Assembly: GCA_037043015.1 (NCBI GenBank) | Contig: CM073322.1 | Span: 10,179,601 to 10,243,600 of the forward strand | Direction: 5' to 3' | Origin: Bryum argenteum | Lineage: Eukaryota > Streptophyta > Bryopsida > Bryales > Bryaceae | DNA length: 64,000 nt | In this document: positions 1 through 64,000 of the stretch, in pieces | Position numbering within the stretch: position 1 is the first letter of the stretch | Layout of the letters: every line of letters begins with the position of its first letter | Program-made: the position numbers and the translations under genes | Notes under the pieces: model-generated | What the model was told of the DNA's origin: nothing | Database searches by the model: none | What the model saw: only the letters and a program-made list of their open reading frames with translations

Positions 1-289
1 TATATTTTGGTCAGTTCTGTTGTCATATTCTTTCCATTTCCTACTAGTGTTTGCACATTAATCCCTAAGAGCCTAATACATAATGAAGCAGACGAGCTAA
101 CGAAGCATAGAAATTAGAGCACCTGTTTATATTCGCAAGGAAAGCTAAAGCATGTCTGTAATCTACTAAACTGGATGTATTCACGAGGCTGTCGAAAGTA
201 CCATTGTTATGCAGATCGGTGGCCGGGCGCACGCAGGGTTCCCTCTTCTATGCCTGGACCAATGCACAGTCCCTCTTCGTTGCTTGGAG

Positions 290-1600
290 TAATGCACAGT
301 TAACCTGCTTTGCATGACCTGGTCTTCCTCCTCCACCGGCACCGTAGAGTCCACGTGTTCGACAACAGATGCTTTGGTCAATTGGTGCACTCCATGATCA
401 AAATCAAGAGTAACTGGTAGGTCCTGGAAAGTTCTTAATTAGGAGTATAGTACTAATTGCAATTTCAATCTAGGCATTACAAGTCAATCTTGGACAAACC
501 AACCCTATTTCCTTCTGAATCGTAATATACACAATCGTGTAAGGATGAGACAGAAAGTAGTTAGATGTGAAATAATTAAATAAATCATCCCTAGAATCTT
601 CTGAGTGGTTGTAAATGTGAACTCAAGTTTTAGTAAATGCATGCAACATATCTTGCTTCCTAGCGGTAATTTGTGATTTACCAGGTTTGATGTAGTGCAT
701 ACGTTTGATGTAACCTTTTTCGCCCTTGAATTCCGAAAAACTGAGATTGAAGTTAATGAAGAACGCAGTTCAGCAGTAATGAATTGTGAGTCAATGGAAA
801 CACATGCGCATAGTAGAGGAGGTCAAATAAAGCCACAAAAGAAAGAACTTGTATCTTGTTACAATGGGAATATTGAAAGTATCATGTAGCAGTTGAGCTT
901 GAGTCGAGCTAAATGTACCCACAGATTGGGTAGTTCATTGAAACTGGAGAGGACAATCAATCATCGGTATTTTTCAAATGGTCATAAGTTACTCAAATCT
1001 TGTCCGATTGGTAAGATGAGGTGTTTTCTGACACTTGGTCTTTTAGTAGACGTCCAAAAGCACCTTATATGCTAAATTTGGACAAAATGTAAGTACTTAA
1101 GATATGGCCATTTAAAAATGTTGATGATTGGTAGTTTTTTTTGGTTTCAGTGAAGTACCCAATTTGTGGGTACATTTAGCTTGACTCCAGCTAAATTGTA
1201 TTTTCCCAAAATCATTGAATATTCTAATTGTAAGGAGCACTATGTGTTAAAGAGTGTAAGAGAAATAAGATGAACGACAACCCTACTTTGAAAACCACAC
1301 CCATTTCCGAATCAATAGCTAACGCCTAAACATGTATAATGCGTCAAATTCCAAAAGAAAGTGAAAGCAAAGTAATCAGCAACTGAATGTACAACTCTAA
1401 ACCGACAAGATCGATTTTTGATTACGCGCCTTGTTCAACAATGTGCTAATTGGAATCTAGCACTTTTGTGCTCAAGGTTGCAAGGCTTTATTGTTGCGGT
1501 TCAGAGAGTTGTTATCCACCTCCAAGCAATCATTCCGCTACACTTTGTGAGTTGTTTGGCGATGTTACCGCTGTAAACCGGGTATTAATCTACATGGTAC
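290..1600 (+). repeat. Segmental duplication, copy 1
   Basis: This segment aligns by eye, with many substitutions, to about 14,285-17,000. Shared landmarks include the stretches around 600-720 and 16,130-16,220, the AGTAGAGGAGGTCAAATAAA motif near 815 and 16,295, and the GGCGATGTTACCGC stretch near 1,560 and 16,970. This copy lacks the two TIR elements found in the other copy but has its own fold-back insertion at 891-1,196. It contains no convincing gene; its short ORFs are not conserved between copies. Confidence 0.75.
891..1196. mobile_element. Fold-back (long inverted repeat) element, copy A
   Basis: Arms of roughly 38 bp, both containing AGCTAAATGTACCCACA, face each other at the two ends. 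The interior is also an imperfect inverted repeat around a GAGGTGTTTTCTGACAC motif and its partner. The same hairpin core recurs near 11,540-11,780 and 58,990-59,328, so this is a dispersed non-autonomous family. The paralogous segment near 16,320 lacks it. No coding potential. Confidence 0.65.
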
Positions 1601-4338
1601 ACTAGTAATTCCTTAATTAGTAGGGCTCTGAAAGTGCTAGCCCAGACTTTTGGATTTCCATAATTTAGGTTGTTGGGTGAAATCATATAGATGGATGAAA
1701 TTTAGTGGAGAAATGAAAGTAATTGGGGTTGGGTGACCAAGGTGGTGGCTAGGTTGGCGGTTAAAGTTTGGAGGGAGTTTGGGAATTAGGTGTCTCTCAC
1801 GAAGCCGGAGCTAGAGCTAGGAGGTGTGGGTGTGAGTGTGTGTGGAGTGTTGGATAGAGATGAGAACTACCTATATACTAAAAAATATTATAAAAATGTT
1901 TTCTTGGCTCACAAAATATCCCTGCATTGGTGAAAATAACCAAAAAATTTACAATGGGAGACTAGTCCAAAACTAGACCTTTTGCACTCAAATCTGCGCC
2001 TTCTTGAGAAAACATCTCGCTTTGGTCAAGATGTCTACTACTACGATTAGACTCTAAAAGAAATCCATCCCAAGATATAGATCAACTCTTGATCACGTGA
2101 GCAATAATCAAACCTCCAACTGTAAATTTTTGGTTGGACAAGTGTTTACAATCAGAAGGTTACTATTTGAGCCAACAGATGATTTTGATGATCTTCATAG
2201 TACAAGAGTCTATTTTTTAAGACAAAGGTGAACAACATTCTAGTTGGAGATATTTTGGTTACAGTAGCTTTGTTGATAGCATTTCCGCTCTAAAGTGAAA
2301 ATGATAAATTTTGTAATTCTTTTCAATTTATTTTTTCTTGATGTTAAAAAATATGCTATTCTGGGAAAATCATAGTATTCCTTTGAGGTATTCTTTATTG
2401 AGCATACATTATGGTATAAAATTAGTAGGTCCGCACGACCGTGCTAATAAATATTACTTTGAATACTTATGGTGCCATAAATACTTGGAAATTCAATAAT
2501 TTGAAATTCATCAGCTGAAATCGCAATCCAATTGTTTCCCACACCTCTACAAGAAATATGCTTCCAAAAACATCCCATGCGCTCCAATCCAACCGAGAGT
2601 GTTGGAGATCATACTGTCATGTCCAAAACAAAACAAAGTACTCGCCTTAGAGAATAGATGTAACTTTAGCCAATCATATCAATTTCCAATTTTCAATAAT
2701 TGAAAATATTATATATTGATATATAACTTTTACTCTCTTTACTTCAGTGTAAAAGATTTAGTAATTATTTTCAAAAATTGAATGATATACATCTAATTTA
2801 AGCATTAGAATCTTTATATTGTCTTTTGAGCAAAATTTCATAAGAGTCACACAATGCATATTCTACAACAGATTTAAGTTTCTCTTCAAACCCCCTAGGC
2901 CTTTGAGAGTTTAAATGACTATACAAACAACATTTGTAAAAAATGCAATGGCATATTGGCACAAGAAACTCTTACTTGGCATACATAATGTGTTGTGTGC
3001 ATGTGACACTTCCATGTTCTTGTGTGAGGTTCCTCGTGTTCCATTTTTAATTCACCAAGCGGACTCATCCGTGTGATCAACCCCCAAACGCCTAAGAAAG
3101 CCACAGTGGCTTTATGCTATTTTAGGCAACTTAGATGAAGGCTTCAATTTAAAGAAATTTCTTGAGAATTTCATTGGGTGTTCCCCATACTACAAGGTGG
3201 ATGTGGTAAGAATTGCAAAGTCTAATTTCAAACTTGATTCTTTTAGTATCGAGTTTACTTCCCAAGTCCAAGTGGAACAATCACAACAAAAACAGAAATA
3301 AATAAATAAATAAATTTGATATATATATAAATATATTTCTATAATAATTTTTTTAAATTTTATTTTTTCAACTTCTTTTTTATTCTTCTAAAAATGTATG
3401 TTTAATATCAGATTTAGATTTCCAAGTGACCTAGATTGAAACCTTCACCAATGTTATACGGGTAGCCTCTAGAAATTACAACATCAATTTTCAAAGTATT
3501 TAGTGATATTTCATTTATTTTCTTCCACACATTTTCAGAATTTGGAATCTTAAAATGACAAACTCATTAAAGTGCATACTCACCATTCAGATGTTGCCTA
3601 AATCATATGTGATGAACAGATGCATGGTTTTCACAAAATCATTGTATCTAGTCCTTCAGGAAAAAACTGTGCATAAAGGTTTAAAAAGAATAATAAATCA
3701 ATAATCTATTATAATCATGCATGGGTCTTCTGAAATCTTAACATTGTTATCTACATGGAAAAAAGCATTGCTAATGTTTTTGGGTATCAATCATCAAACC
3801 CCCCTTTGCACAAAATAGACTATGATTTTGGAATGATGCCCAGAAGAAGTTTTGCATTAATTTTGTATGTTATGATCTCCCAAATGGTGCAATTCTAGTA
3901 ACTAAACTTTCCAACAATGTTTGGGATAATAGTTCGGTACAAACTCCTAAGTTTAAAAGCACCATTAAGCAACATAGAACTAACCATACCTTGATTCCAA
4001 CAAGGTGGTAGAAAATTTTCAGATTTTTGTTGTGAAGATCCAAAATATGCTTGAATGTTTAGGGTGATTAAAGAACTCACACAACCCATGATACTCAAAC
4101 AAACTAAGCAAGCATGGATCACTGTTGCACAGCTTGTAACAAAGATACTTAAGTCGAAACAGAAACTTTATCACACAACGTAATTCTTTAAAAAACACTT
4201 ATATCTTGAAATGTGACAGAAAAAAAACCTTCATACATCAGACTTGATTAATATTAACCATGCCTTCAAACCAGGCAGGAAGAGCATGCTAGCTAGCTGC
4301 TAGCATGCAATGAAGAACTGTTCAATCTTCTCTCGCTC
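1601..4338. other. AT-rich intergenic stretch
   Basis: No ORF with convincing composition, no RNA gene and no clear repeat boundary is seen. There are AT microsatellite-like tracts near 3,300-3,350. Several short ORFs on both strands look random. Confidence 0.5.
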
Positions 4339-4692
4339 TCAGCCAGAGCGGTCAGCCACCTCGGCAGCCAAAGCTCGCAGGAAGGCATCGTAAGGCGATG
4401 AGGTGATCACATGCACACCGGACTTGTCCATCACCGCCGGGCTGTGCTCTTGCACCATCTTCATCTCCTTCATCAGCTCGCACAGCGATACGTACCACAA
4501 CCTCATGTCCAGCATATCCCACTCCGGCCCACCAGCAGCATCTTGAGCCGACTTCACGTCGTGTGCCATCATATATAGCACACTGCTTACATCTTGTTTG
4601 TCGGCGAGACTTCTCGTCAGAAAAGTGGGGCCGTTGGTCCAAAGAAACTCGAGGTACTCGGAGTGGGTGCCCCCGCCTACACCAACACGCAC
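4339..4692 (-). CDS. Hypothetical exon or gene fragment
   Basis: An open frame of about 117 codons on the minus strand has codon composition and GC content unlike its AT-rich surroundings, and looks coding (Met-rich helical segments such as LCELMKEMKMVQ). It opens at GTG rather than ATG, so it is more likely an internal or terminal exon, or a gene relic, than a full gene. It ends with a stop at 4,339. I recognise no domain and see no clear splice acceptor upstream. Confidence 0.3.
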   Translation of the reverse strand: MRVGVGGGTHSEYLEFLWTNGPTFLTRSLADKQDVSSVLYMMAHDVKSAQDAAGGPEWDMLDMRLWYVSLCELMKEMKMVQEHSPAVMDKSGVHVITSSPYDAFLRALAAEVADRSG

Positions 4693-5039
4693 GTCCAGCC
4701 CGGAAATGAAACGTCACGTTTACGGAAGTTGATCAACAAGGGACATTTTACATGGGGAGTCAAGCCACTTGGAGAACACATTAAACAATTAATAAAGTGT
4801 GGGCCAATTTCCCCATGTGTAAAGCCCTTGCGGCCGATTTCTTAATGAACAAAACAAAGCCATGGGACCAATTAGCTACATTCCATGCTTTTGATTTGTT
4901 CACATTATTATATTTAACTAAGTGAAATATTGATTTCATATTGAAATTAAGAAATGGCCTTCAAGCCATGAATAGACCTTCCATTCTTGTATCTCCCAAC
5001 TTGTGCAGCCCCGGCTCCGCCACCTACAATCTATATATT

Positions 5040-5480
5040 TGCTTCTATAACATAATTTACAGTTTGGCGATCCTTTCTATCCACCTAAGTACCTACCCAA
5101 CTACGTACCTACTCAACTACGTACCTACCCACCTACATACAAACCTACTTACCCTTTATGCTTTTGGATTATGTATAAACAAAAAAAAAAAAAAAAAAAA
5201 AAAAAAGAAAAGGAAAAAAAAAAGGAAAAAAAGAAAGGAAAAAAAAAGAAAACAAAAGAAAGAAAAAGAAACACAAGCGCACATAAAAATAATAAACATA
5301 ATAGTGTTCAAGAAAATGGTATACCCGGGATACTTTTTTTGATTCTCCGTCAAGACCACGGGGACCATACTATACAAAATTGGGCGATCCTTCGTACCCA
5401 CCAATGTACCAACCTAACAACTCAACTACCTACCAACCTACGAACTTACCTACCTACCTACCTACCTACCTACCTTCTTC
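5040..5480. repeat. CTAC-rich and purine-rich low-complexity tract
   Basis: Two CTAC/TACC-rich stretches (about 5,080-5,155 and 5,405-5,476, the latter ending in a pure TACC run) flank an A-rich purine block at 5,178-5,272 that starts with roughly 26 consecutive A. Both CTAC stretches begin with a similar TTGG(G)CGATCCTT sequence. The A run behind a unique sequence could be the tail of a retroposed transcript, but no target duplication is obvious. Lysine- and phenylalanine-rich ORFs here are composition artefacts. Confidence 0.7.
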
Positions 5481-5720
5481 TATGTTCTTTTTACTATGCT
5501 TGACTAACCATGCAAAGCCCTTGGGGCCAATTTCAAGAATTGAACCATTCACAAGAGAGGATTTGGCCACGAATTTGGCCCCACCAATCGTCCAAAGCAG
5601 CTCAAACTCTGATCTACGGGTGCGAGCTTTATACTATAATTCAAGAACTTACTAAGTAAATTGCATACGAGGTCGACCATTCAGGATATTTCAGGGCATT
5701 GATCGAGGTACATACCTTGG

Positions 5721-6341
5721 GTGATGGTCTGGTTGGGGTACCCAAAAAGGTTGTCCAATGAACAATTGCACTCTATGCTGGTGTGACAAACATATCCATT
5801 TTTAAACTGTAATACAATAAGACTACATTAGATGTGGTTTTAGTTGTCTATACTTATAATGTATCAAGAAAAAAAATTAAAAATTAAAAAAAATATTTTG
5901 AAGTAATTTTATTTGATTTTTTAGTTGAAAAAGTAAGTCATGTCCCAATAACCTAAAATCCATAAAATCAAGCAAATGGAATATCAACCATTTTTATTTT
6001 AATATAATTTTTGAATATGACCTACATCTTCTTGTATAGAATACAAAATAATTTATCTAATAATAAAAAAATTAATTCATTGTGCACTATAATGCCTGCA
6101 AATCCTCAAATTCAACACTTTTTCCCTCATCTATGAATGGATCCAAAAAAAATAAAAAATCTAAAAGAAAATCTATAGGCATATATACTTTGATTTCAGT
6201 GAGGTGCATGATATTTTATTTTCTATTTTAGGGTCTTTTTACTTGATGAAAATGACTAAATTAGACAAACTTTGGAGGTTTTCAGTAAAAATAACCTAAT
6301 TAGTGTGTCCAAAAAGTGATACCCCAAGCTTACCATTGCCC
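5721..6341 (+). mobile_element. 621-bp non-autonomous TIR element, copy 1
   Basis: The reverse complement of this segment is found nearly intact at 51,401-52,021. Homology stops sharply at both ends. The ends form an imperfect inverted repeat (ATGGTCTGGTTGGGGTACC against ATGGTAAGCTTGGGGTATC, read inward). CCTTG near both flanks may be a target duplication. The interior is AT-rich and has no ORF. The right end contains GGTAAGC, which resembles a splice donor and abuts the ORF fragment at 6,343-6,577. Confidence 0.7.
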
Positions 6342-6342
6342 C

Positions 6343-6577
6343 CTTGCTTCATTATGAGGTTCATGGACGCCGATCCATCCTTCTTGTCATACCGACAGTC
6401 CTCACGATATCCGGATCCTCGGGCGTGTTGGGATGGCACCAACATTACAGCGTCTCCATTGTTGTCAACCTGGATGTCAGCTCCAGGAGTTGGGGCTTCC
6501 GGAAATGTCCACAACTCAATATTCCTTCGAGACGGCCCAGAAACGGAGCTCAGTGCCTCCTCCAGAAAGAACGCCAT
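6343..6577 (-). CDS. Hypothetical exon fragment between an element and a tandem array
   Basis: From an ATG at 6,577, about 78 codons of non-repetitive, balanced composition run leftward (MAFFLEEALSSVSGP at the start). The frame then enters the terminus of the 621-bp element, where a GTAAGC donor-like sequence lies. The upstream side abuts the first unit of the 280-bp tandem array. I recognise no domain. It is probably a gene relic or first exon separated from its gene by the insertion. Confidence 0.3.
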
Positions 6578-6626
6578 GATGGTATAGTAAACAACAACTG
6601 CCAACAACACAACACCAGGTAATAGC

Positions 6627-9600
6627 ACCGCTCAAGTGAGTTCGGAAGGCTAGCGGTCACGGACGTCAGTGCAGGCGGCGGCGGCAACGGCGTCCACCAC
6701 TGTCACGAACGCAGCTCTTACTAGCTAGCGAAGAAGCGAATGACCGCACGGTAGAGAGAACTCCAACCTCGCCACCTCGCCGAAATGGATTTACCTCGCG
6801 ACCTCCCCGATATCACAATAACAATGAATGCAACTCTTCACCGCGATCACGACACTAACTCACAGTTACAAGAAATGTCGAAATCCATCGACTTTCCCGA
6901 CCAGTACCGCTCAAGTGAGTTCGGAAGGCTAGCGCTCACGGACGTCAGTGCAGGCGGCGGCAACGGCGTCCACCACTGTCACGAACGCAGCTCTTACTAG
7001 CTAGCGAAGAAGCGAATGACCGCACGGTAGAGAGAACTCCAACCTCGCCACCTCGCCGAAATGGATTTACCTCGCGACCTCCCCGATATCACAATAACAA
7101 TGAACGCAACTCTTCACGGCGATCACGAGACTAACTCACAGCTACATGAAATGTCGAAATCCATCGACTTTCTCGACAGCAGCTAACCCAGTACCGCTCA
7201 AGTGAGTTCGGAAGGCAAGCGGTCACGGACGTCGCGATCTTGGGGCGGCGGCAACGGCGTCCACCATTGTCACGAACGCAGTTCTAACTAGCTAGCGAAG
7301 AAGCGAATGACCGCACGGTAGAGAGAACTCCAACCTCGCCACCTCGCCGAAATAGATTTACCTCGCGACCTCCCCGATATCACAATAACAATGAACGCAA
7401 CTCTTCACGGCGATCACGACACTAACTCACAGTTACAAGAAATGTCGAAATCCATCGACTTTCTCGACCAGTACCGCTCAAGTGAGTTCGGAAGGCTAGC
7501 GGTCACGGACGTCGATCTTTGGCGGCGGCAACGCGTCCGTCCACCATCATCACGAACGCAGCTCTTACTAGCTAGCGAAGAAGCGAATGACCGCACGGTA
7601 GAGAGAACTCCAACCTCGCCACCTCGCCGAAATGGATTTACCTCGCGACCTCCCCGATATCACAATAACAATGAACGCAACTCTTCACGGCGATCACGAG
7701 ACTAACTCACAGCTACATGAAATGTCGAAATCCATCGACTTTCTCGACAGCAGCTAACCCAGTACCGCTCAAGTGAGTTCGGAAGGCAAGCGGTCACGGA
7801 CGTCAGTGCAGGCGGCGGCGGCAACGGCGTCCACCATTGTCACGAACGCAGTTCTAACTAGCTAGCGAAGAAGCGAATGACCGCACGGTAGAGAGAACTC
7901 CAACCTCGCCACCTCGCCGAAATGGATTTACCTCGCGACCTCCCCGATATCACAATAACAATGAACGCAACTCTTCACCGCGATCACGACACTAACTCAC
8001 AGTTACAAGAAATGTCGAAATCCATCGACTTTCTCGACCAGTACCGCTCAAGTGAGTTCGGAAGGCTAGCGGTCACGGACATCAGTGCTGGCGGCGGCAA
8101 CGGCGTCCACCACTGTCACGAACGCAGCTCTTACTAGCTAGCGAAGAAGCGAATGACCGCACGGTAGAGAGAACTCCAACCTCGCCACCTTGCCGAAATG
8201 GATTAACCTCGCGACCTCCCCGATATCACAATAACAATGAACGCAACTCTTCACGGCGATCACGAGACTAACTCACAGCTACATGAAATGTCGAAATCCA
8301 TCGACTTTCTCGACAGCAGCTAACCCAGTACCGCTCAAGTGAGTTCGGAAGGCTAGCGGTCACGGACGTCAGTGCAGGCGGCGACGGCAACGGCGTCCAC
8401 CACTGTCACGAACGCAGTTCTAACTAGCTAGCGAAGAAGCGAATGACCGCACGGTAGAGAGAACTCCAACCTCGCCACCTCGCCGAAATGGATTTACCTC
8501 GCGACCTCCCCGATATCACAATAACAATGAACGCAACTCTTCACGGCGATCACGAGACTAACTCACAGCTACAAGAAATGTCGAAATCCTTCAACGTCAA
8601 CAAAAAATAACCGGAATTCATCGACTTTCTCGACAGCAGGTAACCCAGTACCGCTCAAGTGAGTTCGGAAGGCTAGCGGTCACGGACGTCAGTGCAGGCG
8701 GCGGCAACGGCGTCCACCACTGTCACGAACGCAGCTCTTACTAGCTAGCGAAGAAGCGAATGACCGCACGGTAGAGAGAACTCCAACCTCGCCACCTCGC
8801 CGAAATGGATTTACCTCGCGACCTCCCCGATATCACAATAACAATGAACGCAACTCTTCACGGCGATCACGAGACTAACTCACAGCTACATGAAATGTCG
8901 AAATCCATCGACTTTCTCGACAAAGAGTAACCCAAAGACCGCTCAAGTGAGTTCGGAAGGCTAGCGGTCACGGACGTCGATGCGGCGCGGCGACGGCACG
9001 GCGTCCACCACCACCGTCACGAACGCAGTTCTAACTAGCTAGCGAAGAAGCGAATGACCGCACGGTAGAGAGAACTCCAACCTCGCCACCTCGCCGAAAT
9101 GGATTTACCTCGCGACCTCCCCGATATCACAATAACAATGAACGCAACTCTTCACGGCGATCACGAGACTAACTCACAACTACAAGAAAAATGTCGAAAT
9201 CCTTCAACGTCAACAAAAATAACCGAATTCATCGACTTTCTCGACAAAGAGTAACCCAATCCGCTCAAGTGAGTTCGGAAGGCTAGCGGTCACGGACGTC
9301 GGTGCGGCGCGCGGCAACGTCCACCATCATCACGAACGCAGCTCTTACTAGCTAGCGAAGAAGCGAATGACCGCACGGTAGAGAGAACTCCAACCTCGCC
9401 ACCTCGCCGAAATGGATTTACCTCGCGACCTCCCCGATATCACAATAACAATGAACGCAACTCTTCACGGCGATCACGAGACTAACTCACAGCTACATGA
9501 AATGTCGAAATCCATCGACTTTCTCGACAGCAGGTAACCCAGTACCGCTCAAGTGAGTTCGGAAGGCTAGCGGTCACGGACGTCAGTGCAGGCGGCGGCA

Positions 9601-9835
9601 ACGGCGTCCACCACTGTCACGAACGCAGCTCTTACTAGCTAGCGAAGAAGCGAATGACCGCACGGTAGAGAGAACTCCAACCTCGCCACCTCGCCGAAAT
9701 GGATTTACCTCGCGACCTCCCCGATATCACAATAACAATGAACGCAACTCTTCACGGCGATCACGAGACTAACTCACAGCTACAAGAAATGTCGAAATCC
9801 TCCAACGTCAACAAAAAGTAACCGATATTCGAGTA
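6627..9835 (+). repeat. Tandem array, 11 units of about 279-321 bp
   Basis: Units start with ACCGCTCAAGTGAGTTCGGA (or a close variant) at about 6627, 6906, 7193, 7473, 7764, 8043, 8330, 8650, 8938, 9259 and 9544. Lengths alternate 279/287 for the first six units, a dimeric higher-order pattern. Later units are 285-288 or 320-321 bp; the long form carries an extra segment near TTCAACGTCAAC. Units are highly similar and GC-rich against AT-rich flanks. Each unit carries an ATG-led frame (MDLPRDLPDITITMN, up to 71 codons when intact) that runs into a consensus-like donor CAA/GTGAGT, so the unit may derive from a first exon plus splice site. Frames are intact in only some units. Confidence 0.95.
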
Positions 9836-10100
9836 TCGCGAAATCAAGAAAAATTCAATGGATGCAAGGCAGGGCTGGTACTTACGACTACAGGAAGAAG
9901 AAGGAGGAGGATCCAGCGACGTGGAGCGGATGGCAGCGAGGAGAGGATGCAGATATCGGAATACTGTGAGATAGAGCGCAATAAGTAGAGGAGAATTGAG
10001 GTAGGGCCAGGGGAGTAGGAGCCTCGGAGCGTGAGAAGGACATGATAACTTGGTGAATCAAGAGATAAAAGAGAAATTGCTGTGGGAAGGAAGCTAGCTG

Positions 10101-10517
10101 TGGCTAGCTGTGGCTCGGCTGCTGCTGTTGTTTTTGCTTCTGCATGGAGGTGGTCTGTGTCACGAGGTGTCACATGCAGCGAGAACAGACACAACAATAT
10201 ATGAACAGGAATTTGTGAAGCTGCTGCTGCACAAGAAGAACGAAGTCAAAGCGGAGCTGGCTGTGAAGACGAGTCTCGTTAACGGCGGGCGTGGCTTTTA
10301 TCTCGCTGCTTTGCTTTTGAGGTTTTTCATTCGTTTATGGGATGACTTGCATTCATCCGAAGTGCTTAGTTCGAACGTGAACGTGTCAAAATGCTTCAAC
10401 AAAAAGATGATGAAGAAGCTCGATCAGGGACTCTATGCAATTATGCATGAGATAGTACCTGCGGAGCTGGACGATTGGTGCAGCGAGGAATTGGTGCACA
10501 ACAATGCAGCGGGGTGA
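10101..10517 (+). CDS. Possible secreted-protein exon
   Basis: An open frame of about 135 codons starts after an in-frame stop and has no ATG near its beginning; it opens at CTG/GTG. Its N-terminal stretch is hydrophobic and Leu-rich (ARLLLLFLLLHGGG) like a signal peptide, followed by a Lys-rich, helix-prone region with two Cys near the C-terminus. It lies just downstream of the tandem array. Lacking a start, it would need an upstream exon or is a relic. Unrecognised family. Confidence 0.25.
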   Translation, partial: WLAVARLLLLFLLLHGGGLCHEVSHAARTDTTIYEQEFVKLLLHKKNEVKAELAVKTSLVNGGRGFYLAALLLRFFIRLWDDLHSSEVLSSNVNVSKCFNKKMMKKLDQGLYAIMHEIVPAELDDWCSEELVHNNAAG

Positions 10518-12013
10518 GAGAAGACAATGAGGCACGATCGATCACACCAGCAGACGAGCTGTATGGTTCATGGAAGAGCTCTGTGTCTACATACATGCAT
10601 GGTAGCGAAAGCAAACACCACGAGAGGTAAATACTAAGAGATGCAAGTGAGCTCGTTGGCATGCCCCTGATGACAACGATCCTTGCTACATCTGGCCATC
10701 CCGACTCCCGAGTACATGGAAAGTACCGGGCAATTCTGGTCAACAGTTCGGGTGTATGTAAAGTCCGGGCCAGCACGACTCATTTCTTACTAAAAACATA
10801 CGGGTTACCTAGAGTGGAACTAAAGGTAATACCGACTGATTGGGTACTTTACTGAAACGTGATAGAATTGTCTGTACCCTACCTCGTGGTCAGTTTCGAC
10901 ATAAATTAATTCAAATCAAGAATGTTGAATGTGGTGGAAAATTATATGTTGGGATTTGTTGAAAGTGCAGAAATTATAAAGTCTTAAGCAATAAGGCTTT
11001 ATAAACAACTATAGATTTTTCATCTATAAAGTGGAAAATATAAAATTTGAGATGTAGAAAAAAATTGCTTCAAATTAAAAATACAACTCATTCTCAAACC
11101 AAGATAAAAAGTCTCAATCTTATATCAATACAAATACTATGATAATGGTAAATACTATATTAAAGTTGCTTCATAGTGCATGTTGATGAAGCATCACAAT
11201 GGTCCTACTCTACAGTCACCATATGTCGTTGTGTCTTCATTTTTCAGTGTAATTCAAAACATGAAACACATAATTAAAACTCATTGGTCATGGAAATGGT
11301 TTTAATTTTGCAAATGAAATCTTCAAATCGAAAAATGCATACCTTAACTAGTATGTGAAGCGTATTTCTTTGTCACTCTTTCAAGCCTGGCCCCACCATT
11401 AATAGTGACCCCACAAAACGCCGAAAGGCCAGAATGAACATGCTGGCGAAGTTCAAAATCCGGAATATTTCTATTTCTAATGCCAAAAGCTTTGCCCAGT
11501 TAAAAATAATTCATTCCGTCTCTTGTGTGTTGAAATTGACCACAAGGTACGATATTCTCAAATGGTCATACCTTACTCAATTTTTTCCAAACTGGGCACA
11601 TGAAGTGTTTTTTGACATTGAATCTTTTTGTAAATGTCAAAAAACACCTCATGTGCTCAATTTGGACAAAACTTGAAGAAGATATGGCCATTTGGAAATG
11701 TCAACGATTGATTGTTTTGTTCACTTTCAGTGAAGTACATAAGGTGGAGGTACCCATACTCGACAAGTTAAGGCGATTGGCACAGTACGAGTAAGATTAC
11801 AAGCTGGGAGAAATTTTTGGAAGGGAAATAAGGTTCATAAAGAATGAGCATTTTTGGAATTTTTTTTTTTTTGCAAAATTGAAATTACTACAGATTTTTA
11901 AGGTGAAAAGTTGAACCAAATGGGTAACCAACATATAGCTTCACCGATAACCGATAATATGAAGAGCAATTCTCGAACACAGTCTACTAATACCCGTGAT
12001 AGGAGATCATTAA
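10518..12013. other. Intergenic AT-rich sequence with a fold-back core
   Basis: No gene is supported. About 11,540-11,780 holds a second copy of the hairpin core also seen at 0.9-1.2 kb and 59.0-59.3 kb (GTGTTTTTTGACAT and its complement with spacing). Its outer arm appears to continue beyond the nested TTAA element: a TACCTCCACCTTA stretch near 13,145 is the complement of one near 11,745. Confidence 0.5.
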
Positions 12014-12936
12014 CCCCTAAAAATCCAGGAAAGCCGATTCGGTTTTCTGAGATTTCGGGCAGCTCATTTTAAGCATTTAAACTGATATTTTTGCCTAAGA
12101 TTTTTATTGGGTGCTCCACATGCAGTAATGTGTATGTGGTAAAATTTTCAAAGTCAAATTTTAATTTTATAACCTTCATCTAGAAATTTTAGGTTTCAAG
12201 TCCAAAACGGGCAGTTTAAAATAATTTTTTTTAATTTTTTTTTTTTTAGAAATATGTTCATTACCAAATTACTATTCAAATTCCAATGTGTCCGAAGTCA
12301 AAAAGTTTACCAATTTTACAAGGGCAGCCTCCAAAACTTTCAAAAACAATCTTCACAATTTCTAGTAATTTTACAATTTTTCTTTCAAAAATTGCCAAAA
12401 TTCGAGATTTTGGATTTTTCCAAGATTTTTTTCAAAATTCACATTATCATAAATGCACCTTCTCACCGTCGAGATTTTTCTCAAACTAAATATATCATAC
12501 GTGGTGCTTGTTTTACTATATGGTTGTTTTTAGACCTTCTTTCATAAAATATTTTACATTAAGGTCAAAAAGTGGAATTGGTCTCTAAAATTTTGCATGA
12601 GCATAACCAACTTGAATACCTACATGAAAAAAAATGAGGGAAAAATATTTGGAATAACAATCATCAAGTTGCCCTTGGCACCATTTAGACAATGCCTCTC
12701 ACGCAGTGGCAAAAAAAAAGTGTTGGTCAAACTTTGATTGTTATGATCTCACAAATGAAAAACATCCAACGGTTGAAATTTTGACCAGTCCTTTGTATAC
12801 AAGTTAGGTACAAGATCTTACGGTTCAAAGTCTAAAACCAGAAAAAAAAGTTTCTCCATTTCCCCATCTCCCAACGAAGGTGAAAAATGGCAGTTTTTGG
12901 TTCTGGAGGTCGAGGAAACCCCTGGATTTTTAGGGG
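12014..12936 (+). mobile_element. piggyBac-like non-autonomous element, copy 1
   Basis: The element begins CCCCTAAAAATCCAGG and ends with the inverse CCTGGATTTTTAGGGG, and is flanked on both sides by TTAA (12,010-12,013 and 12,937-12,940). TTAA duplication with CCC...GGG ends is the signature of the piggyBac superfamily (established knowledge). It is about 923 bp, AT-rich, with no transposase ORF. A second copy lies inverted at 15,139-16,066 with few differences. Confidence 0.85.
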
Positions 12937-12940
12937 TTAA

Positions 12941-14284
12941 TTTTAGCTAACATTACTCCCTGGTAACTCGAAATAAGGGAACTAAGCAGAAACCTTCATG
13001 CGAGCAAGGAGTGGCTCAGAGCCTGCGCTGTCAGTCAGTTTATCAATATTAAAAAAAATTGTCCACATTGGGTCATGACATGTGCAACATCCGGTAAGCT
13101 TATATGCTCAGCATGGGGGGCCTCTCGGGTATGGCCGTATGGGTACCTCCACCTTAAACAGTGGGTACATTTAGTTGGACTCAAGCTGAACTGTCATTGA
13201 ATTGATAATTTTAATTTTCCCATTGCAACAAAATCATTTTTGTTCCTTGCTAGGTGAAAATTCGTGACGTAAGTTACGATATCATGCACCTCCGAAAAGG
13301 GGGACTTACAGACCAGACTTACCCAAAAAAAATTGGATGATCAGTGGGCAATGAGCACCTATTGTGAACGAACCACAATGAAGATTTTGAGATTGTATGA
13401 CCATATACTGCAATCCTTCCGTCCAACTGAGATTTCAACATGCCCTAATGGTGTTTTCGAACTTTGAGAGAATTTTCCCTAATGTACGGGAATTTTTGAA
13501 ATATAAAAGGTCATGTTGGAAAGGTATGAGAAATTTCTTGACTCATTCCGGAAACCTCGTCTGGAAAATATTGTGGATTTTTAATTTTGTATAGTGAAAA
13601 CTCATTGGTTGGAAGATGCCAAAATGACGCTCGTAGTGACACGCCAAGGAGTCATTTTGGACAAGTTATGGTTGTTATAACAAGACTTGTGGCATGTTGT
13701 AAGGGACAAATCATTAAGGACATTTTGTCATAATGGACGAATCTCTAAGCAAGGTTATTTAAGACTCGTGAAAACTCACATGTTTGCATTGTGTACATTG
13801 CTATACCTTTGTTCTTTTGTAGATATGCACATGAACGTATTGTCTCGTTTTGTGTAGTGCAAATTATTCATGTGAACATGTTGCGATTGTGTACATTTGC
13901 AAAAAAATGTCGGGAAACTTCTGTTCACACCAGGTGAACTTCGAACTTGTATGCAAAATTTCATGAAATGTATTGACATTTTCATAGGAAGATTCTCTTC
14001 AAGACCACATGTGTTTATTTCAAAAAATATTAAAAACCTCAATTGTTGGATAATTGCAAAATTGCCGTATGCGAATAGAAGAGATTTTCTAATCACAAAA
14101 ATTACATAACTACATATTGTAGTTTTTTGCCTACACGGTGTATGTCCAAACTAACTACCCGTTGCATGTCCAAATGAGAAACTGAAAGAATATGAATAGA
14201 AATGCTTTCAACTTAAAAGGAGATTTTAATGCTTCAGCCAAACAGTCAAGCAGTCTCTCTTTTCGCATCACCAAATTTGAGTTA
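12941..14284. other. AT-rich intergenic stretch
   Basis: No convincing gene. Short ORFs on both strands (for example about 13,776-14,109) overlap each other and have random composition. Near 13,145-13,190 the outer arm of the fold-back family is visible (GTGGGTACATTTAG). Confidence 0.4.
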
Positions 14285-15138
14285 TTCTTCCTCCTCCACT
14301 GGCACTACGGTTGGACTACCTAAAAGCGCCAGGGGACCTAAAATGGCGTTGTACCTCATTTGTAGATTGTGAAAATACAGATGTACCTCATTTGTATATC
14401 ACGCTTATGGGTCAAACCTTACTTAGCACTTTGGAATTTTGTATAAAATTCACAAATGCGAATTACATGTTGCAAATTTTTGCAATCCTCCTGAAAACCT
14501 ATTTCGAATGTGGTCATAATTTTATTTTGAGTTTACTAGTGCTAAAAATAAGTCAGATCTCTTAAGTGGGTGCTTATAGGACACTCAACCTTATGATGTC
14601 CAGTTTTCTGACAACGGATTTAAAGGTCACCTGAACAAAAATAAGAGTACACTTTGCACCCTTCATTGTCACATTCTGGATTATCACATCCTCTGTAGTA
14701 TCACGAAACCCTAGGGAACAGATGTGCACCGTTTAAAATTCCTTCCGAACTGTCACTATCACTTCCGATAATGTCACAAGCACTTCCGTTCAAATGTGCT
14801 AATAAAGAAGCGTCGTCACTGTGTCTTAATTAGCCGACTCACATTGAATGTAGTGCTTCCTCTTACATTTCTAAACACTTCCATAATATCACACTTACAA
14901 TTAATTCTTTACAATCACAGATCAAAATTAATACTAGAGACCTCTTCACTATCACATGCATTTTGGTCACCCAAGGTGTGACAATAAAGGGTGCAGAGTG
15001 TAATTGGTAAATTATGAAAAAATGTTCAACTGGGAATATACTATTGATTGCAATTTGAATTTCGGCATTGTCAACCTTGTACAACCAAACCCTATCTCCT
15101 GCACTATACTGTACACAATCATAAGGATGGGACATTAA

Positions 15139-16066
15139 CCCCTAAAAATCCAGGGGTTTCCTCGACCTCCAGAACCAAAAACTGCCATTTTTCACCTTCA
15201 TTGGGAGATGGGGAAATGGAGAAACTTTTTTTTCTGGTTTTAGACTTTGAACCGTAAGATCTTGTACCTAACTTGTATACAAAGGACTGGTCAAAATTTC
15301 AACCGTTGGATGTTTTTCATTTGTGAGATCATAACAATCAAAGTTTGACCAACACTTTTTTTTCGCCGCTGCTTGAGAGGCATTGTCTAAATGGTGCCAA
15401 GGGCAACTTGATGATTGTTATTCCAAATATTTTTCCCTCATTTTTTTTCATGTAGGTAATCAAGTTGGTTATGCTCATGCAAAATTTTAGAGACCAATTC
15501 CACTTTTTGACCTTAATGTAAAATATTTTATGAAAGAAGGTCTAAAAACAACCATATAGTAAAACAAGCACCACGTATGATATATTTAGTTTGAGAAAAA
15601 TCTCGACGGTGAGAAGGTGCATTTATGATAATGTGAATTTTGAAAAAAAAAATCTTGGAAAAAATCCAAAATCTCGAATTTTGGCAATTTTTGAAAGAAA
15701 AAATTGTAAAATTACTAGAAATTGTGAAGATTGTTTTTGAAAGTTTTGGAGGCTGCCCTTGTAAAATTGGTAAACTTTTTGACTTCGGACACATTGGAAT
15801 TTGAATAGTAATTTGGCAATGAACATATTTCTAAAAAAAAAAAAATTAAAAAAAATTATTTTAAACTGCCTGTTTTGGACTTGAAACCTAAAATTTCTAA
15901 ATGAAGGTTATAAAATTAAAATTTGACTTTGAAAATTTTACCACATACACATTACTGTATGGGGAGCACCCAATAAAAATCTTAGGCAAAAATATCAATT
16001 TAAATGCTTAGAATGAGCTGCCCGAAATCTCAGAAAACCGAATCGGTTTTCCTGGATTCTTAGGGG
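15139..16066 (-). mobile_element. piggyBac-like non-autonomous element, copy 2
   Basis: Inverted copy of 12,014-12,936, with the same CCCCTAAAAATCCAGG termini and flanking TTAA (15,135-15,138 and 16,067-16,070). At the matching place in segmental copy 1 (about 546-560) the sequence reads GGATGAGACAGAAAGTAG, against GGATGGGACA-TTAA...TTAA-GTAG here. This is an empty site with one diverged tetranucleotide. Confidence 0.88.
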
Positions 16067-16478
16067 TTAAGTAGTAAGCTGTGTAATAAATGAAAAATTA
16101 TTCCTAGATTCTGAGTAGTTGTAAATTTGAACTTTTAGTAAAAACATGCAACATATCTCGCTTCCTAGTGGTAGTTTGTGTTTTACCTTTTTACGTTTGA
16201 TGTAGCCTTTTTCGCCCTTGATTTCTCAAAAACAGAGAAATGAAGAACACACTTCAGCAGTAATGAATGTCAGTCACTGGAAACACATACGCATAGTAGA
16301 GGAGGTCAAATAAAGCCGGAAAAAAAAAAGAGTGTGAATATGTAAGAGAAAAGATATGAACGGCAACCCTACCTTCAAAACCACATTCATTTCCAAATTG
16401 ATAGCTAACGCTTGAACCTGTATAATGCCTCAACCTAAATGCACAACTCTAGTCTGGCACCTAAATGCACAATCCTAA

Positions 16479-16808
16479 CCCTTAAACGCCCAGGGGTCTG
16501 AAACGGGCAACCCAAAATTGGATCATAGCATCTTTTGGACTTGGGCATCATGAATAGACCAATCAATGATGAGCTTGCAACCTCCTACAAGGTTATGTAC
16601 AACCCCAACCTACCTACCACAATCCTTTCAAAGCACAAAATCACTCATACAAATTGTCATTTGAATTGTAAAATTTCACTTTTTGAATGCATCAGAAGAA
16701 GGTGACCAGTTTGACATCAAAATATAAGTGAAAAGTTGAGTACAATGAGAGCTACAGGGAAGATTCTGTTGGAATCAAGCCCCTCGGGCTTGCTTGGGCG
16801 TTTAAGGG
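16479..16808 (+). mobile_element. 330-bp TIR element with CTAA/TTAA target site
   Basis: Termini are CCCTTAAACGCCCA and its inverse GGGCGTTTAAGGG, flanked by CTAA on both sides (16,475-16,478 and 16,809-16,812). Segmental copy 1 has a single CTAA at the corresponding empty site near 1,400. The tetranucleotide duplication and CCC...GGG ends resemble the piggyBac-like elements above. A diverged inverted copy occupies 43,194-43,546. Confidence 0.75.
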
Positions 16809-16990
16809 CTAATCTGGCAAGGTCAATTTTGAATCACACACCTTGCTCAGAAACCTTCCCATCGGCATCTAGGAGTTGTGTACTCACAATTGGAAGGCTT
16901 TGTTGTTGTGCTAGCGAGTTGTTATGGACCTCAAGGCAATCCTTCGGCTACACTATGTGCTTTGTTCGGCGATGTTACCGCATCCGTGTG

Positions 16991-18787
16991 AACTGAGCTT
17001 TTTGGCGATTTGAATTGCTTTTGTAATTTTGATGTAATTAGAGGATTCATAGTAGTCCATGTAATTCTTGCATGATAGGACAATTAGCTCTGAAAAGACA
17101 ATTAGAATCGAATTGGAACAGGAAGCTGATTTAGAACGTGGCAATTCAATTTTGTGGTGGTTCATGTAAATGGTCAACGTTTTCAGGCTAATTAGGAAAT
17201 TAGCTTTTTTTTCTTTTGGCGGTTTGGGTCTTGTTGTGTCAAGTGGAGTGAGTCCAATATTGTTAATTTTGGCCAACTGTCAAAGTACAGACTTGGCTAT
17301 TTTGTAATAATCGAGAGTGAATTGACCAGAGTTAGATTCATCGATTTGACAGTGAAAGGCAATGTAGCCGGTTTGGAGTTTTATGTGCAAACCGTTGAGA
17401 ATGAGAAATTTAGCACTTCTGTTTATGAGTTGTTTAATGCCGGTGTAGGCACATTGACAAATTACTACATAGAATATAAATGTGAATGGCTATTTGATCT
17501 TAGTATCTGAAAGAAGGCTCAAAGCAAATTGATGTGAAATTTTATTATAAATTGATTGTCTATACAGTGTTAACTTTATTAATTTTTGGTGAACGAGGCA
17601 ATCTATTATTTTAGTTGAATCTGGAATCCAATCGTCAAATGAGTTCTCGTGTGTGTTAATTGGTTTTTGATCTAGTCACCTGAATATTTTTGATGTGATA
17701 ATAGAATTGTAGAATGAATCTTTGAGAATTATGAGTGTAACAAATTGAGAGAATAAGTGTGATTACCGTATAATCGAGGCAGATTTAGAAAACCGGAGTA
17801 TGAGTTGAGTGGAAGTTGAAGGCAAGTCGACTTGCAGTAAGATAAAACCATTCGACTAGAGCGGAAAGTCCAATTGACCGAGTAGTGAAGCTAAGTAGGC
17901 GAAGAGATAGTCAATAAAAAAGACAAATGAACTAAGGCTAGAGAGGCCAATTGACAAGGCAAACTAAGTGGAAAAAAGTTTGTGTAAGTAATGCCACAAA
18001 ACATTCTACATTAGTATATAGACAAATGCTTTAGCTGATATGCACCAGTATAGAGAAAAATTCACTTAGAATACTACTTTGGATTACGCTCTAAACTTAG
18101 CAATTTGTGTATTCAATGAAATACGAATTAGTACTGGCAAATAATTAAATTGGACAAATAATCAATAAACTATAAAGGTTCCGGCTAATGGTATATACAT
18201 GTATAGTTGGCATTTGATCAAGTGATAGTACATGCATGCCAAATTGACAATCGATACCCGTTTGGACAAATTGCCTTCCGTCTTAGAATACCAGTCAGGG
18301 TTGTTACAACATCCACTTGTTAATAGCATTATTAAGAGACATGAACAACATTGAGAATAAGAGAGAGAGTGATCATATATTATAATTTGCATACTAGATA
18401 AGAAACTAATTGTGACACAAATCTTAAAAGTAAGTGACTTCGGTCATAGATTGATTCACCTTTCTGAAGGAACAACTATTATACTGGTGTAACCCTAGGT
18501 TTATTTTTTATTCAAAAACTCACTTACAATCCACATCCATCACATGCTTCCTTAAACGCATCTGTCACAAGATGAGCGTGAAAGCTTTCTAGGGTTAGCT
18601 CTTAATTTAGCCCTTCAAATTTAGTGATTGAAAATAAACCAAACTTTGCATATCCCATGATTTCAACATCATTAAAAACCTCCAACTTCGTTTTTTTATT
18701 TTTATATAGTTACTTAGGTTTGAAGTTTTTACACATTTTATAAATTTCAATATGAATGTTCTGATGTCCGTGTCCGGAGGTCAGGAG
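16991..18787. other. Intergenic stretch
   Basis: AT-rich, with no supported gene, RNA or repeat. Several 60-107-codon frames occur on both strands, without coding-like composition or recognisable domains. Confidence 0.4.
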
Positions 18788-18808
18788 TAAGGACTTAGTA
18801 AGGACTTA

Positions 18809-20476
18809 GTACCCATCCAAACCCAAAACCACCTTGACAAAACCATCCTATCGGAAATGGTCAAAATATTACAAAACTGTACCCAACCTAATATACTCCA
18901 CAAAGTTAAAGCACATATTAACATCACTGGCAACGAGCAAGCAGACAAACTTGCGAAAGCCGGCGCCACCAAACAATAAGCGATAGCCACAAAACCCCAC
19001 GAATTCGCACACACTACACCATTCTACTACCAGAAATATGAATGGCCAGGACCCTTACCTCGCCCAGACAAAGGCCCGGTCAGATGCCTTCAAACATACC
19101 TACACAAACAAGACTACAACAACAACTTTATAATACTCGCTGACCAATTCCCCAACACCAACACCAACAAATGAACAACAAACCCGGATATTGACAATGA
19201 ATTATCGAATGCATATTGGATAAACCCCACAATTACGGACTCCCAAAAAACAATTATTCTAAAGCTACGCACCGGCCAATACATGGGGAACGCAAGGAAA
19301 CAACTATTCTTTGGTAGAGAAAGATTCCCATCAATAACCTGCTCTATATGTAACTCCATGGACGCCGACACATGGGTACACGCATTGCTCAAATGTGGCC
19401 ACCACCACATACACGCCATTAGAATAAAGAGACATAACAAAGCCGTATGGGAACTAAGAAAATTAATTCTCTCATCACAAAAATCACGTTGTTATATCCT
19501 CATGAACGCAGGCACATTTAATAACAACCCCCAAGAAAATACGGTCCCTCCATGGCTGTTACAATGCGAATGTACACAACAAAGATGCCACTGCAACACT
19601 AGATTCAAACCGGAAATACTATGCGTTAAAGGTCTACCACACAAAAACGACCCACCATCACACCCAATAGACAACCTCACACTGCAATTTATAGAATTCA
19701 CATATTGTAACGATAGATTATCTCAAGAAACAATTAATAACAAAACTGACAAATACCAACCACTTCTTGATAACCTCCGTAACCTAATATGGAAAGTAGA
19801 CCCCCTCATAGTCATCACAGCGGGTGCCAGAGGCACAACACACAAACCATCAATGAAACTTCTTGCAGAAAAATTTAATTTACCAGAAACATGCATAAAA
19901 CGCACATTCCAGGAAATAAATACCATCGTCATCCAACACGCCGGATCAATTATTGTACACAAAAGGAAAATCGAGAATAACCAAATAATCCCCACTATAA
20001 TATAACGATAAAAGGAGGAGGGCGTGTGAAACGGTGTAAACCACTTCCCACAGGTACAGTCACACTTGTCTCAGGTAGATGGGACGGGGCCGATTGATTG
20101 GTTCAAATTTCCTGCCTATGTATAATACACTAGCAGCACCAAGCCATGTACATCACATTAAACGCTCAAACGGATCCACCGAGTATCGAACCCGGACCGC
20201 TTTGTAACTCAAACATCCCTACCAATCAACCATGAATCATGGCTTGACGACCATACCCACGATTAAACAAGAAATATAACCTTACACAAACATTAGAAGG
20301 GTGCTGATGACTATTTTGGGTTACTTTTGTTTCTTTTGGCTACTAAAGTGTCTAATCCCGAAAGGGGTGAGTAGTCTTGTACCAGGGTCCTCTTGTCCGG
20401 TGGGCTTCAGGACTTTGGCTCGACGAACAGACACTCTAATCACGCCGGTCCTGAAAAAGGATTGGAGTTTTTTATC
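18809..20476 (+). mobile_element. 5'-truncated LINE (RNase H and C-terminal zinc-finger region)
   Basis: One reading frame from about 18,811 to 20,005 carries the end of an RNase H domain (GNEQADKLAKAGA) and then a C-terminal Cys/His cluster (CSICNSMDADTWVHALLKCG), the arrangement of plant-type non-LTR retrotransposon ORF2. Two in-frame stops (TAA 18,977-18,979; TGA 19,172-19,174) interrupt it. The last 240 codons (19,283-20,005) are open. Endonuclease and reverse transcriptase are absent, so it is 5'-truncated. TAAGGACTTA occurs at the left border (18,788-18,797 and 18,799-18,808) and at 20,477-20,486, a plausible target-site duplication. Confidence 0.8.
20139..20246 (-). mobile_element. tRNA-derived SINE-like element, copy 1
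   Basis: On the minus strand a B-box-like GGGTTCGATACTCGG follows a degenerate A-box-like region, as in tRNA-derived SINE heads. The unit is bracketed by inverted CCAAGCCATG / CATGGCTTG. A homologue lies at 63,138-63,249. It sits within the 3' part of the LINE insertion. Confidence 0.6.
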
Positions 20477-20486
20477 TAAGGACTTA

Positions 20487-21419
20487 TTTTACAGAATAAG
20501 AAATCTGATCTATTTATGACAGCCATTCCAAAATGGGATCTCACTTTTTAATGGATACACAATGAAGGCAAACAACGTTGGTTCAATACCGGTATGTTGT
20601 TACGCAGCGATGAAAATCTGGCGGCGGCGGCGATCGAGCTAAGGCATCCATAGTTGCACATGGAGAGTGACGAAGTTCAGGGAACCTGAAAGTGGACCTG
20701 CATCAAATTCAGGAAAACAAAAAAACAACACCAGTCTGTACTTTAAAGAATGACAATTTGCATTGTGAAACTAAAGAATTGAGTCTAGAAAGAGCGGATT
20801 GCTTTATACTTTGATCGATCAACTTGCGATCAGGTGAGCAGTAGTTGAACCCTCAGCTGTAACTAACAGAAATCGACTGAACTACAGTAGTGCAAATGGA
20901 TTGCTCACCATTCTGGTGATTTCCTGGACAAAGCGCCCAGGCACGTAGAATTGCAACGATGACGAGAAAAATTTGCAATTATTGCTACTTAATATGATGT
21001 ATCTTCAGACTTTGGTCTTTCACCATTGCGCTTAAGGGAGACAGCAGAAGGTTGAAAACGAACATCCTGTAAAGTATCTGAATTTTTTATCGAGAGTGAT
21101 TCTAGGACCTCAGTATAAGGAATTTGCTTCTACGCAAGAGGGAACAGATCGGACCTACCACAATCATCCACGGTTTTAGTGAGCAGCTCCTTACCTCCCA
21201 CTTATTCATACCCTTCAGCGGACTCCAGGAAAAAGCTCTTATAATTTTGTTGGATTTATTGGATCTGTAGGTGAAACTGTCATTGCAGGATTGCAGGTGA
21301 TTACGGCTCTCCGACGTTGTAGAATGTGTGTACCGTTACTTTTGCGATGGAGATAAGTCTCTACGTAAGCAAGTATCGATGGCCAAAACAAATCTGCATC
21401 GCCTTGAAGTGATCGCTCG
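20487..21419. other. Intergenic stretch downstream of the LINE
   Basis: No gene supported. Slightly GC-richer patches near 20,600-20,700 hold no open frame of note. Confidence 0.4.
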
Positions 21420-21424
21420 GTTTT

Positions 21425-21890
21425 CAGAGCTGTAACATCTTCAGACAAAATTCATATTTCTTGCAAGCTAACTGTTCAATTTCACGACATTCAGATCCCT
21501 CGTTTACCACACATTCCATTTCCAACTCTTCAATTTTCAAAAGTATGAGGGTATGGAAACGATCTCAAGCAATAGACACACAGATCACTGCTCGGTCAGA
21601 TTTTATAAACCTTAGGCGGCCATTCAATGATCTCAAGCAATTGAAAGTCATGTAAGAGTTTCAGTGCTCTAACTCCCTCAGACAAAGTTCTAATACCTCG
21701 CTTTTTAACTGTTTCATTCCACGACAATGAAATCCCTCTTCTACCACGCATTCCATTTGCAATCTACAAAAATATGAGTGTACAACGATCTCAAACAAAC
21801 GATCACGGCTCGGTGAGAATCAAAGTCAAAAAGCTCACTCAGGCGGGGGTTCAAGCAATTGACAGTGATCATAGCTCGGGGACATACAAA
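21425..21890. repeat. Two-copy direct repeat of about 233 bp, 3' of the SHIPPO gene
   Basis: The stretch from about 21,425 (TTCAGAGCTGTAACATC) recurs imperfectly from about 21,659 (TTCAGTGCTCTAACTCC). Shared blocks include CATTCCATTT and AACGATCTCAA. The second copy ends close to the stop codon of the minus-strand SHIPPO gene, so it lies in its presumed 3' UTR and flank. Confidence 0.6.
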
Positions 21891-21891
21891 T

Positions 21892-23103
21892 TCAAAAAAC
21901 TTTTGGCGGGGGTTCGATGTACCCTCTTTCACCAGGGCGCGGTTTCTGCCTAAAGCGTTCGGCGATGGTGAAAGCGCGCCCGTCGGACGTCGGCTTCCCG
22001 CGCAGATTATAGCGACCGGGGCCGGGGACGACTTTCCAGTCAGGATCGTCGAGCTTTGTAGCGATCTTGCACCCTTTTCCCCTCACGGGCACGGCGTTGT
22101 AAGTGCCGGGGCCGGGATTCTTGTTAACCGGATCGCCCAAACCGCGAGGCGCGAGGCTGTAAGCGGGACCGCACCACTTGTCCAGCTTGGGATTGAAGTA
22201 CGTGCCGGCGCCGGGGACGTTGAAGGCCGGTTGGTCGACGAGCTTGGTGGCGATGATGTGGCCAGGGCGCTTGGGGAGCAGCGGGGAGTAAGCGCCAGGA
22301 CCCGGGAAGCCGTCGTCGTGAATGATGTCGTTTCGGGCCGCGAGGGAGTACCCCGGGGGCCCGCGCACGAACACGGGACTGTATTCTCCGGCTCCAGGGT
22401 ACACGAATGTAGGGCGGCTCACGAACCGGGTGGCGATCGTGTACGCGGGCGGCTTGCCGCGGTACTGGTCGTTGTAGTTCCCCGGCCCCGGGTACCCAAG
22501 GTCGTCATCTTGCGGTAACCGCTTGGCAAGCGTGAATCCGTCTTTCCTCCACACGACTCTAGGTATTCGAGGGTTGTATGTCCCCGGCGCCGGGTTCTGG
22601 TCCATCGGCTCAGCGGAGAATCGCTTGCCGAGTGTGAAGCCAGGCTTGTACCAATTAACGTAAGGTCGCTGGTACGTCCCTGGTCCAGGTATGTTTTGAT
22701 CGATTTCCGCATTGAAGCGTTTGCCGAGAGTAAATGCGGGCTTCTGGCCGACTTTCTTTGGCTTGTATGTCCCCGGCCCGGGATTGCTCGTCTCGAAGGA
22801 GATGTCGATCTTGGGGCCGAGAGTGAAATGCGGCTCTTCTCGCATTGTGAGCTTGATGCTCGGATCGTAGGTTCCTGCACCAGGTTTGCCATCTGCTAAC
22901 GCTGCGTCATTCCGTCCCTGGATGGTATAAGCCGGCTCCCGTCGATCGACGATGCCGGCGTTGTATGTGCCTGGGCCTGGCAGATTGTCGCCATCCTTTG
23001 TCTTTAATTTGATGCCGAGCGAGTAGATTGCTCCCTGTGTTGTAGTTAATCCGATCTTCGGTTTGTATGTCCCCGGTCCTGGATTCCAAGTATAGTAATC
23101 CAT
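21892..23103 (-). CDS. SHIPPO/STPGR-repeat protein (ODF3-like)
   Basis: A single-exon gene of 403 aa starts at ATG 23,103. The 12 evenly spaced PGPGTY-type motifs (PGPGTYKP, PGPGTYNA, PGAGTYDP, PGPGNYND, PGAGEYSP and so on) cover the whole protein, about one per 30-35 residues, each followed by an aromatic-rich segment such as FTLGKRF or YTIATRF. This is the SHIPPO/Pro-Gly-Pro-X-Y repeat of outer-dense-fibre-3 and axonemal inner-microtubule proteins (family knowledge). The inferred role is a structural protein of the flagellar axoneme, expressed in motile sperm. The frame is intact and GC-rich against AT-rich flanks. The lack of introns could be ancestral or reflect retroposition. Confidence 0.9.
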   Translation of the reverse strand: MDYYTWNPGPGTYKPKIGLTTTQGAIYSLGIKLKTKDGDNLPGPGTYNAGIVDRREPAYTIQGRNDAALADGKPGAGTYDPSIKLTMREEPHFTLGPKIDISFETSNPGPGTYKPKKVGQKPAFTLGKRFNAEIDQNIPGPGTYQRPYVNWYKPGFTLGKRFSAEPMDQNPAPGTYNPRIPRVVWRKDGFTLAKRLPQDDDLGYPGPGNYNDQYRGKPPAYTIATRFVSRPTFVYPGAGEYSPVFVRGPPGYSLAARNDIIHDDGFPGPGAYSPLLPKRPGHIIATKLVDQPAFNVPGAGTYFNPKLDKWCGPAYSLAPRGLGDPVNKNPGPGTYNAVPVRGKGCKIATKLDDPDWKVVPGPGRYNLRGKPTSDGRAFTIAERFRQKPRPGERGYIEPPPKVF

Positions 23104-25396
23104 GTTGCTCACTCAATCACTGTCAAAATTCTCCTGTCTCTAGAGTCTTATTGCTGTATCTCACATTCTAATCACCTCAGGATTTCCTTTGGCTAATGCG
23201 AGAAAGTTAGTCCTACCTCCATGTATGCATAAATGCCGTCGGCAATGGAGGGATGGATACGAGACCCTAATCTGAATTTCGTACTTGATCACCTCTTTTG
23301 AGAATTCGGCTGTAGTTCTCTGTAACTTTCTATGAATGTGGCTCATCCAGCTAGGTGTAACTCTCCCTCCATACATAGTTGCCCCAACGCAGCGTTTCTC
23401 GGAAAATATAGGTGTAGTATTCGTTCATTTATATCCAGGAGTTTCTATACGGATTGATGTGTTCGCATTGATATAAGGAGATACAATGTGGGGATTGTAC
23501 AGGGAGGGGAGTTGGAAGGACGACCACTGATGAGATGCGAAAAGCGGCGGTCACCAGATTACGGGAGGGTCAAGTCTGCTCTCATCAGGACCAGAAGGAA
23601 GTCTCTCACACTACACGAAGTTTGTGCCCGTTTTCGACATCGGATGCTCGACCATTGGAGCCCGTCTTTTGGAAATTTGTAAAGATCATGGTGAATGTAT
23701 TTTTCGACTGGAGACGCGATACTCCAAGTGGCCTTCTCCCATGTGGCTAAGCCTCATCAATCTCACCATTGATAGTGAATCGGCAAGCTTGATGAGCTTT
23801 TCATGGGCAAAGGTTCGATTTCATTATTTGGATTTGTTTGTTTATGTACTGAATGTCTTGAACAGGGAAGTAGGTTTAGGATACCTGACAATCTCCAGCT
23901 TGGCGCCCTTGGAAGCACAATAGCGATTGTTAGGAACATCAATCGCGGCCGCATGAAAGAGCAAACGCCTTTGATTCCTTCTTCAGTCCAATATTCACCT
24001 TCCTTATAGCCTTCTGCTTCAACTGCGGATTCCAGCACACAGAGGCCTTCTTCAGTAGTGTTTCCATCATCTCTTCAAGTGAGTGTCTAATAATCTTCAG
24101 GTTAGCCCCTCCAGCATCAATTCCAGCCCTCTGGTAGAAAGGAAGATTGCAGGTATCTAACCTTGCTTTTCTTCTTCCTTCAGAGCCCTTGAGGAAAGGA
24201 GTTTGGTTTCTAACAAATGTTATGTTCACTTAGAGTTCAAGCTTCAGAGCCCTCGTTGAAGTGGGTTTGGATTCTGACAAAATTTATGATACGTTGAAAT
24301 CAAGCTTCAGAATCCTTGAAGAGATTGATCTGGTTCCTGAATAATGTAAGAGGCTTTGAGGTTGAGCCTCATATGTCACTTCACAAGTGAGGACTCGTTC
24401 ATTCGATGTCAGTATAGTGATCAATTGACTTTCTATGCCGCATGTGTGAGGATAAGTTGGAAGCTGTCCAACGTTGGGAACAAGTCGACACTTTTGATGT
24501 GAAGATATGTTTGTAGGCCAATCAAGTTTCTGTATATTGTTGATATAGTTGTGATGCATTCAATGGCGACATAAAATCTTATGCCAGTAAAAAAATAAGA
24601 ACAAGTAGATTTCTGGTTGAAAGGTTCACGGTTCAAGAATGCGTGTATTTTAGATTTACATTTTCAAGTGAGAAATATGACTTGAATTTATGAGTGCTCG
24701 GTGTGATCATACTTTTGTTGTATCTTGCTTCAATTTAGTTTAGAGTATTTGGTCCGTCATCCGGGTCCTGTTTTTGATGAAATTGCTTGGGTTGGGTCCC
24801 AAATCAAGTCTGGTTTGTGTGGTAGAAATTGGAGATGTATACAATGAAGTATGAAATAATGGCATGCATTTCACTACAGGCAACTTCTGTTTGTAGGTTT
24901 TTAGGAATTAAGTATGTTTTACCATTGTAAGTCAATTATGTGTAATCCAATTTAATTTTTCATGAGTTCTTTCGCGTAACAAAGATCTTTGGTTAAATCG
25001 AGAACTTTCTACTTGGAATATACTTGATCCAAATACTTTTGGTTTCGATCTGCAATGATGTTTATACTATGAAAAAAGTGAGAAAATAGATAATTTTTGA
25101 GGAGCTACATCTCCTTCATTTTATTTATTTTTTCTTTCTTATTTTTCTATTTTTGGTTCAAGGTTGGGCTAAAAGAGAACAACTTTTTGGTTGGAGATTT
25201 ATTCATTACAATAGCTTAAATGGTAGAATTTGTAGTCCAAAGTGAAAGTGATGAAATTCTGAAACCTTTTTTTGAGATGAAAATTTAGTCCAATGGGAAT
25301 TTGGCAAGTTTTTTTTTTTTTTGAAACCTTTTGAATAAATGGAAAATTGTACAAGCAACATGAGGGTTGCATTGACATATGGGGCAAAGAGTTAGC
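23104..25396. other. Intergenic stretch 5' of the SHIPPO gene
   Basis: No gene supported. ORFs of 60-99 codons on both strands overlap one another. Near 24,225-24,310 two similar blocks (AGAGTTCAAGCTTCAGAGCC and the related stretch near 24,293) form a short imperfect repeat. The promoter of the minus-strand SHIPPO gene should lie just right of 23,103, but I recognise no element. Confidence 0.35.
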
Positions 25397-25699
25397 ACTA
25401 CACAAGAGTTTTTAATTAGTATAATGCGATGATTAGTGTAACATGTACATTTTGGTAAAGAACACTATTTCTCAACCCTCTTGTGCTTAGTGTTCACTTT
25501 GGGTGGCCATTGCAATCAATGTCCCTTGTCATTTTTTCAAAGCTACCAATTGCACCACTTCCAAGATATTCTTCACTTGCAAGAAAGTGTGCATGCTCTC
25601 ACATTTAGTGTTATGGTTTGACAATTAGTGTTGTAACACTATGGTGACGCATGCTCTTAATAATACATCAGGAACACTAATTAACAACTCTTGTGTAGT
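25397..25699. mobile_element. 303-bp MITE
   Basis: Terminal inverted repeats of about 24 bp: ACTACACAAGAG at the left and CTCTTGTGTAGT at the right, each extended inward by an AATTAGT/ACTAATT block. The interior is AT-rich and non-coding, with repeated TTAGTGTT-type words. The flanking target duplication is unclear. Confidence 0.75.
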
Positions 25700-25731
25700 C
25701 TAAAATATTGAGGAATTTTTTTTAAAAATGA

Positions 25732-25998
25732 CTAAAGGGAGCCCAGAAGGAAAAAATCCAGAAACTGGGTCACCAGTGTCACCACCGAACCCAAATGAAT
25801 CCAGTGCACGGTCATGCTAGAACTTGAACAACTGGTCATGGGCGCCTGAGAATCTTCAACTGAAGACCAGCATTGAATTTCTCTGAAAGTGAAGACGTCA
25901 CCTACTTCGATAATGTCACCACCGATCAAGTTGGGTTCCACGAAATTGCTGAGGACGTGCAACATGAACACCATAATGAATGCAGCCAAAGAAGCCAT
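25732..25998 (-). CDS. Small putative secreted or membrane protein
   Basis: From ATG 25,998 an 88-codon frame encodes a hydrophobic N-terminal stretch (MASLAAFIMVFMLHVLSNF), a polar middle with two Cys and a Ser run, and a hydrophobic C-terminal segment. It could be a signal peptide or anchor plus a second membrane helix. It is divergent to the lipoxygenase gene 340 bp away. I recognise no family and the gene is uncertain. Confidence 0.3.
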   Translation of the reverse strand: MASLAAFIMVFMLHVLSNFVEPNLIGGDIIEVGDVFTFREIQCWSSVEDSQAPMTSCSSSSMTVHWIHLGSVVTLVTQFLDFFLLGSL

Positions 25999-26335
25999 CG
26001 CCTCATCCTCGGACACGAATCAATGAAATTATCATACAACGACAATTGCTCGAATAGATCGGATCGGAGGATCCATGGGGGAAGTCTCCGAATGCGATCA
26101 GAGTGGTCAGTTGGCACTGTTCAAATGCGCACGTGATCGTTTGACTCAGTAGTCAGTACACGACAATGAATCTCTCCGTGTACATACACATCATCGTAGA
26201 TCTTCTTCATCCACACAAAGATCACATGCACGTGTGGAAATTGCAAACTGGGCTCTCGCTAGAACCCCGAGGTTTCCAAGCATTTTAAATGTCAGTGGCT
26301 TGCAGTAGGATGGTGTGAGATTGAGCGGTTCGGCG

Positions 26336-29300
26336 ATGGCGCTCAGATCGCTGACCGCGGTCACGGAGCCGCTGAAATGGGCGCAGAAGGGTGTGGTGTT
26401 CCCGGCGCAGAAGAATGTGGTGTTTCCGTCGCGGATTGTTGTGGGTAGCGCCACTGATACGGCGACTTCGACGACGGGGAGGCGGGGGAGTGTCGAGACT
26501 GGCAGGAATGGAAGTGTGACCGCCATAGCCAAGTCGAAGGTTTCTAGAGTTTGTGCGGGAGCGGTGATCACGATCGTGCGAAAGCAGCGGTTGAGTCGAG
26601 ATGAACAGATGGTGAACGGGGTGGACGTGCTCTCAGACCTGACAGGCAGTAAGATTTTCCTCCAGCTTGTGAGCGCTGACGTTGTGGGAAAGCGGAGCAA
26701 GGAGTCGTTCATCAAGGATTGGGCGGTCAAGGCTGGCGTGGTCGCGGACAAAGTGCAATACACGGCGGATTTTGACATCGGCGGTGACTTCGGCGAGCCT
26801 GGAGCTCTCTTGATTCGAAACTCCCATCAAGCCGAGTTTTATCTTGAGTCGATCGCCTTGCAATTGCCCTCTGGAACTGTTTTCTTCCCTTGTCACTCTT
26901 ACATCGCGCCCTCCGCTCAGGATCCTCGACCGCGCGTCTTTTTCAGCAACAAGGTACCACTCGGAGCGATTGTCGGTGCAAATTCGAAACCGAACCTTCG
27001 TGATTGATTGATTGACAGTTGCTTTGCGCAGGTTTATTTGCCGTGGGAAACGCCAGCGGGATTAGTGGAGTTGCGAGAGCAGGAACTGAAAACGCTGCGA
27101 GGAAACGGCAAGGGCGAGCGCAAGAGATGGGATCGCATTTACGATTACGCGCCTTACAACGACCTCGGCGATTCGGATAAGAAATTTGACCTTAGCCGGC
27201 CCATTCTCGGCGGAACTGAGTTTCCTTACCCTCGCCGCGTGCGTACCGGCCGTGGTCCTTGCAAATCAGGTTAGTACTTCTCCATCCAAATTTCTCTCCA
27301 AGTCGATTTGAGTACTTCAACTCATCTGATGGCGCTTTCAAAATCCAGATGCAACAAAAGAGGAGAAGGTGGAGAACGGAGAAGCAGTGTACGTCCCGCG
27401 CGACGAGTCGTTCGAGCCGATCAAGCAGACCAACTTCACTGCAAATCAGCTCCGCGGGCTGGTGCACAAAGTGGTGCCATCAATCCGGGATTACTTTGAT
27501 GCAACGCCCGGGGAGTTTGACACGCTTCGGGAGATCGAGGGCTTGTACCAAGAAGGGATCGAGATGGCGAACGCCATGCTAGCACCGGGTGAAGAGATGT
27601 CCAGGGAGCGCAATCGCTTCCTCGATGGGCTCCCGATTCCGGATTACTATCGGGAGCTGATTCGGTCCAGCACCACGCCCACTAGCCTGCTCAAGTACCC
27701 ATTGCCGAGAATACTTTCAAAAGATCGGTTCGCCTGGATGCGCGACGACGAATTCGCCCGACAAGCATTAGCCGGCGTGAATCCTGTTGTGATGTCGTGC
27801 CTGGAGGTGAGTGATCGATCCCTCCTCCTGAGACTCTCACTTTACGTTACGTGCACAGCGTTTCCACAAGTTAGTATTCCTAAACGGACTACACGTGCAA
27901 GTACGGTTGAAGTGAAGAGGGAATTGAACAGTCAAATCGCATTTCGTAGAATGTGCTTATGTAAAGTGTCTGTTCTTGTTCACATGGCTTCTTGTTACAT
28001 GGCCAGTGGACTTGCTCACATGGATTCTTGTTACACGGCTAATGGACGCGTGCATCTTCGTATTTGCGCACCGTGTCACAGTTTCTTAACAAAAATACGT
28101 GCAAGCATGTTCATTTGCGTTTGTTTGTCCGGTCGTGGTAACCCAGCTCTCGATATCCGCATTAGACTGAAATGTGGTTACGATGTGCAGGAGTTTCCAC
28201 CTCGGAGTGGACTGAATCCCGACGAGTTCGGATGCCAGGAATCGGCGATGAAGGCCGAGCACATCGAGAGTTTTCTGGAGGGTCTGGAAGTGGCGGAGGC
28301 TGTGAAAGCGAAGCGACTATTCGTGGTAGATTACCATGATGCATTCTTGCCGTATGTTGCGAGGATCAATGCGTTGGAGGGCAGGAAGATGTACGCGACG
28401 AGGACGTTGTTCTTCTTGCGAAACGATGGGGTTCTGATGCCCATTGCGATTGAGCTCAGTTTGCCGCCTCCTGCGCCCGGTGCCGATGGCAGCAAACGCG
28501 TGTTCACGCCGGGGAAAGAAGGCACTAGTTTCTGGCTATGGCAGCTCGCCAAGCTGCACGTCTGCACCAATGACTCCGGTTACCACCAACTTGTCAGCCA
28601 CTGGTACGCCGCTCCTTTCACTGCCACATTCCTTCACCTTTTACGCCAAATTGAAATAAGTACGCATGCCCGATAACTGCAGAAATTGGGAAGTGCCAAA
28701 TGGAATCAGAATTTGAAATTGTGCAAGAATATGTAGGAGATTGTACTAATTGAAATTGTAAATATGGTCTTGTTTTGAATGAGTTGTGAATTTCTGGAGG
28801 CAATTGGTGTTCTTTACGAGGCCCATTGTGATGTGTACTCCTTTGGTACATTGCTTATATTTACAGTTTTGCCTACTTACTAGTTACATACTTGCATTTA
28901 ATTTTAGTGTAGTGTCTTGGAAAAGGTATTTTGAGGCAAAGGTTGTACCTATGTCTCTAGCTCATTGTTGTGGGGAATGTGTTGGGCAGGTTGCGCACCC
29001 ACGCATGCACAGAGCCCTATATCATTGCGACATATAGACAGCTAAGTGCTTTGCACCCGATTGCCAAGTTGTTGCACCCTCATTTCCGTTATACCATGGA
29101 AATTAATGCTGCAGCTCGACAAAACTTAATTGCTGCGGGCGGCGTGATCGAGAGCACCTTCACGCCGGGCAAGTACGCTCTTCAAATGAGTGCTGAAGTG
29201 TACAAAAGTTTTTGGCGCTTTGACAAGGAGTCTCTTCCGGAAGATCTCATCTGTAGGTAAGTGATTCCAACACACATTCTCAAAACACAAAATGACATTC

Positions 29301-30576
29301 AAAAAAGTTGCAAGGGTTGTCTTGCAATCAAATTTGTGGGTTGGTTCCTCAACAATTCCATATTTGTGAACTCAAAAGCGCTATTATGTATCATGTTAAT
29401 GTTCCTTAAAGCTCAAACACTCACTTCTTGGCACAAAATGTCCAAGTTATAAATGCCAATTTGACGAACAGTAGCTCACGCACCTAAAATGACGACTTTC
29501 TATTCCTATGCACTTGTTTCTTATTATAAATTGTTCAACTTTTCACATATTCTTAAACAAATGTATAAAAATTCTACTAATATGTGCTTTGGATATCAAT
29601 GTATACAATATTTCTAAAGAGTCAAAGTTCAATTCAATAACATTGTCAAATTTATAGACATGGCGATGGTTCATCAGACACGAAGTCACTTTTGAAAATT
29701 GAACTAGGTATGTCTCCGAATTAGGACTGAAGATTTTCACTTGAAAAAATGACTATGTAATTGAAAGTGAGAAAACGTTCATAGAGAAAACGCTCATGCT
29801 CAAGTTGCCATTTTTGCAGGGGAATGGCAGTGCGAGACGAGAATGCGCCGCACGGGCTACGCCTCCAGATCGCAGACTACCCATTCGCGGCAGACGGATT
29901 ACTAGTATGGTCAAGTATCGAGCAATGGTGCAAGGACTACGTCTCACTATACTACACAGACGCAGACACGATCCTCGCAGACGTCGAGCTCCAGCAATGG
30001 TGGACAGAGATTCGGACCAAAGGTCACCCGGACAAGCAACACGAGCAGTGGTGGCCAAAGCTCACGAGCCCCGAGTCTCTGGTCTCCATTCTCACCACGA
30101 TGATCTGGATGGCGTCAGGTCACCACGCCGCGGTCAACTTCGGTCAATACGATTACACGGGCTTCGTCCCGAACAAGCCGTGCCTGGCGCGCCGTCTGGT
30201 GCCAGAACCTGGGGATCCAGAGTTTGGGGCGCTCCTTCGGGACCCACACAAGTTCATGCTGGAGACTCTGCCGAGCCAGGAGCAGGCTACGGTGCTGATG
30301 ATGGTGGTGGAGTCTCTGTCCACGCACTCTCCTGACGAAGAGTACCTGGGTTACAACGGCATGCACACGAACTGGAGCAGCGACGAGCGCGCGGTTCACG
30401 CTTTCAAAGCATTCTCGGCCCGGTTGGCCGCTGTGGATCGTCAAATTCATGAACGGAACGCAGACCTTTCGCTCAAACACCGATCTGGCGCAGGCACGCT
30501 ACCGTACTCTCTCTTGTTGCAGAAATCGGACGCCGGGATCACCATGCGAGGAATCCCCAACAGCATCTCCATCTAG
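26336..30576 (+). CDS. Plastidial linoleate 13-lipoxygenase
   Basis: Six exons with GT-AG borders: 26336-26953, 27032-27269, 27349-27806, 28191-28603, 28990-29256 and 29820-30576, giving 916 aa in one frame. The first 50-60 residues, basic and Ser/Thr-rich, look like a plastid transit peptide. A PLAT/LH2 domain follows, ending near [13 protein letters not shown]. The catalytic domain has the iron ligands expected for plant LOX: two His in the GYHQLVSHW segment, His and Asn in HAAVNFGQY, and the C-terminal Ile of GIPNSISI. Ser-Thr-Phe before TPGKY suggests 13-position oxygenation, and Ala in INAAARQ suggests S stereochemistry (known determinants; inferred here). Role: dioxygenation of linolenic/linoleic acid, the entry to oxylipins. 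It looks intact. ATG 26,336 is the first in frame. Codon usage is GC-rich; introns are AT-rich. Confidence 0.95.
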
Positions 30577-31050
30577 TACACATCTGCTCTCGGCTCCTGT
30601 TCACAGATTGAACCGGCTCACTTCCATCTTTCTATTTTCTGAGCATTTGCACTCCCATTCATTGCTGGTCTCTGATGCACATGAAACCTTGGTGGTGGTG
30701 GAAGATTGAGTAGAAGTTGGTAGATTCACCCAGAACAAACAAGGAATGAGCCAGCTGACCATTGTATATGATTGTTTGAGACGAATTGTAGTGTAATGTT
30801 TGCCCGGAGGCAACTTTTGATACATACCCTGGGTTATTGGGGCCAGGATATCGACAGTTGATTCTACCTTACTGCTTGGCCCTAAATTAAGAACAGTTAG
30901 CCACAACTTACGTTATGAGTCTACGAAGAGACTTCTGCTGTTACTATGCAATGAGTGTTCGAATGTTTGACAAGGTTATGTGCATTTGATCATAACTTAA
31001 CATCAGTAAGCTGTCTATCTACGCCCAGGTACACATTCACATCCAGATGT
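30241..31050 (+). repeat. Source segment of the lipoxygenase 3'-end duplication
   Basis: This covers the last 336 bp of exon 6 plus about 475 bp of 3' flank. It matches 43,559-44,360 at about 98% by eye, with one 8-bp difference near 30,750. It marks the extent of the duplicated block, not a separate gene. Confidence 0.95.
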
Positions 31051-31479
31051 GGTTTAAACTCCAAATTCTCAACCGTTCCCTGAGCACACATCATTGAACA
31101 ATCTTTACAGGTGAAGGTCGTTAAGAATCAGTCAAATAATTCGAACCAGTAGCAAGAAATAATTATACAATTATTCAATACAACAGGAGAAAGTAGGACA
31201 TGGATTCTACACAGAAATTAAACATAATGCTCCATGGCGCCTGTACAATGCAACATAATTTCCAGAATGAATCGTCGATGAGGATAGGTATCGTCTAAAA
31301 TCATCGGAAGTGATTCACCCATGATGAAGCAACTTCACTGTATTGTGTTCAAGAGTTTCACACTACAATAATATGCTGCAATCCAAGCATCTACGAGCTC
31401 CTCACCGAAGAATTTTGAGACTGCCCTGAATAGCGTATTGTTCCGATGTGTCTTTGAAGTTTATGGCATAGTACCCAAC

Positions 31480-33760
31480 ATCCTTTGTTATGTAGTACTA
31501 CTAAATTCCTATTTTGGTGAACAAGAGGCATGGCACCATATTCCATTCACCTCATCTCATTCCTGCACCACACAAATAACTTGAATCAGATTCTCAACAG
31601 GGATGTTGATTTCTCGGAAGGTCCTTGATTTGTAAAGAAGTATGTGGAATCCACTAACGCCTATATATTCCAAGTAGCTTGCATGAATAAAGTAACTATT
31701 GAACCTATTTATGATCTTTATGCATACATGTATGTTATACACAATATTTTTAGTGAGGTACTTACTACTAACCCTTCTAAAGGTGAACAAGCAAGCATTC
31801 TCTTGTCCATGGAATGATACTCCATCCACCAAGTATTCTCGACATCTCCCACCTAGAGCACACAAAGCGATTCAAAACTTCATTTCTCATAAGCCACAAT
31901 GTAGAAAGAGGGGTTTAGAATTCATTTAATTCCTTCAAGGCTTGTGTGATAGAGATTGTTCAACCTATTTTTGATATTTGTGCACAAGTCTACATAACTG
32001 TGAAGGACTATTATCCTCTCTCTAAGTGAACAAGGGCTCACTGAATTGCACATGGGGTGAGATTTTGTTCACCGATAACTCATAACTCCACCGTAGACCT
32101 AAAGCATACAAACATCTTGAATTGAAAGGTCAAGTAACAATGATTCCTCATGTATAATTTAGACGTCCATGAATTTTATTCAAGCCTACAAAGACCTAGA
32201 CAACTTTGGCCCGATTCTCTTACAAAGTGTATCTATTCAATCTTACTTAATACATGTTTATGCACATCATAGTATGTAACACAACATGAGAAGTGAAGTA
32301 AAAGTAACCTCTCTCAAGCTAAAGAAGCAGAAAACACCACTCTATTTACCAGGAACTTCATTTCATACCTGGAATGTACAACCAAATCAAAATTAGATTA
32401 ATTTGTAAGAAATCTCTTCTAAGTAGCCTATTGATGACTGTATAAAAAAGGCCTATACCACTATGGACTTCAAAGGTCAACTTTGACGCTTTCATAAAAT
32501 GAACTATTCATTTCGACATGTTTTTTATGTTTATACCCATTGTACACAACGTCAATGGCAAATTATTACTCATAACCACTCGTAAGGTAAGAGAACACTC
32601 CTACATGGCACCATACTCCATACTCCATCCACCAAGAACTTAACCTTCTATCTAAAGGACACAAACAAATTGAATCTTAATTGCAAGAGCACTTATAATA
32701 AAAGCCTAGTATTGTAAGTATGTATTTTGAGACCTGCATGAATAGAGTAAGTGTTTGACCTATAATTGTTCCTACATACAATATACGCCATCAATGGTGA
32801 CAGCTAATCCCTCTCAAGGTAAACAACTAGTCTCTTAGAGTGCTATTTTCAATTCACCAAAAACATCACCTCATTTATATCTATAGCTCACAAGCAACAT
32901 AAGTAGGATTTTAGAACATCCATTCCTAAAAGTTGTCACAATGTGTTAAGAAGTCTACAAGATCTATTCAAGCGTAATCAACTTAATTTGAGGCTTGCAT
33001 CAATAGGATAACCGTAGAACCTTGACTCCAATGTTTATGCACAAACAATAAAATACATTATTTGTGAAAAAATACTAACCCCTCTAAAAGGCAAAGAAGT
33101 AGTCTCTCATGGTGCTATATTCAATCCACCAAGAACTTCACCTTAGACCTATCGAAGAGCATGCAAACAACTAAATCAAAATTTTAAAACACTCGTTCTC
33201 CAAAAATTCAAAAAGAAGCCTATCATGAAATCCGTTGAAGCCCTATGAACTCCAAGTCAATTTTGAGGTTGCATGCATTTATTCAACCTATCTTCACTTT
33301 TTAAACCTACTTTTTATACCAATTGTAACAATACACAATACTAAGGCAATGTATTACTGACCTCTCTCAACCTGTACACACATGACACCATACGCATCGA
33401 CCAAAAACATATTAGCCTCATACCTACACACAAACAACTTCAAACAACTTGAATCAAATTTGTGAATACATAAGACTCAAAAAGACATCAAACCCATTCA
33501 AGCCCTATGAAGTCAACAGTCGGGATTCAACACATCTTCACTTTTCATACCTACAATGCACAACACTAAGGGCAGAGTATTACTAACCTCTCTTAAAGTG
33601 TACATACAAGACCCATATTCCATCTACCGGAAACATAACCTCACCCCTTACTACAATACACAGACAACTTGAATCAAAATTCTTGAACATCCAAGACTCA
33701 ATATGAGAAACGAAGCTCAAGAATTCCATTCAAGTCCTATGAAGTCAACAATCGGGAATT
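31480..33760 (+). repeat. Degenerate tandem array, about nine units of 230-280 bp
   Basis: Recurrent landmarks in the same order are a TTACTAACC(TCTCT) block, GGTGAACAA-type sequence, CACCATATTCCATCCACCAA, CACAAACAACTTGAATCAAA, and CCTATGAAGTCAA followed by ATACACAACACTAAGG. Units start near 31495, 31760, 31995, 32300, 32545, 32785, 33080, 33345 and 33580. Identity between units is low, so the array is old. No ORF spans units. Confidence 0.75.
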
Positions 33761-34890
33761 GAAACGTTGTGAATCATTCGTGACGTTGAGATTTACGACC
33801 ACACATGCATGTCAACATGTTAGCATGTTTTCTCATCAATTGCCTATTATGAGAAGCCTTTGAATTCTGTGAATGAGATGTAACAAGTCACAAATTGGAT
33901 ACTTACATCAAGTGAACAGACCTAATGAATGATCAGCAGCAAAAAGGAATGATCGACAAAGTTTCAGTAGCCATAATCCTCCTGCAACCGCACATCGGAA
34001 GTGAAAAAGAAACCTCTGACGGAAAGACACAAACTAGAATCCGTGATTCTAAAAAAAAGTTTTACTAAGCCACTTGCTCATTTTAAACAAAGAGTATATT
34101 CCATACCTGCTATGATCACCTTCTGGATGCTTTTTTTATACGATATGTCAATTACTACAAATTGCTCGCTTTGCACGTTTTGTTACACAGTCGAGGAAGA
34201 CACTGATGGATTGCTTTATTTTTTCCCGAAAACAGCCAAAGACGGCACTAAAGTACTGCTTTATTTCTTCCTGAAGGTTACGAATCTAATCAAGATATAC
34301 AAACTACTCCTCCAATACATGTAGGCACTATCATGTATGAGCGAAATCTTACTCTAGGAACCAATACAATGATTCCCGCAGTTCCAAATGCAAATAGAAC
34401 AAAAACCTAGAAGACTGCACATCCATAGAAGATCTCGTCTCAATTTCACCACACTGTCTTTGATAAACAATCTCTTCTGAGGTAGGATACATCTAGAACA
34501 ACTGACATTCTTGTAGCAAAATAGAAGGACAAGCTATTGAACAGCCAAAATATTCCCAATCCGATAATGTGCTCCACATCTGCATACTTGGGATAATTCT
34601 ATTAAGGATGCGAGTCTCATGTATACTTCAACGAAGGTTGTAGCCACGCAGCAAAAGGTGCAGCACCTACAAGTATTGCATTTGCGGCATGACTATATAC
34701 TTGGCGATCTTTGTGCAGGATGTCCAAAAATCGTTGTCCCTCGGGGGTGTTTTTGAGTAAGTACTCAATCTACTCAATGAGCCGGATCCCTCTCTTTAGA
34801 GTGAGCCAACTGAAGAGAGGATTTCTCATTTCCTGAGTGACTTTCACCAACTTTCGAATGATCGAGCATCGTCCTGAATGTTTCCAGAAT
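33761..34890. other. Intergenic stretch between satellite and ankyrin gene
   Basis: One 107-codon frame at 34,001-34,324 (+) has a Lys-rich start and a partly hydrophobic middle, but no recognisable domain and weak coding character; I do not call it a gene. Nothing else is supported. Confidence 0.35.
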
Positions 34891-35401
34891 CTATCCGGAA
34901 TCTATGACCATGTGAAAGGTAGAGTATCTATACTTGCTATCCAGCAAGTTGGCGTCTATTCCTGCTTCGATAAGTAACTTTTCAATAATTTCACCACATC
35001 CCCTCCTTGCAGCTAAGTGGAGGGCACTTGTACCATATTCATATTCGTCCCTTGCATTGATCTCTACATGGGTAGCTCTGAAGAGTGCTTCAACAACTTT
35101 AATATGTCCTGCTTCTGCAGCTAAATGGATGGTCAACCCTCTTACCATCCTCATTTCTTGCATTGATTACTCCTAAAAGGGCATTGACAACATCGGTATA
35201 TCCTCCTTTTGCAGCAAAGAAGAAGGCATCTTTGAGAAATTTCTCCTTGGCATCAGTATTTCCTCCGCATGGAAGCCCATCAACCGTAGACGATTCAAGA
35301 AGAATTCTTGAACTTTCCACATGATTTTGTTCTGCAGCAGCAGTTTTGCCATCTCTATCTTTTACATTAATATCCACCGTTGCTAAAAGAGTTTTCCGAA
35401 C
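34891..35401 (-). pseudogene. 3' remnant of the ankyrin gene beyond an in-frame stop
   Basis: After the TAG at 35,404-35,402 the same frame continues to look like ankyrin repeats (VRKTLLATVDINVKDRDGKT; then DAFFFAAKGGYTDVVNALL). A frameshift near 35,131-35,150 is needed to reach the next repeats (IHLAAEAGHIKVVEALF and ALHLAARRGCGEIIEKLLIEAG). The frame ends at 34,891. No transmembrane PGG domain, common in plant ankyrin proteins, is seen. The stop replaces the Glu codon of the usual GHIEVV motif, consistent with a GAG to TAG change. Confidence 0.7.
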
Positions 35402-38400
35402 CTAGATGTGACCTTTCCTTGTAGCTAAATGAAGAGCTGTCTCCTCGTCAATGACCTTCGCATTAATGTTAGAACAGCAAGGAAGGAAAACCTTCACAAA
35501 CTTCACAAAACATTCCCTAGCAGCCATGCACAACGAAGTGTTCCCAAAGTTGTTGATCCTTGAAGCTTCTGATGTAGTTTTCACAACCTCAATGTGTCCT
35601 TGCCTTGCAACTGAATCAACGGTTGCCTCATCTTCAAAACCCTTAGCGTTAATCTTCGCAATGCAAGATTGGAGCATCTTTGCAATCTCCACAAATCCAT
35701 GGGTAGTAGCCAGGTGCAAAGGAGTGTTGCCATCTATGTTGGTTGCATTTACGCCCTCCTTTGAAGTCTCTAAAATGGTTTTCACGACCTCAATGTGTCC
35801 TTTCCATGCAGCACAATGAAGGGGTGTGTCATCCTCAATGTTCTTAGCATTAATGTCTGCGCCATAAGATAGGAGCACTTTAACAATCTCCACAAATCCA
35901 TACCTAGCAGCCAAGTGCAAAGGAGTGTTGTCATATTTGTCGACTGCATCAACACCTTGCTTTGAAGTCTCTAAAAGTAAACTCACAACCTCAGCAATGT
36001 GTCCTTCTCTTGCAGCAAAATGTAAGAGTGTCTCATCTTTAAAACCTTTAGCATTAGTATTTGCACCACAAGATAGGAGCACCTTTACAATCTCCACAAA
36101 TCCATATTTAGCACCCAAGTGCAATGGAGTGTTGCCAACTTTGTTGATTGCATCAACACCCTCCTTCGAAGCTTCTAGAATGGTTTTCACAACCTCAATG
36201 TGTCCAAAACATGCAGCAAAATGTAGGGTTGTCTGATCTTCAAAACCCTTAGCATTAATGTTTGCACCACAAGATAGGAGCACCTTCACAATCTCCACAA
36301 ATCCATATTTAGCAGCCAAGTGCAAAGGAGTGTTGCCAACTTTGTTGATTGCATCAACACCCTCCTTTGAAGCCTCTAGAATGGTTTTCACAACCTCAAT
36401 GTGTCCAAAACATGCAGCCAAATGGAGGGGTGTGTCATTCTTAAGGTTCTTAGCATAAATGTTTGCACCGCAAGATAGGAGCTCCGTTACATTTTCCACA
36501 AAACCACATGCAGAAGCCAAGTGCAATGGAGTGTAGCCACTTTTGTCGATTGCATTGACACCCTCCTTTGAAGCCTCTAGAATGGTTTTCACAACCTCAA
36601 TGTGTCCCAAACATGCAGCAACATGGAGGGGTGTGTCATTCTCAAGGTCCTTAGCATAAATGTTTGCATCGCAAGATAAGAGCACCCTTACAATCTCGAC
36701 ACATCCATATTCAGAAGCCAAGTGCAATGGAGTGTTGCCACCTTTGTTGATTGCATTAACACCCTCCTTTGAAGCCTCTAAAATGGTTTTCACAACCTCA
36801 ATTTGTCCTTTCCACACAGCAAAATGAAGGGGTGTATGATCCTCAAAGTTCTTAGCATTAATATTAGCACCACAAGATAAGAGCACCTTCACAATCTCCA
36901 CAAATCCATATTTAGCACCCAAGTGCAATGGAGTGTTGCCAACTTTGCTCATTGCATCAACACCCTCCTTTGAAGCCTCTAGAATGGTTTTTACAACCTC
37001 AATGTGTCCATAATATGCAGCAAAATGGAGGGGTGTGTCATCATCCTCAAAGCTCTTGGCATAAATGTTTGCACTGCAAGATAGGAGCACCCTTACAATC
37101 TCGACAAATCCATATGCAGAAGCCAAGTGCAATGGAGTGTTGCCACCTTTGTTGATTGCATTGACACCCTCCTTTGAAGCCTCTAGAATGGTTTTCACAA
37201 CCTCAATGTGTCCATAACATGCAGCGAAATGGAGGGGTGTGTCATTCTCAAGGTTCTTAGCATAAATGTTTGCACCGCAAGATAAGAGCTCCGTTACACT
37301 TTCCACAAATCCATATGCAGAAGCTAAGTGCAATGGAGTGTTGCCAACTTTGTTGATTGCATTGACACCCTCCTTTGAAGCTTCTAAAATGGTTTTTACG
37401 ACCTCAGTGTGTCCTCTCCACACAGCAAAATGAAGGGGTGTCTGATCCTCAAAGTCCTTAGCATTAATATTAGCACCACAAGATAGGAGCACCTTCACAA
37501 TCTCGACAAATCCATATTGCGCAGCCAAGTGCAAAGGAGTGTTGCCAACTTTGCTGATTGCATCAACACCCTCCTTTGAAGCCTCTAGAATGGTTTTCAC
37601 AACCTCAATGTGTCCATAATATGCAGCAAAATGGAGAGGTGTGTCATTCTCAAGGTTCTTAGCATAAATGTTTGCACCGCAAGATAAGAGCTCCGTTACA
37701 CTTTCCACAAATCCATATGCAGAAGCCAAGTGCAATGGAGTGTTGCCAACTTTGTTGATTGCATTGACACCCTCCTTTGAAGCTTCTAAAATGGTTTTTA
37801 CGACCTCAGTGTATCCTCTCCACACAGCAAAATGAAGGGGTGTCTGATCCTCAAAGTCCTTAGCATTAATATTAGCACCACAAGATAGGAGCACCTTCAC
37901 AATCTCGACAAATCCATATTGAGCTGCCAAGTGCAAAGGAGTGTTGCCAACTTTGCTGGTTACATCAACACCCTCCTTTGAAGCCTCTAGAATGGTTTTC
38001 ACAACCTCAATGTGTCCATTCCATGCAGCAAAATGTAGGGCTCTCTGATCTTCAAAACCCTTAGCATCAATGTTTGCACCATTAGATAGGAGCACCTTTA
38101 CGATCTCCACAAATCCTAGCCGAGCAGCGTAGTACAAAGGAGTGTCACCATGTTTATCAACTGCATCGACACCCTCCTTTGAAGCCTCTAGAATGGTTTT
38201 CACAACCTCAATGTGTCCTTTCCGTGTAGCAATATGAAGGGTTGTCTCATCTTCAAAACCCTTAGCATCAATGTTTGCGCCGCAAGATAGGAGCACCCTT
38301 ACAATCTGGACAAATCCATATGCAGAAGCCAAGTGCAATGGAGTGTTGCCACCTTTGTTGATTGCATTGACACCCTCCTTTGAAGCCTCTAGAATGGTTT

Positions 38401-39237
38401 TCACAACCTCAATGTGTCCATAATATGCAGCAAAATGGAGGGGTGTGTCATTCTCAAGGTTCTTAGCATAAATGTTTGCACCGCAAGATAAGAGCTCCAT
38501 TACATTTTCCACAAATCCATATGCACAAGCCAAGTGCAATGGAGTGTTGCCATCTTTGTTGATTGCATCAACACCCTCCTTTGAAGCCTCTAAAATGGAT
38601 TTTACAACCTTCGTGTGTCCTCTCCACGCAGCAAAATGAAGGGGTGTCTGATCCTCAAAGTCCTTAGCATTAATGTTTGCGCGACAAGGTAGGAGCACCT
38701 TTACAATCTCTACTAATCCTTCCCTCGCAGCCAAGTGCAAAGGAGTGTCGCCATATTTGTCGATTGCATTGACATTCACGTATGAACGTTCTGCACAGTC
38801 ATGAGAATAGGGAGAAGTTTGCCTATCAGAGAACATGGATATGATCGATTGAACTTAGAAAGTTCCTTTTACAATCAACAAAATGATTCAGTAAGTGCAG
38901 CTTCATGCAAGGGCATGTTACCTTGTGTGTTTGTCGAATTCACATCCACCCTGGAAACAAGAGCTTCCACAACGTGAACGTGTCCGTAATGTGCAGCAAA
39001 GTGGAGTGCAGTCTGGCTCTCCGCTCCTTGAGCATTGATGTTGTTCGCAAAACGTGGTAGAAACTCATCGACAAGTTCGATGTAACCATGCTTTGATGCA
39101 ATGTGGAGTGCGTTGTTCCCATCTTCATTGTATTGTTCACCCACATCCACACCAAGCCCAATACTCAGTTTCACCTCGTCAGTGTTCCCTGTCTTGACAG
39201 CAATCCAAAACCTTGATATAACCTCCGAGTCCCCCAT
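35402..39237 (-). CDS. Giant ankyrin-repeat protein
   Basis: Start ATG is at 39,237 (MGDSEVISRFW). Exon 1 runs to 38,922 and exon 2 from 38,790 to the stop at 35,402. The 131-bp intron has GT-AG ends and keeps phase (phase 1, joining NTQ to ERSYVNVNAIDKYG). The product is about 1,234 aa, nearly all ankyrin repeats of 33 residues (consensus GNTPLHLASAYGFVEIVRVLLSCGANI / GHIEVVKTILEASKEGV), roughly 33-36 of them. Odd and even repeats differ, giving a 66-residue dimer, and longer blocks of about 400 bp are almost identical (37,339-37,518 and 37,741-37,920). Ankyrin arrays are protein-interaction scaffolds; no enzymatic, kinase or membrane domain is present, so the partner is unknown. The stop looks premature because repeats continue downstream. 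Confidence 0.85.
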
Positions 39238-39602
39238 CGTTTCAAGTTCAGGAAACTGGAAGGTGTTCTGTGAGAGATACTTCAAGCGTCCGCCAAACAA
39301 CTTCTGCGACTGCGCACAAACTGCCCGCTCAGACCCTTGGACTCAAAATTTCCGGCAGGAAGACAGAGTCTCCATGGTCAAGTTTACAAACTCAGCTCAA
39401 CAAAGGTTACATCATGTCTTCACAGAAAACGATCTGTTCTAGTTACAGAAGTGAGTACTTCAGGATAACAGTATATCCCAAATCACAAACAAGGCGGCAA
39501 GTATCACCAACCAACCGTCGACATCTAAGAATGTTAAGGATCCAAGCCTCTAGGCATGACTTACCGTAACCAAGAAAAGATTAATTAGCAACACACCTGT
39601 AA

Positions 39603-39960
39603 AGATCCCACGGACTGTAACTTGAATGAAGCCGCAAAGTGTAATTCTAAAGATCCCACGGACTGTAACTTGAATGAAGCCGCAAAGTGTAATTCAAAAG
39701 CCACGATCTGTGAAAAAGCGGGAACTGTAAGAAAGCTCCACAAAATGGAACGTGAAAGCCACGAACCAGAACTCGAGAGCCACGAACTAGAACTTGAAAG
39801 CCTCGAACTTGAAAACCACGAACTGTAATCTGGAAGCCACGAACTGTAACCTGGTAGCCACTAACTGGAACTTGAGAGCATCAAACTGTAACCTGAAAGC
39901 CACGAACTGGAAGAAGTCACGACTGTAACCTGATAGCCACGAACCGGAACTCGAGAGCAA
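39603..39960 (+). repeat. Minisatellite block
   Basis: Two almost identical 48-bp units (39,603-39,650 and 39,651-39,698) start GATCCCACGGACTGTAACTT. From about 39,740 to 39,960 imperfect units of about 22-24 bp follow, built on AGCCACGAACTG plus GAACTTGA. It lies upstream of the minus-strand ankyrin gene. Confidence 0.8.
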
Positions 39961-41757
39961 AGAACACTAGTCTGAAGGCCAAGAGCTGCAACGTCAATGC
40001 CACGACCATGAAGAAAGCAACGGAGTGAAAGTGGGTAATGTGTGCGCAGGCAGAAAACTGTCGGGAGAAGGTCAAGCAGCGTTTTGAGAGCGCGCCATTC
40101 GAACACGCCATGGATGGCTATATCTGGTAGCTTACAGGCGTCACAGCCTCACACCAACGAAGGACAGCTAGACTGCTAGACCGGGTCCTCGGCATGGTCC
40201 TAGCACATGGGCAGGCACATTAACTCAAGGGCATTGAAGGGTACCTATTGACTTTCGTGCCAAACTCGCATCAAGCTATCGTAGTTAAGTGTTTTAACCC
40301 AAAATGTCGAAAACGATTTGACTCTAGTCAGGCTCTCTGTTATTATGGTATGGTGCTCTATAATGGCTCAATTTCAGCACGAGAAATCTACAGGGATGTC
40401 ACCAGTACAAGCAATTTTCGTGCATGGGGAAAACTAGAAGAAGAATAGAGCAAATGGAATCATCACTTTTGGACTCTCCTACAATGAGTTATGAATTTTT
40501 GAAGTTGAAAAATATAGGTGTTCCTAAAATGGTGCCCTAAAAAGATACCCTATAATGTCTGCGGTGAGTACATGATACTATTGCGTGGGGAATCTATTAT
40601 GTCCTCTGACTCAAGATTACTAGGGCTCCATTTTCGGCACTGCGCCATTTTTGGCACTGCTACCATAAATATGGATAGCATAAGGTTGAAACTTCTTGAA
40701 ACTCTGGTCACGCTCTCTGTTATTAAATATGGATCTAGCACAAGGTTGAAACTTCTTGCAGATTGTAGAATTTTTCCAAACCTATCTGAAAAGTAATTTC
40801 GAGTTTCAAAATTCCTCATACTTTAGGATATATTCATGGTCAAAGTTTGAAAACACTATACAAAATGTGCCCAGACTCCGGTATATATGCTCATTTATTC
40901 TCAAAATATGTCCAAAAGACCAAAATTGATTAGATAGCAGTAACTTCAAAAATTTACCAAAAAGTGAGATTTTACTTTTCTTCAAGTTTTGTTTTGGTGT
41001 ACATGTACCAAGGCGTGGTCTCACCGTTTGGATTTCCAATCCAAGAATTTTTCACATGCCTTTTTTATTGTCAAAGACCAGCATTTGTATTTGCATTTCA
41101 GCATACTTATAAGTGAATAATCAAGCATTTCTATAGGTGGCATATGTTCAATAAGGGTAAGAATCATATAGACGTAATCCTAACTTGCTTAGGAACAAGG
41201 ATTTGAAGAGCCTCAATTCAAACTTACTTGGAAAATAAGGTTTATTTCAACTTTAAATATAATGATCACGCAATTGGTGAGGAATTTGAATGTACGATCT
41301 TATACACACATACAAGTACAAGTTTGGTACTATATCCTACGTTTACATACTCAAAAATATCTCAAAAGTTATAAATTTGCATCTTGCAATGACAGAGGTT
41401 GTTTTCACGCTTTTTGGCACTTCTGAAACCTTAATACGACATTAGGGGTGAAGTGCAGGAGTCTATAGGCTTGCATCTTTTGCATGTGATTATAGACGAT
41501 CAAATACGGTAAGATTCGTGCAAGCTTTAGGATTTTGGGTAATTTGGATTGTACGTAGGATTGGTGGTTTGGGTTGTACGTAGGATGGGTGATTTGGGTT
41601 TTACGCAGAATTGGTGATTTGGGTTTTGAATATGAAACGATTTTGGTTTGAAATTTAGAGTTTTGAAATAAAGTTTGTGCAGATACAAAAGGTTTTGAGT
41701 TTACTCTTACTTTGAATCAAATACAGAAGAAATCATATAATGTAAACTTGTAAATGA
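39961..41757. other. Intergenic stretch with short repeats
   Basis: No gene supported. A 60-bp direct repeat (about 40,668 and 40,728, sharing AAGGTTGAAACTTCTTG) is present. The stretch about 40,930-41,220 is a diverged relative of about 42,610-42,900: both share ACTTCAAAAATT.ACCAAAAA.TGAGAT, then a GTGTA block, and later TGGATTTCC/TAGATTTCC. They flank the minisatellite and MITE between them. Confidence 0.5.
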
Positions 41758-42300
41758 AATCGTGATAGTACTACCTCCTATGTGCGATTGTAATGGTGAT
41801 ATCCCCTATGTGCGATTGTAATGGTGATATCCCCTACGATTGTAATGGTGATATCTCCTACGTGCGATCGTGAAAGTACTACCCCCTATGTGAGATGGTG
41901 ATAGTACTACACTAAAAATTATATTTAGTGTTGGCAACACTAAACGCGAACAACAACACCAATTGTCAACAAGGGTAGAATTGTAGCAACTCTATTGTCA
42001 ATACCAACACCAATTGTGAATAATAGTAAGATTTAAAGAACTGAAAAATGAAGAAGTTGACATTTAGTGTTACATTTTGATTTAGTGTTAGCCAACTTGC
42101 AACTTTGGCGGCTAAAAGGGAGGCTTCCGTTAAGATATGGTGGCCCCCAATACACTAATTGTTCACAAATTGACTAATAGTGTTGGAGCATGATGGTGGT
42201 AACTACACCAATTGTCATCCAACACTAAACATAATTTTTAGTGTACCAAATATGTGGGATCGTGATAGTACTACCCCTATATGCGATCGTAATAGTGCTC
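41758..42300 (+). repeat. Minisatellite interrupted by a MITE
   Basis: Irregular units built on GATCGTGATAGTACTACCCCCTATGTGCGA and GATTGTAATGGTGATATCCC run at 41,758-41,907 and resume at 42,254-42,300. The interruption is the MITE at 41,908-42,245. Confidence 0.7.
41908..42245. mobile_element. 338-bp MITE inserted in a minisatellite
   Basis: Inverted ends TACACTAAAAATTATATTTA and its near-inverse at 42,219-42,245, both continuing into TAGTGTTGG/CCAACACTA. Flanking TA may be the target duplication, as in Tc1/mariner-type MITEs (family knowledge, tentative). The interior has repeated ACACCAATTGTCA words and no ORF. Confidence 0.75.
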
Positions 42301-43117
42301 TGTGTATACTACCGTGGTGGTCAAAATATAATCAAGAAGACGTACCTACCATATTCCTCTCTAATATGGACGTCAAGCCACTCCACTTTAGACTTTGGGC
42401 CATCGTTTAGTGCCTGTTTATTTTAATTATTCATTTAATCATATGTGAGGTTGTTGTAGTGTCTAATTATTATGTCCAGTTATGTCCGGTTATGTCCGGT
42501 TATGATTACCTTAAAAACAAAGGAGAATGACAAGGACTTTGATTGCGTGAGGTTCAAACTTCTCGCTCTAATTCCCCAAATCCTCATACATTCTTAAAAA
42601 TCTCCCTCATAAACTTTTGAATCATAGAAACTTCAAAAATTCACCAAAAATTGAGATCTTAAGATAAATTATCATTGTTTTTTAGTGTATGTGTAAGAAG
42701 ATACCAAGACATGTTCTCAACATTTAGATTTCCCTGCATGATGATTATTCACATGTTTTATTAACCGTCAAAAATAGACCTTTGCATGCTCTTTGTATTC
42801 TGATTTTGGCATACCCTCATGTAAAAAAATCAGGATCTTTCTGTAGGTTTAATATAACGTGTACGTTACTTGCCTAGAAAAAAACAAATTTAAAATTTAA
42901 ATCATGAGGTCCAAAAGACAAGGAATCATTGTGCTAACATCATGGGGCCAACTTGCCAGGAGATTCTGCATGTGGTTTTTGCGTGAGTATCAAACTTACT
43001 TTACTTGCCCACTTTTGAAAATTAGAAAGTGTGTGAATTAGAAATCATTAAAACAAATGCCAACTTGCCAAATGAATCAGGACTTGTTCAAGTTAGCGCG
43101 GCCCTACCAACCGGGCA
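42301..43117. other. Intergenic stretch
   Basis: No gene. A short TCCGGTTATG direct repeat occurs near 42,475-42,505. The 42,610-42,900 segment is the second copy of the diverged repeat described at 40,930-41,220. Confidence 0.4.
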
Positions 43118-43546
43118 CCCTTAAACGTCAAGCCCCTTTGAAAATACACTAGAAACCAAGCCCGAGGGGCATGCTCTGACGTTTAAGGGTTAAAGGCGCA
43201 TGGCAGCCCCTCGGGCTGTTTTCCAACATAATCTTGCATGTAGCTCTTTTGATTCTCAATCTTTCACTTATTTTTTTATATCATTGTGGTCACCTTTTTG
43301 TGATGCATCTACCAAGTGAAATCCTACAATTCAAATCGCAATTTTTATGAGTGATTTGTGCTTTGGAAAGATTGTGGTGGTAGGTTGAAATTGCACAAAA
43401 CCTTGTAGGGGGTTGCAAACTCATCATTGATTGGATCATTCATGTTGCCCAAGTTCAAAAAGTGCACTATTCATGTTGCCCAAGTCCAAAAGATGCCGAG
43501 ATCCAATTTGGGGCTGCCCATTGAGGAGTGGAAGGACCTTCAAGGG
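43118..43546 (-). mobile_element. Cluster of CCCTTAAA-type TIR elements
   Basis: 43,118-43,189 is bounded by CCCTTAAACGTCA and its exact inverse. It is followed by TTAA and then by 43,194-43,546, a diverged inverted copy of the 330-bp element at 16,479-16,808 (shared interior CCCCTCGGGCT, CTTTGGAAAGATTGTGGT against its complement, and others). The right end is AAGGG-TTAA, directly followed by CCCTTAAA and then the duplicated lipoxygenase sequence. Confidence 0.6.
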
Positions 43547-43558
43547 TTAACCCTTAAA

Positions 43559-44360
43559 GACCCACACAAGTTCATGCTGGAGACTCTGCCGAGCCAGGAG
43601 CAGGCTACGGTGCTGATGATGGTGGTGGAGTCTCTGTCCACGCACTCTCCTGACGAAGAGTACCTGGGTTACAACGGCATGCACACGAACTGGAGCAGCG
43701 ACGAGCGCGCTGTTCACGCTTTCAAAGCATTCTCGGCCCGGTTGGCCGCTGTGGATCGTCAAATCCATGAACGGAACGCAGACCTTTCGCTTAAACACCG
43801 ATCTGGCGCCGGCGCGCTACCGTACTCTCTCTTGTTGCAGAAATCGGACGCCGGGATCACCATGCGAGGAATCCCCAACAGCATCTCCATCTAGTACACA
43901 TCTGCTCTCAGCTCCTGTTCACAGGTTGAACCGGCTCACTTCCATCTTTCTATTTTCTGAGCATTTGCACTCCCATTCATTGCTGGTCTCTGATGCACAT
44001 GAAACCTTGGTGGTGGTGGAAGATTGAGTAGAAGTTGGTAGATTCACCCAGAACAAACAAGGAATGAGCCATTGTATATGATTGTTTGAGACAAAATGTA
44101 GTGTAATGTTTGCCCGGAGGCAACTTTTGATACATACCCTGGGTTATTGGGGCCATGATATCGGCAGTTGATTCTACCTTACTGCTTGGCCCTAAATTAA
44201 GAACAGTTAGCCACAACTTACGTTATGAGTCTACGAAGAGACTTCTGCTGTTACTATGCAATGAGTGTTCGAATGTTTGACAAGGTTATGTGCATTTGAT
44301 CATAACTTAACATCAGTAAGCTGTGTATCTACGCCCAGGTACACATTCACATCCAGATGG
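43559..44360 (+). pseudogene. Duplicated 3' end of the lipoxygenase gene
   Basis: Nearly identical to 30,241-31,050: the last 111 codons (to GIPNSISI and stop) plus the 3' flank. It lacks exons 1-5 and most of exon 6, including the HAAVNFGQY iron ligands, so it cannot make an active enzyme. Of five coding differences I count four that are silent. The left border falls exactly after CCCTTAAA, the terminal motif of neighbouring TIR elements; the right border is near 44,360, where homology stops abruptly. Confidence 0.93.
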
Positions 44361-44605
44361 GTGAAAGCACACTAAGGTGGGTGCACTCGCGGCCAGCCCA
44401 TTGTACTTAAAAAGCACTAGAAGTCAACCATATTTAGGAGCAAATTCTCTGGGGTACTTAAGGTAAGAAAATAATTTTTTAAGTATAATGTACAGAGGGG
44501 GGCACATTGGGTGTTGTGCGCGGTATAATGGGATGAGCAGTTTGTCAGGGTTTAGAACGCGATCCGACTGTCATCATCAATGTTGCATATTTTTCGCGAG
44601 GTGCC

Positions 44606-44720
44606 ACCGGCTATCACCAGTCCAGCTCAATGGAACACCGGTGATCACCGGTTTTCGCGCGCAATTCGTGGTGACCGGTAATCACCGGTTGCCTAAGCAT
44701 GGCAACTGGTGATCACCGGT
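44606..44720. repeat. Cluster of four ACCGGTGATCACCGGT palindromes
   Basis: One perfect 16-bp palindrome (44,637-44,652) and three one- to three-base variants (44,606-44,621, 44,674-44,689, 44,705-44,720) are spaced 31, 37 and 31 bp apart. It has the appearance of a cluster of dimeric protein binding sites or a small palindromic repeat. No gene starts nearby. Confidence 0.8.
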
Positions 44721-44759
44721 CACCATCGTCTCGCACATGGCGGCTAGGGTCTGTCACAT

Positions 44760-45350
44760 TCGTGGTTTTGCCTGAAGCGGCCGTTGTGCTCGTACTGGCT
44801 GTATGTTGCCGCGAGCCCCTTTTGTGTTTTGCGAGCGAGGCTGGGGTGTTTGCAGGTGTAGGCAGAGCGTTAGGTGAGGGTTTGCTTAGGTGAGCTTTTG
44901 TTTCTTCACGAGAAGCGGCCGTTGTGCTTTCGAGAGAGCCGCAAGTCTTTGGCCGTTTGAACATCGTGTTTTACGAGTGAGTCTGTGTGTTTTTTGCGGC
45001 GAGGCCGCGAGGGTGTTTGCGGTGTAGGAGGAGCTTTAGTTTAGCGGGCGGTTTCCTCACTTTCGGGAGAAGCGGCCGTTGTGCTCTTAGAGAGCAAAAA
45101 CATTTGTGTTGTCATGTTTTGCGAGTGAGGTGTGTTTCGCGAGCGAGGGTTTTTTGCAGGTTAAGACGGAGCTTCTGACATAGGTGAGCTTCTGTCAATT
45201 TGTTGCTTCTGTTAATAAGCGGGCGTTTAGGTCTTAGAGAGCCGTAGTAGCTGTGTTGTGTGAGTGAGACCTGTATTGCGAGTGAGACCTCTTTTGCTTT
45301 TGCGAGTGAGACCTGTTTTGCGAGTGAGACTTGTTTTGCGAGCAATGGGT
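44760..45350 (+). repeat. GC-rich imperfect tandem repeats
   Basis: GAAGCGGCCGTTGTGCT occurs near 44,774, 44,912 and 45,069, defining units of about 138-157 bp that also share GCGAG.GAGG and TTGCAGGT blocks. From about 45,255 to 45,346 shorter units based on TTTTGCGAGTGAGACCT repeat four to five times. Short ORFs here are by-products of the GC-rich composition. Confidence 0.65.
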
Positions 45351-45523
45351 GTTTGCCGTAGCTTTAGGTGAGCTCGAGGGTACGGAGAGAATGCCAGTGA
45401 GGGTTTAGGGTAGGTTTTTCGGGTTGAACATTGTCTCGAGCAAAGAACTCGAGAGTATTAGGTGGAGTGCAGGGGTTCGACTTTCCACCAAAATGTGTTG
45501 TCGTGTAGGTTAAGGAGCTGACG

Positions 45524-45613
45524 AGGAGCTCTGGTGAAGGAGAGACTGCCGAGGAGCTTTGGTGAAGGAGAGACTGCCGAGGAGCTCTGGTGAAGGAGAG
45601 ACTGCCGAGGAGA
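45524..45613 (+). repeat. 28-bp minisatellite, 3.2 units
   Basis: Three consecutive units (45,524-45,551, 45,552-45,579, 45,580-45,607) differ by one base: GAGGAGCTYTGGTGAAGGAG plus AGACTGCC. A partial GAGGAG follows. It ends about 25 bp before the left inverted repeat of the large candidate element. Confidence 0.9.
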
Positions 45614-46018
45614 GGTGATCAACATTATTTAAACTAACACCATATTCATTATTTTGAGAGTATCCCTCAAAAATGAGAGTATTGTTGAGGCCCAGAAGTA
45701 ATGATAAAAGTACAAGTAGTCTGTAAAAAATGGTATCAGGTAGATATAGATGGATGAATAATTGTATGGCAGACTGGAATATACATGAATGTATGTTTAT
45801 TTATAGACATTGTATACAAGAATTGACTACGTCAAAGGAAATATGCTCATCCAGATAAAAATGTGAGCTCTGGTTACATACAAATGATACGAATGTACGA
45901 TGGTAAATACGATATTTCTATTCCAATAGAACACTCTGATGGTGGTGTTGAATGTGGGCTATCCCCGGAGAACCATACCGATCAATGTACTCTAAATCAT
46001 ATCAAGATCGTTGCCGTA

Positions 46019-46928
46019 TCACAAGTGCGAACGGCAATTTCGGCTAGTGCCTTCCACACTTCCCGGTCCACGACTATACCCCGTGTATGGTGACGAACGC
46101 GAACTTGAATTTTCACGTCGCTGAAGCTTCAAAATTCGTTGCTCCAATGCATCGCGAACAGGAGGAACCCTAACTCTGGACTGAAATCCATCGTGTGACT
46201 GAGTCTGGCGGTGACTTTCGTGTAATGGCGGGCGCATAGTACGGAAACGCAAACGCGAGGAATCAACAGAATGGGCAACAGGCGGTTTAGGTGGCTCCGT
46301 TAGTTCCGTCCGGCAGTCGCCAAGTTCTGTTGCTGGCTCCAAAGACTTCAATGGACAAGGCGTAGAGAGAGAATGGGTCGACGCACCACGAGATACTTTC
46401 AGCGACGATGCCTTATGAGGTGATAAAGGAAGAGCCGGAGACTCGACAATGACCGGTATGGGCACGACTGCTGTAGTTGTCGCCTAAGTGCATAAAAAGA
46501 CATAGAGAAATGTAAGTAAATCAAACTACGATGCCAGTTAAGAACCAGGAAAAACTCATAAATGAACTGCTTCAAGTATGTCATACTTGTACGGGAAGTG
46601 CATCATCAACTAACTCAGAATCATCGTAAAGCTTTCTTTGCGGAGCGCCACCTCGACTTGATTCGTCAATTAGGGTACGGGTCTTCAGCGGGGAAGGAGA
46701 ACATGCAGAGTGTGGTCGCTTACCGCCAAAAGGAGGACTATCCACAACACCATCATCAATTGCCATTGTCGAGTAGTCCATAGTTGATTGTGCAGTAGCT
46801 GCTGAGTACATTATGTGGCCCATTCCACTCTGCGAAATTGAGTATTGTCCGTAGTCCAAAATCGAATCAGCAGAAGCAGCGCAACGGAAATCAAAATCAT
46901 TGTCCGAAACCGAGACAGAATTGGACAC
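46019..46928 (-). CDS. Ser/Pro-rich hypothetical protein exons
   Basis: Two exons are supported: 46,928-46,587 (114 codons, entered through a TATCCAG/ acceptor) and 46,483-46,019 (ending in a stop). The intron has a GTATGA donor and CACTTAG acceptor and conserves phase 0 (PVQ joined to ATTTAVVP). The product is Ser/Thr/Pro-rich and probably disordered, with an acidic first part and a basic second part; no domain is recognised. There is no start codon in exon 1, so an upstream exon is required. It may be the 3' end of the FCP1-like gene by alternative splicing, or a separate gene. Confidence 0.5.
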
Positions 46929-47190
46929 CTGGATACGAATTCATTTTAGAGGAATCATCAACAAGGATGATATGCAATATGATATAACCAAATCACCTCG
47001 CTAGTTAAACCAATGCTGAGAGAACTAGCATCATCAAACACTACAATAAAATAAAGGGTCGGACAGAAGCCCGCTCTGAAATGACATCAGTCCAGGAGGA
47101 GACATTAATATTGAATCATTTATTATAATCTACACAATATACATGACAAATTTGAATCTTGTCTGGTGAGGCCAATCATGGTTAACTAGC

Positions 47191-48363
47191 CTAATCATGC
47201 ACTAGCTTCCTAGAAGCCTCTACGGCGTTAATAAGCTCTTCGTATTCTGAAGTATCAAGCTCTTCAGAAAGCATTCTACGCCCAATGTTGTCTTCCCTAC
47301 GGAAAGACAACAAGCCCTGACCGCGGCTTTCATGTAGACGTCGAATCCAAGGGAGGAGCTCGTCCACCAAGAATCTGTCAGATACATCATGCTCTGACCA
47401 CGAAACTGGGAGTACGACATTCTCTGGTTCATTCACGACGTGCTTCTCACGGCTATCGTCGATGATGATCGTGTCATGCTCATTAAACTTTAAGTTTAGA
47501 CCACTGAAAAGCATATCCAGTGGTTTGAGGAAGAGATCCTTATTAGTCTCCTTCAACTTGAAGTTGGACAACTTATTCCGCGGTCCACGAACCTTGACAA
47601 CCTCACAAGAGTTCTGCCCCCAAACAAGGCACGGGTATGGCACACCCCGGAACAAGTAGTCACATATGGACTTCGTGGTCGCATGAACCATCGAACTCCA
47701 TACGGAGACGTATGCAACTTCACTCAACTCACGAAGGAAATCATGGCGAAGGGGCCGAACGAAAAACACCTTGGGACCAATCGGAGCGGGCGGGACGAGG
47801 AGGAATGTGCGCTCGCGACCATGTTGTAAACTTGGTCCTTTGGCATGAATCTCTTCTCCTTGCGAACCACGAGAGGATACCGTTCAAGTCCAGGATGACA
47901 TTGAGCCACTTGCATGTCACCCTTGACGGAATAGAACGAGGATATCCTCCACGGCCGCAACTACGGATGTCGCGAATGACTCATCCCCTGTTCGAAGAGG
48001 GGGCGGACAAATGTGCATACTGATTAAATCTTTGCCTTTGCCACATTTCGAGACTGACCCTTTCTATAACACTAAGAAATTTCGAATCCAAAGAATGCGA
48101 TCACACCGATATGGAAAGGATTGAATAAATTTTGGAGAAGGAGCAGCTTACCGGTGTATCTGATTGAATTTCAGCTGTTTGTGCATCTCGTACAGCGGTC
48201 GACGATGGAAGTGGAATGTGAACCTCGAGCGAGTGGGAATCGGGAATGTGACCTTCATTGTGATCATCTTGCGCCGTGTTACTTGGCTCACCATGAAACG
48301 GACTCATAGGACTGGTGTCATGAGACACACTAACATTTGGAACACTTCGCAAATCAATGGATC
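47191..48363 (-). pseudogene. FCP1/NIF-like HAD phosphatase domain, frameshifted
   Basis: Exon 48,363-48,152 (acidic, Ser-rich) is followed by exon 47,987-47,191. The latter encodes ILDLNGIL (HAD motif I; D-x-N as in the plant LDLNG subfamily, 47,880-47,895), then FFVRPLRHDFLRELSEVAYVS, VWSSM, a Lys-bearing segment (LKETNKDLFLKPL), and IIIDDSREKHVVNEPENVVLP (DD motif). It closes with a D-x-LLPWIRRL helix and a stop. This order is that of NLI-interacting-factor/FCP1 phosphatases, which act on phosphoserine in proteins such as the RNA polymerase II CTD. Between motif I and FVRP the frame must change at least twice, so this copy is damaged. Phase compatibility with the upstream gene suggests it may be its C-terminal part. 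Confidence 0.6.
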
Positions 48364-48572
48364 CTGCGTAGATATCAGAGGGAGAAAATGTGTAAGAAAA
48401 TATGATTGTATTCCAAACTCTGAGTTCAAAATTGAGCGTCATATACAAAAGTATTTACACGATGAACACCAAGTCCAATCTAACAAAACGCCCTACGGGA
48501 ATATATATACTAGTCTATCAACAATCGCCGAAGGCTTCTACAAAGAACTTCCATTAACCGAAGGAGAAATTC

Positions 48573-48587
48573 AACTCGAGTCGAGTT
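48573..48587. repeat. Palindrome family, single copy (intron 4)
   Basis: One copy, AACTCGAGTCGAGTT, with flanks TTC/AAT, lies in the stretch 48,364-48,617 that would be an intron if the ParB/methyltransferase-like gene continues into the FCP1-like exons. Confidence 0.9.
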
Positions 48588-49616
48588 AATTGAAAGACTA
48601 GATCATGGAGTTCAACCCGATTCGGTAATGTTGGGATCGGAGTCCGATCCTGTGTTCCTATCTCGCTCTTCCTCATCCACGGCCTTCCGTTGCGACTCGA
48701 CCGGGTCCGATGGTGTGGAGCGACTTGATGGGCCTTGATCCGTAGAAACAATCGGAGAGTTGGTTCCCGCAGTGAGTGAGGAGCAAAGCGATTGATCGAG
48801 GAGGCGTGCCTTGGAGGGAACGTCGGGAGATGCATGTCGAGCCGCACTGCACCGTCGGAAGACCGAGTAGGCCCGTGGGTCGGGAGGAGAGGTTCACTCT
48901 GACCTGGTTCGAGGGAGAGGAGAGGCTTTGCATTCAGGTGCGAGATTGCTTGGACTACCATATCAGGCATTCTCGCGATGGCCTCTGTGAACATGAACTT
49001 CCATCGCCGCTCATCCTCCTGTCTCGGGATCGCGTTTCTCGCGCTCTCGAGCAAGCATTGCTTCAACTTCGATCCTATGTCGAGTCTGCGCATCCTCCTG
49101 CATTTTGGCGAGCTTCTCCATAAGGGTTTCAACGGATAGTGACTCCCTTTTCCTCTTCTGTGGCGATGGCGTAGAAGCCCGAAGAGAGGTATCCGAGTAG
49201 CCTTGTTCCAGGGGAAGATGCGAAGATGAGCCTCGTCCAGTCTGGGGTGTTACCGGGTGTTGAGAACCGTAGGCCTCAACATCCTGGATAGGATCGTCAT
49301 CGTCATCACTTGACCCGATTGCGATCGGTCTTGGGTCATGCAAGTCAAGTGCTAACTGAACACCGCTGACCTTCTTCTTCCCCTTCCCCTTCTCAGACTT
49401 CGTGGGGAGTGGCGGTGCTTCCAGTCTCTCCCTGGATAAGGAAGGCTCATCGATCGCGTACCCTTCTTCGAAATCACGACGATCCAAGTTGAAGACATTC
49501 AAGGAAAGTCTGACAACATCGTCGTGCTCTTCGGTGGAGCTGATCGTGTAGTTCATCAGGGAACACATCTGCAAGTACACACATCAAGAGATGCAACGTC
49601 GATCAGAAGATTATTT

Positions 49617-49954
49617 AACTCGAGTCGAGTTGAAATGGAGGTGGCGTGTGAGAGCAAGACCAGACTACACTTCTATGTGCATTCAACTCGAGTCGAGTTG
49701 AATACCAACATTACACTCTAAGCTCCATGAAACACCAAATTTAACTCGACTCGAGTTAAATCGAATAACACATGCATGAACAAGATTTCCTAGCAAATTT
49801 AGTACTCCATTCAACTCGAGTCGAGTTGAATAGACTTAAAGTTAGTGTACAACGATACCTAGACAAATAGGTGCAAAATGAACCCGACTCGACTTTAATA
49901 CAACTAGTATGCACGAAACAGAGCCATGGCGAACTATTCAACTCGAATCGAGTT
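49617..49954. repeat. Palindrome family, six copies in a 408-bp intron
   Basis: Copies at 49,617, 49,685, 49,743, 49,813, 49,881 (degenerate) and 49,940, spaced 68, 58, 70, 68 and 59 bp. All lie in the intron 49,569-49,976, which they fill. Core AACTCGANTCGAGTT with outer TTC/GAA or TTT/AAA. Confidence 0.95.
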
Positions 49955-51367
49955 GAAATATATAGGACATCCTTACCCAGGCCGCACAGTAGAGCTTCCC
50001 GCCTCCAAACACACTGAGGATCGCATCCCCTTCCTTGCAGAAGATGTCAAGCAGCTTCAGGTAGAACTCCATCCTCAATTCCGTATTATAGATACGGTAC
50101 TCGAGCTCGTTGTATCTCCCGCAGATCTTGAACTGTGGAGTGTTGGGGGCCTGGAAGAACTTAGGAAGATTCGAAATCCTCAACTTCTGATTTTTTCGAA
50201 ACAAGAAAAGGATCTGGACATGATCCTTGGCCCCTTTCTTCGACGAGTTTTGGTCCTCGAGTCGCTCGTAAGGAGCCGGAACGTACTCAGCATACTCAAT
50301 CTTGTAATTTGCTCCGAACTCGCAAGTGTCGAGGTGATTCTTGATCTTCGCCTCGGCATCCTTACTACCGCAGATCCAAACCCAAATCGGGATTTCGATT
50401 TACGGGGGTCCGTGATAGACTTGAGGACTTGGAGGACGTTGTAGAAGTAGGAGCCTGGACGAGCTCGACGACGCCGATTCCTCATTTGCTCCGGGAGATT
50501 TCGAAGTCCATAATTCCGACCTTGATTCGCTTAGCGGACTGCTCATTCCAAGCGTTCTCGTGCCATTCCCCTAGAACATCGTCCTCCAGGCTGTAGGCCC
50601 TGAAGTTTGTTTCGCCCTTCGGAACCTGGAACTTCCCCTTGTTGGCGAGGAAGCATCCAAGAACTCATTGCATACGGCGAGAGTTGCTCAAAGGACTTGT
50701 TCTTGTTGTTGGGGAATTTCGCCAGCGTGAAGAAGTCTTCCCCGGGATTCGTGAGGAGAACGTTTAGTGTAGCTGGAGTGATCTTAAAATCCCTCTTGAA
50801 TTTCTTCCAGCTCTCCTTCCCGAAGTCCCTACTTGTCTTGAAAAAGATTAAGTCGGGCGCATGCTATGAATGACGCGCTTCACGATGGTCTTCCTCTTGC
50901 AGCGCTCCAGCCAGTCGTAAGAGCTGTAGCAATCTACAAGCACACCCTTCATCTGCTTCAATGTGACCTTGGGGTATGAGTGGCGCCGTTTTGGGTTAGG
51001 TCATTCGAGATATGCTCGCCTAATCGCTTGAGTCAGGCGTAGCTACGATTTCGATCCATTTGAAGAACTCCCTGGTGATGTGTCCATGGTCAGGCTTCCA
51101 CTTCCCCAACTCCTTCAGCTTCCTTCCTGTTTCGGGGTCGATGAGCTCCCCTTGGGATGCAGCTGAGATTAACTCAGCATAGACGTCGTAGACGTCATCT
51201 GGAGCAGTGATGATTTTGAGCTCATTTGCGATGTTGAGCTTCTCTCTGGCGGCCTTGCTAGTTGTCACTGCTCTTTGGGCGTTCTTGACGTCGATGAGAG
51301 CAAATCTTGTCCTGACAGCTTCCATGAACTCCTGTATCATCCGAGTACGGTATTGAGTTAGATATTT

Positions 51368-52085
51368 AACTCGAATCGAGTTGAAATAGGATTCAATGAA
51401 GGGCAATGGTAAGCTTGGGGTATCACTTTTTGGACACACTAATTAGGTTATTTTTATTGAAAGCCTCCAAAGTTTGTCTAATTTAGTCATTTTAATCAAG
51501 TAAAAAGACCCTAGAATAGAAAATAAAATATCATGCACCTCATTGAAATCAAAGTATGTATGCCTATAGATTTTCTTTTAGATTTTTTATTTTTTTTGGA
51601 TCCATTCATAGATGAGGGAAAAAGTGTTGAATTTGGGGATTTGCAGGCATTATAGTGCACAATGAATTAATTTTTTTATTATTAAATAAATTATTTTGTA
51701 TTCTATACAAGAAGATGTAGGTCATATTCAAAAATCATATTAAAATAAAAATGGTTGATATTCCATTTGCTTGGTTCTATAGATTTTAGGTTATTGGGAC
51801 ATGACTTACTTTTTCAACTAAAAAATCAAATAAAATTACTTCAAAATATTTTTTTTAATTTCTAATTTTTTTTCTTGATACATTATAAGTATAGACAACT
51901 AAAACCACATCTAATGAAGTCTTATTGTATTACAGTTTAGATATGGATATGTTTGTCACACCAGCATAGAGTGCAATTGTTCATGGGACAACCTTTTTGG
52001 GTACCCCAACCAGACCATCACTCTGAAATAGAAATTCAGAAATTATCGTTAGAAGTGTAGGACATTATTCAACTCGAATCGAGTT
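51368..52085. repeat. Palindrome family, two copies flanking an inserted element
   Basis: Copies AACTCGAATCGAGTT at 51,368-51,382 and 52,071-52,085, both in the intron 51,332-52,103. They are separated only by the inserted 621-bp element and about 70 bp, so they were about 80 bp apart before the insertion. Confidence 0.95.
51401..52021 (-). mobile_element. 621-bp non-autonomous TIR element, copy 2 (intronic)
   Basis: Near-identical reverse complement of 5,721-6,341, inserted inside an intron of the ParB/methyltransferase-like gene, between two palindrome copies. It carries no ORF. The low divergence from the copy 45 kb away suggests recent activity of this family. Confidence 0.8.
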
Positions 52086-53592
52086 GAATGTAGGTACACA
52101 TACGTTGAAATTGTCCTTTGCAGGCTTCTTGCCCTTGCCGGGCCTCTGAGTGACGACCCTGCCAACCTCTAGAGCCTCCTTCGGATTCTCCGGTCTACCA
52201 AAGCTTACCCACAGCTCCCGCGCCCCAATTATGTTTGTCGCCCACGTCGGATTCGTATTCATGAAGTGGTTGACCCTGTTGTAGAACGCGGAGATTCTTC
52301 GAATGATGGGCTTTGATTCGTTCCATACCACGAAGCAGTCCCATGTCTTGAATTCATCCTTGATGCTTTGGTCTACATCAGGCATGAGCTGCAACTGCTT
52401 GGATGCCTCGACGCAATGCTGTCCGTTGACCATGAAGAACTCCCCGTCCTTTACGTCCTCCCATGATCGGGGTTTCACAAGCTGATTCTTTGGGTAGACG
52501 CAGAGGGTGTTCTTCTTGCTCTTATCGGACATCTCAATCAGGAAATGCCTCGTGTTCTTGACTTTCTCCTGCTCGAGGTTTTCGAATGTTCGAGTCCGCA
52601 GGGGTAAAGAGACGCTCGATTGGAATCTCGAAAGTCACATCCGAGCCAAAGATGTATGAGCTGCGGCGAGCCCCCCCCGGAGTTCTTGAAGACATTCATG
52701 GACTCCTTGTAATCGACAACTTTGTCTACATTGTCGATGGGTACCTCCGTCAAAGCCGACACTAAGTCGGCCTGTTCAATGTCGGTGGGGTCGGCCAGGT
52801 CGACTTCTTCGTCGTGACCGATTTGAGCTTCTTCTTCGTGTCGGCCCCCGCCGAGCCGTGGACGGATTCGCCTTGCGCCTCTTGATCCCGTCGCCTCGGG
52901 AGTCTCGGTATAGGATAGACTCGTGGCGCCGCCAGACATGCATGCTTACTTCTGCGTCGACGAAGAGGCGTCATTTGCATCTTCTTGCGTTGCGGCTTCG
53001 CCTTGAAGTTCACCATGGCGTGACGAGTGATCGGAGACGAGGCGCGAGAATACTTGGTGGGCTCGCTGCTCACCGCCATCTTTTGTGAATCGAAACTCAC
53101 GAATGTGTTGCTCGACATTCTTCGCCGAAGGTTCGTAAGGAGTATTCTTAATACTGTCGACATGTGCCAAGATGTCGAAATCCATCTTCGTTGTGTCGAT
53201 CATGTAAGTGAACCTGTAGTCTTGGTCCACAGCCGTGTCGTCGTTGGGGTCGTCCACGATGCACGTCACACATATCCAATTCGTGTTGTGGACTACAACG
53301 TCGATGATGTTCTCTTCCAAATTCACAGGAAGGTTGCACTCCGCACCCGTGTACTTGGTGACCACAGCCAGCTTGTCCGTGTGCGGTGTGAGGAGCATAC
53401 TCCACCATTCGACATCCGCAGGATTACTGTGCACCCACATGTCCCCAAATATTTCGGGATCTGCGACCTCGCTATCCTATTCAGGAACATAAGGATCGAA
53501 GAAGGCTGAGAGCCTCTCCTTGGGATTTTCTCCTGCTGAGAAAGAGAGGCAACTTTAGTATTTATGTACTCGAAATGCATGGATTATTATTC

Positions 53593-54663
53593 AACTCGAG
53601 TCGAGTTGAAATTGCATTCTCTACTTCTCAATTATGTTCATCTTTCTTAGTAAGGAAACTGGACTCAACTCGATTGGAGTTGAATGCTTTCATGATGGCG
53701 TACATTGGTATCTACATGTACTTACTATAGTTACTGCCCATGGTTACTTAATTAACGATATTAACATCGTTTCCAGATTATAGTTACTGTAATGATATTC
53801 AACTCGAGTCGAGTTGAATCTAGTGTTTGTTTGTGATCTGTTTGAGTAGCTGACAAGATTGTACCCCCTTCATCTTAAAAAGGGTTCAACGGTTTCAGAT
53901 GTCGTGACGTTCGCTGTACTCTAATTCAACTCGAATCGAGTTGAATTTCTTATCTTAAGTTTAATGAGTCCGACTAACAGGATTACCTCGCTAATTCTCA
54001 TTAACTCGAGTCGAGTTAATTGTTCTGGACTTCTGCAACTTCACGAACCACCCAACCTTGTTTGATCCGTTTCAACTCGACTCGAGTTGAATTCTACCTG
54101 TGTTAACTCTACCTGATTTATGGAGGTAAGCTGAGTTATCGTAAAAATAGTTGATTAGATCTTCTAGACTTACTGTAGGCTATTTTATTACTGGACTTCT
54201 TGTCTAGTTTAAGTTGTGCCCAAGATTCAACTCGATCCGAGTTGAATAGTTCTTTGGAAGTCATTCAAGTCGCCTATATGATTTAACTCGGGTCGAGTTG
54301 AAAATGCATGCTAGAATGAATTTACTAAATGTTAATAGTATAAAGGTAGTTCATTTTAGCTCGGTTCGAGTTAAATTTTAATTAGCTTCTGTAATTGCAC
54401 TGAGAACTTTATAGAGTCGGTCCGTTTCAACTCGACTCGAGTTGAATTAGTATGACACATGGTAACGTGAGGAGCTACTCTAATTCAACTCGAGTCGAGT
54501 TGAATTGGTAATGTGTCCTAATTTTATCCTATTCGGAAATATATTAGTCACACGTCACTACTGATTATGACCCTTCGATATTAAAAATTTACTAGAATAG
54601 AGATTCAACTCGGGTCTACTTGAATTCTATCTGCTCTGTATGAGATTCAACTAGGGACTAGTT
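53593..54663. repeat. Palindrome family, thirteen copies in intron 1
   Basis: Copies start at 53593, 53667, 53801, 53928, 54003, 54074, 54229, 54285, 54358, 54429, 54487, 54607 and 54649. All lie in the first intron (53,533-54,727) of the ParB/methyltransferase-like gene, between its ATG and the second exon. Spacings cluster at 56-75 bp, with gaps of 120-155 bp that look like lost copies. The last, AACTAGGGACTAGTT, has a matched change in both arms. Confidence 0.95.
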
Positions 54664-56177
54664 GAACTGCCAACGATTCTGCTAAAACAACTTTACATTG
54701 ATCGAGTAAAATATACTATTCACTCACCCATTGATAGATCTGCTTCTCTTCTACTATGAAAATACCGCACGCAATTCAACAAGGCTCAGCTTTGCCCTGA
54801 TCCTGTAGGAACAAAAATGTATACAAATGTGATCAATACTGCATTAAAACAAAATTCGTTGCAATCCAGTAGAACAACATCAACAATCCATGCAAAAAAT
54901 TCCTAAATTCACCTCATATGCGACCATTTACAACTGAACATGGTAAGAAAAACAAAAATCCAGGTTAGCTGATCCAGAATCAGCGAACAATATCGAAGAT
55001 CTAAGCTCCTGCAAGTGATCAATTCTGCTGGTGATCACAGTCGTATCCAAAGCCTATTTATACAAGACCAAGTTGCAAAATACTTCAATACAAGCAGAGA
55101 TCCGACTGTAATGCCACTGAAATCAAATTGCAAAACGACACATTGACTAATTAGCGTAACATTCATACAAGAGTGGCTCCTGCTGTTCAAACGTGATTGT
55201 ATACCAGTACATGAAACAACCATATTATCTCTTGAAACGAAGAGAGATACGCCACAAGATTTTTAAAACCTCTAAGAAGGCAACACAAAAACCAGAAACA
55301 AAGACTCAACATCATTGATGCAAAACGTCCAGAGGAAAAACTGAATTGAAAGAAGACCAATACAAGAGGCAACAGGCATCATCAACTCAACCACATTCTG
55401 AATTGAAGCTTGCTGCTGAATTCAACCACATTTCATGTGGGCTTCTGCTAGACGAGACCCTAAAGAGACTGCCGGTGAAAACCCGGCCCCAAAAAACCTC
55501 AAAATCCCGCCTCGATTCGGATTGCAAGCCGCAACTCAAGTGAAAGAAGACCAACACAAGAGGTTCATGCAATCCGAATCGAGGCGTAATCAAGAGATTG
55601 CAGGTGAAACACAAGAGGCAACTCCGCATTCACAAATTTCAAAAACAAAAAAACCTAAAGCTTACCAGAATTTCCTCAATCGTGTCGTCCGTCGCGGCGG
55701 CAATAGAAGCTCTCTTCCCGTTGTGATCGAAGCACTCCGCCGCGGCCGCCGCCGCCGCGCGTGAACGAACACCTTCACCGCCACGACCGCGCTCCTCTTC
55801 GCGCAGCTTGTCGAAAATCCTCCTCGGCGCAAACCCCAAAAACTCTAAACCTATCTACGATGAGTGCGCCTCGAACGAAATGGCGGCAAAGCAAACACAA
55901 GCTCACCACCACCGCTAAAAGACAAAACCCTAGAACCTCAAAACACAAATAAGAAAACGACAACGTATCGGCGAGACAAAAAGACAAAAGCAATAATGCG
56001 GCGCGAACTCCGCGGATGGCGGAGGAGCAAGAGCAAATGGAGCAAATGCGCGCAGAAGAAGTAAAAACAGAGCGCGCAGAAGATAGGGGACGAATGGCCA
56101 GTGGGTGAGGAAGATGGGGAGTGCCTCGTAATGGCGGCGGTGGTGGGACGTCCGTACCCCTTCACGAAAAAGTATTC

Positions 56178-56273
56178 CATGCATGGGCATGTGCATGGGC
56201 ATGGTCATGCACATGGTCATACACACATACATGGCCATGTACATGACCATGCCGATGCACATGATCATGGGCA
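56178..56273. repeat. CATGNN hexanucleotide array
   Basis: About 16 hexamers of the form CATG plus two variable bases. Because CATG is its own complement, both strands read as a His-rich frame (HGHVHGHGHAHGH). The local ORF is a by-product. Confidence 0.9.
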
Positions 56274-56630
56274 TTTCAAACTTTTTACTTTAGTCATTAA
56301 TTGTTGTAAGCTTCTTACTTTTTATGTATATTTACTAATTTTTCCACTAATTCTTGTCTAAGTTATGATTATGATTATGTCTAAGTTCTGTTCGAATTCT
56401 GACTAAGTGAATGTGTAGGTTTTTAATGGAAGTTTCTGACTAAAATGTAATTAAACCCGGGCCGCCTTACACGCTGCCCCCGCCATAAATTGCTTCGGGT
56501 AGCAATCTCTTGCCCTTGTCATATCTGCCAGCCTCTACACTACACTAAATTCCATTATATTTTTCATTTATTTCTAACTATTGTTTTAAGTTAATTTTTT
56601 TGAAAAGAAGAAAAGTTTAATAAATGCCAA

Positions 56631-56727
56631 AACCCTAAACCCTAAACCCTAAACCTTAAACCCTAAACCCTAAACCCTAAACCCTAAACCCTATACCTTA
56701 TACCCTAAACCCTAAACCCTAAACCCC
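56631..56727. repeat. Interstitial telomere-type repeat (CCCTAAA)n
   Basis: About 14 units of CCCTAAA with a few variants (CCTTAAA, CCTATAC, CTTATAC). This is the Arabidopsis-type plant telomere sequence. It is internal, with unique sequence on both sides, and lies in the divergent intergenic region, where it may act as a telo-box cluster or mark an old repair event. Confidence 0.95.
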
Positions 56728-58676
56728 TTCCCAATTAGTTTACGTTCTCCAATCCAATAAGGTCATCATTAACTCGAAAACGAAGGTAATAAATTATCCC
56801 CTCTCTATTAATTTCTAAGATGTTGTCAACTCATAAAATTTTATTATTAATATAAACACCTACAAATTAAAAATATTAGTGGATAGCTATATAATCAAAT
56901 AAGAAGGTTTGAGAGAACGAATTGGACAATATGAATAAGACTATGAGAGTATATAGATAGAAGATATCTTTAACAAACATCATGTATACTATAGACATGC
57001 ACCACACATATCATGGCCATACATCACAACTATCATCGACGTACATCATTCATACCATAGCCATACATCATACTTACCAAAAGATCGTCCAAGAGTTTTA
57101 TGTTTGAGAAGTAGATTACTGACTACAAACCTTATATATATCTCTATATACGTATGTTAATTTATTTATATATTCATGTATATACATATTTGAATTCGTA
57201 AGCGTATATGACAGGGCCTCCCTTCTCTAAATTAAGATAGCACAATAAATGCTCAATACGTAGTCAAATTTATCTTATAATCATGCATCATTAAATTGAA
57301 ATATTATGTATTTAACATCTATACCCGTATTTATGTACATATATGTACTTATTTATCTAAGTTAATATTCATTTGTACTCGGGTATATATCCATGTATAC
57401 CAATTTTAACTCGTATGGTCATATAATTGCGCTTTCATTGTTCTATATTAAGATAGTACAATAAATGCTCAATACGTAGTCAAATTTATCTTATAATCAT
57501 TCATCATTGAATTGAAATATTATGTATGTAACATCTATACCCGTATTTATGTATATATACGTACTTATATATCTATTCATATACATTTGTACTCGTATAT
57601 AGATGAATTAATATATTATGTATTTATCATAGTATGTATTTAACATATTATGTACTTAATATATTATGTATATATTGATGTATATTGAAATGTATTCATA
57701 GATCCATTTATTTGTAGTGATTTTATTCTATGTTAGTATTTTATGTTTTTTTTTGGTATTTTTTATTAGTAGTGAACCATATATGTGATTCCATTGATTT
57801 TGAGTTACTAGGTAAAGTATTGTCAATGGAATGTTCTCAATTACTCTAGTTACTCTAATTTTGTAAATATTCTATCTTATTCAGTAAATTTACGTGTACG
57901 AATTTGTATTTTTTTTCCACAACTCATACATGTGTATTGAATGTTTAATTTTATGGAGAAAAAATTAAATCACATTTCTTTGTAAAAAAGTTAAATTGCA
58001 TACTTACGAATGGGTTTCCCTCCAAAATCGATTTCCCTTGAAACATCTTTGCCGCCAAATATTTTCAAATTCAAAATTAAAAAGTAGATTCCTATTTCGA
58101 AGCTCAATCAAGATAACATGCAGGTGGCGACAAAAAGAGGTCGGCTTTTTGCACGATATCGGGAGTCGAGGATACTCGACCGATTCAACCGTTGAGGTCG
58201 GGTTGGGGTGTAACGCAGTCCCTCATGTTTCATTTCGATTTCTCTCACTCTCGTCCGTGCTTTGAAGGTGCGCTTACCTTGATTTCGTTCATTTGTCCTT
58301 GTTCAAAGTTGCGTGTCGATTTAGATTGTATTGAGTTTGTCTTTGATGGAGTTTAAAGTAGTTTCCCATTTTGAGGTTCTAGTATTGTAGAAGAGGCGCA
58401 TCCTCTTGTACTTTGATTGTGTTTACAGTTATCGAAGTTGCTCGTGCTGTATTGTTTGTCTTCCGCATACGAATTGCTGATTGTTGTGCGTGCTTTTTTC
58501 AGCTGCGAGCCCTGGTATTCCTCGCGAAATCTGCAATTCGCAGGTGAGCGTTCTTCGGAATTCCTCAGTGTTTGTGATTCTTGAATTTTGATTTTGAGCT
58601 GATTACGAGTTCCGGGAATTCCGCCGGTATTTCCGGGTGAATGTGTTCATCACAGGTCTCCATATTTTAATCATTT

Positions 58677-59715
58677 AACTCGACTCGAGTTGAATTAATT
58701 ATGCAGGTGTATATAGGTCTGTCCAATTTCAACTCGGGTCGAGTTAAATTGTAATTCAGTCCTGATTCCGTAATTAGGATTTTAGACTTATTGGTGGTGA
58801 TATTCAACTCGACTCGAGTTGAAATGGAATATATCCGATTTCATGGGGGTTCTTCCCTTTACGGTACGGATATTCAACTCGGGTCGAGTTGAATCACGAG
58901 TTGGATATCAAGCAGATTATAACAGCCAAAATGGATTCAACTCGAATCGAGTTAAATGTGGATAAGAGATACCTTCTATATGCCTAAAACTGATATTTAA
59001 CTAATTATGGACTTATTTCGAAGTTATGGACTTTTTGCAACTAATGAAGAACCTTGGTTTTATCGGCGGCCAGCCGACACATCCCCATATCTGCGACTTT
59101 CAAAAAGGTCACAACTCACTCAAATTTTGTCCAAATCAAACATATGAGGTGTTTTTTGACATCTACATTTTCTGTAGATATCAAAAAACACCTCAAATGT
59201 TTAATTTGGACAAAAATTGACTGAGTTATGACCTTTCAAAGATTACAGATGGAGTCTCAAGATTATATCGGCGGACAGCCGACATTATTTCTGGACTATG
59301 AATTTGTCCATAATTAGTTAAATATCAGATCTAAATGAATGTCTTAGAATCCGATATGCTGTATTCATGGATATTATCATTCAACTCGAGCCGAGTTGAA
59401 TCGGTTAACACCAAGATCTTCAGGTGATTTACAGTAGTCTTGTCGATTGTTGTAGTTTCTATATAGGGCTCATATACATGACTATTATCTATGTAACATG
59501 ATTTAACTCGATTCGAGTTAAATATGAATTAGCACATATTTTGAGATATACGTTTCCTTGGAGTAGGTTATCTTCGTTTATCTATGGGTATTCAACTCGA
59601 TTCGAGTTGAATACCCATACTTCTTAGCTGGAAGAGAATTCATTCCAACATCTTGTCTACGTATAAATAATTCTTCTCGATTTCTGTCATTATTCTATTC
59701 AACTCGAGTCGAGTT
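58677..59715. repeat. Palindrome family, nine copies in the 5' UTR intron
   Basis: Copies start at 58677, 58731, 58806, 58876, 58939, 59383, 59505, 59594 and 59701. All lie in the presumed intron 58,544-59,768, whose acceptor (TTTGCAG/) is 8 bp before the ATG of the DUF7869-like ORF. The gap 58,953-59,383 is filled by the fold-back element. The copy at 59,594 sits in a perfect 37-bp palindrome (59,583-59,619). Confidence 0.95.
58990..59328. mobile_element. Fold-back element, copy C, nested in the palindrome cluster
   Basis: A perfect terminal inverted repeat of 23 bp begins CTGATATTTAACTAATTATG (58,990-59,012) and is mirrored at 59,306-59,328. The interior is an almost continuous hairpin around GAGGTGTTTTTTGACATC and GATATCAAAAAACACCTC, the same core as near 1,030 and 11,600. 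Two TATCGGCGG-CAGCCGACA blocks sit between the arms and the core. Confidence 0.85.
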
Positions 59716-59776
59716 GAACCACCACATATTCTTCTGTTCCTTAAGTCGCGTTCGTGATCAATTTGCAGACTCTTCC

Positions 59777-62620
59777 ATGGCTGAACAAGATGCTCAATTG
59801 CTTGGTGATTTTTCCTCTGATGAGGAGGTTGCGGAGCAACCCGATGTTCCAGTAGACGTTCCAATGTGTGAAGGTATCCCTCGTCGTCTTTGAGCTACAA
59901 AGTTCGTTACTCTTCACGGTGAGGAGGGTCGCCCTGTAGCGGAGGGACTTTGTCACAACATCAGTTACGATCTCGTCCTCGGAAGCAATGGTCCACTTGG
60001 GCACTCCAGAGTCGCAGTTCAAATCTCGAAGACCCTCGATGCCACAGTGGTGCCAGATGAGTGGAGATATTCTGTCAGGGCGTGGCCGATCGATAAAGTC
60101 TTCTATAATGGGTCTAGTCTCAGAGACCATGGGATACGACACGATCATGACTCTCGTCTTGCACGTCTTGCTAGACCTCAGTCATCACGTAGCCGGAGTT
60201 ACAACAATACATCTAGGAACCCGCCTCCTGAAACATCCGTCAAGTCCAAAGGCTTATTAACTCAGAAGTCCATCAATTCTGTCTCCAGCAAAGTTTGCTG
60301 CACCAGGAACTGCGTTCAGCCCTTCCCGAGGGAAAAGATCCGATGTTTCCGAGAGCGGATGTATAGTGGTACAACCTACCAATTCAGGTTTCACATGAAG
60401 CTTGATGTGCACAGGCAAGTTCATCGAAATGCTGGCGGGAAGAGGGTGGTCACGGTTGAGGGAATCGATGTTTGCTTGCCTGCGTGGAGACATATTGCTG
60501 GAGTGTCCGAGGCGACCTTTCATCGGTTTCAAACGTACGTGGCCGATGGCGTCATGGCGCATCCCCATGGAAATTCGTCTTTGCTTAAACCGCGCAAGCA
60601 CACGTCGCAGGCAACTGCAACCCTGCGTTGCATCCTGGAGAACTCTGCCGATCACATGCCGCATCGAACGAGGACACTAAAATCTGGAGAGAAGGTTGTA
60701 TCCATGATTCTTCCCGCTACATGGAAATGGAAGAGTACCATTCCGGAAATCAACGCCGCAAACGAAGGCTTCGGTTTGAAGATGGTCTCACCATCTTCTC
60801 TGAGTAGAATTCGGAAGTTACACTTTCCTGAATTTGATGCGAAGAAACCCGGGGATAACTTCGCTCGGTGCTCCAAATGTGATCGGTTGCACACACTTCG
60901 TCGTGGCTCTATTTCCAGGTCGCAACAAGCACTACTTTGGGCAAAGAAGCTCGAGGTACACTTGGCTGCAGCCCGTGCTCATCGGGAGTTATATTATGCA
61001 AACAGGTATAGGTCGAAAACCTACCCGCATGAGTGTCTGACCATTATGCATGACAAAATGGATCATGCGAAGACTGCTTCCCCTGTCTTTTCTCACAAGA
61101 GTAAGGAGCTCGATGGTCTCGTGAAGCTATCAGTATCCGTCACAGGAATGATCGCTCATGGCCACGGAGATGTACGCTACGCACATTACGGTCTAGATAT
61201 TTTCGCACACGATTCAAATTACACGGTAGGCTCTTTTGCTAAGTCGCTCCTCCGAGATATAGAGTTGCCACCAAAGTACTCTTCGAGGGAGCTTTTTCTT
61301 GATCGAGGTCGGCACCTATCTTTGATCTTTGTTCTCCATGGTGCGGAGACTTGCGTATCGTCACTCCGTCCAAAGACCACTGCCCGATTCGAGGGATTTC
61401 TCTTCCGCCAATTCTCAATGTTCAGATGGACAATGCAGCAGGGGACAACAAGAATAGATATGTATTCTGTTTTTGGTCTCTCCTTGTCGCGAAGAAGATC
61501 TTCCGCGAGGTATATGTGAATTTCATGTTGGTTGGGCATACCCATGATGACATCGATGCAATGTTTGGAAGGTGGAGCATCTTTGTTGAGGAAAGACAAT
61601 TTCCCCACTATTCCGTTACTCATGAAATCTTTCATGGACGTGGAATCTATTCCAGCCATCCCCCACCTTGTTGAAGAGGTGCCGGATTTTAAAGGATTTA
61701 TCGATGGGTTCATCAGGGATGGAGGGGAAGCACTTGTTGGTCATACGAAGGCACAACAATTCAAGTTCTTTTTGGATTCTACAAGTTGTCCCGTGATGAA
61801 GTACAAGGCTTCGTGCACAGCAGAAGATTGGTTGCCAAATGATACAACCGGAATTAAGTTGTGGAGAGAGGACTCGGAAGGTCGTTCTTTGTGGCCACGT
61901 GGTGATCCAATTCCTACGACGCATCGTGCAATGAGGGGTGTGGAGGACATTGTGAAGGGCATTTCTGGATTTATCAAGTACTGGGAGGCAATGTCTAATG
62001 AAGATAGAACTGGAGAGTATAGAAGACGCTATGAACATCTTGTGTTCTATTGGCGCGCTGTGAAGGCAGCTCTAGAGGTACCCATTGAACCATCAAATGT
62101 TCTTCGGGACGGATTTTGGCCATTGTCCAGGATAGATGCGACTTTGGAGGACCAATTTGCTGAAGATGGCGAACTTCGTGAGGAGTTTGGGGAAGATGAG
62201 GCATTTGTTGGAGAGATCCGAGATCGCCCTCAACCATCTTTTCGTGTAGCTCGTGATGTTTATGAAGGATACTTTCTTGCTATTCGGCCTGCAGATGGTG
62301 ACTCACGACCGGTGTGGATCGCTCGAGCGTTGTCAGATTCGAACATAAACCCCGAGCAGCCAAATTACATCCTTATTCAATTCTTTCGGCCTACATCAAG
62401 GGATCGAGATGTGCAAGAGACCTACAATGGATGGGATTCGGTCAAAGGATTGCGTTGGAAGGTTGACGATACTCAACCTCCTTTGTGGGAGAATACAGCT
62501 TCATTGATGACTTCATGGAAGTCAAAGGTCAAGAAGGATACAACCGAGTGCACTTTAAAAATTCCGGTGGATCAAATTAAAGTCATTCACGATACTATAG
62601 TTGAATTTTCTAATGCTTGA
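59777..62620 (+). pseudogene. DUF7869-like transposase, one stop and two frameshifts
   Basis: ATG 59,777 (MAEQDAQLLGDFSSDEE) opens a frame broken by TGA at 59,891-59,893, then open to 61,519. The conserved core continues in another frame from about 61,303 to 61,606 and returns to the first frame to the stop at 62,620. About 945 codons in all. Features: CCTRNCVQPF and CSKCDRLHTLR (possible zinc ligands); IMHDKMDHAKTASP, NVQMDNAAGDNKNR and VGHTHDDIDAMFGRWS, the three acidic motifs of an RNase H-like DDD/E nuclease as in DUF7869 proteins; then a C-terminal SH3- or BAH-like stretch (GYFLAIRPADGDSRPVW). The second shift lies at a C4 run (61,602-61,606). Family assignment is from memory of the motif pattern; the transposase role is likely but inferred. 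Confidence 0.7.
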
Positions 62621-63137
62621 AGGTCTTATATGTATTGCAATCGTATTTGAGTATTGTAACAACTACATAGTCATGGCTTTGTCTTCCGACTTAGAAATAA
62701 TAATCTTTTGTTTCAAATTCAAAAGATTATAGGCATTTATAAATATAGAAGATATGTTAGACCGAATGATCTACAAGGATGTGTGGTTTAGGATGTTGGT
62801 AGTATCAATGGAATATGGACTATCTTCAAGTCACTTAGCTCACTTCGAGCAACACTTTGTTTGTGGTACTGGGTTTCATTTGAAATCAAAAATACATTGT
62901 ACGCATTTATGAAAATATATTTCGATACTATATTATAGTATTGATTTGTTCTTTCCAATTAGTACTTTTGTCCATTGATTTATGTGAAAAAAAATCATAA
63001 CATGTATTTAATTTGTTATAAAAGGTAGTAGTGGTTAGCACCACTGATGTTTGTGTGTGTCATACATGTCACAATTAAGGGTACGTGGTTGGTTGGTAGC
63101 AAATATTTTCCTGCCCGTTGAAGCTCACTTAGCAGTA
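62621..63137. other. 3' flank of the DUF7869-like gene
   Basis: AT-rich, with no ORF of note. It should contain the 3' UTR and any right subterminal sequence of the candidate element. No palindrome copies and no poly-A signal that stands out. Confidence 0.4.
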
Positions 63138-63249
63138 CCAAGTCATGTGTACATTTTAGCTGCTCAAACGAGTCCGACCGGAATCGAACTCGGACCACCT
63201 ACGTTGTACAGAAACTCCTTCTCATCCAACCACTGAGCTCATGACTTGG
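63138..63249 (-). mobile_element. tRNA-derived SINE-like element, copy 2
   Basis: On the minus strand GAGCTCAGTGGTTGG resembles the tRNA D-arm/A box and GAGTTCGATTCCGG the T-arm/B box, in the right order and about 35 bp apart. The unit is bracketed by a perfect inverted CCAAGTCATG/CATGACTTGG. It is homologous, with upstream tail, to 20,139-20,246. It lacks a cloverleaf acceptor, so I do not call a functional tRNA. Confidence 0.65.
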
Positions 63250-63445
63250 TGTCCATTTCAAAATTACTCCGGTCTTTATATTAATCAATTGGAAAAAGCG
63301 CTTCGAAACGCCACGGTGCACAAACTTTCCCCCATATTATACTATAATTTGAATGGAAACTTTAAGATTCATAACTTTCTAAGTTATTTCTGTACAACAA
63401 AACATCATTCTAAAACCTCTCAATTTCATTTTGAGAGGATTATTA

Positions 63446-64000
63446 ACTCTCAAAATAATGAATATGGTGTTAACTGTCGGTTGTTTGCTGAGGAGTGGAA
63501 GCAGAGCAGACTCTTCATTTGACGCCTTTCTTATTTGCCGCATTGGTAATTTGTTTAATGAAGAAGCAGGTTTAGGGTTTAAGCCGTTCACGGATATTGT
63601 TGTAATAATGTGGGGAATGCTTGTTTGTAACTTGTACAGGAAATGGAACGTGCATTTCCAGCCTCTGTAACCCCCCACTTAGGTCATAGAGGCTGCAAAT
63701 TCTTTTCGGTTCTGTATTGTAGTCTGCTCGGTCGATGTGCATGACTCTTACATTCAATTGCTTAGTGTTATTCAGGTGTCAAATTGCTTAGTGCTATTCA
63801 GCTGTCAAATTAGGGTAGCGTACAACGCAGATTTAGAAAGGATTGTGTAAAAGATTAGAAAATCTTGTACTTGATTTGGGTAGGATTGTAATTGATTCAG
63901 CAAGGATTGTACTTGAGTGTATTCAGTATTGCTTGCTTACCATGAGTGTGACATTTTAGTAATTGTCAATTCAGTAGACAGGTTTGTAGGGAGCTTTTAA
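63446..64000. other. Right inverted repeat and window end
   Basis: 63,446-63,472 is the 27-bp inverted match of 45,636-45,662. Beyond it, short ORFs on both strands lack coding character; a TTGCTTAGTG(T/C)TATTCA.GTGTCAAATT repeat occurs twice near 63,758-63,810. Confidence 0.45.

What the first reader, a model, noticed from the sequence alone, without database searches (positions are those of the whole stretch)
48573..59715. 31 copies of a near-perfect palindrome confined to introns of two divergent genes
The core AACTCGANTCGAGTT, usually extended to a 21-23-bp palindrome with TTC/GAA outside, occurs 31 times. Every copy falls in an intron I infer from splice sites and frame: 13 in intron 1, 2 in intron 2, 6 in intron 3, 1 in a possible intron 4 of the ParB/methyltransferase-like gene, and 9 in the 5' UTR intron of the DUF7869-like gene. 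I see none in exons or elsewhere in the window. One motif shared by introns of two divergent genes suggests a functional site: an RNA hairpin in pre-mRNA, a cruciform, a methylation or silencing target, or transposase/ParB-like protein binding sites.
Basis: partly seen in the sequence, partly recalled or inferred. Interest (0 to 1): 0.92.

Follow-up and report, generated by a model that had tools for sequence, protein, structure and literature searches.

The report
Palindrome arrays in moss transposon introns
The repeated palindromes lie in the introns of a 17.8-kb moss "jumping gene" and are kept there even in distant relatives, which suggests they are docking sites for a protein made by the element itself, perhaps one that helps it escape silencing.

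Summary
In detail: 31 copies of the palindrome, 30 in four inferred introns of two divergent genes and one just past a stop codon. The genes belong to a transposon: window 45636-63471 is a 17,836-bp element with 26-bp terminal inverted repeats and 4-bp target-site duplications, seen in 11 of 11 copies read. Motif counts per intron are nearly constant in these copies, and motif bases vary 1.9- to 4.8-fold less than the rest of the intron. Two diverged relatives (32-49% identical proteins) keep a variant, TTTAGCTCGANTCGAGCTAAA, in the same introns. Genome-wide, TTYARCTCGANTCGAGYTRAA has 11,655 places with at most one mismatch; the reversed-pattern control has none. From a paired state, 91 of 95 changes touch one arm only: against an RNA hairpin, for a double-stranded DNA site read by a dimer. 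Best reading: sites for an element-encoded DNA-binding protein, probably the partner gene, working like the VANC/VANDAL anti-silencing system but not a member of it. Binding and anti-silencing are inferred, not shown. Related palindromes also lie in MITE inverted repeats, so the motif is not purely intronic genome-wide.

The parts
45632..45635 (.). left target-site duplication AACT
   Evidence: 4-bp duplications in 11 of 11 copies
45636..45661 (+). left terminal inverted repeat, 26 bp
63446..63471 (-). right terminal inverted repeat, 26 bp
63472..63475 (.). right target-site duplication AACT
45636..63471 (.). whole transposon copy, 17,836 bp
47194..47883 (-). NIF/FCP1-like phosphatase reading frame inside the element
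   Evidence: Pfam PF03031 E=1e-10; open to about 48071 in several other copies
48573..48587 (+). single palindrome just past the gene A stop
   Evidence: one copy in the matching place in the relative
48612..49568 (-). gene A exon 4 (frame broken in this copy; open 327 codons in E1)
49569..49976 (-). gene A intron 3, 6 palindromes (49617-49954)
49977..51331 (-). gene A exon 3 (methyltransferase-like by eye only; frame broken in this copy)
51332..52103 (-). gene A intron 2, 2 palindromes (51368, 52071)
52104..53532 (-). gene A exon 2 (ParB/DGQHR-like region by eye only; frame broken in this copy)
53533..54727 (-). gene A intron 1, 13 palindromes (53593-54663)
54728..54731 (-). gene A start codon and end of exon 1, ATGG
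   Evidence: 11 of 11 copies
58544..59768 (+). intron just 5' of the DUF7869 start codon, 9 palindromes (58677-59715)
59777..62620 (+). gene B, DUF7869 protein (inferred transposase; frame broken in this copy)

Best explanation
The palindromes are double-stranded DNA recognition sites (half-site TTYAACTCGA around one free base) of a large cut-and-paste transposon family of mosses. A protein encoded by the element, most likely gene A, binds the arrays as a dimer within the element's own transcribed introns and keeps the element open to expression by opposing host silencing, in the manner of VANC proteins on VANDAL elements. Shown: the element, the sites, their conservation, and their recurrence in the same introns of diverged relatives with shifted sequence. 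Inferred: that a protein binds, which protein it is, and anti-silencing as the outcome. I put an element-encoded binder at about 0.7 and anti-silencing as its role at about 0.5.
For: Transposon: (TIRs; 4-bp TSDs in 11 of 11 copies read). Constraint: diversity of motif versus other intron bases A1 0.154/0.285, A2 0.025/0.121, A3 0.048/0.115, B 0.061/0.129, with CDS at 0.047; the central N is free (0.248). Near-constant counts in 11 copies: A1 11-13, A2 2, A3 5-6, B 9-12. Same introns in a relative whose gene B is 49% identical to the Ceratodon protein and whose gene A exon 3 is 38.5% identical to copy E10; a third type with CCCA..TGGG arms in introns 1 and 2 of a gene A homologue 32-38% identical to the Ceratodon protein. 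Translations in other records read as the palindrome where it is expected: P0122, P0123, P0124 after exon 2, P0029 before DUF7869 (DNA not seen). One-armed changes 91 of 95 from a paired state. Gene A dN/dS 0.17-0.30 in 7 comparisons. In VANDAL21 the VANC21 motifs lie in introns and other noncoding DNA and form repeats, targets differ between families, and VANC6 motifs also occur in the unrelated AT9TSD1 (PMC5735166, Results read), as the MITEs do here.
Against: No binding, methylation or expression data. No DNA-binding domain was recognised in gene A; its ParB-like region gets only DUF6551 at E=0.06, below cutoff; the structure model is poor (pLDDT 43) and its fold search gave nothing at E<=0.001. 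The sites are absent from the intergenic region and, one 2-mismatch match in 3 of 11 copies apart, from the element ends, unlike VANC21. In pooled copies two position pairs change together more than expected: C4/G20 (50 doubles, 39 of them T/A, 25.5 expected) and C9/G15 (7 doubles, all A/T, 1.5 expected). Of 33 changes from an unpaired majority state, 17 single and 1 double restore pairing. Motif CpGs decay less than other intronic CpGs, which fits protection but also plain selection. The blastn failure in the relative also covers gene A exons, so it is not specific to introns.
Confidence: 0.5

Rival explanations
1. Host-factor sites: the arrays are intronic enhancers or insulators bound by a moss transcription factor and exploited by many elements.
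For: Sites lie in introns close to start codons; similar cores occur in several subfamilies and in MITEs.
Against: A 21-29 bp near-fully conserved palindrome is long for a plant transcription factor (general knowledge), and the sequence shifts between subfamilies (AAC/AGC, CAG..CTG, CCCA..TGGG), as expected of a co-evolving element protein.
Confidence: 0.17
2. Sites for the transposase or for strand exchange during transposition.
For: Related palindromes lie inside the inverted repeats of a MITE family; three of 11 copies have one 2-mismatch match 1.36 kb from the left end.
Against: In the window copy no site lies within about 2.9 kb of the left end or 3.7 kb of the right end, and the TIR has no motif; the clusters sit in introns.
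Confidence: 0.13
3. RNA hairpins in pre-mRNA (splicing control, retention or small RNA).
For: Nearly all are in inferred introns and perfect palindromes can fold. Two position pairs show excess double changes in pooled copies, and 18 of 33 changes from an unpaired state restore pairing.
Against: From a paired state 91 of 95 within-ortholog changes touch one arm (64 break the pair, 27 leave G.T); 3 are compensatory. No Rfam match in 45000-64000.
Confidence: 0.05
4. Target of the element's own methyltransferase-like domain, a self-mark at the central GANTC or at TCGA.
For: The centre reads GANTC, the site of CcrM-type enzymes (recalled); the end of gene A exon 3 resembles a beta-class methyltransferase motif I (by eye).
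Against: No [DNS]PP[YFW] in the two sequences that include exon 3 (E10, P0121; none in the 6 exon-2 ORFs either). Both central flanking bases (A..T) are intact in 271 of 343 copies, against 305 and 317 for the neighbouring C and G positions.
Confidence: 0.06
5. Neutral by-product: tandem duplication or small hairpin insertions in introns with no function.
For: Arrays in relatives have near-exact 46- and 53-bp periods.
Against: 1.9- to 4.8-fold lower diversity in the motif, a free central base, and recurrence in the same introns of relatives with 32-49% identical proteins.
Confidence: 0.05

Closest known systems
VANC/VANDAL sequence-specific anti-silencing (Arabidopsis; PMC5735166, PMC10398659)
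   Same: DNA transposon with a transposase gene and partner genes; short motifs repeated in introns; motif differs between related families; a motif shared with an unrelated element.
   Different: Site is a 21-29 bp palindrome, not a 9-bp oriented motif; the gene A homologue has no DUF1985/DUF287 match; almost no sites in terminal or intergenic DNA; 4-bp TSD (VANDAL are Mutator-like with longer TSDs, recalled); anti-silencing untested.
Spm/En TnpA (named in the PMC10398659 discussion; site details recalled)
   Same: Element-encoded protein linked to activation and demethylation of its own element.
   Different: TnpA sites are short and subterminal (recalled); here they are intronic and far from the ends.
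Bacterial ParB-parS (recalled)
   Same: Palindromic sites; gene A exon 2 has a region like the ParB/DGQHR fold by eye.
   Different: No significant family match; linear plant transposon; no ParA among the proteins scanned.

Membership tests
VANC/VANDAL system | motifs clustered in noncoding DNA of the encoding element | tested here: met
VANC/VANDAL system | VANC protein family (DUF1985/DUF287) | tested here: not met
   only a weak DUF6551 hit in the Ceratodon homologue at E up to 10 (HMMER filters apply)
VANC/VANDAL system | protein binds the motif | not testable with these tools
   needs EMSA or ChIP
VANC/VANDAL system | loss of DNA methylation over the element | not testable with these tools
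   needs methylome data
TIR DNA transposon | terminal inverted repeats with target-site duplication | tested here: met
   11 of 11 copies read
TIR DNA transposon | DDE/D RNase-H transposase | tested here: inconclusive
   D427, D552, D594 invariant in 29 aligned sequences; no fold match at E<=0.001
ParB-parS | ParB-family domain | tested here: inconclusive
   DUF6551 E=0.06 in 1 of 7 members; profile search of PDB sequences found nothing
Beta-class DNA amino-methyltransferase | catalytic [DNS]PP[YFW] (motif recalled) | tested here: not met
   0 of 2 sequences that include exon 3

The most novel reading that the evidence does not exclude
A eukaryotic transposon carries its own parS-like system: a ParB-like protein encoded by gene A loads at intronic palindromes, spreads along the element and shields the whole element from silencing, with site and protein co-diverging between subfamilies.
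Probability: 0.13. Interest if true: 0.95.

Novelty: new variant of a known kind. Interest (0 to 1): 0.78.

Why it matters
Motif-directed anti-silencing by transposons is best documented in Arabidopsis VANDALs (PMC5735166, PMC10398659). A moss family without a VANC match, with thousands of sites that shift between subfamilies, would suggest that such systems arise repeatedly. It offers a long, highly specific palindromic site with a candidate binder beside it, and would make an escape-from-silencing arms race testable in mosses that can be transformed.

Tried and rejected
Structure of gene A exon 2 (pLDDT 43) and of DUF7869 (pLDDT 70, pTM 0.47): Foldseek gave no match at E <= 0.001, so no fold is claimed. 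IMG/VR: no exact palindrome and no DUF7869 relative (14 stretches matched a pattern, none confirmed). Rfam: none in 45000-64000. At first I took the MITE palindrome to be the very end of that element; alignment of 10 copies showed that the repeats run on outside it. A sex-chromosome or other non-recombining nature of contig C1 is only a guess: 18 of 27 exact TIR places lie on C1, 17% of the genome (the two ends of one copy are not independent). Literature: the listings showed no description of this element; DUF7869 occurs in 0 papers held. Of PMC5735166 I read the outline and the whole Results, of PMC10398659 the outline with abstract and the Discussion, of PMC12730594 passages only; the rest are listings.
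Full report
Observation. The palindrome is real and far above chance: 31 places at 48573-59715 plus one hit at 40263, against a shuffle mean of 2.13 and maximum of 6. Assigned to the gene model, 13 lie in intron A1, 2 in A2, 6 in A3, 9 in the intron just before the DUF7869 start codon, and one about 25 bp beyond the gene A stop codon. Splice sites are canonical, exon 1 reads ATGG|GTGAGT in 11 of 11 copies, and the spliced frame of exons 1-3 of copy E10 is open over 932 codons. In the window copy both genes carry frame breaks.

What it is. A perfect 27-base inverted repeat at 45635-45661 and 63446-63472 marks a transposon. The TIR pattern (one free-looking first base, then AACACCATATTCATTATTTTGAGAGT) has 88 forward and 83 reverse places with up to 3 mismatches in the 258.8-Mb genome; of the 100 listed, many form convergent pairs 16.6-17.8 kb apart, and a few pairs lie 21-30 kb apart. 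I read 10 pairs plus the window copy: 11 of 11 have 4-bp target-site duplications (AACT, TACA, TTAA, TAGA, AAGG, TTCA, ATAA, TCTT, GTAG, CTTT, CTTG; flanks). Copies are 90.4-97.6% identical over BLAST-aligned pieces. Genes: DUF7869 (inferred transposase), gene A, and a NIF/FCP1-like phosphatase frame. DUF7869 relatives include Ceratodon purpureus (79%) and Physcomitrium patens (62%), so the host is a moss by inference. The gene A homologue in Ceratodon, KC19_3G000200, has the locus number next to the DUF7869 gene KC19_3G000300.

Constraint on the palindrome. In the 11-copy alignment the 23-bp motif columns have mean diversity 0.074 against 0.179 in the 40-bp flanks, while the central N has 0.248. 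Region by region, motif against other bases: A1 0.154/0.285, A2 0.025/0.121, A3 0.048/0.115, B 0.061/0.129; coding sequence 0.047 (the hypervariable A1 may be inflated by alignment error). Matches with up to 2 mismatches per intron hardly change: A1 11-13, A2 2, A3 5-6, B 9-12, elsewhere 1 in 8 copies and 2 in 3 copies (E3, E7, E9; the second one 1.36 kb from the left end). dN/dS of gene A is 0.17-0.30 in six exon 2 comparisons and 0.19 in one exon 3 comparison; 4 and 2 of 11 copies passed the script's splice-pattern and open-frame filter.

Relatives. A stretch at G000:C1:15253001-15273000 has a 971-codon open DUF7869 frame, 49% identical to the Ceratodon protein, with 14 palindromes of type TTTAGCTCGANTCGAGCTAAA just before its start codon (acceptor seen, donor not located); a gene A homologue in the same stretch (exon 3 38.5% identical to E10) has 3 in intron 2, 5 in intron 3 and 1 past exon 4 (23 hits with up to 5 mismatches, all placed). 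Whether these two genes belong to one element is not settled, since both run on the same strand. Blastn (word 7, E 1e-3) between the window element and this stretch aligns only gene B coding sequence; it misses gene A exons as well as introns. A third type with CCCA..TGGG arms lies with a gene A homologue 32-38% identical to the Ceratodon protein: of 12 hits with up to 4 mismatches in L054, 1 lies in intron 2 and 11 upstream of exon 2; L055 has none. Of 127 proteins scanned, four (P0029, P0122, P0123, P0124) have translations that read as the palindrome where it is expected; two further rows were not counted, P0124 in a second frame and P0126, a chance-like match.

Genome-wide (overlapping counts). 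Type 1 has 2,393 places with up to 2 mismatches, the AGC type 7,148 with up to 2 from its deaminated form, the CCCA type 2,734 with up to 3, the CAG..CTG type 1,323 exact, and the merged pattern 11,655 with up to 1; reversed-pattern controls are 0 in each. Of the 85 distinct exact type 1 places listed, 66 lie inward of a listed TIR, 18 more lie near a DUF7869 match, and one has neither (placed by hand). In the 88 distinct CAG..CTG places listed, 10 of 20 gaps between 0.7 and 20 kb are 1.3-1.9 kb, near the lengths of gene A exons 2 and 3 (1.43 and 1.36 kb), and the commonest short gap is 46 bp. A DUF7869 search found 1,946 first-look candidates, 80 scored: most like the window family and, at 52-54% identity, 20 matches on many contigs, 14 of them without a stop in the matched stretch.

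Mechanism. If the arms had to pair in RNA, changes should be compensatory. Among 33 orthologous sites (334 copies), 95 changes start from a paired majority state: 91 one-armed (64 broken, 27 G.T), 3 compensatory, 1 double and broken; a further 33 start from an unpaired state, of which 18 restore pairing. Over all 343 pooled copies two position pairs change together more than expected, C4/G20 to T/A and C9/G15 to A/T; these could reflect shared ancestry of copies. Long symmetric sites with a free centre point to a dimeric DNA-binding protein. Because the site shifts symmetrically between subfamilies, an element-encoded binder is likelier than a host factor. Gene A is the candidate by analogy with VANC; no DNA-binding domain could be shown in it. 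The anti-silencing step rests on analogy: VANC21 binds motifs in introns, intergenic and terminal noncoding DNA, its targets form repeats that diverge fast, and VANC6 motifs also occur in AT9TSD1, unrelated to VANDAL (PMC5735166). Here related palindromes also lie inside the inverted repeats of a MITE family (window 890-1200; 470 first-look candidates, 40 scored; 10 copies aligned). These could be hitchhikers on such a system or a sign of a transposition role.

Verdict. A transposon-borne cis-site system not found described in the searches made, analogous to VANC/VANDAL but not a member of it. The DNA facts are firm; the binder and the outcome are inference.

Noticed in passing
window 890-1200: MITE with a related palindrome (AGC arm) in each inverted repeat; family on many contigs.
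   Followed up: partly
window 58985-59333: About 350-bp foldback insertion inside the DUF7869 5' intron of this copy; in the 10 other copies read the flanking palindromes are about 97-108 bp apart instead of 444. Its middle resembles the MITE at 890-1200 by eye.
   Followed up: partly
window 56630-56726: Plant-type telomere-like CCCTAAA repeats in the intergenic region of the transposon.
   Followed up: no
G000 contig C1: 18 of 27 exact TIR places on a contig holding 17% of the genome; possibly a non-recombining chromosome.
   Followed up: partly
window 47194-47883: NIF/FCP1-like phosphatase frame carried inside the transposon (Pfam E=1e-10).
   Followed up: partly
G000:C1:511445-511675: Merged-pattern palindromes at a 35-bp period, another array type.
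   Followed up: no
window 35402-38854: 1150-aa ankyrin-repeat reading frame made mostly of 201-bp tandem units.
   Followed up: no
window 6627-9800: About 11 tandem copies of a unit of roughly 276-317 bp.
   Followed up: no
window 12010-16070: Large inverted repeat, main arms 96-99% complementary.
   Followed up: no
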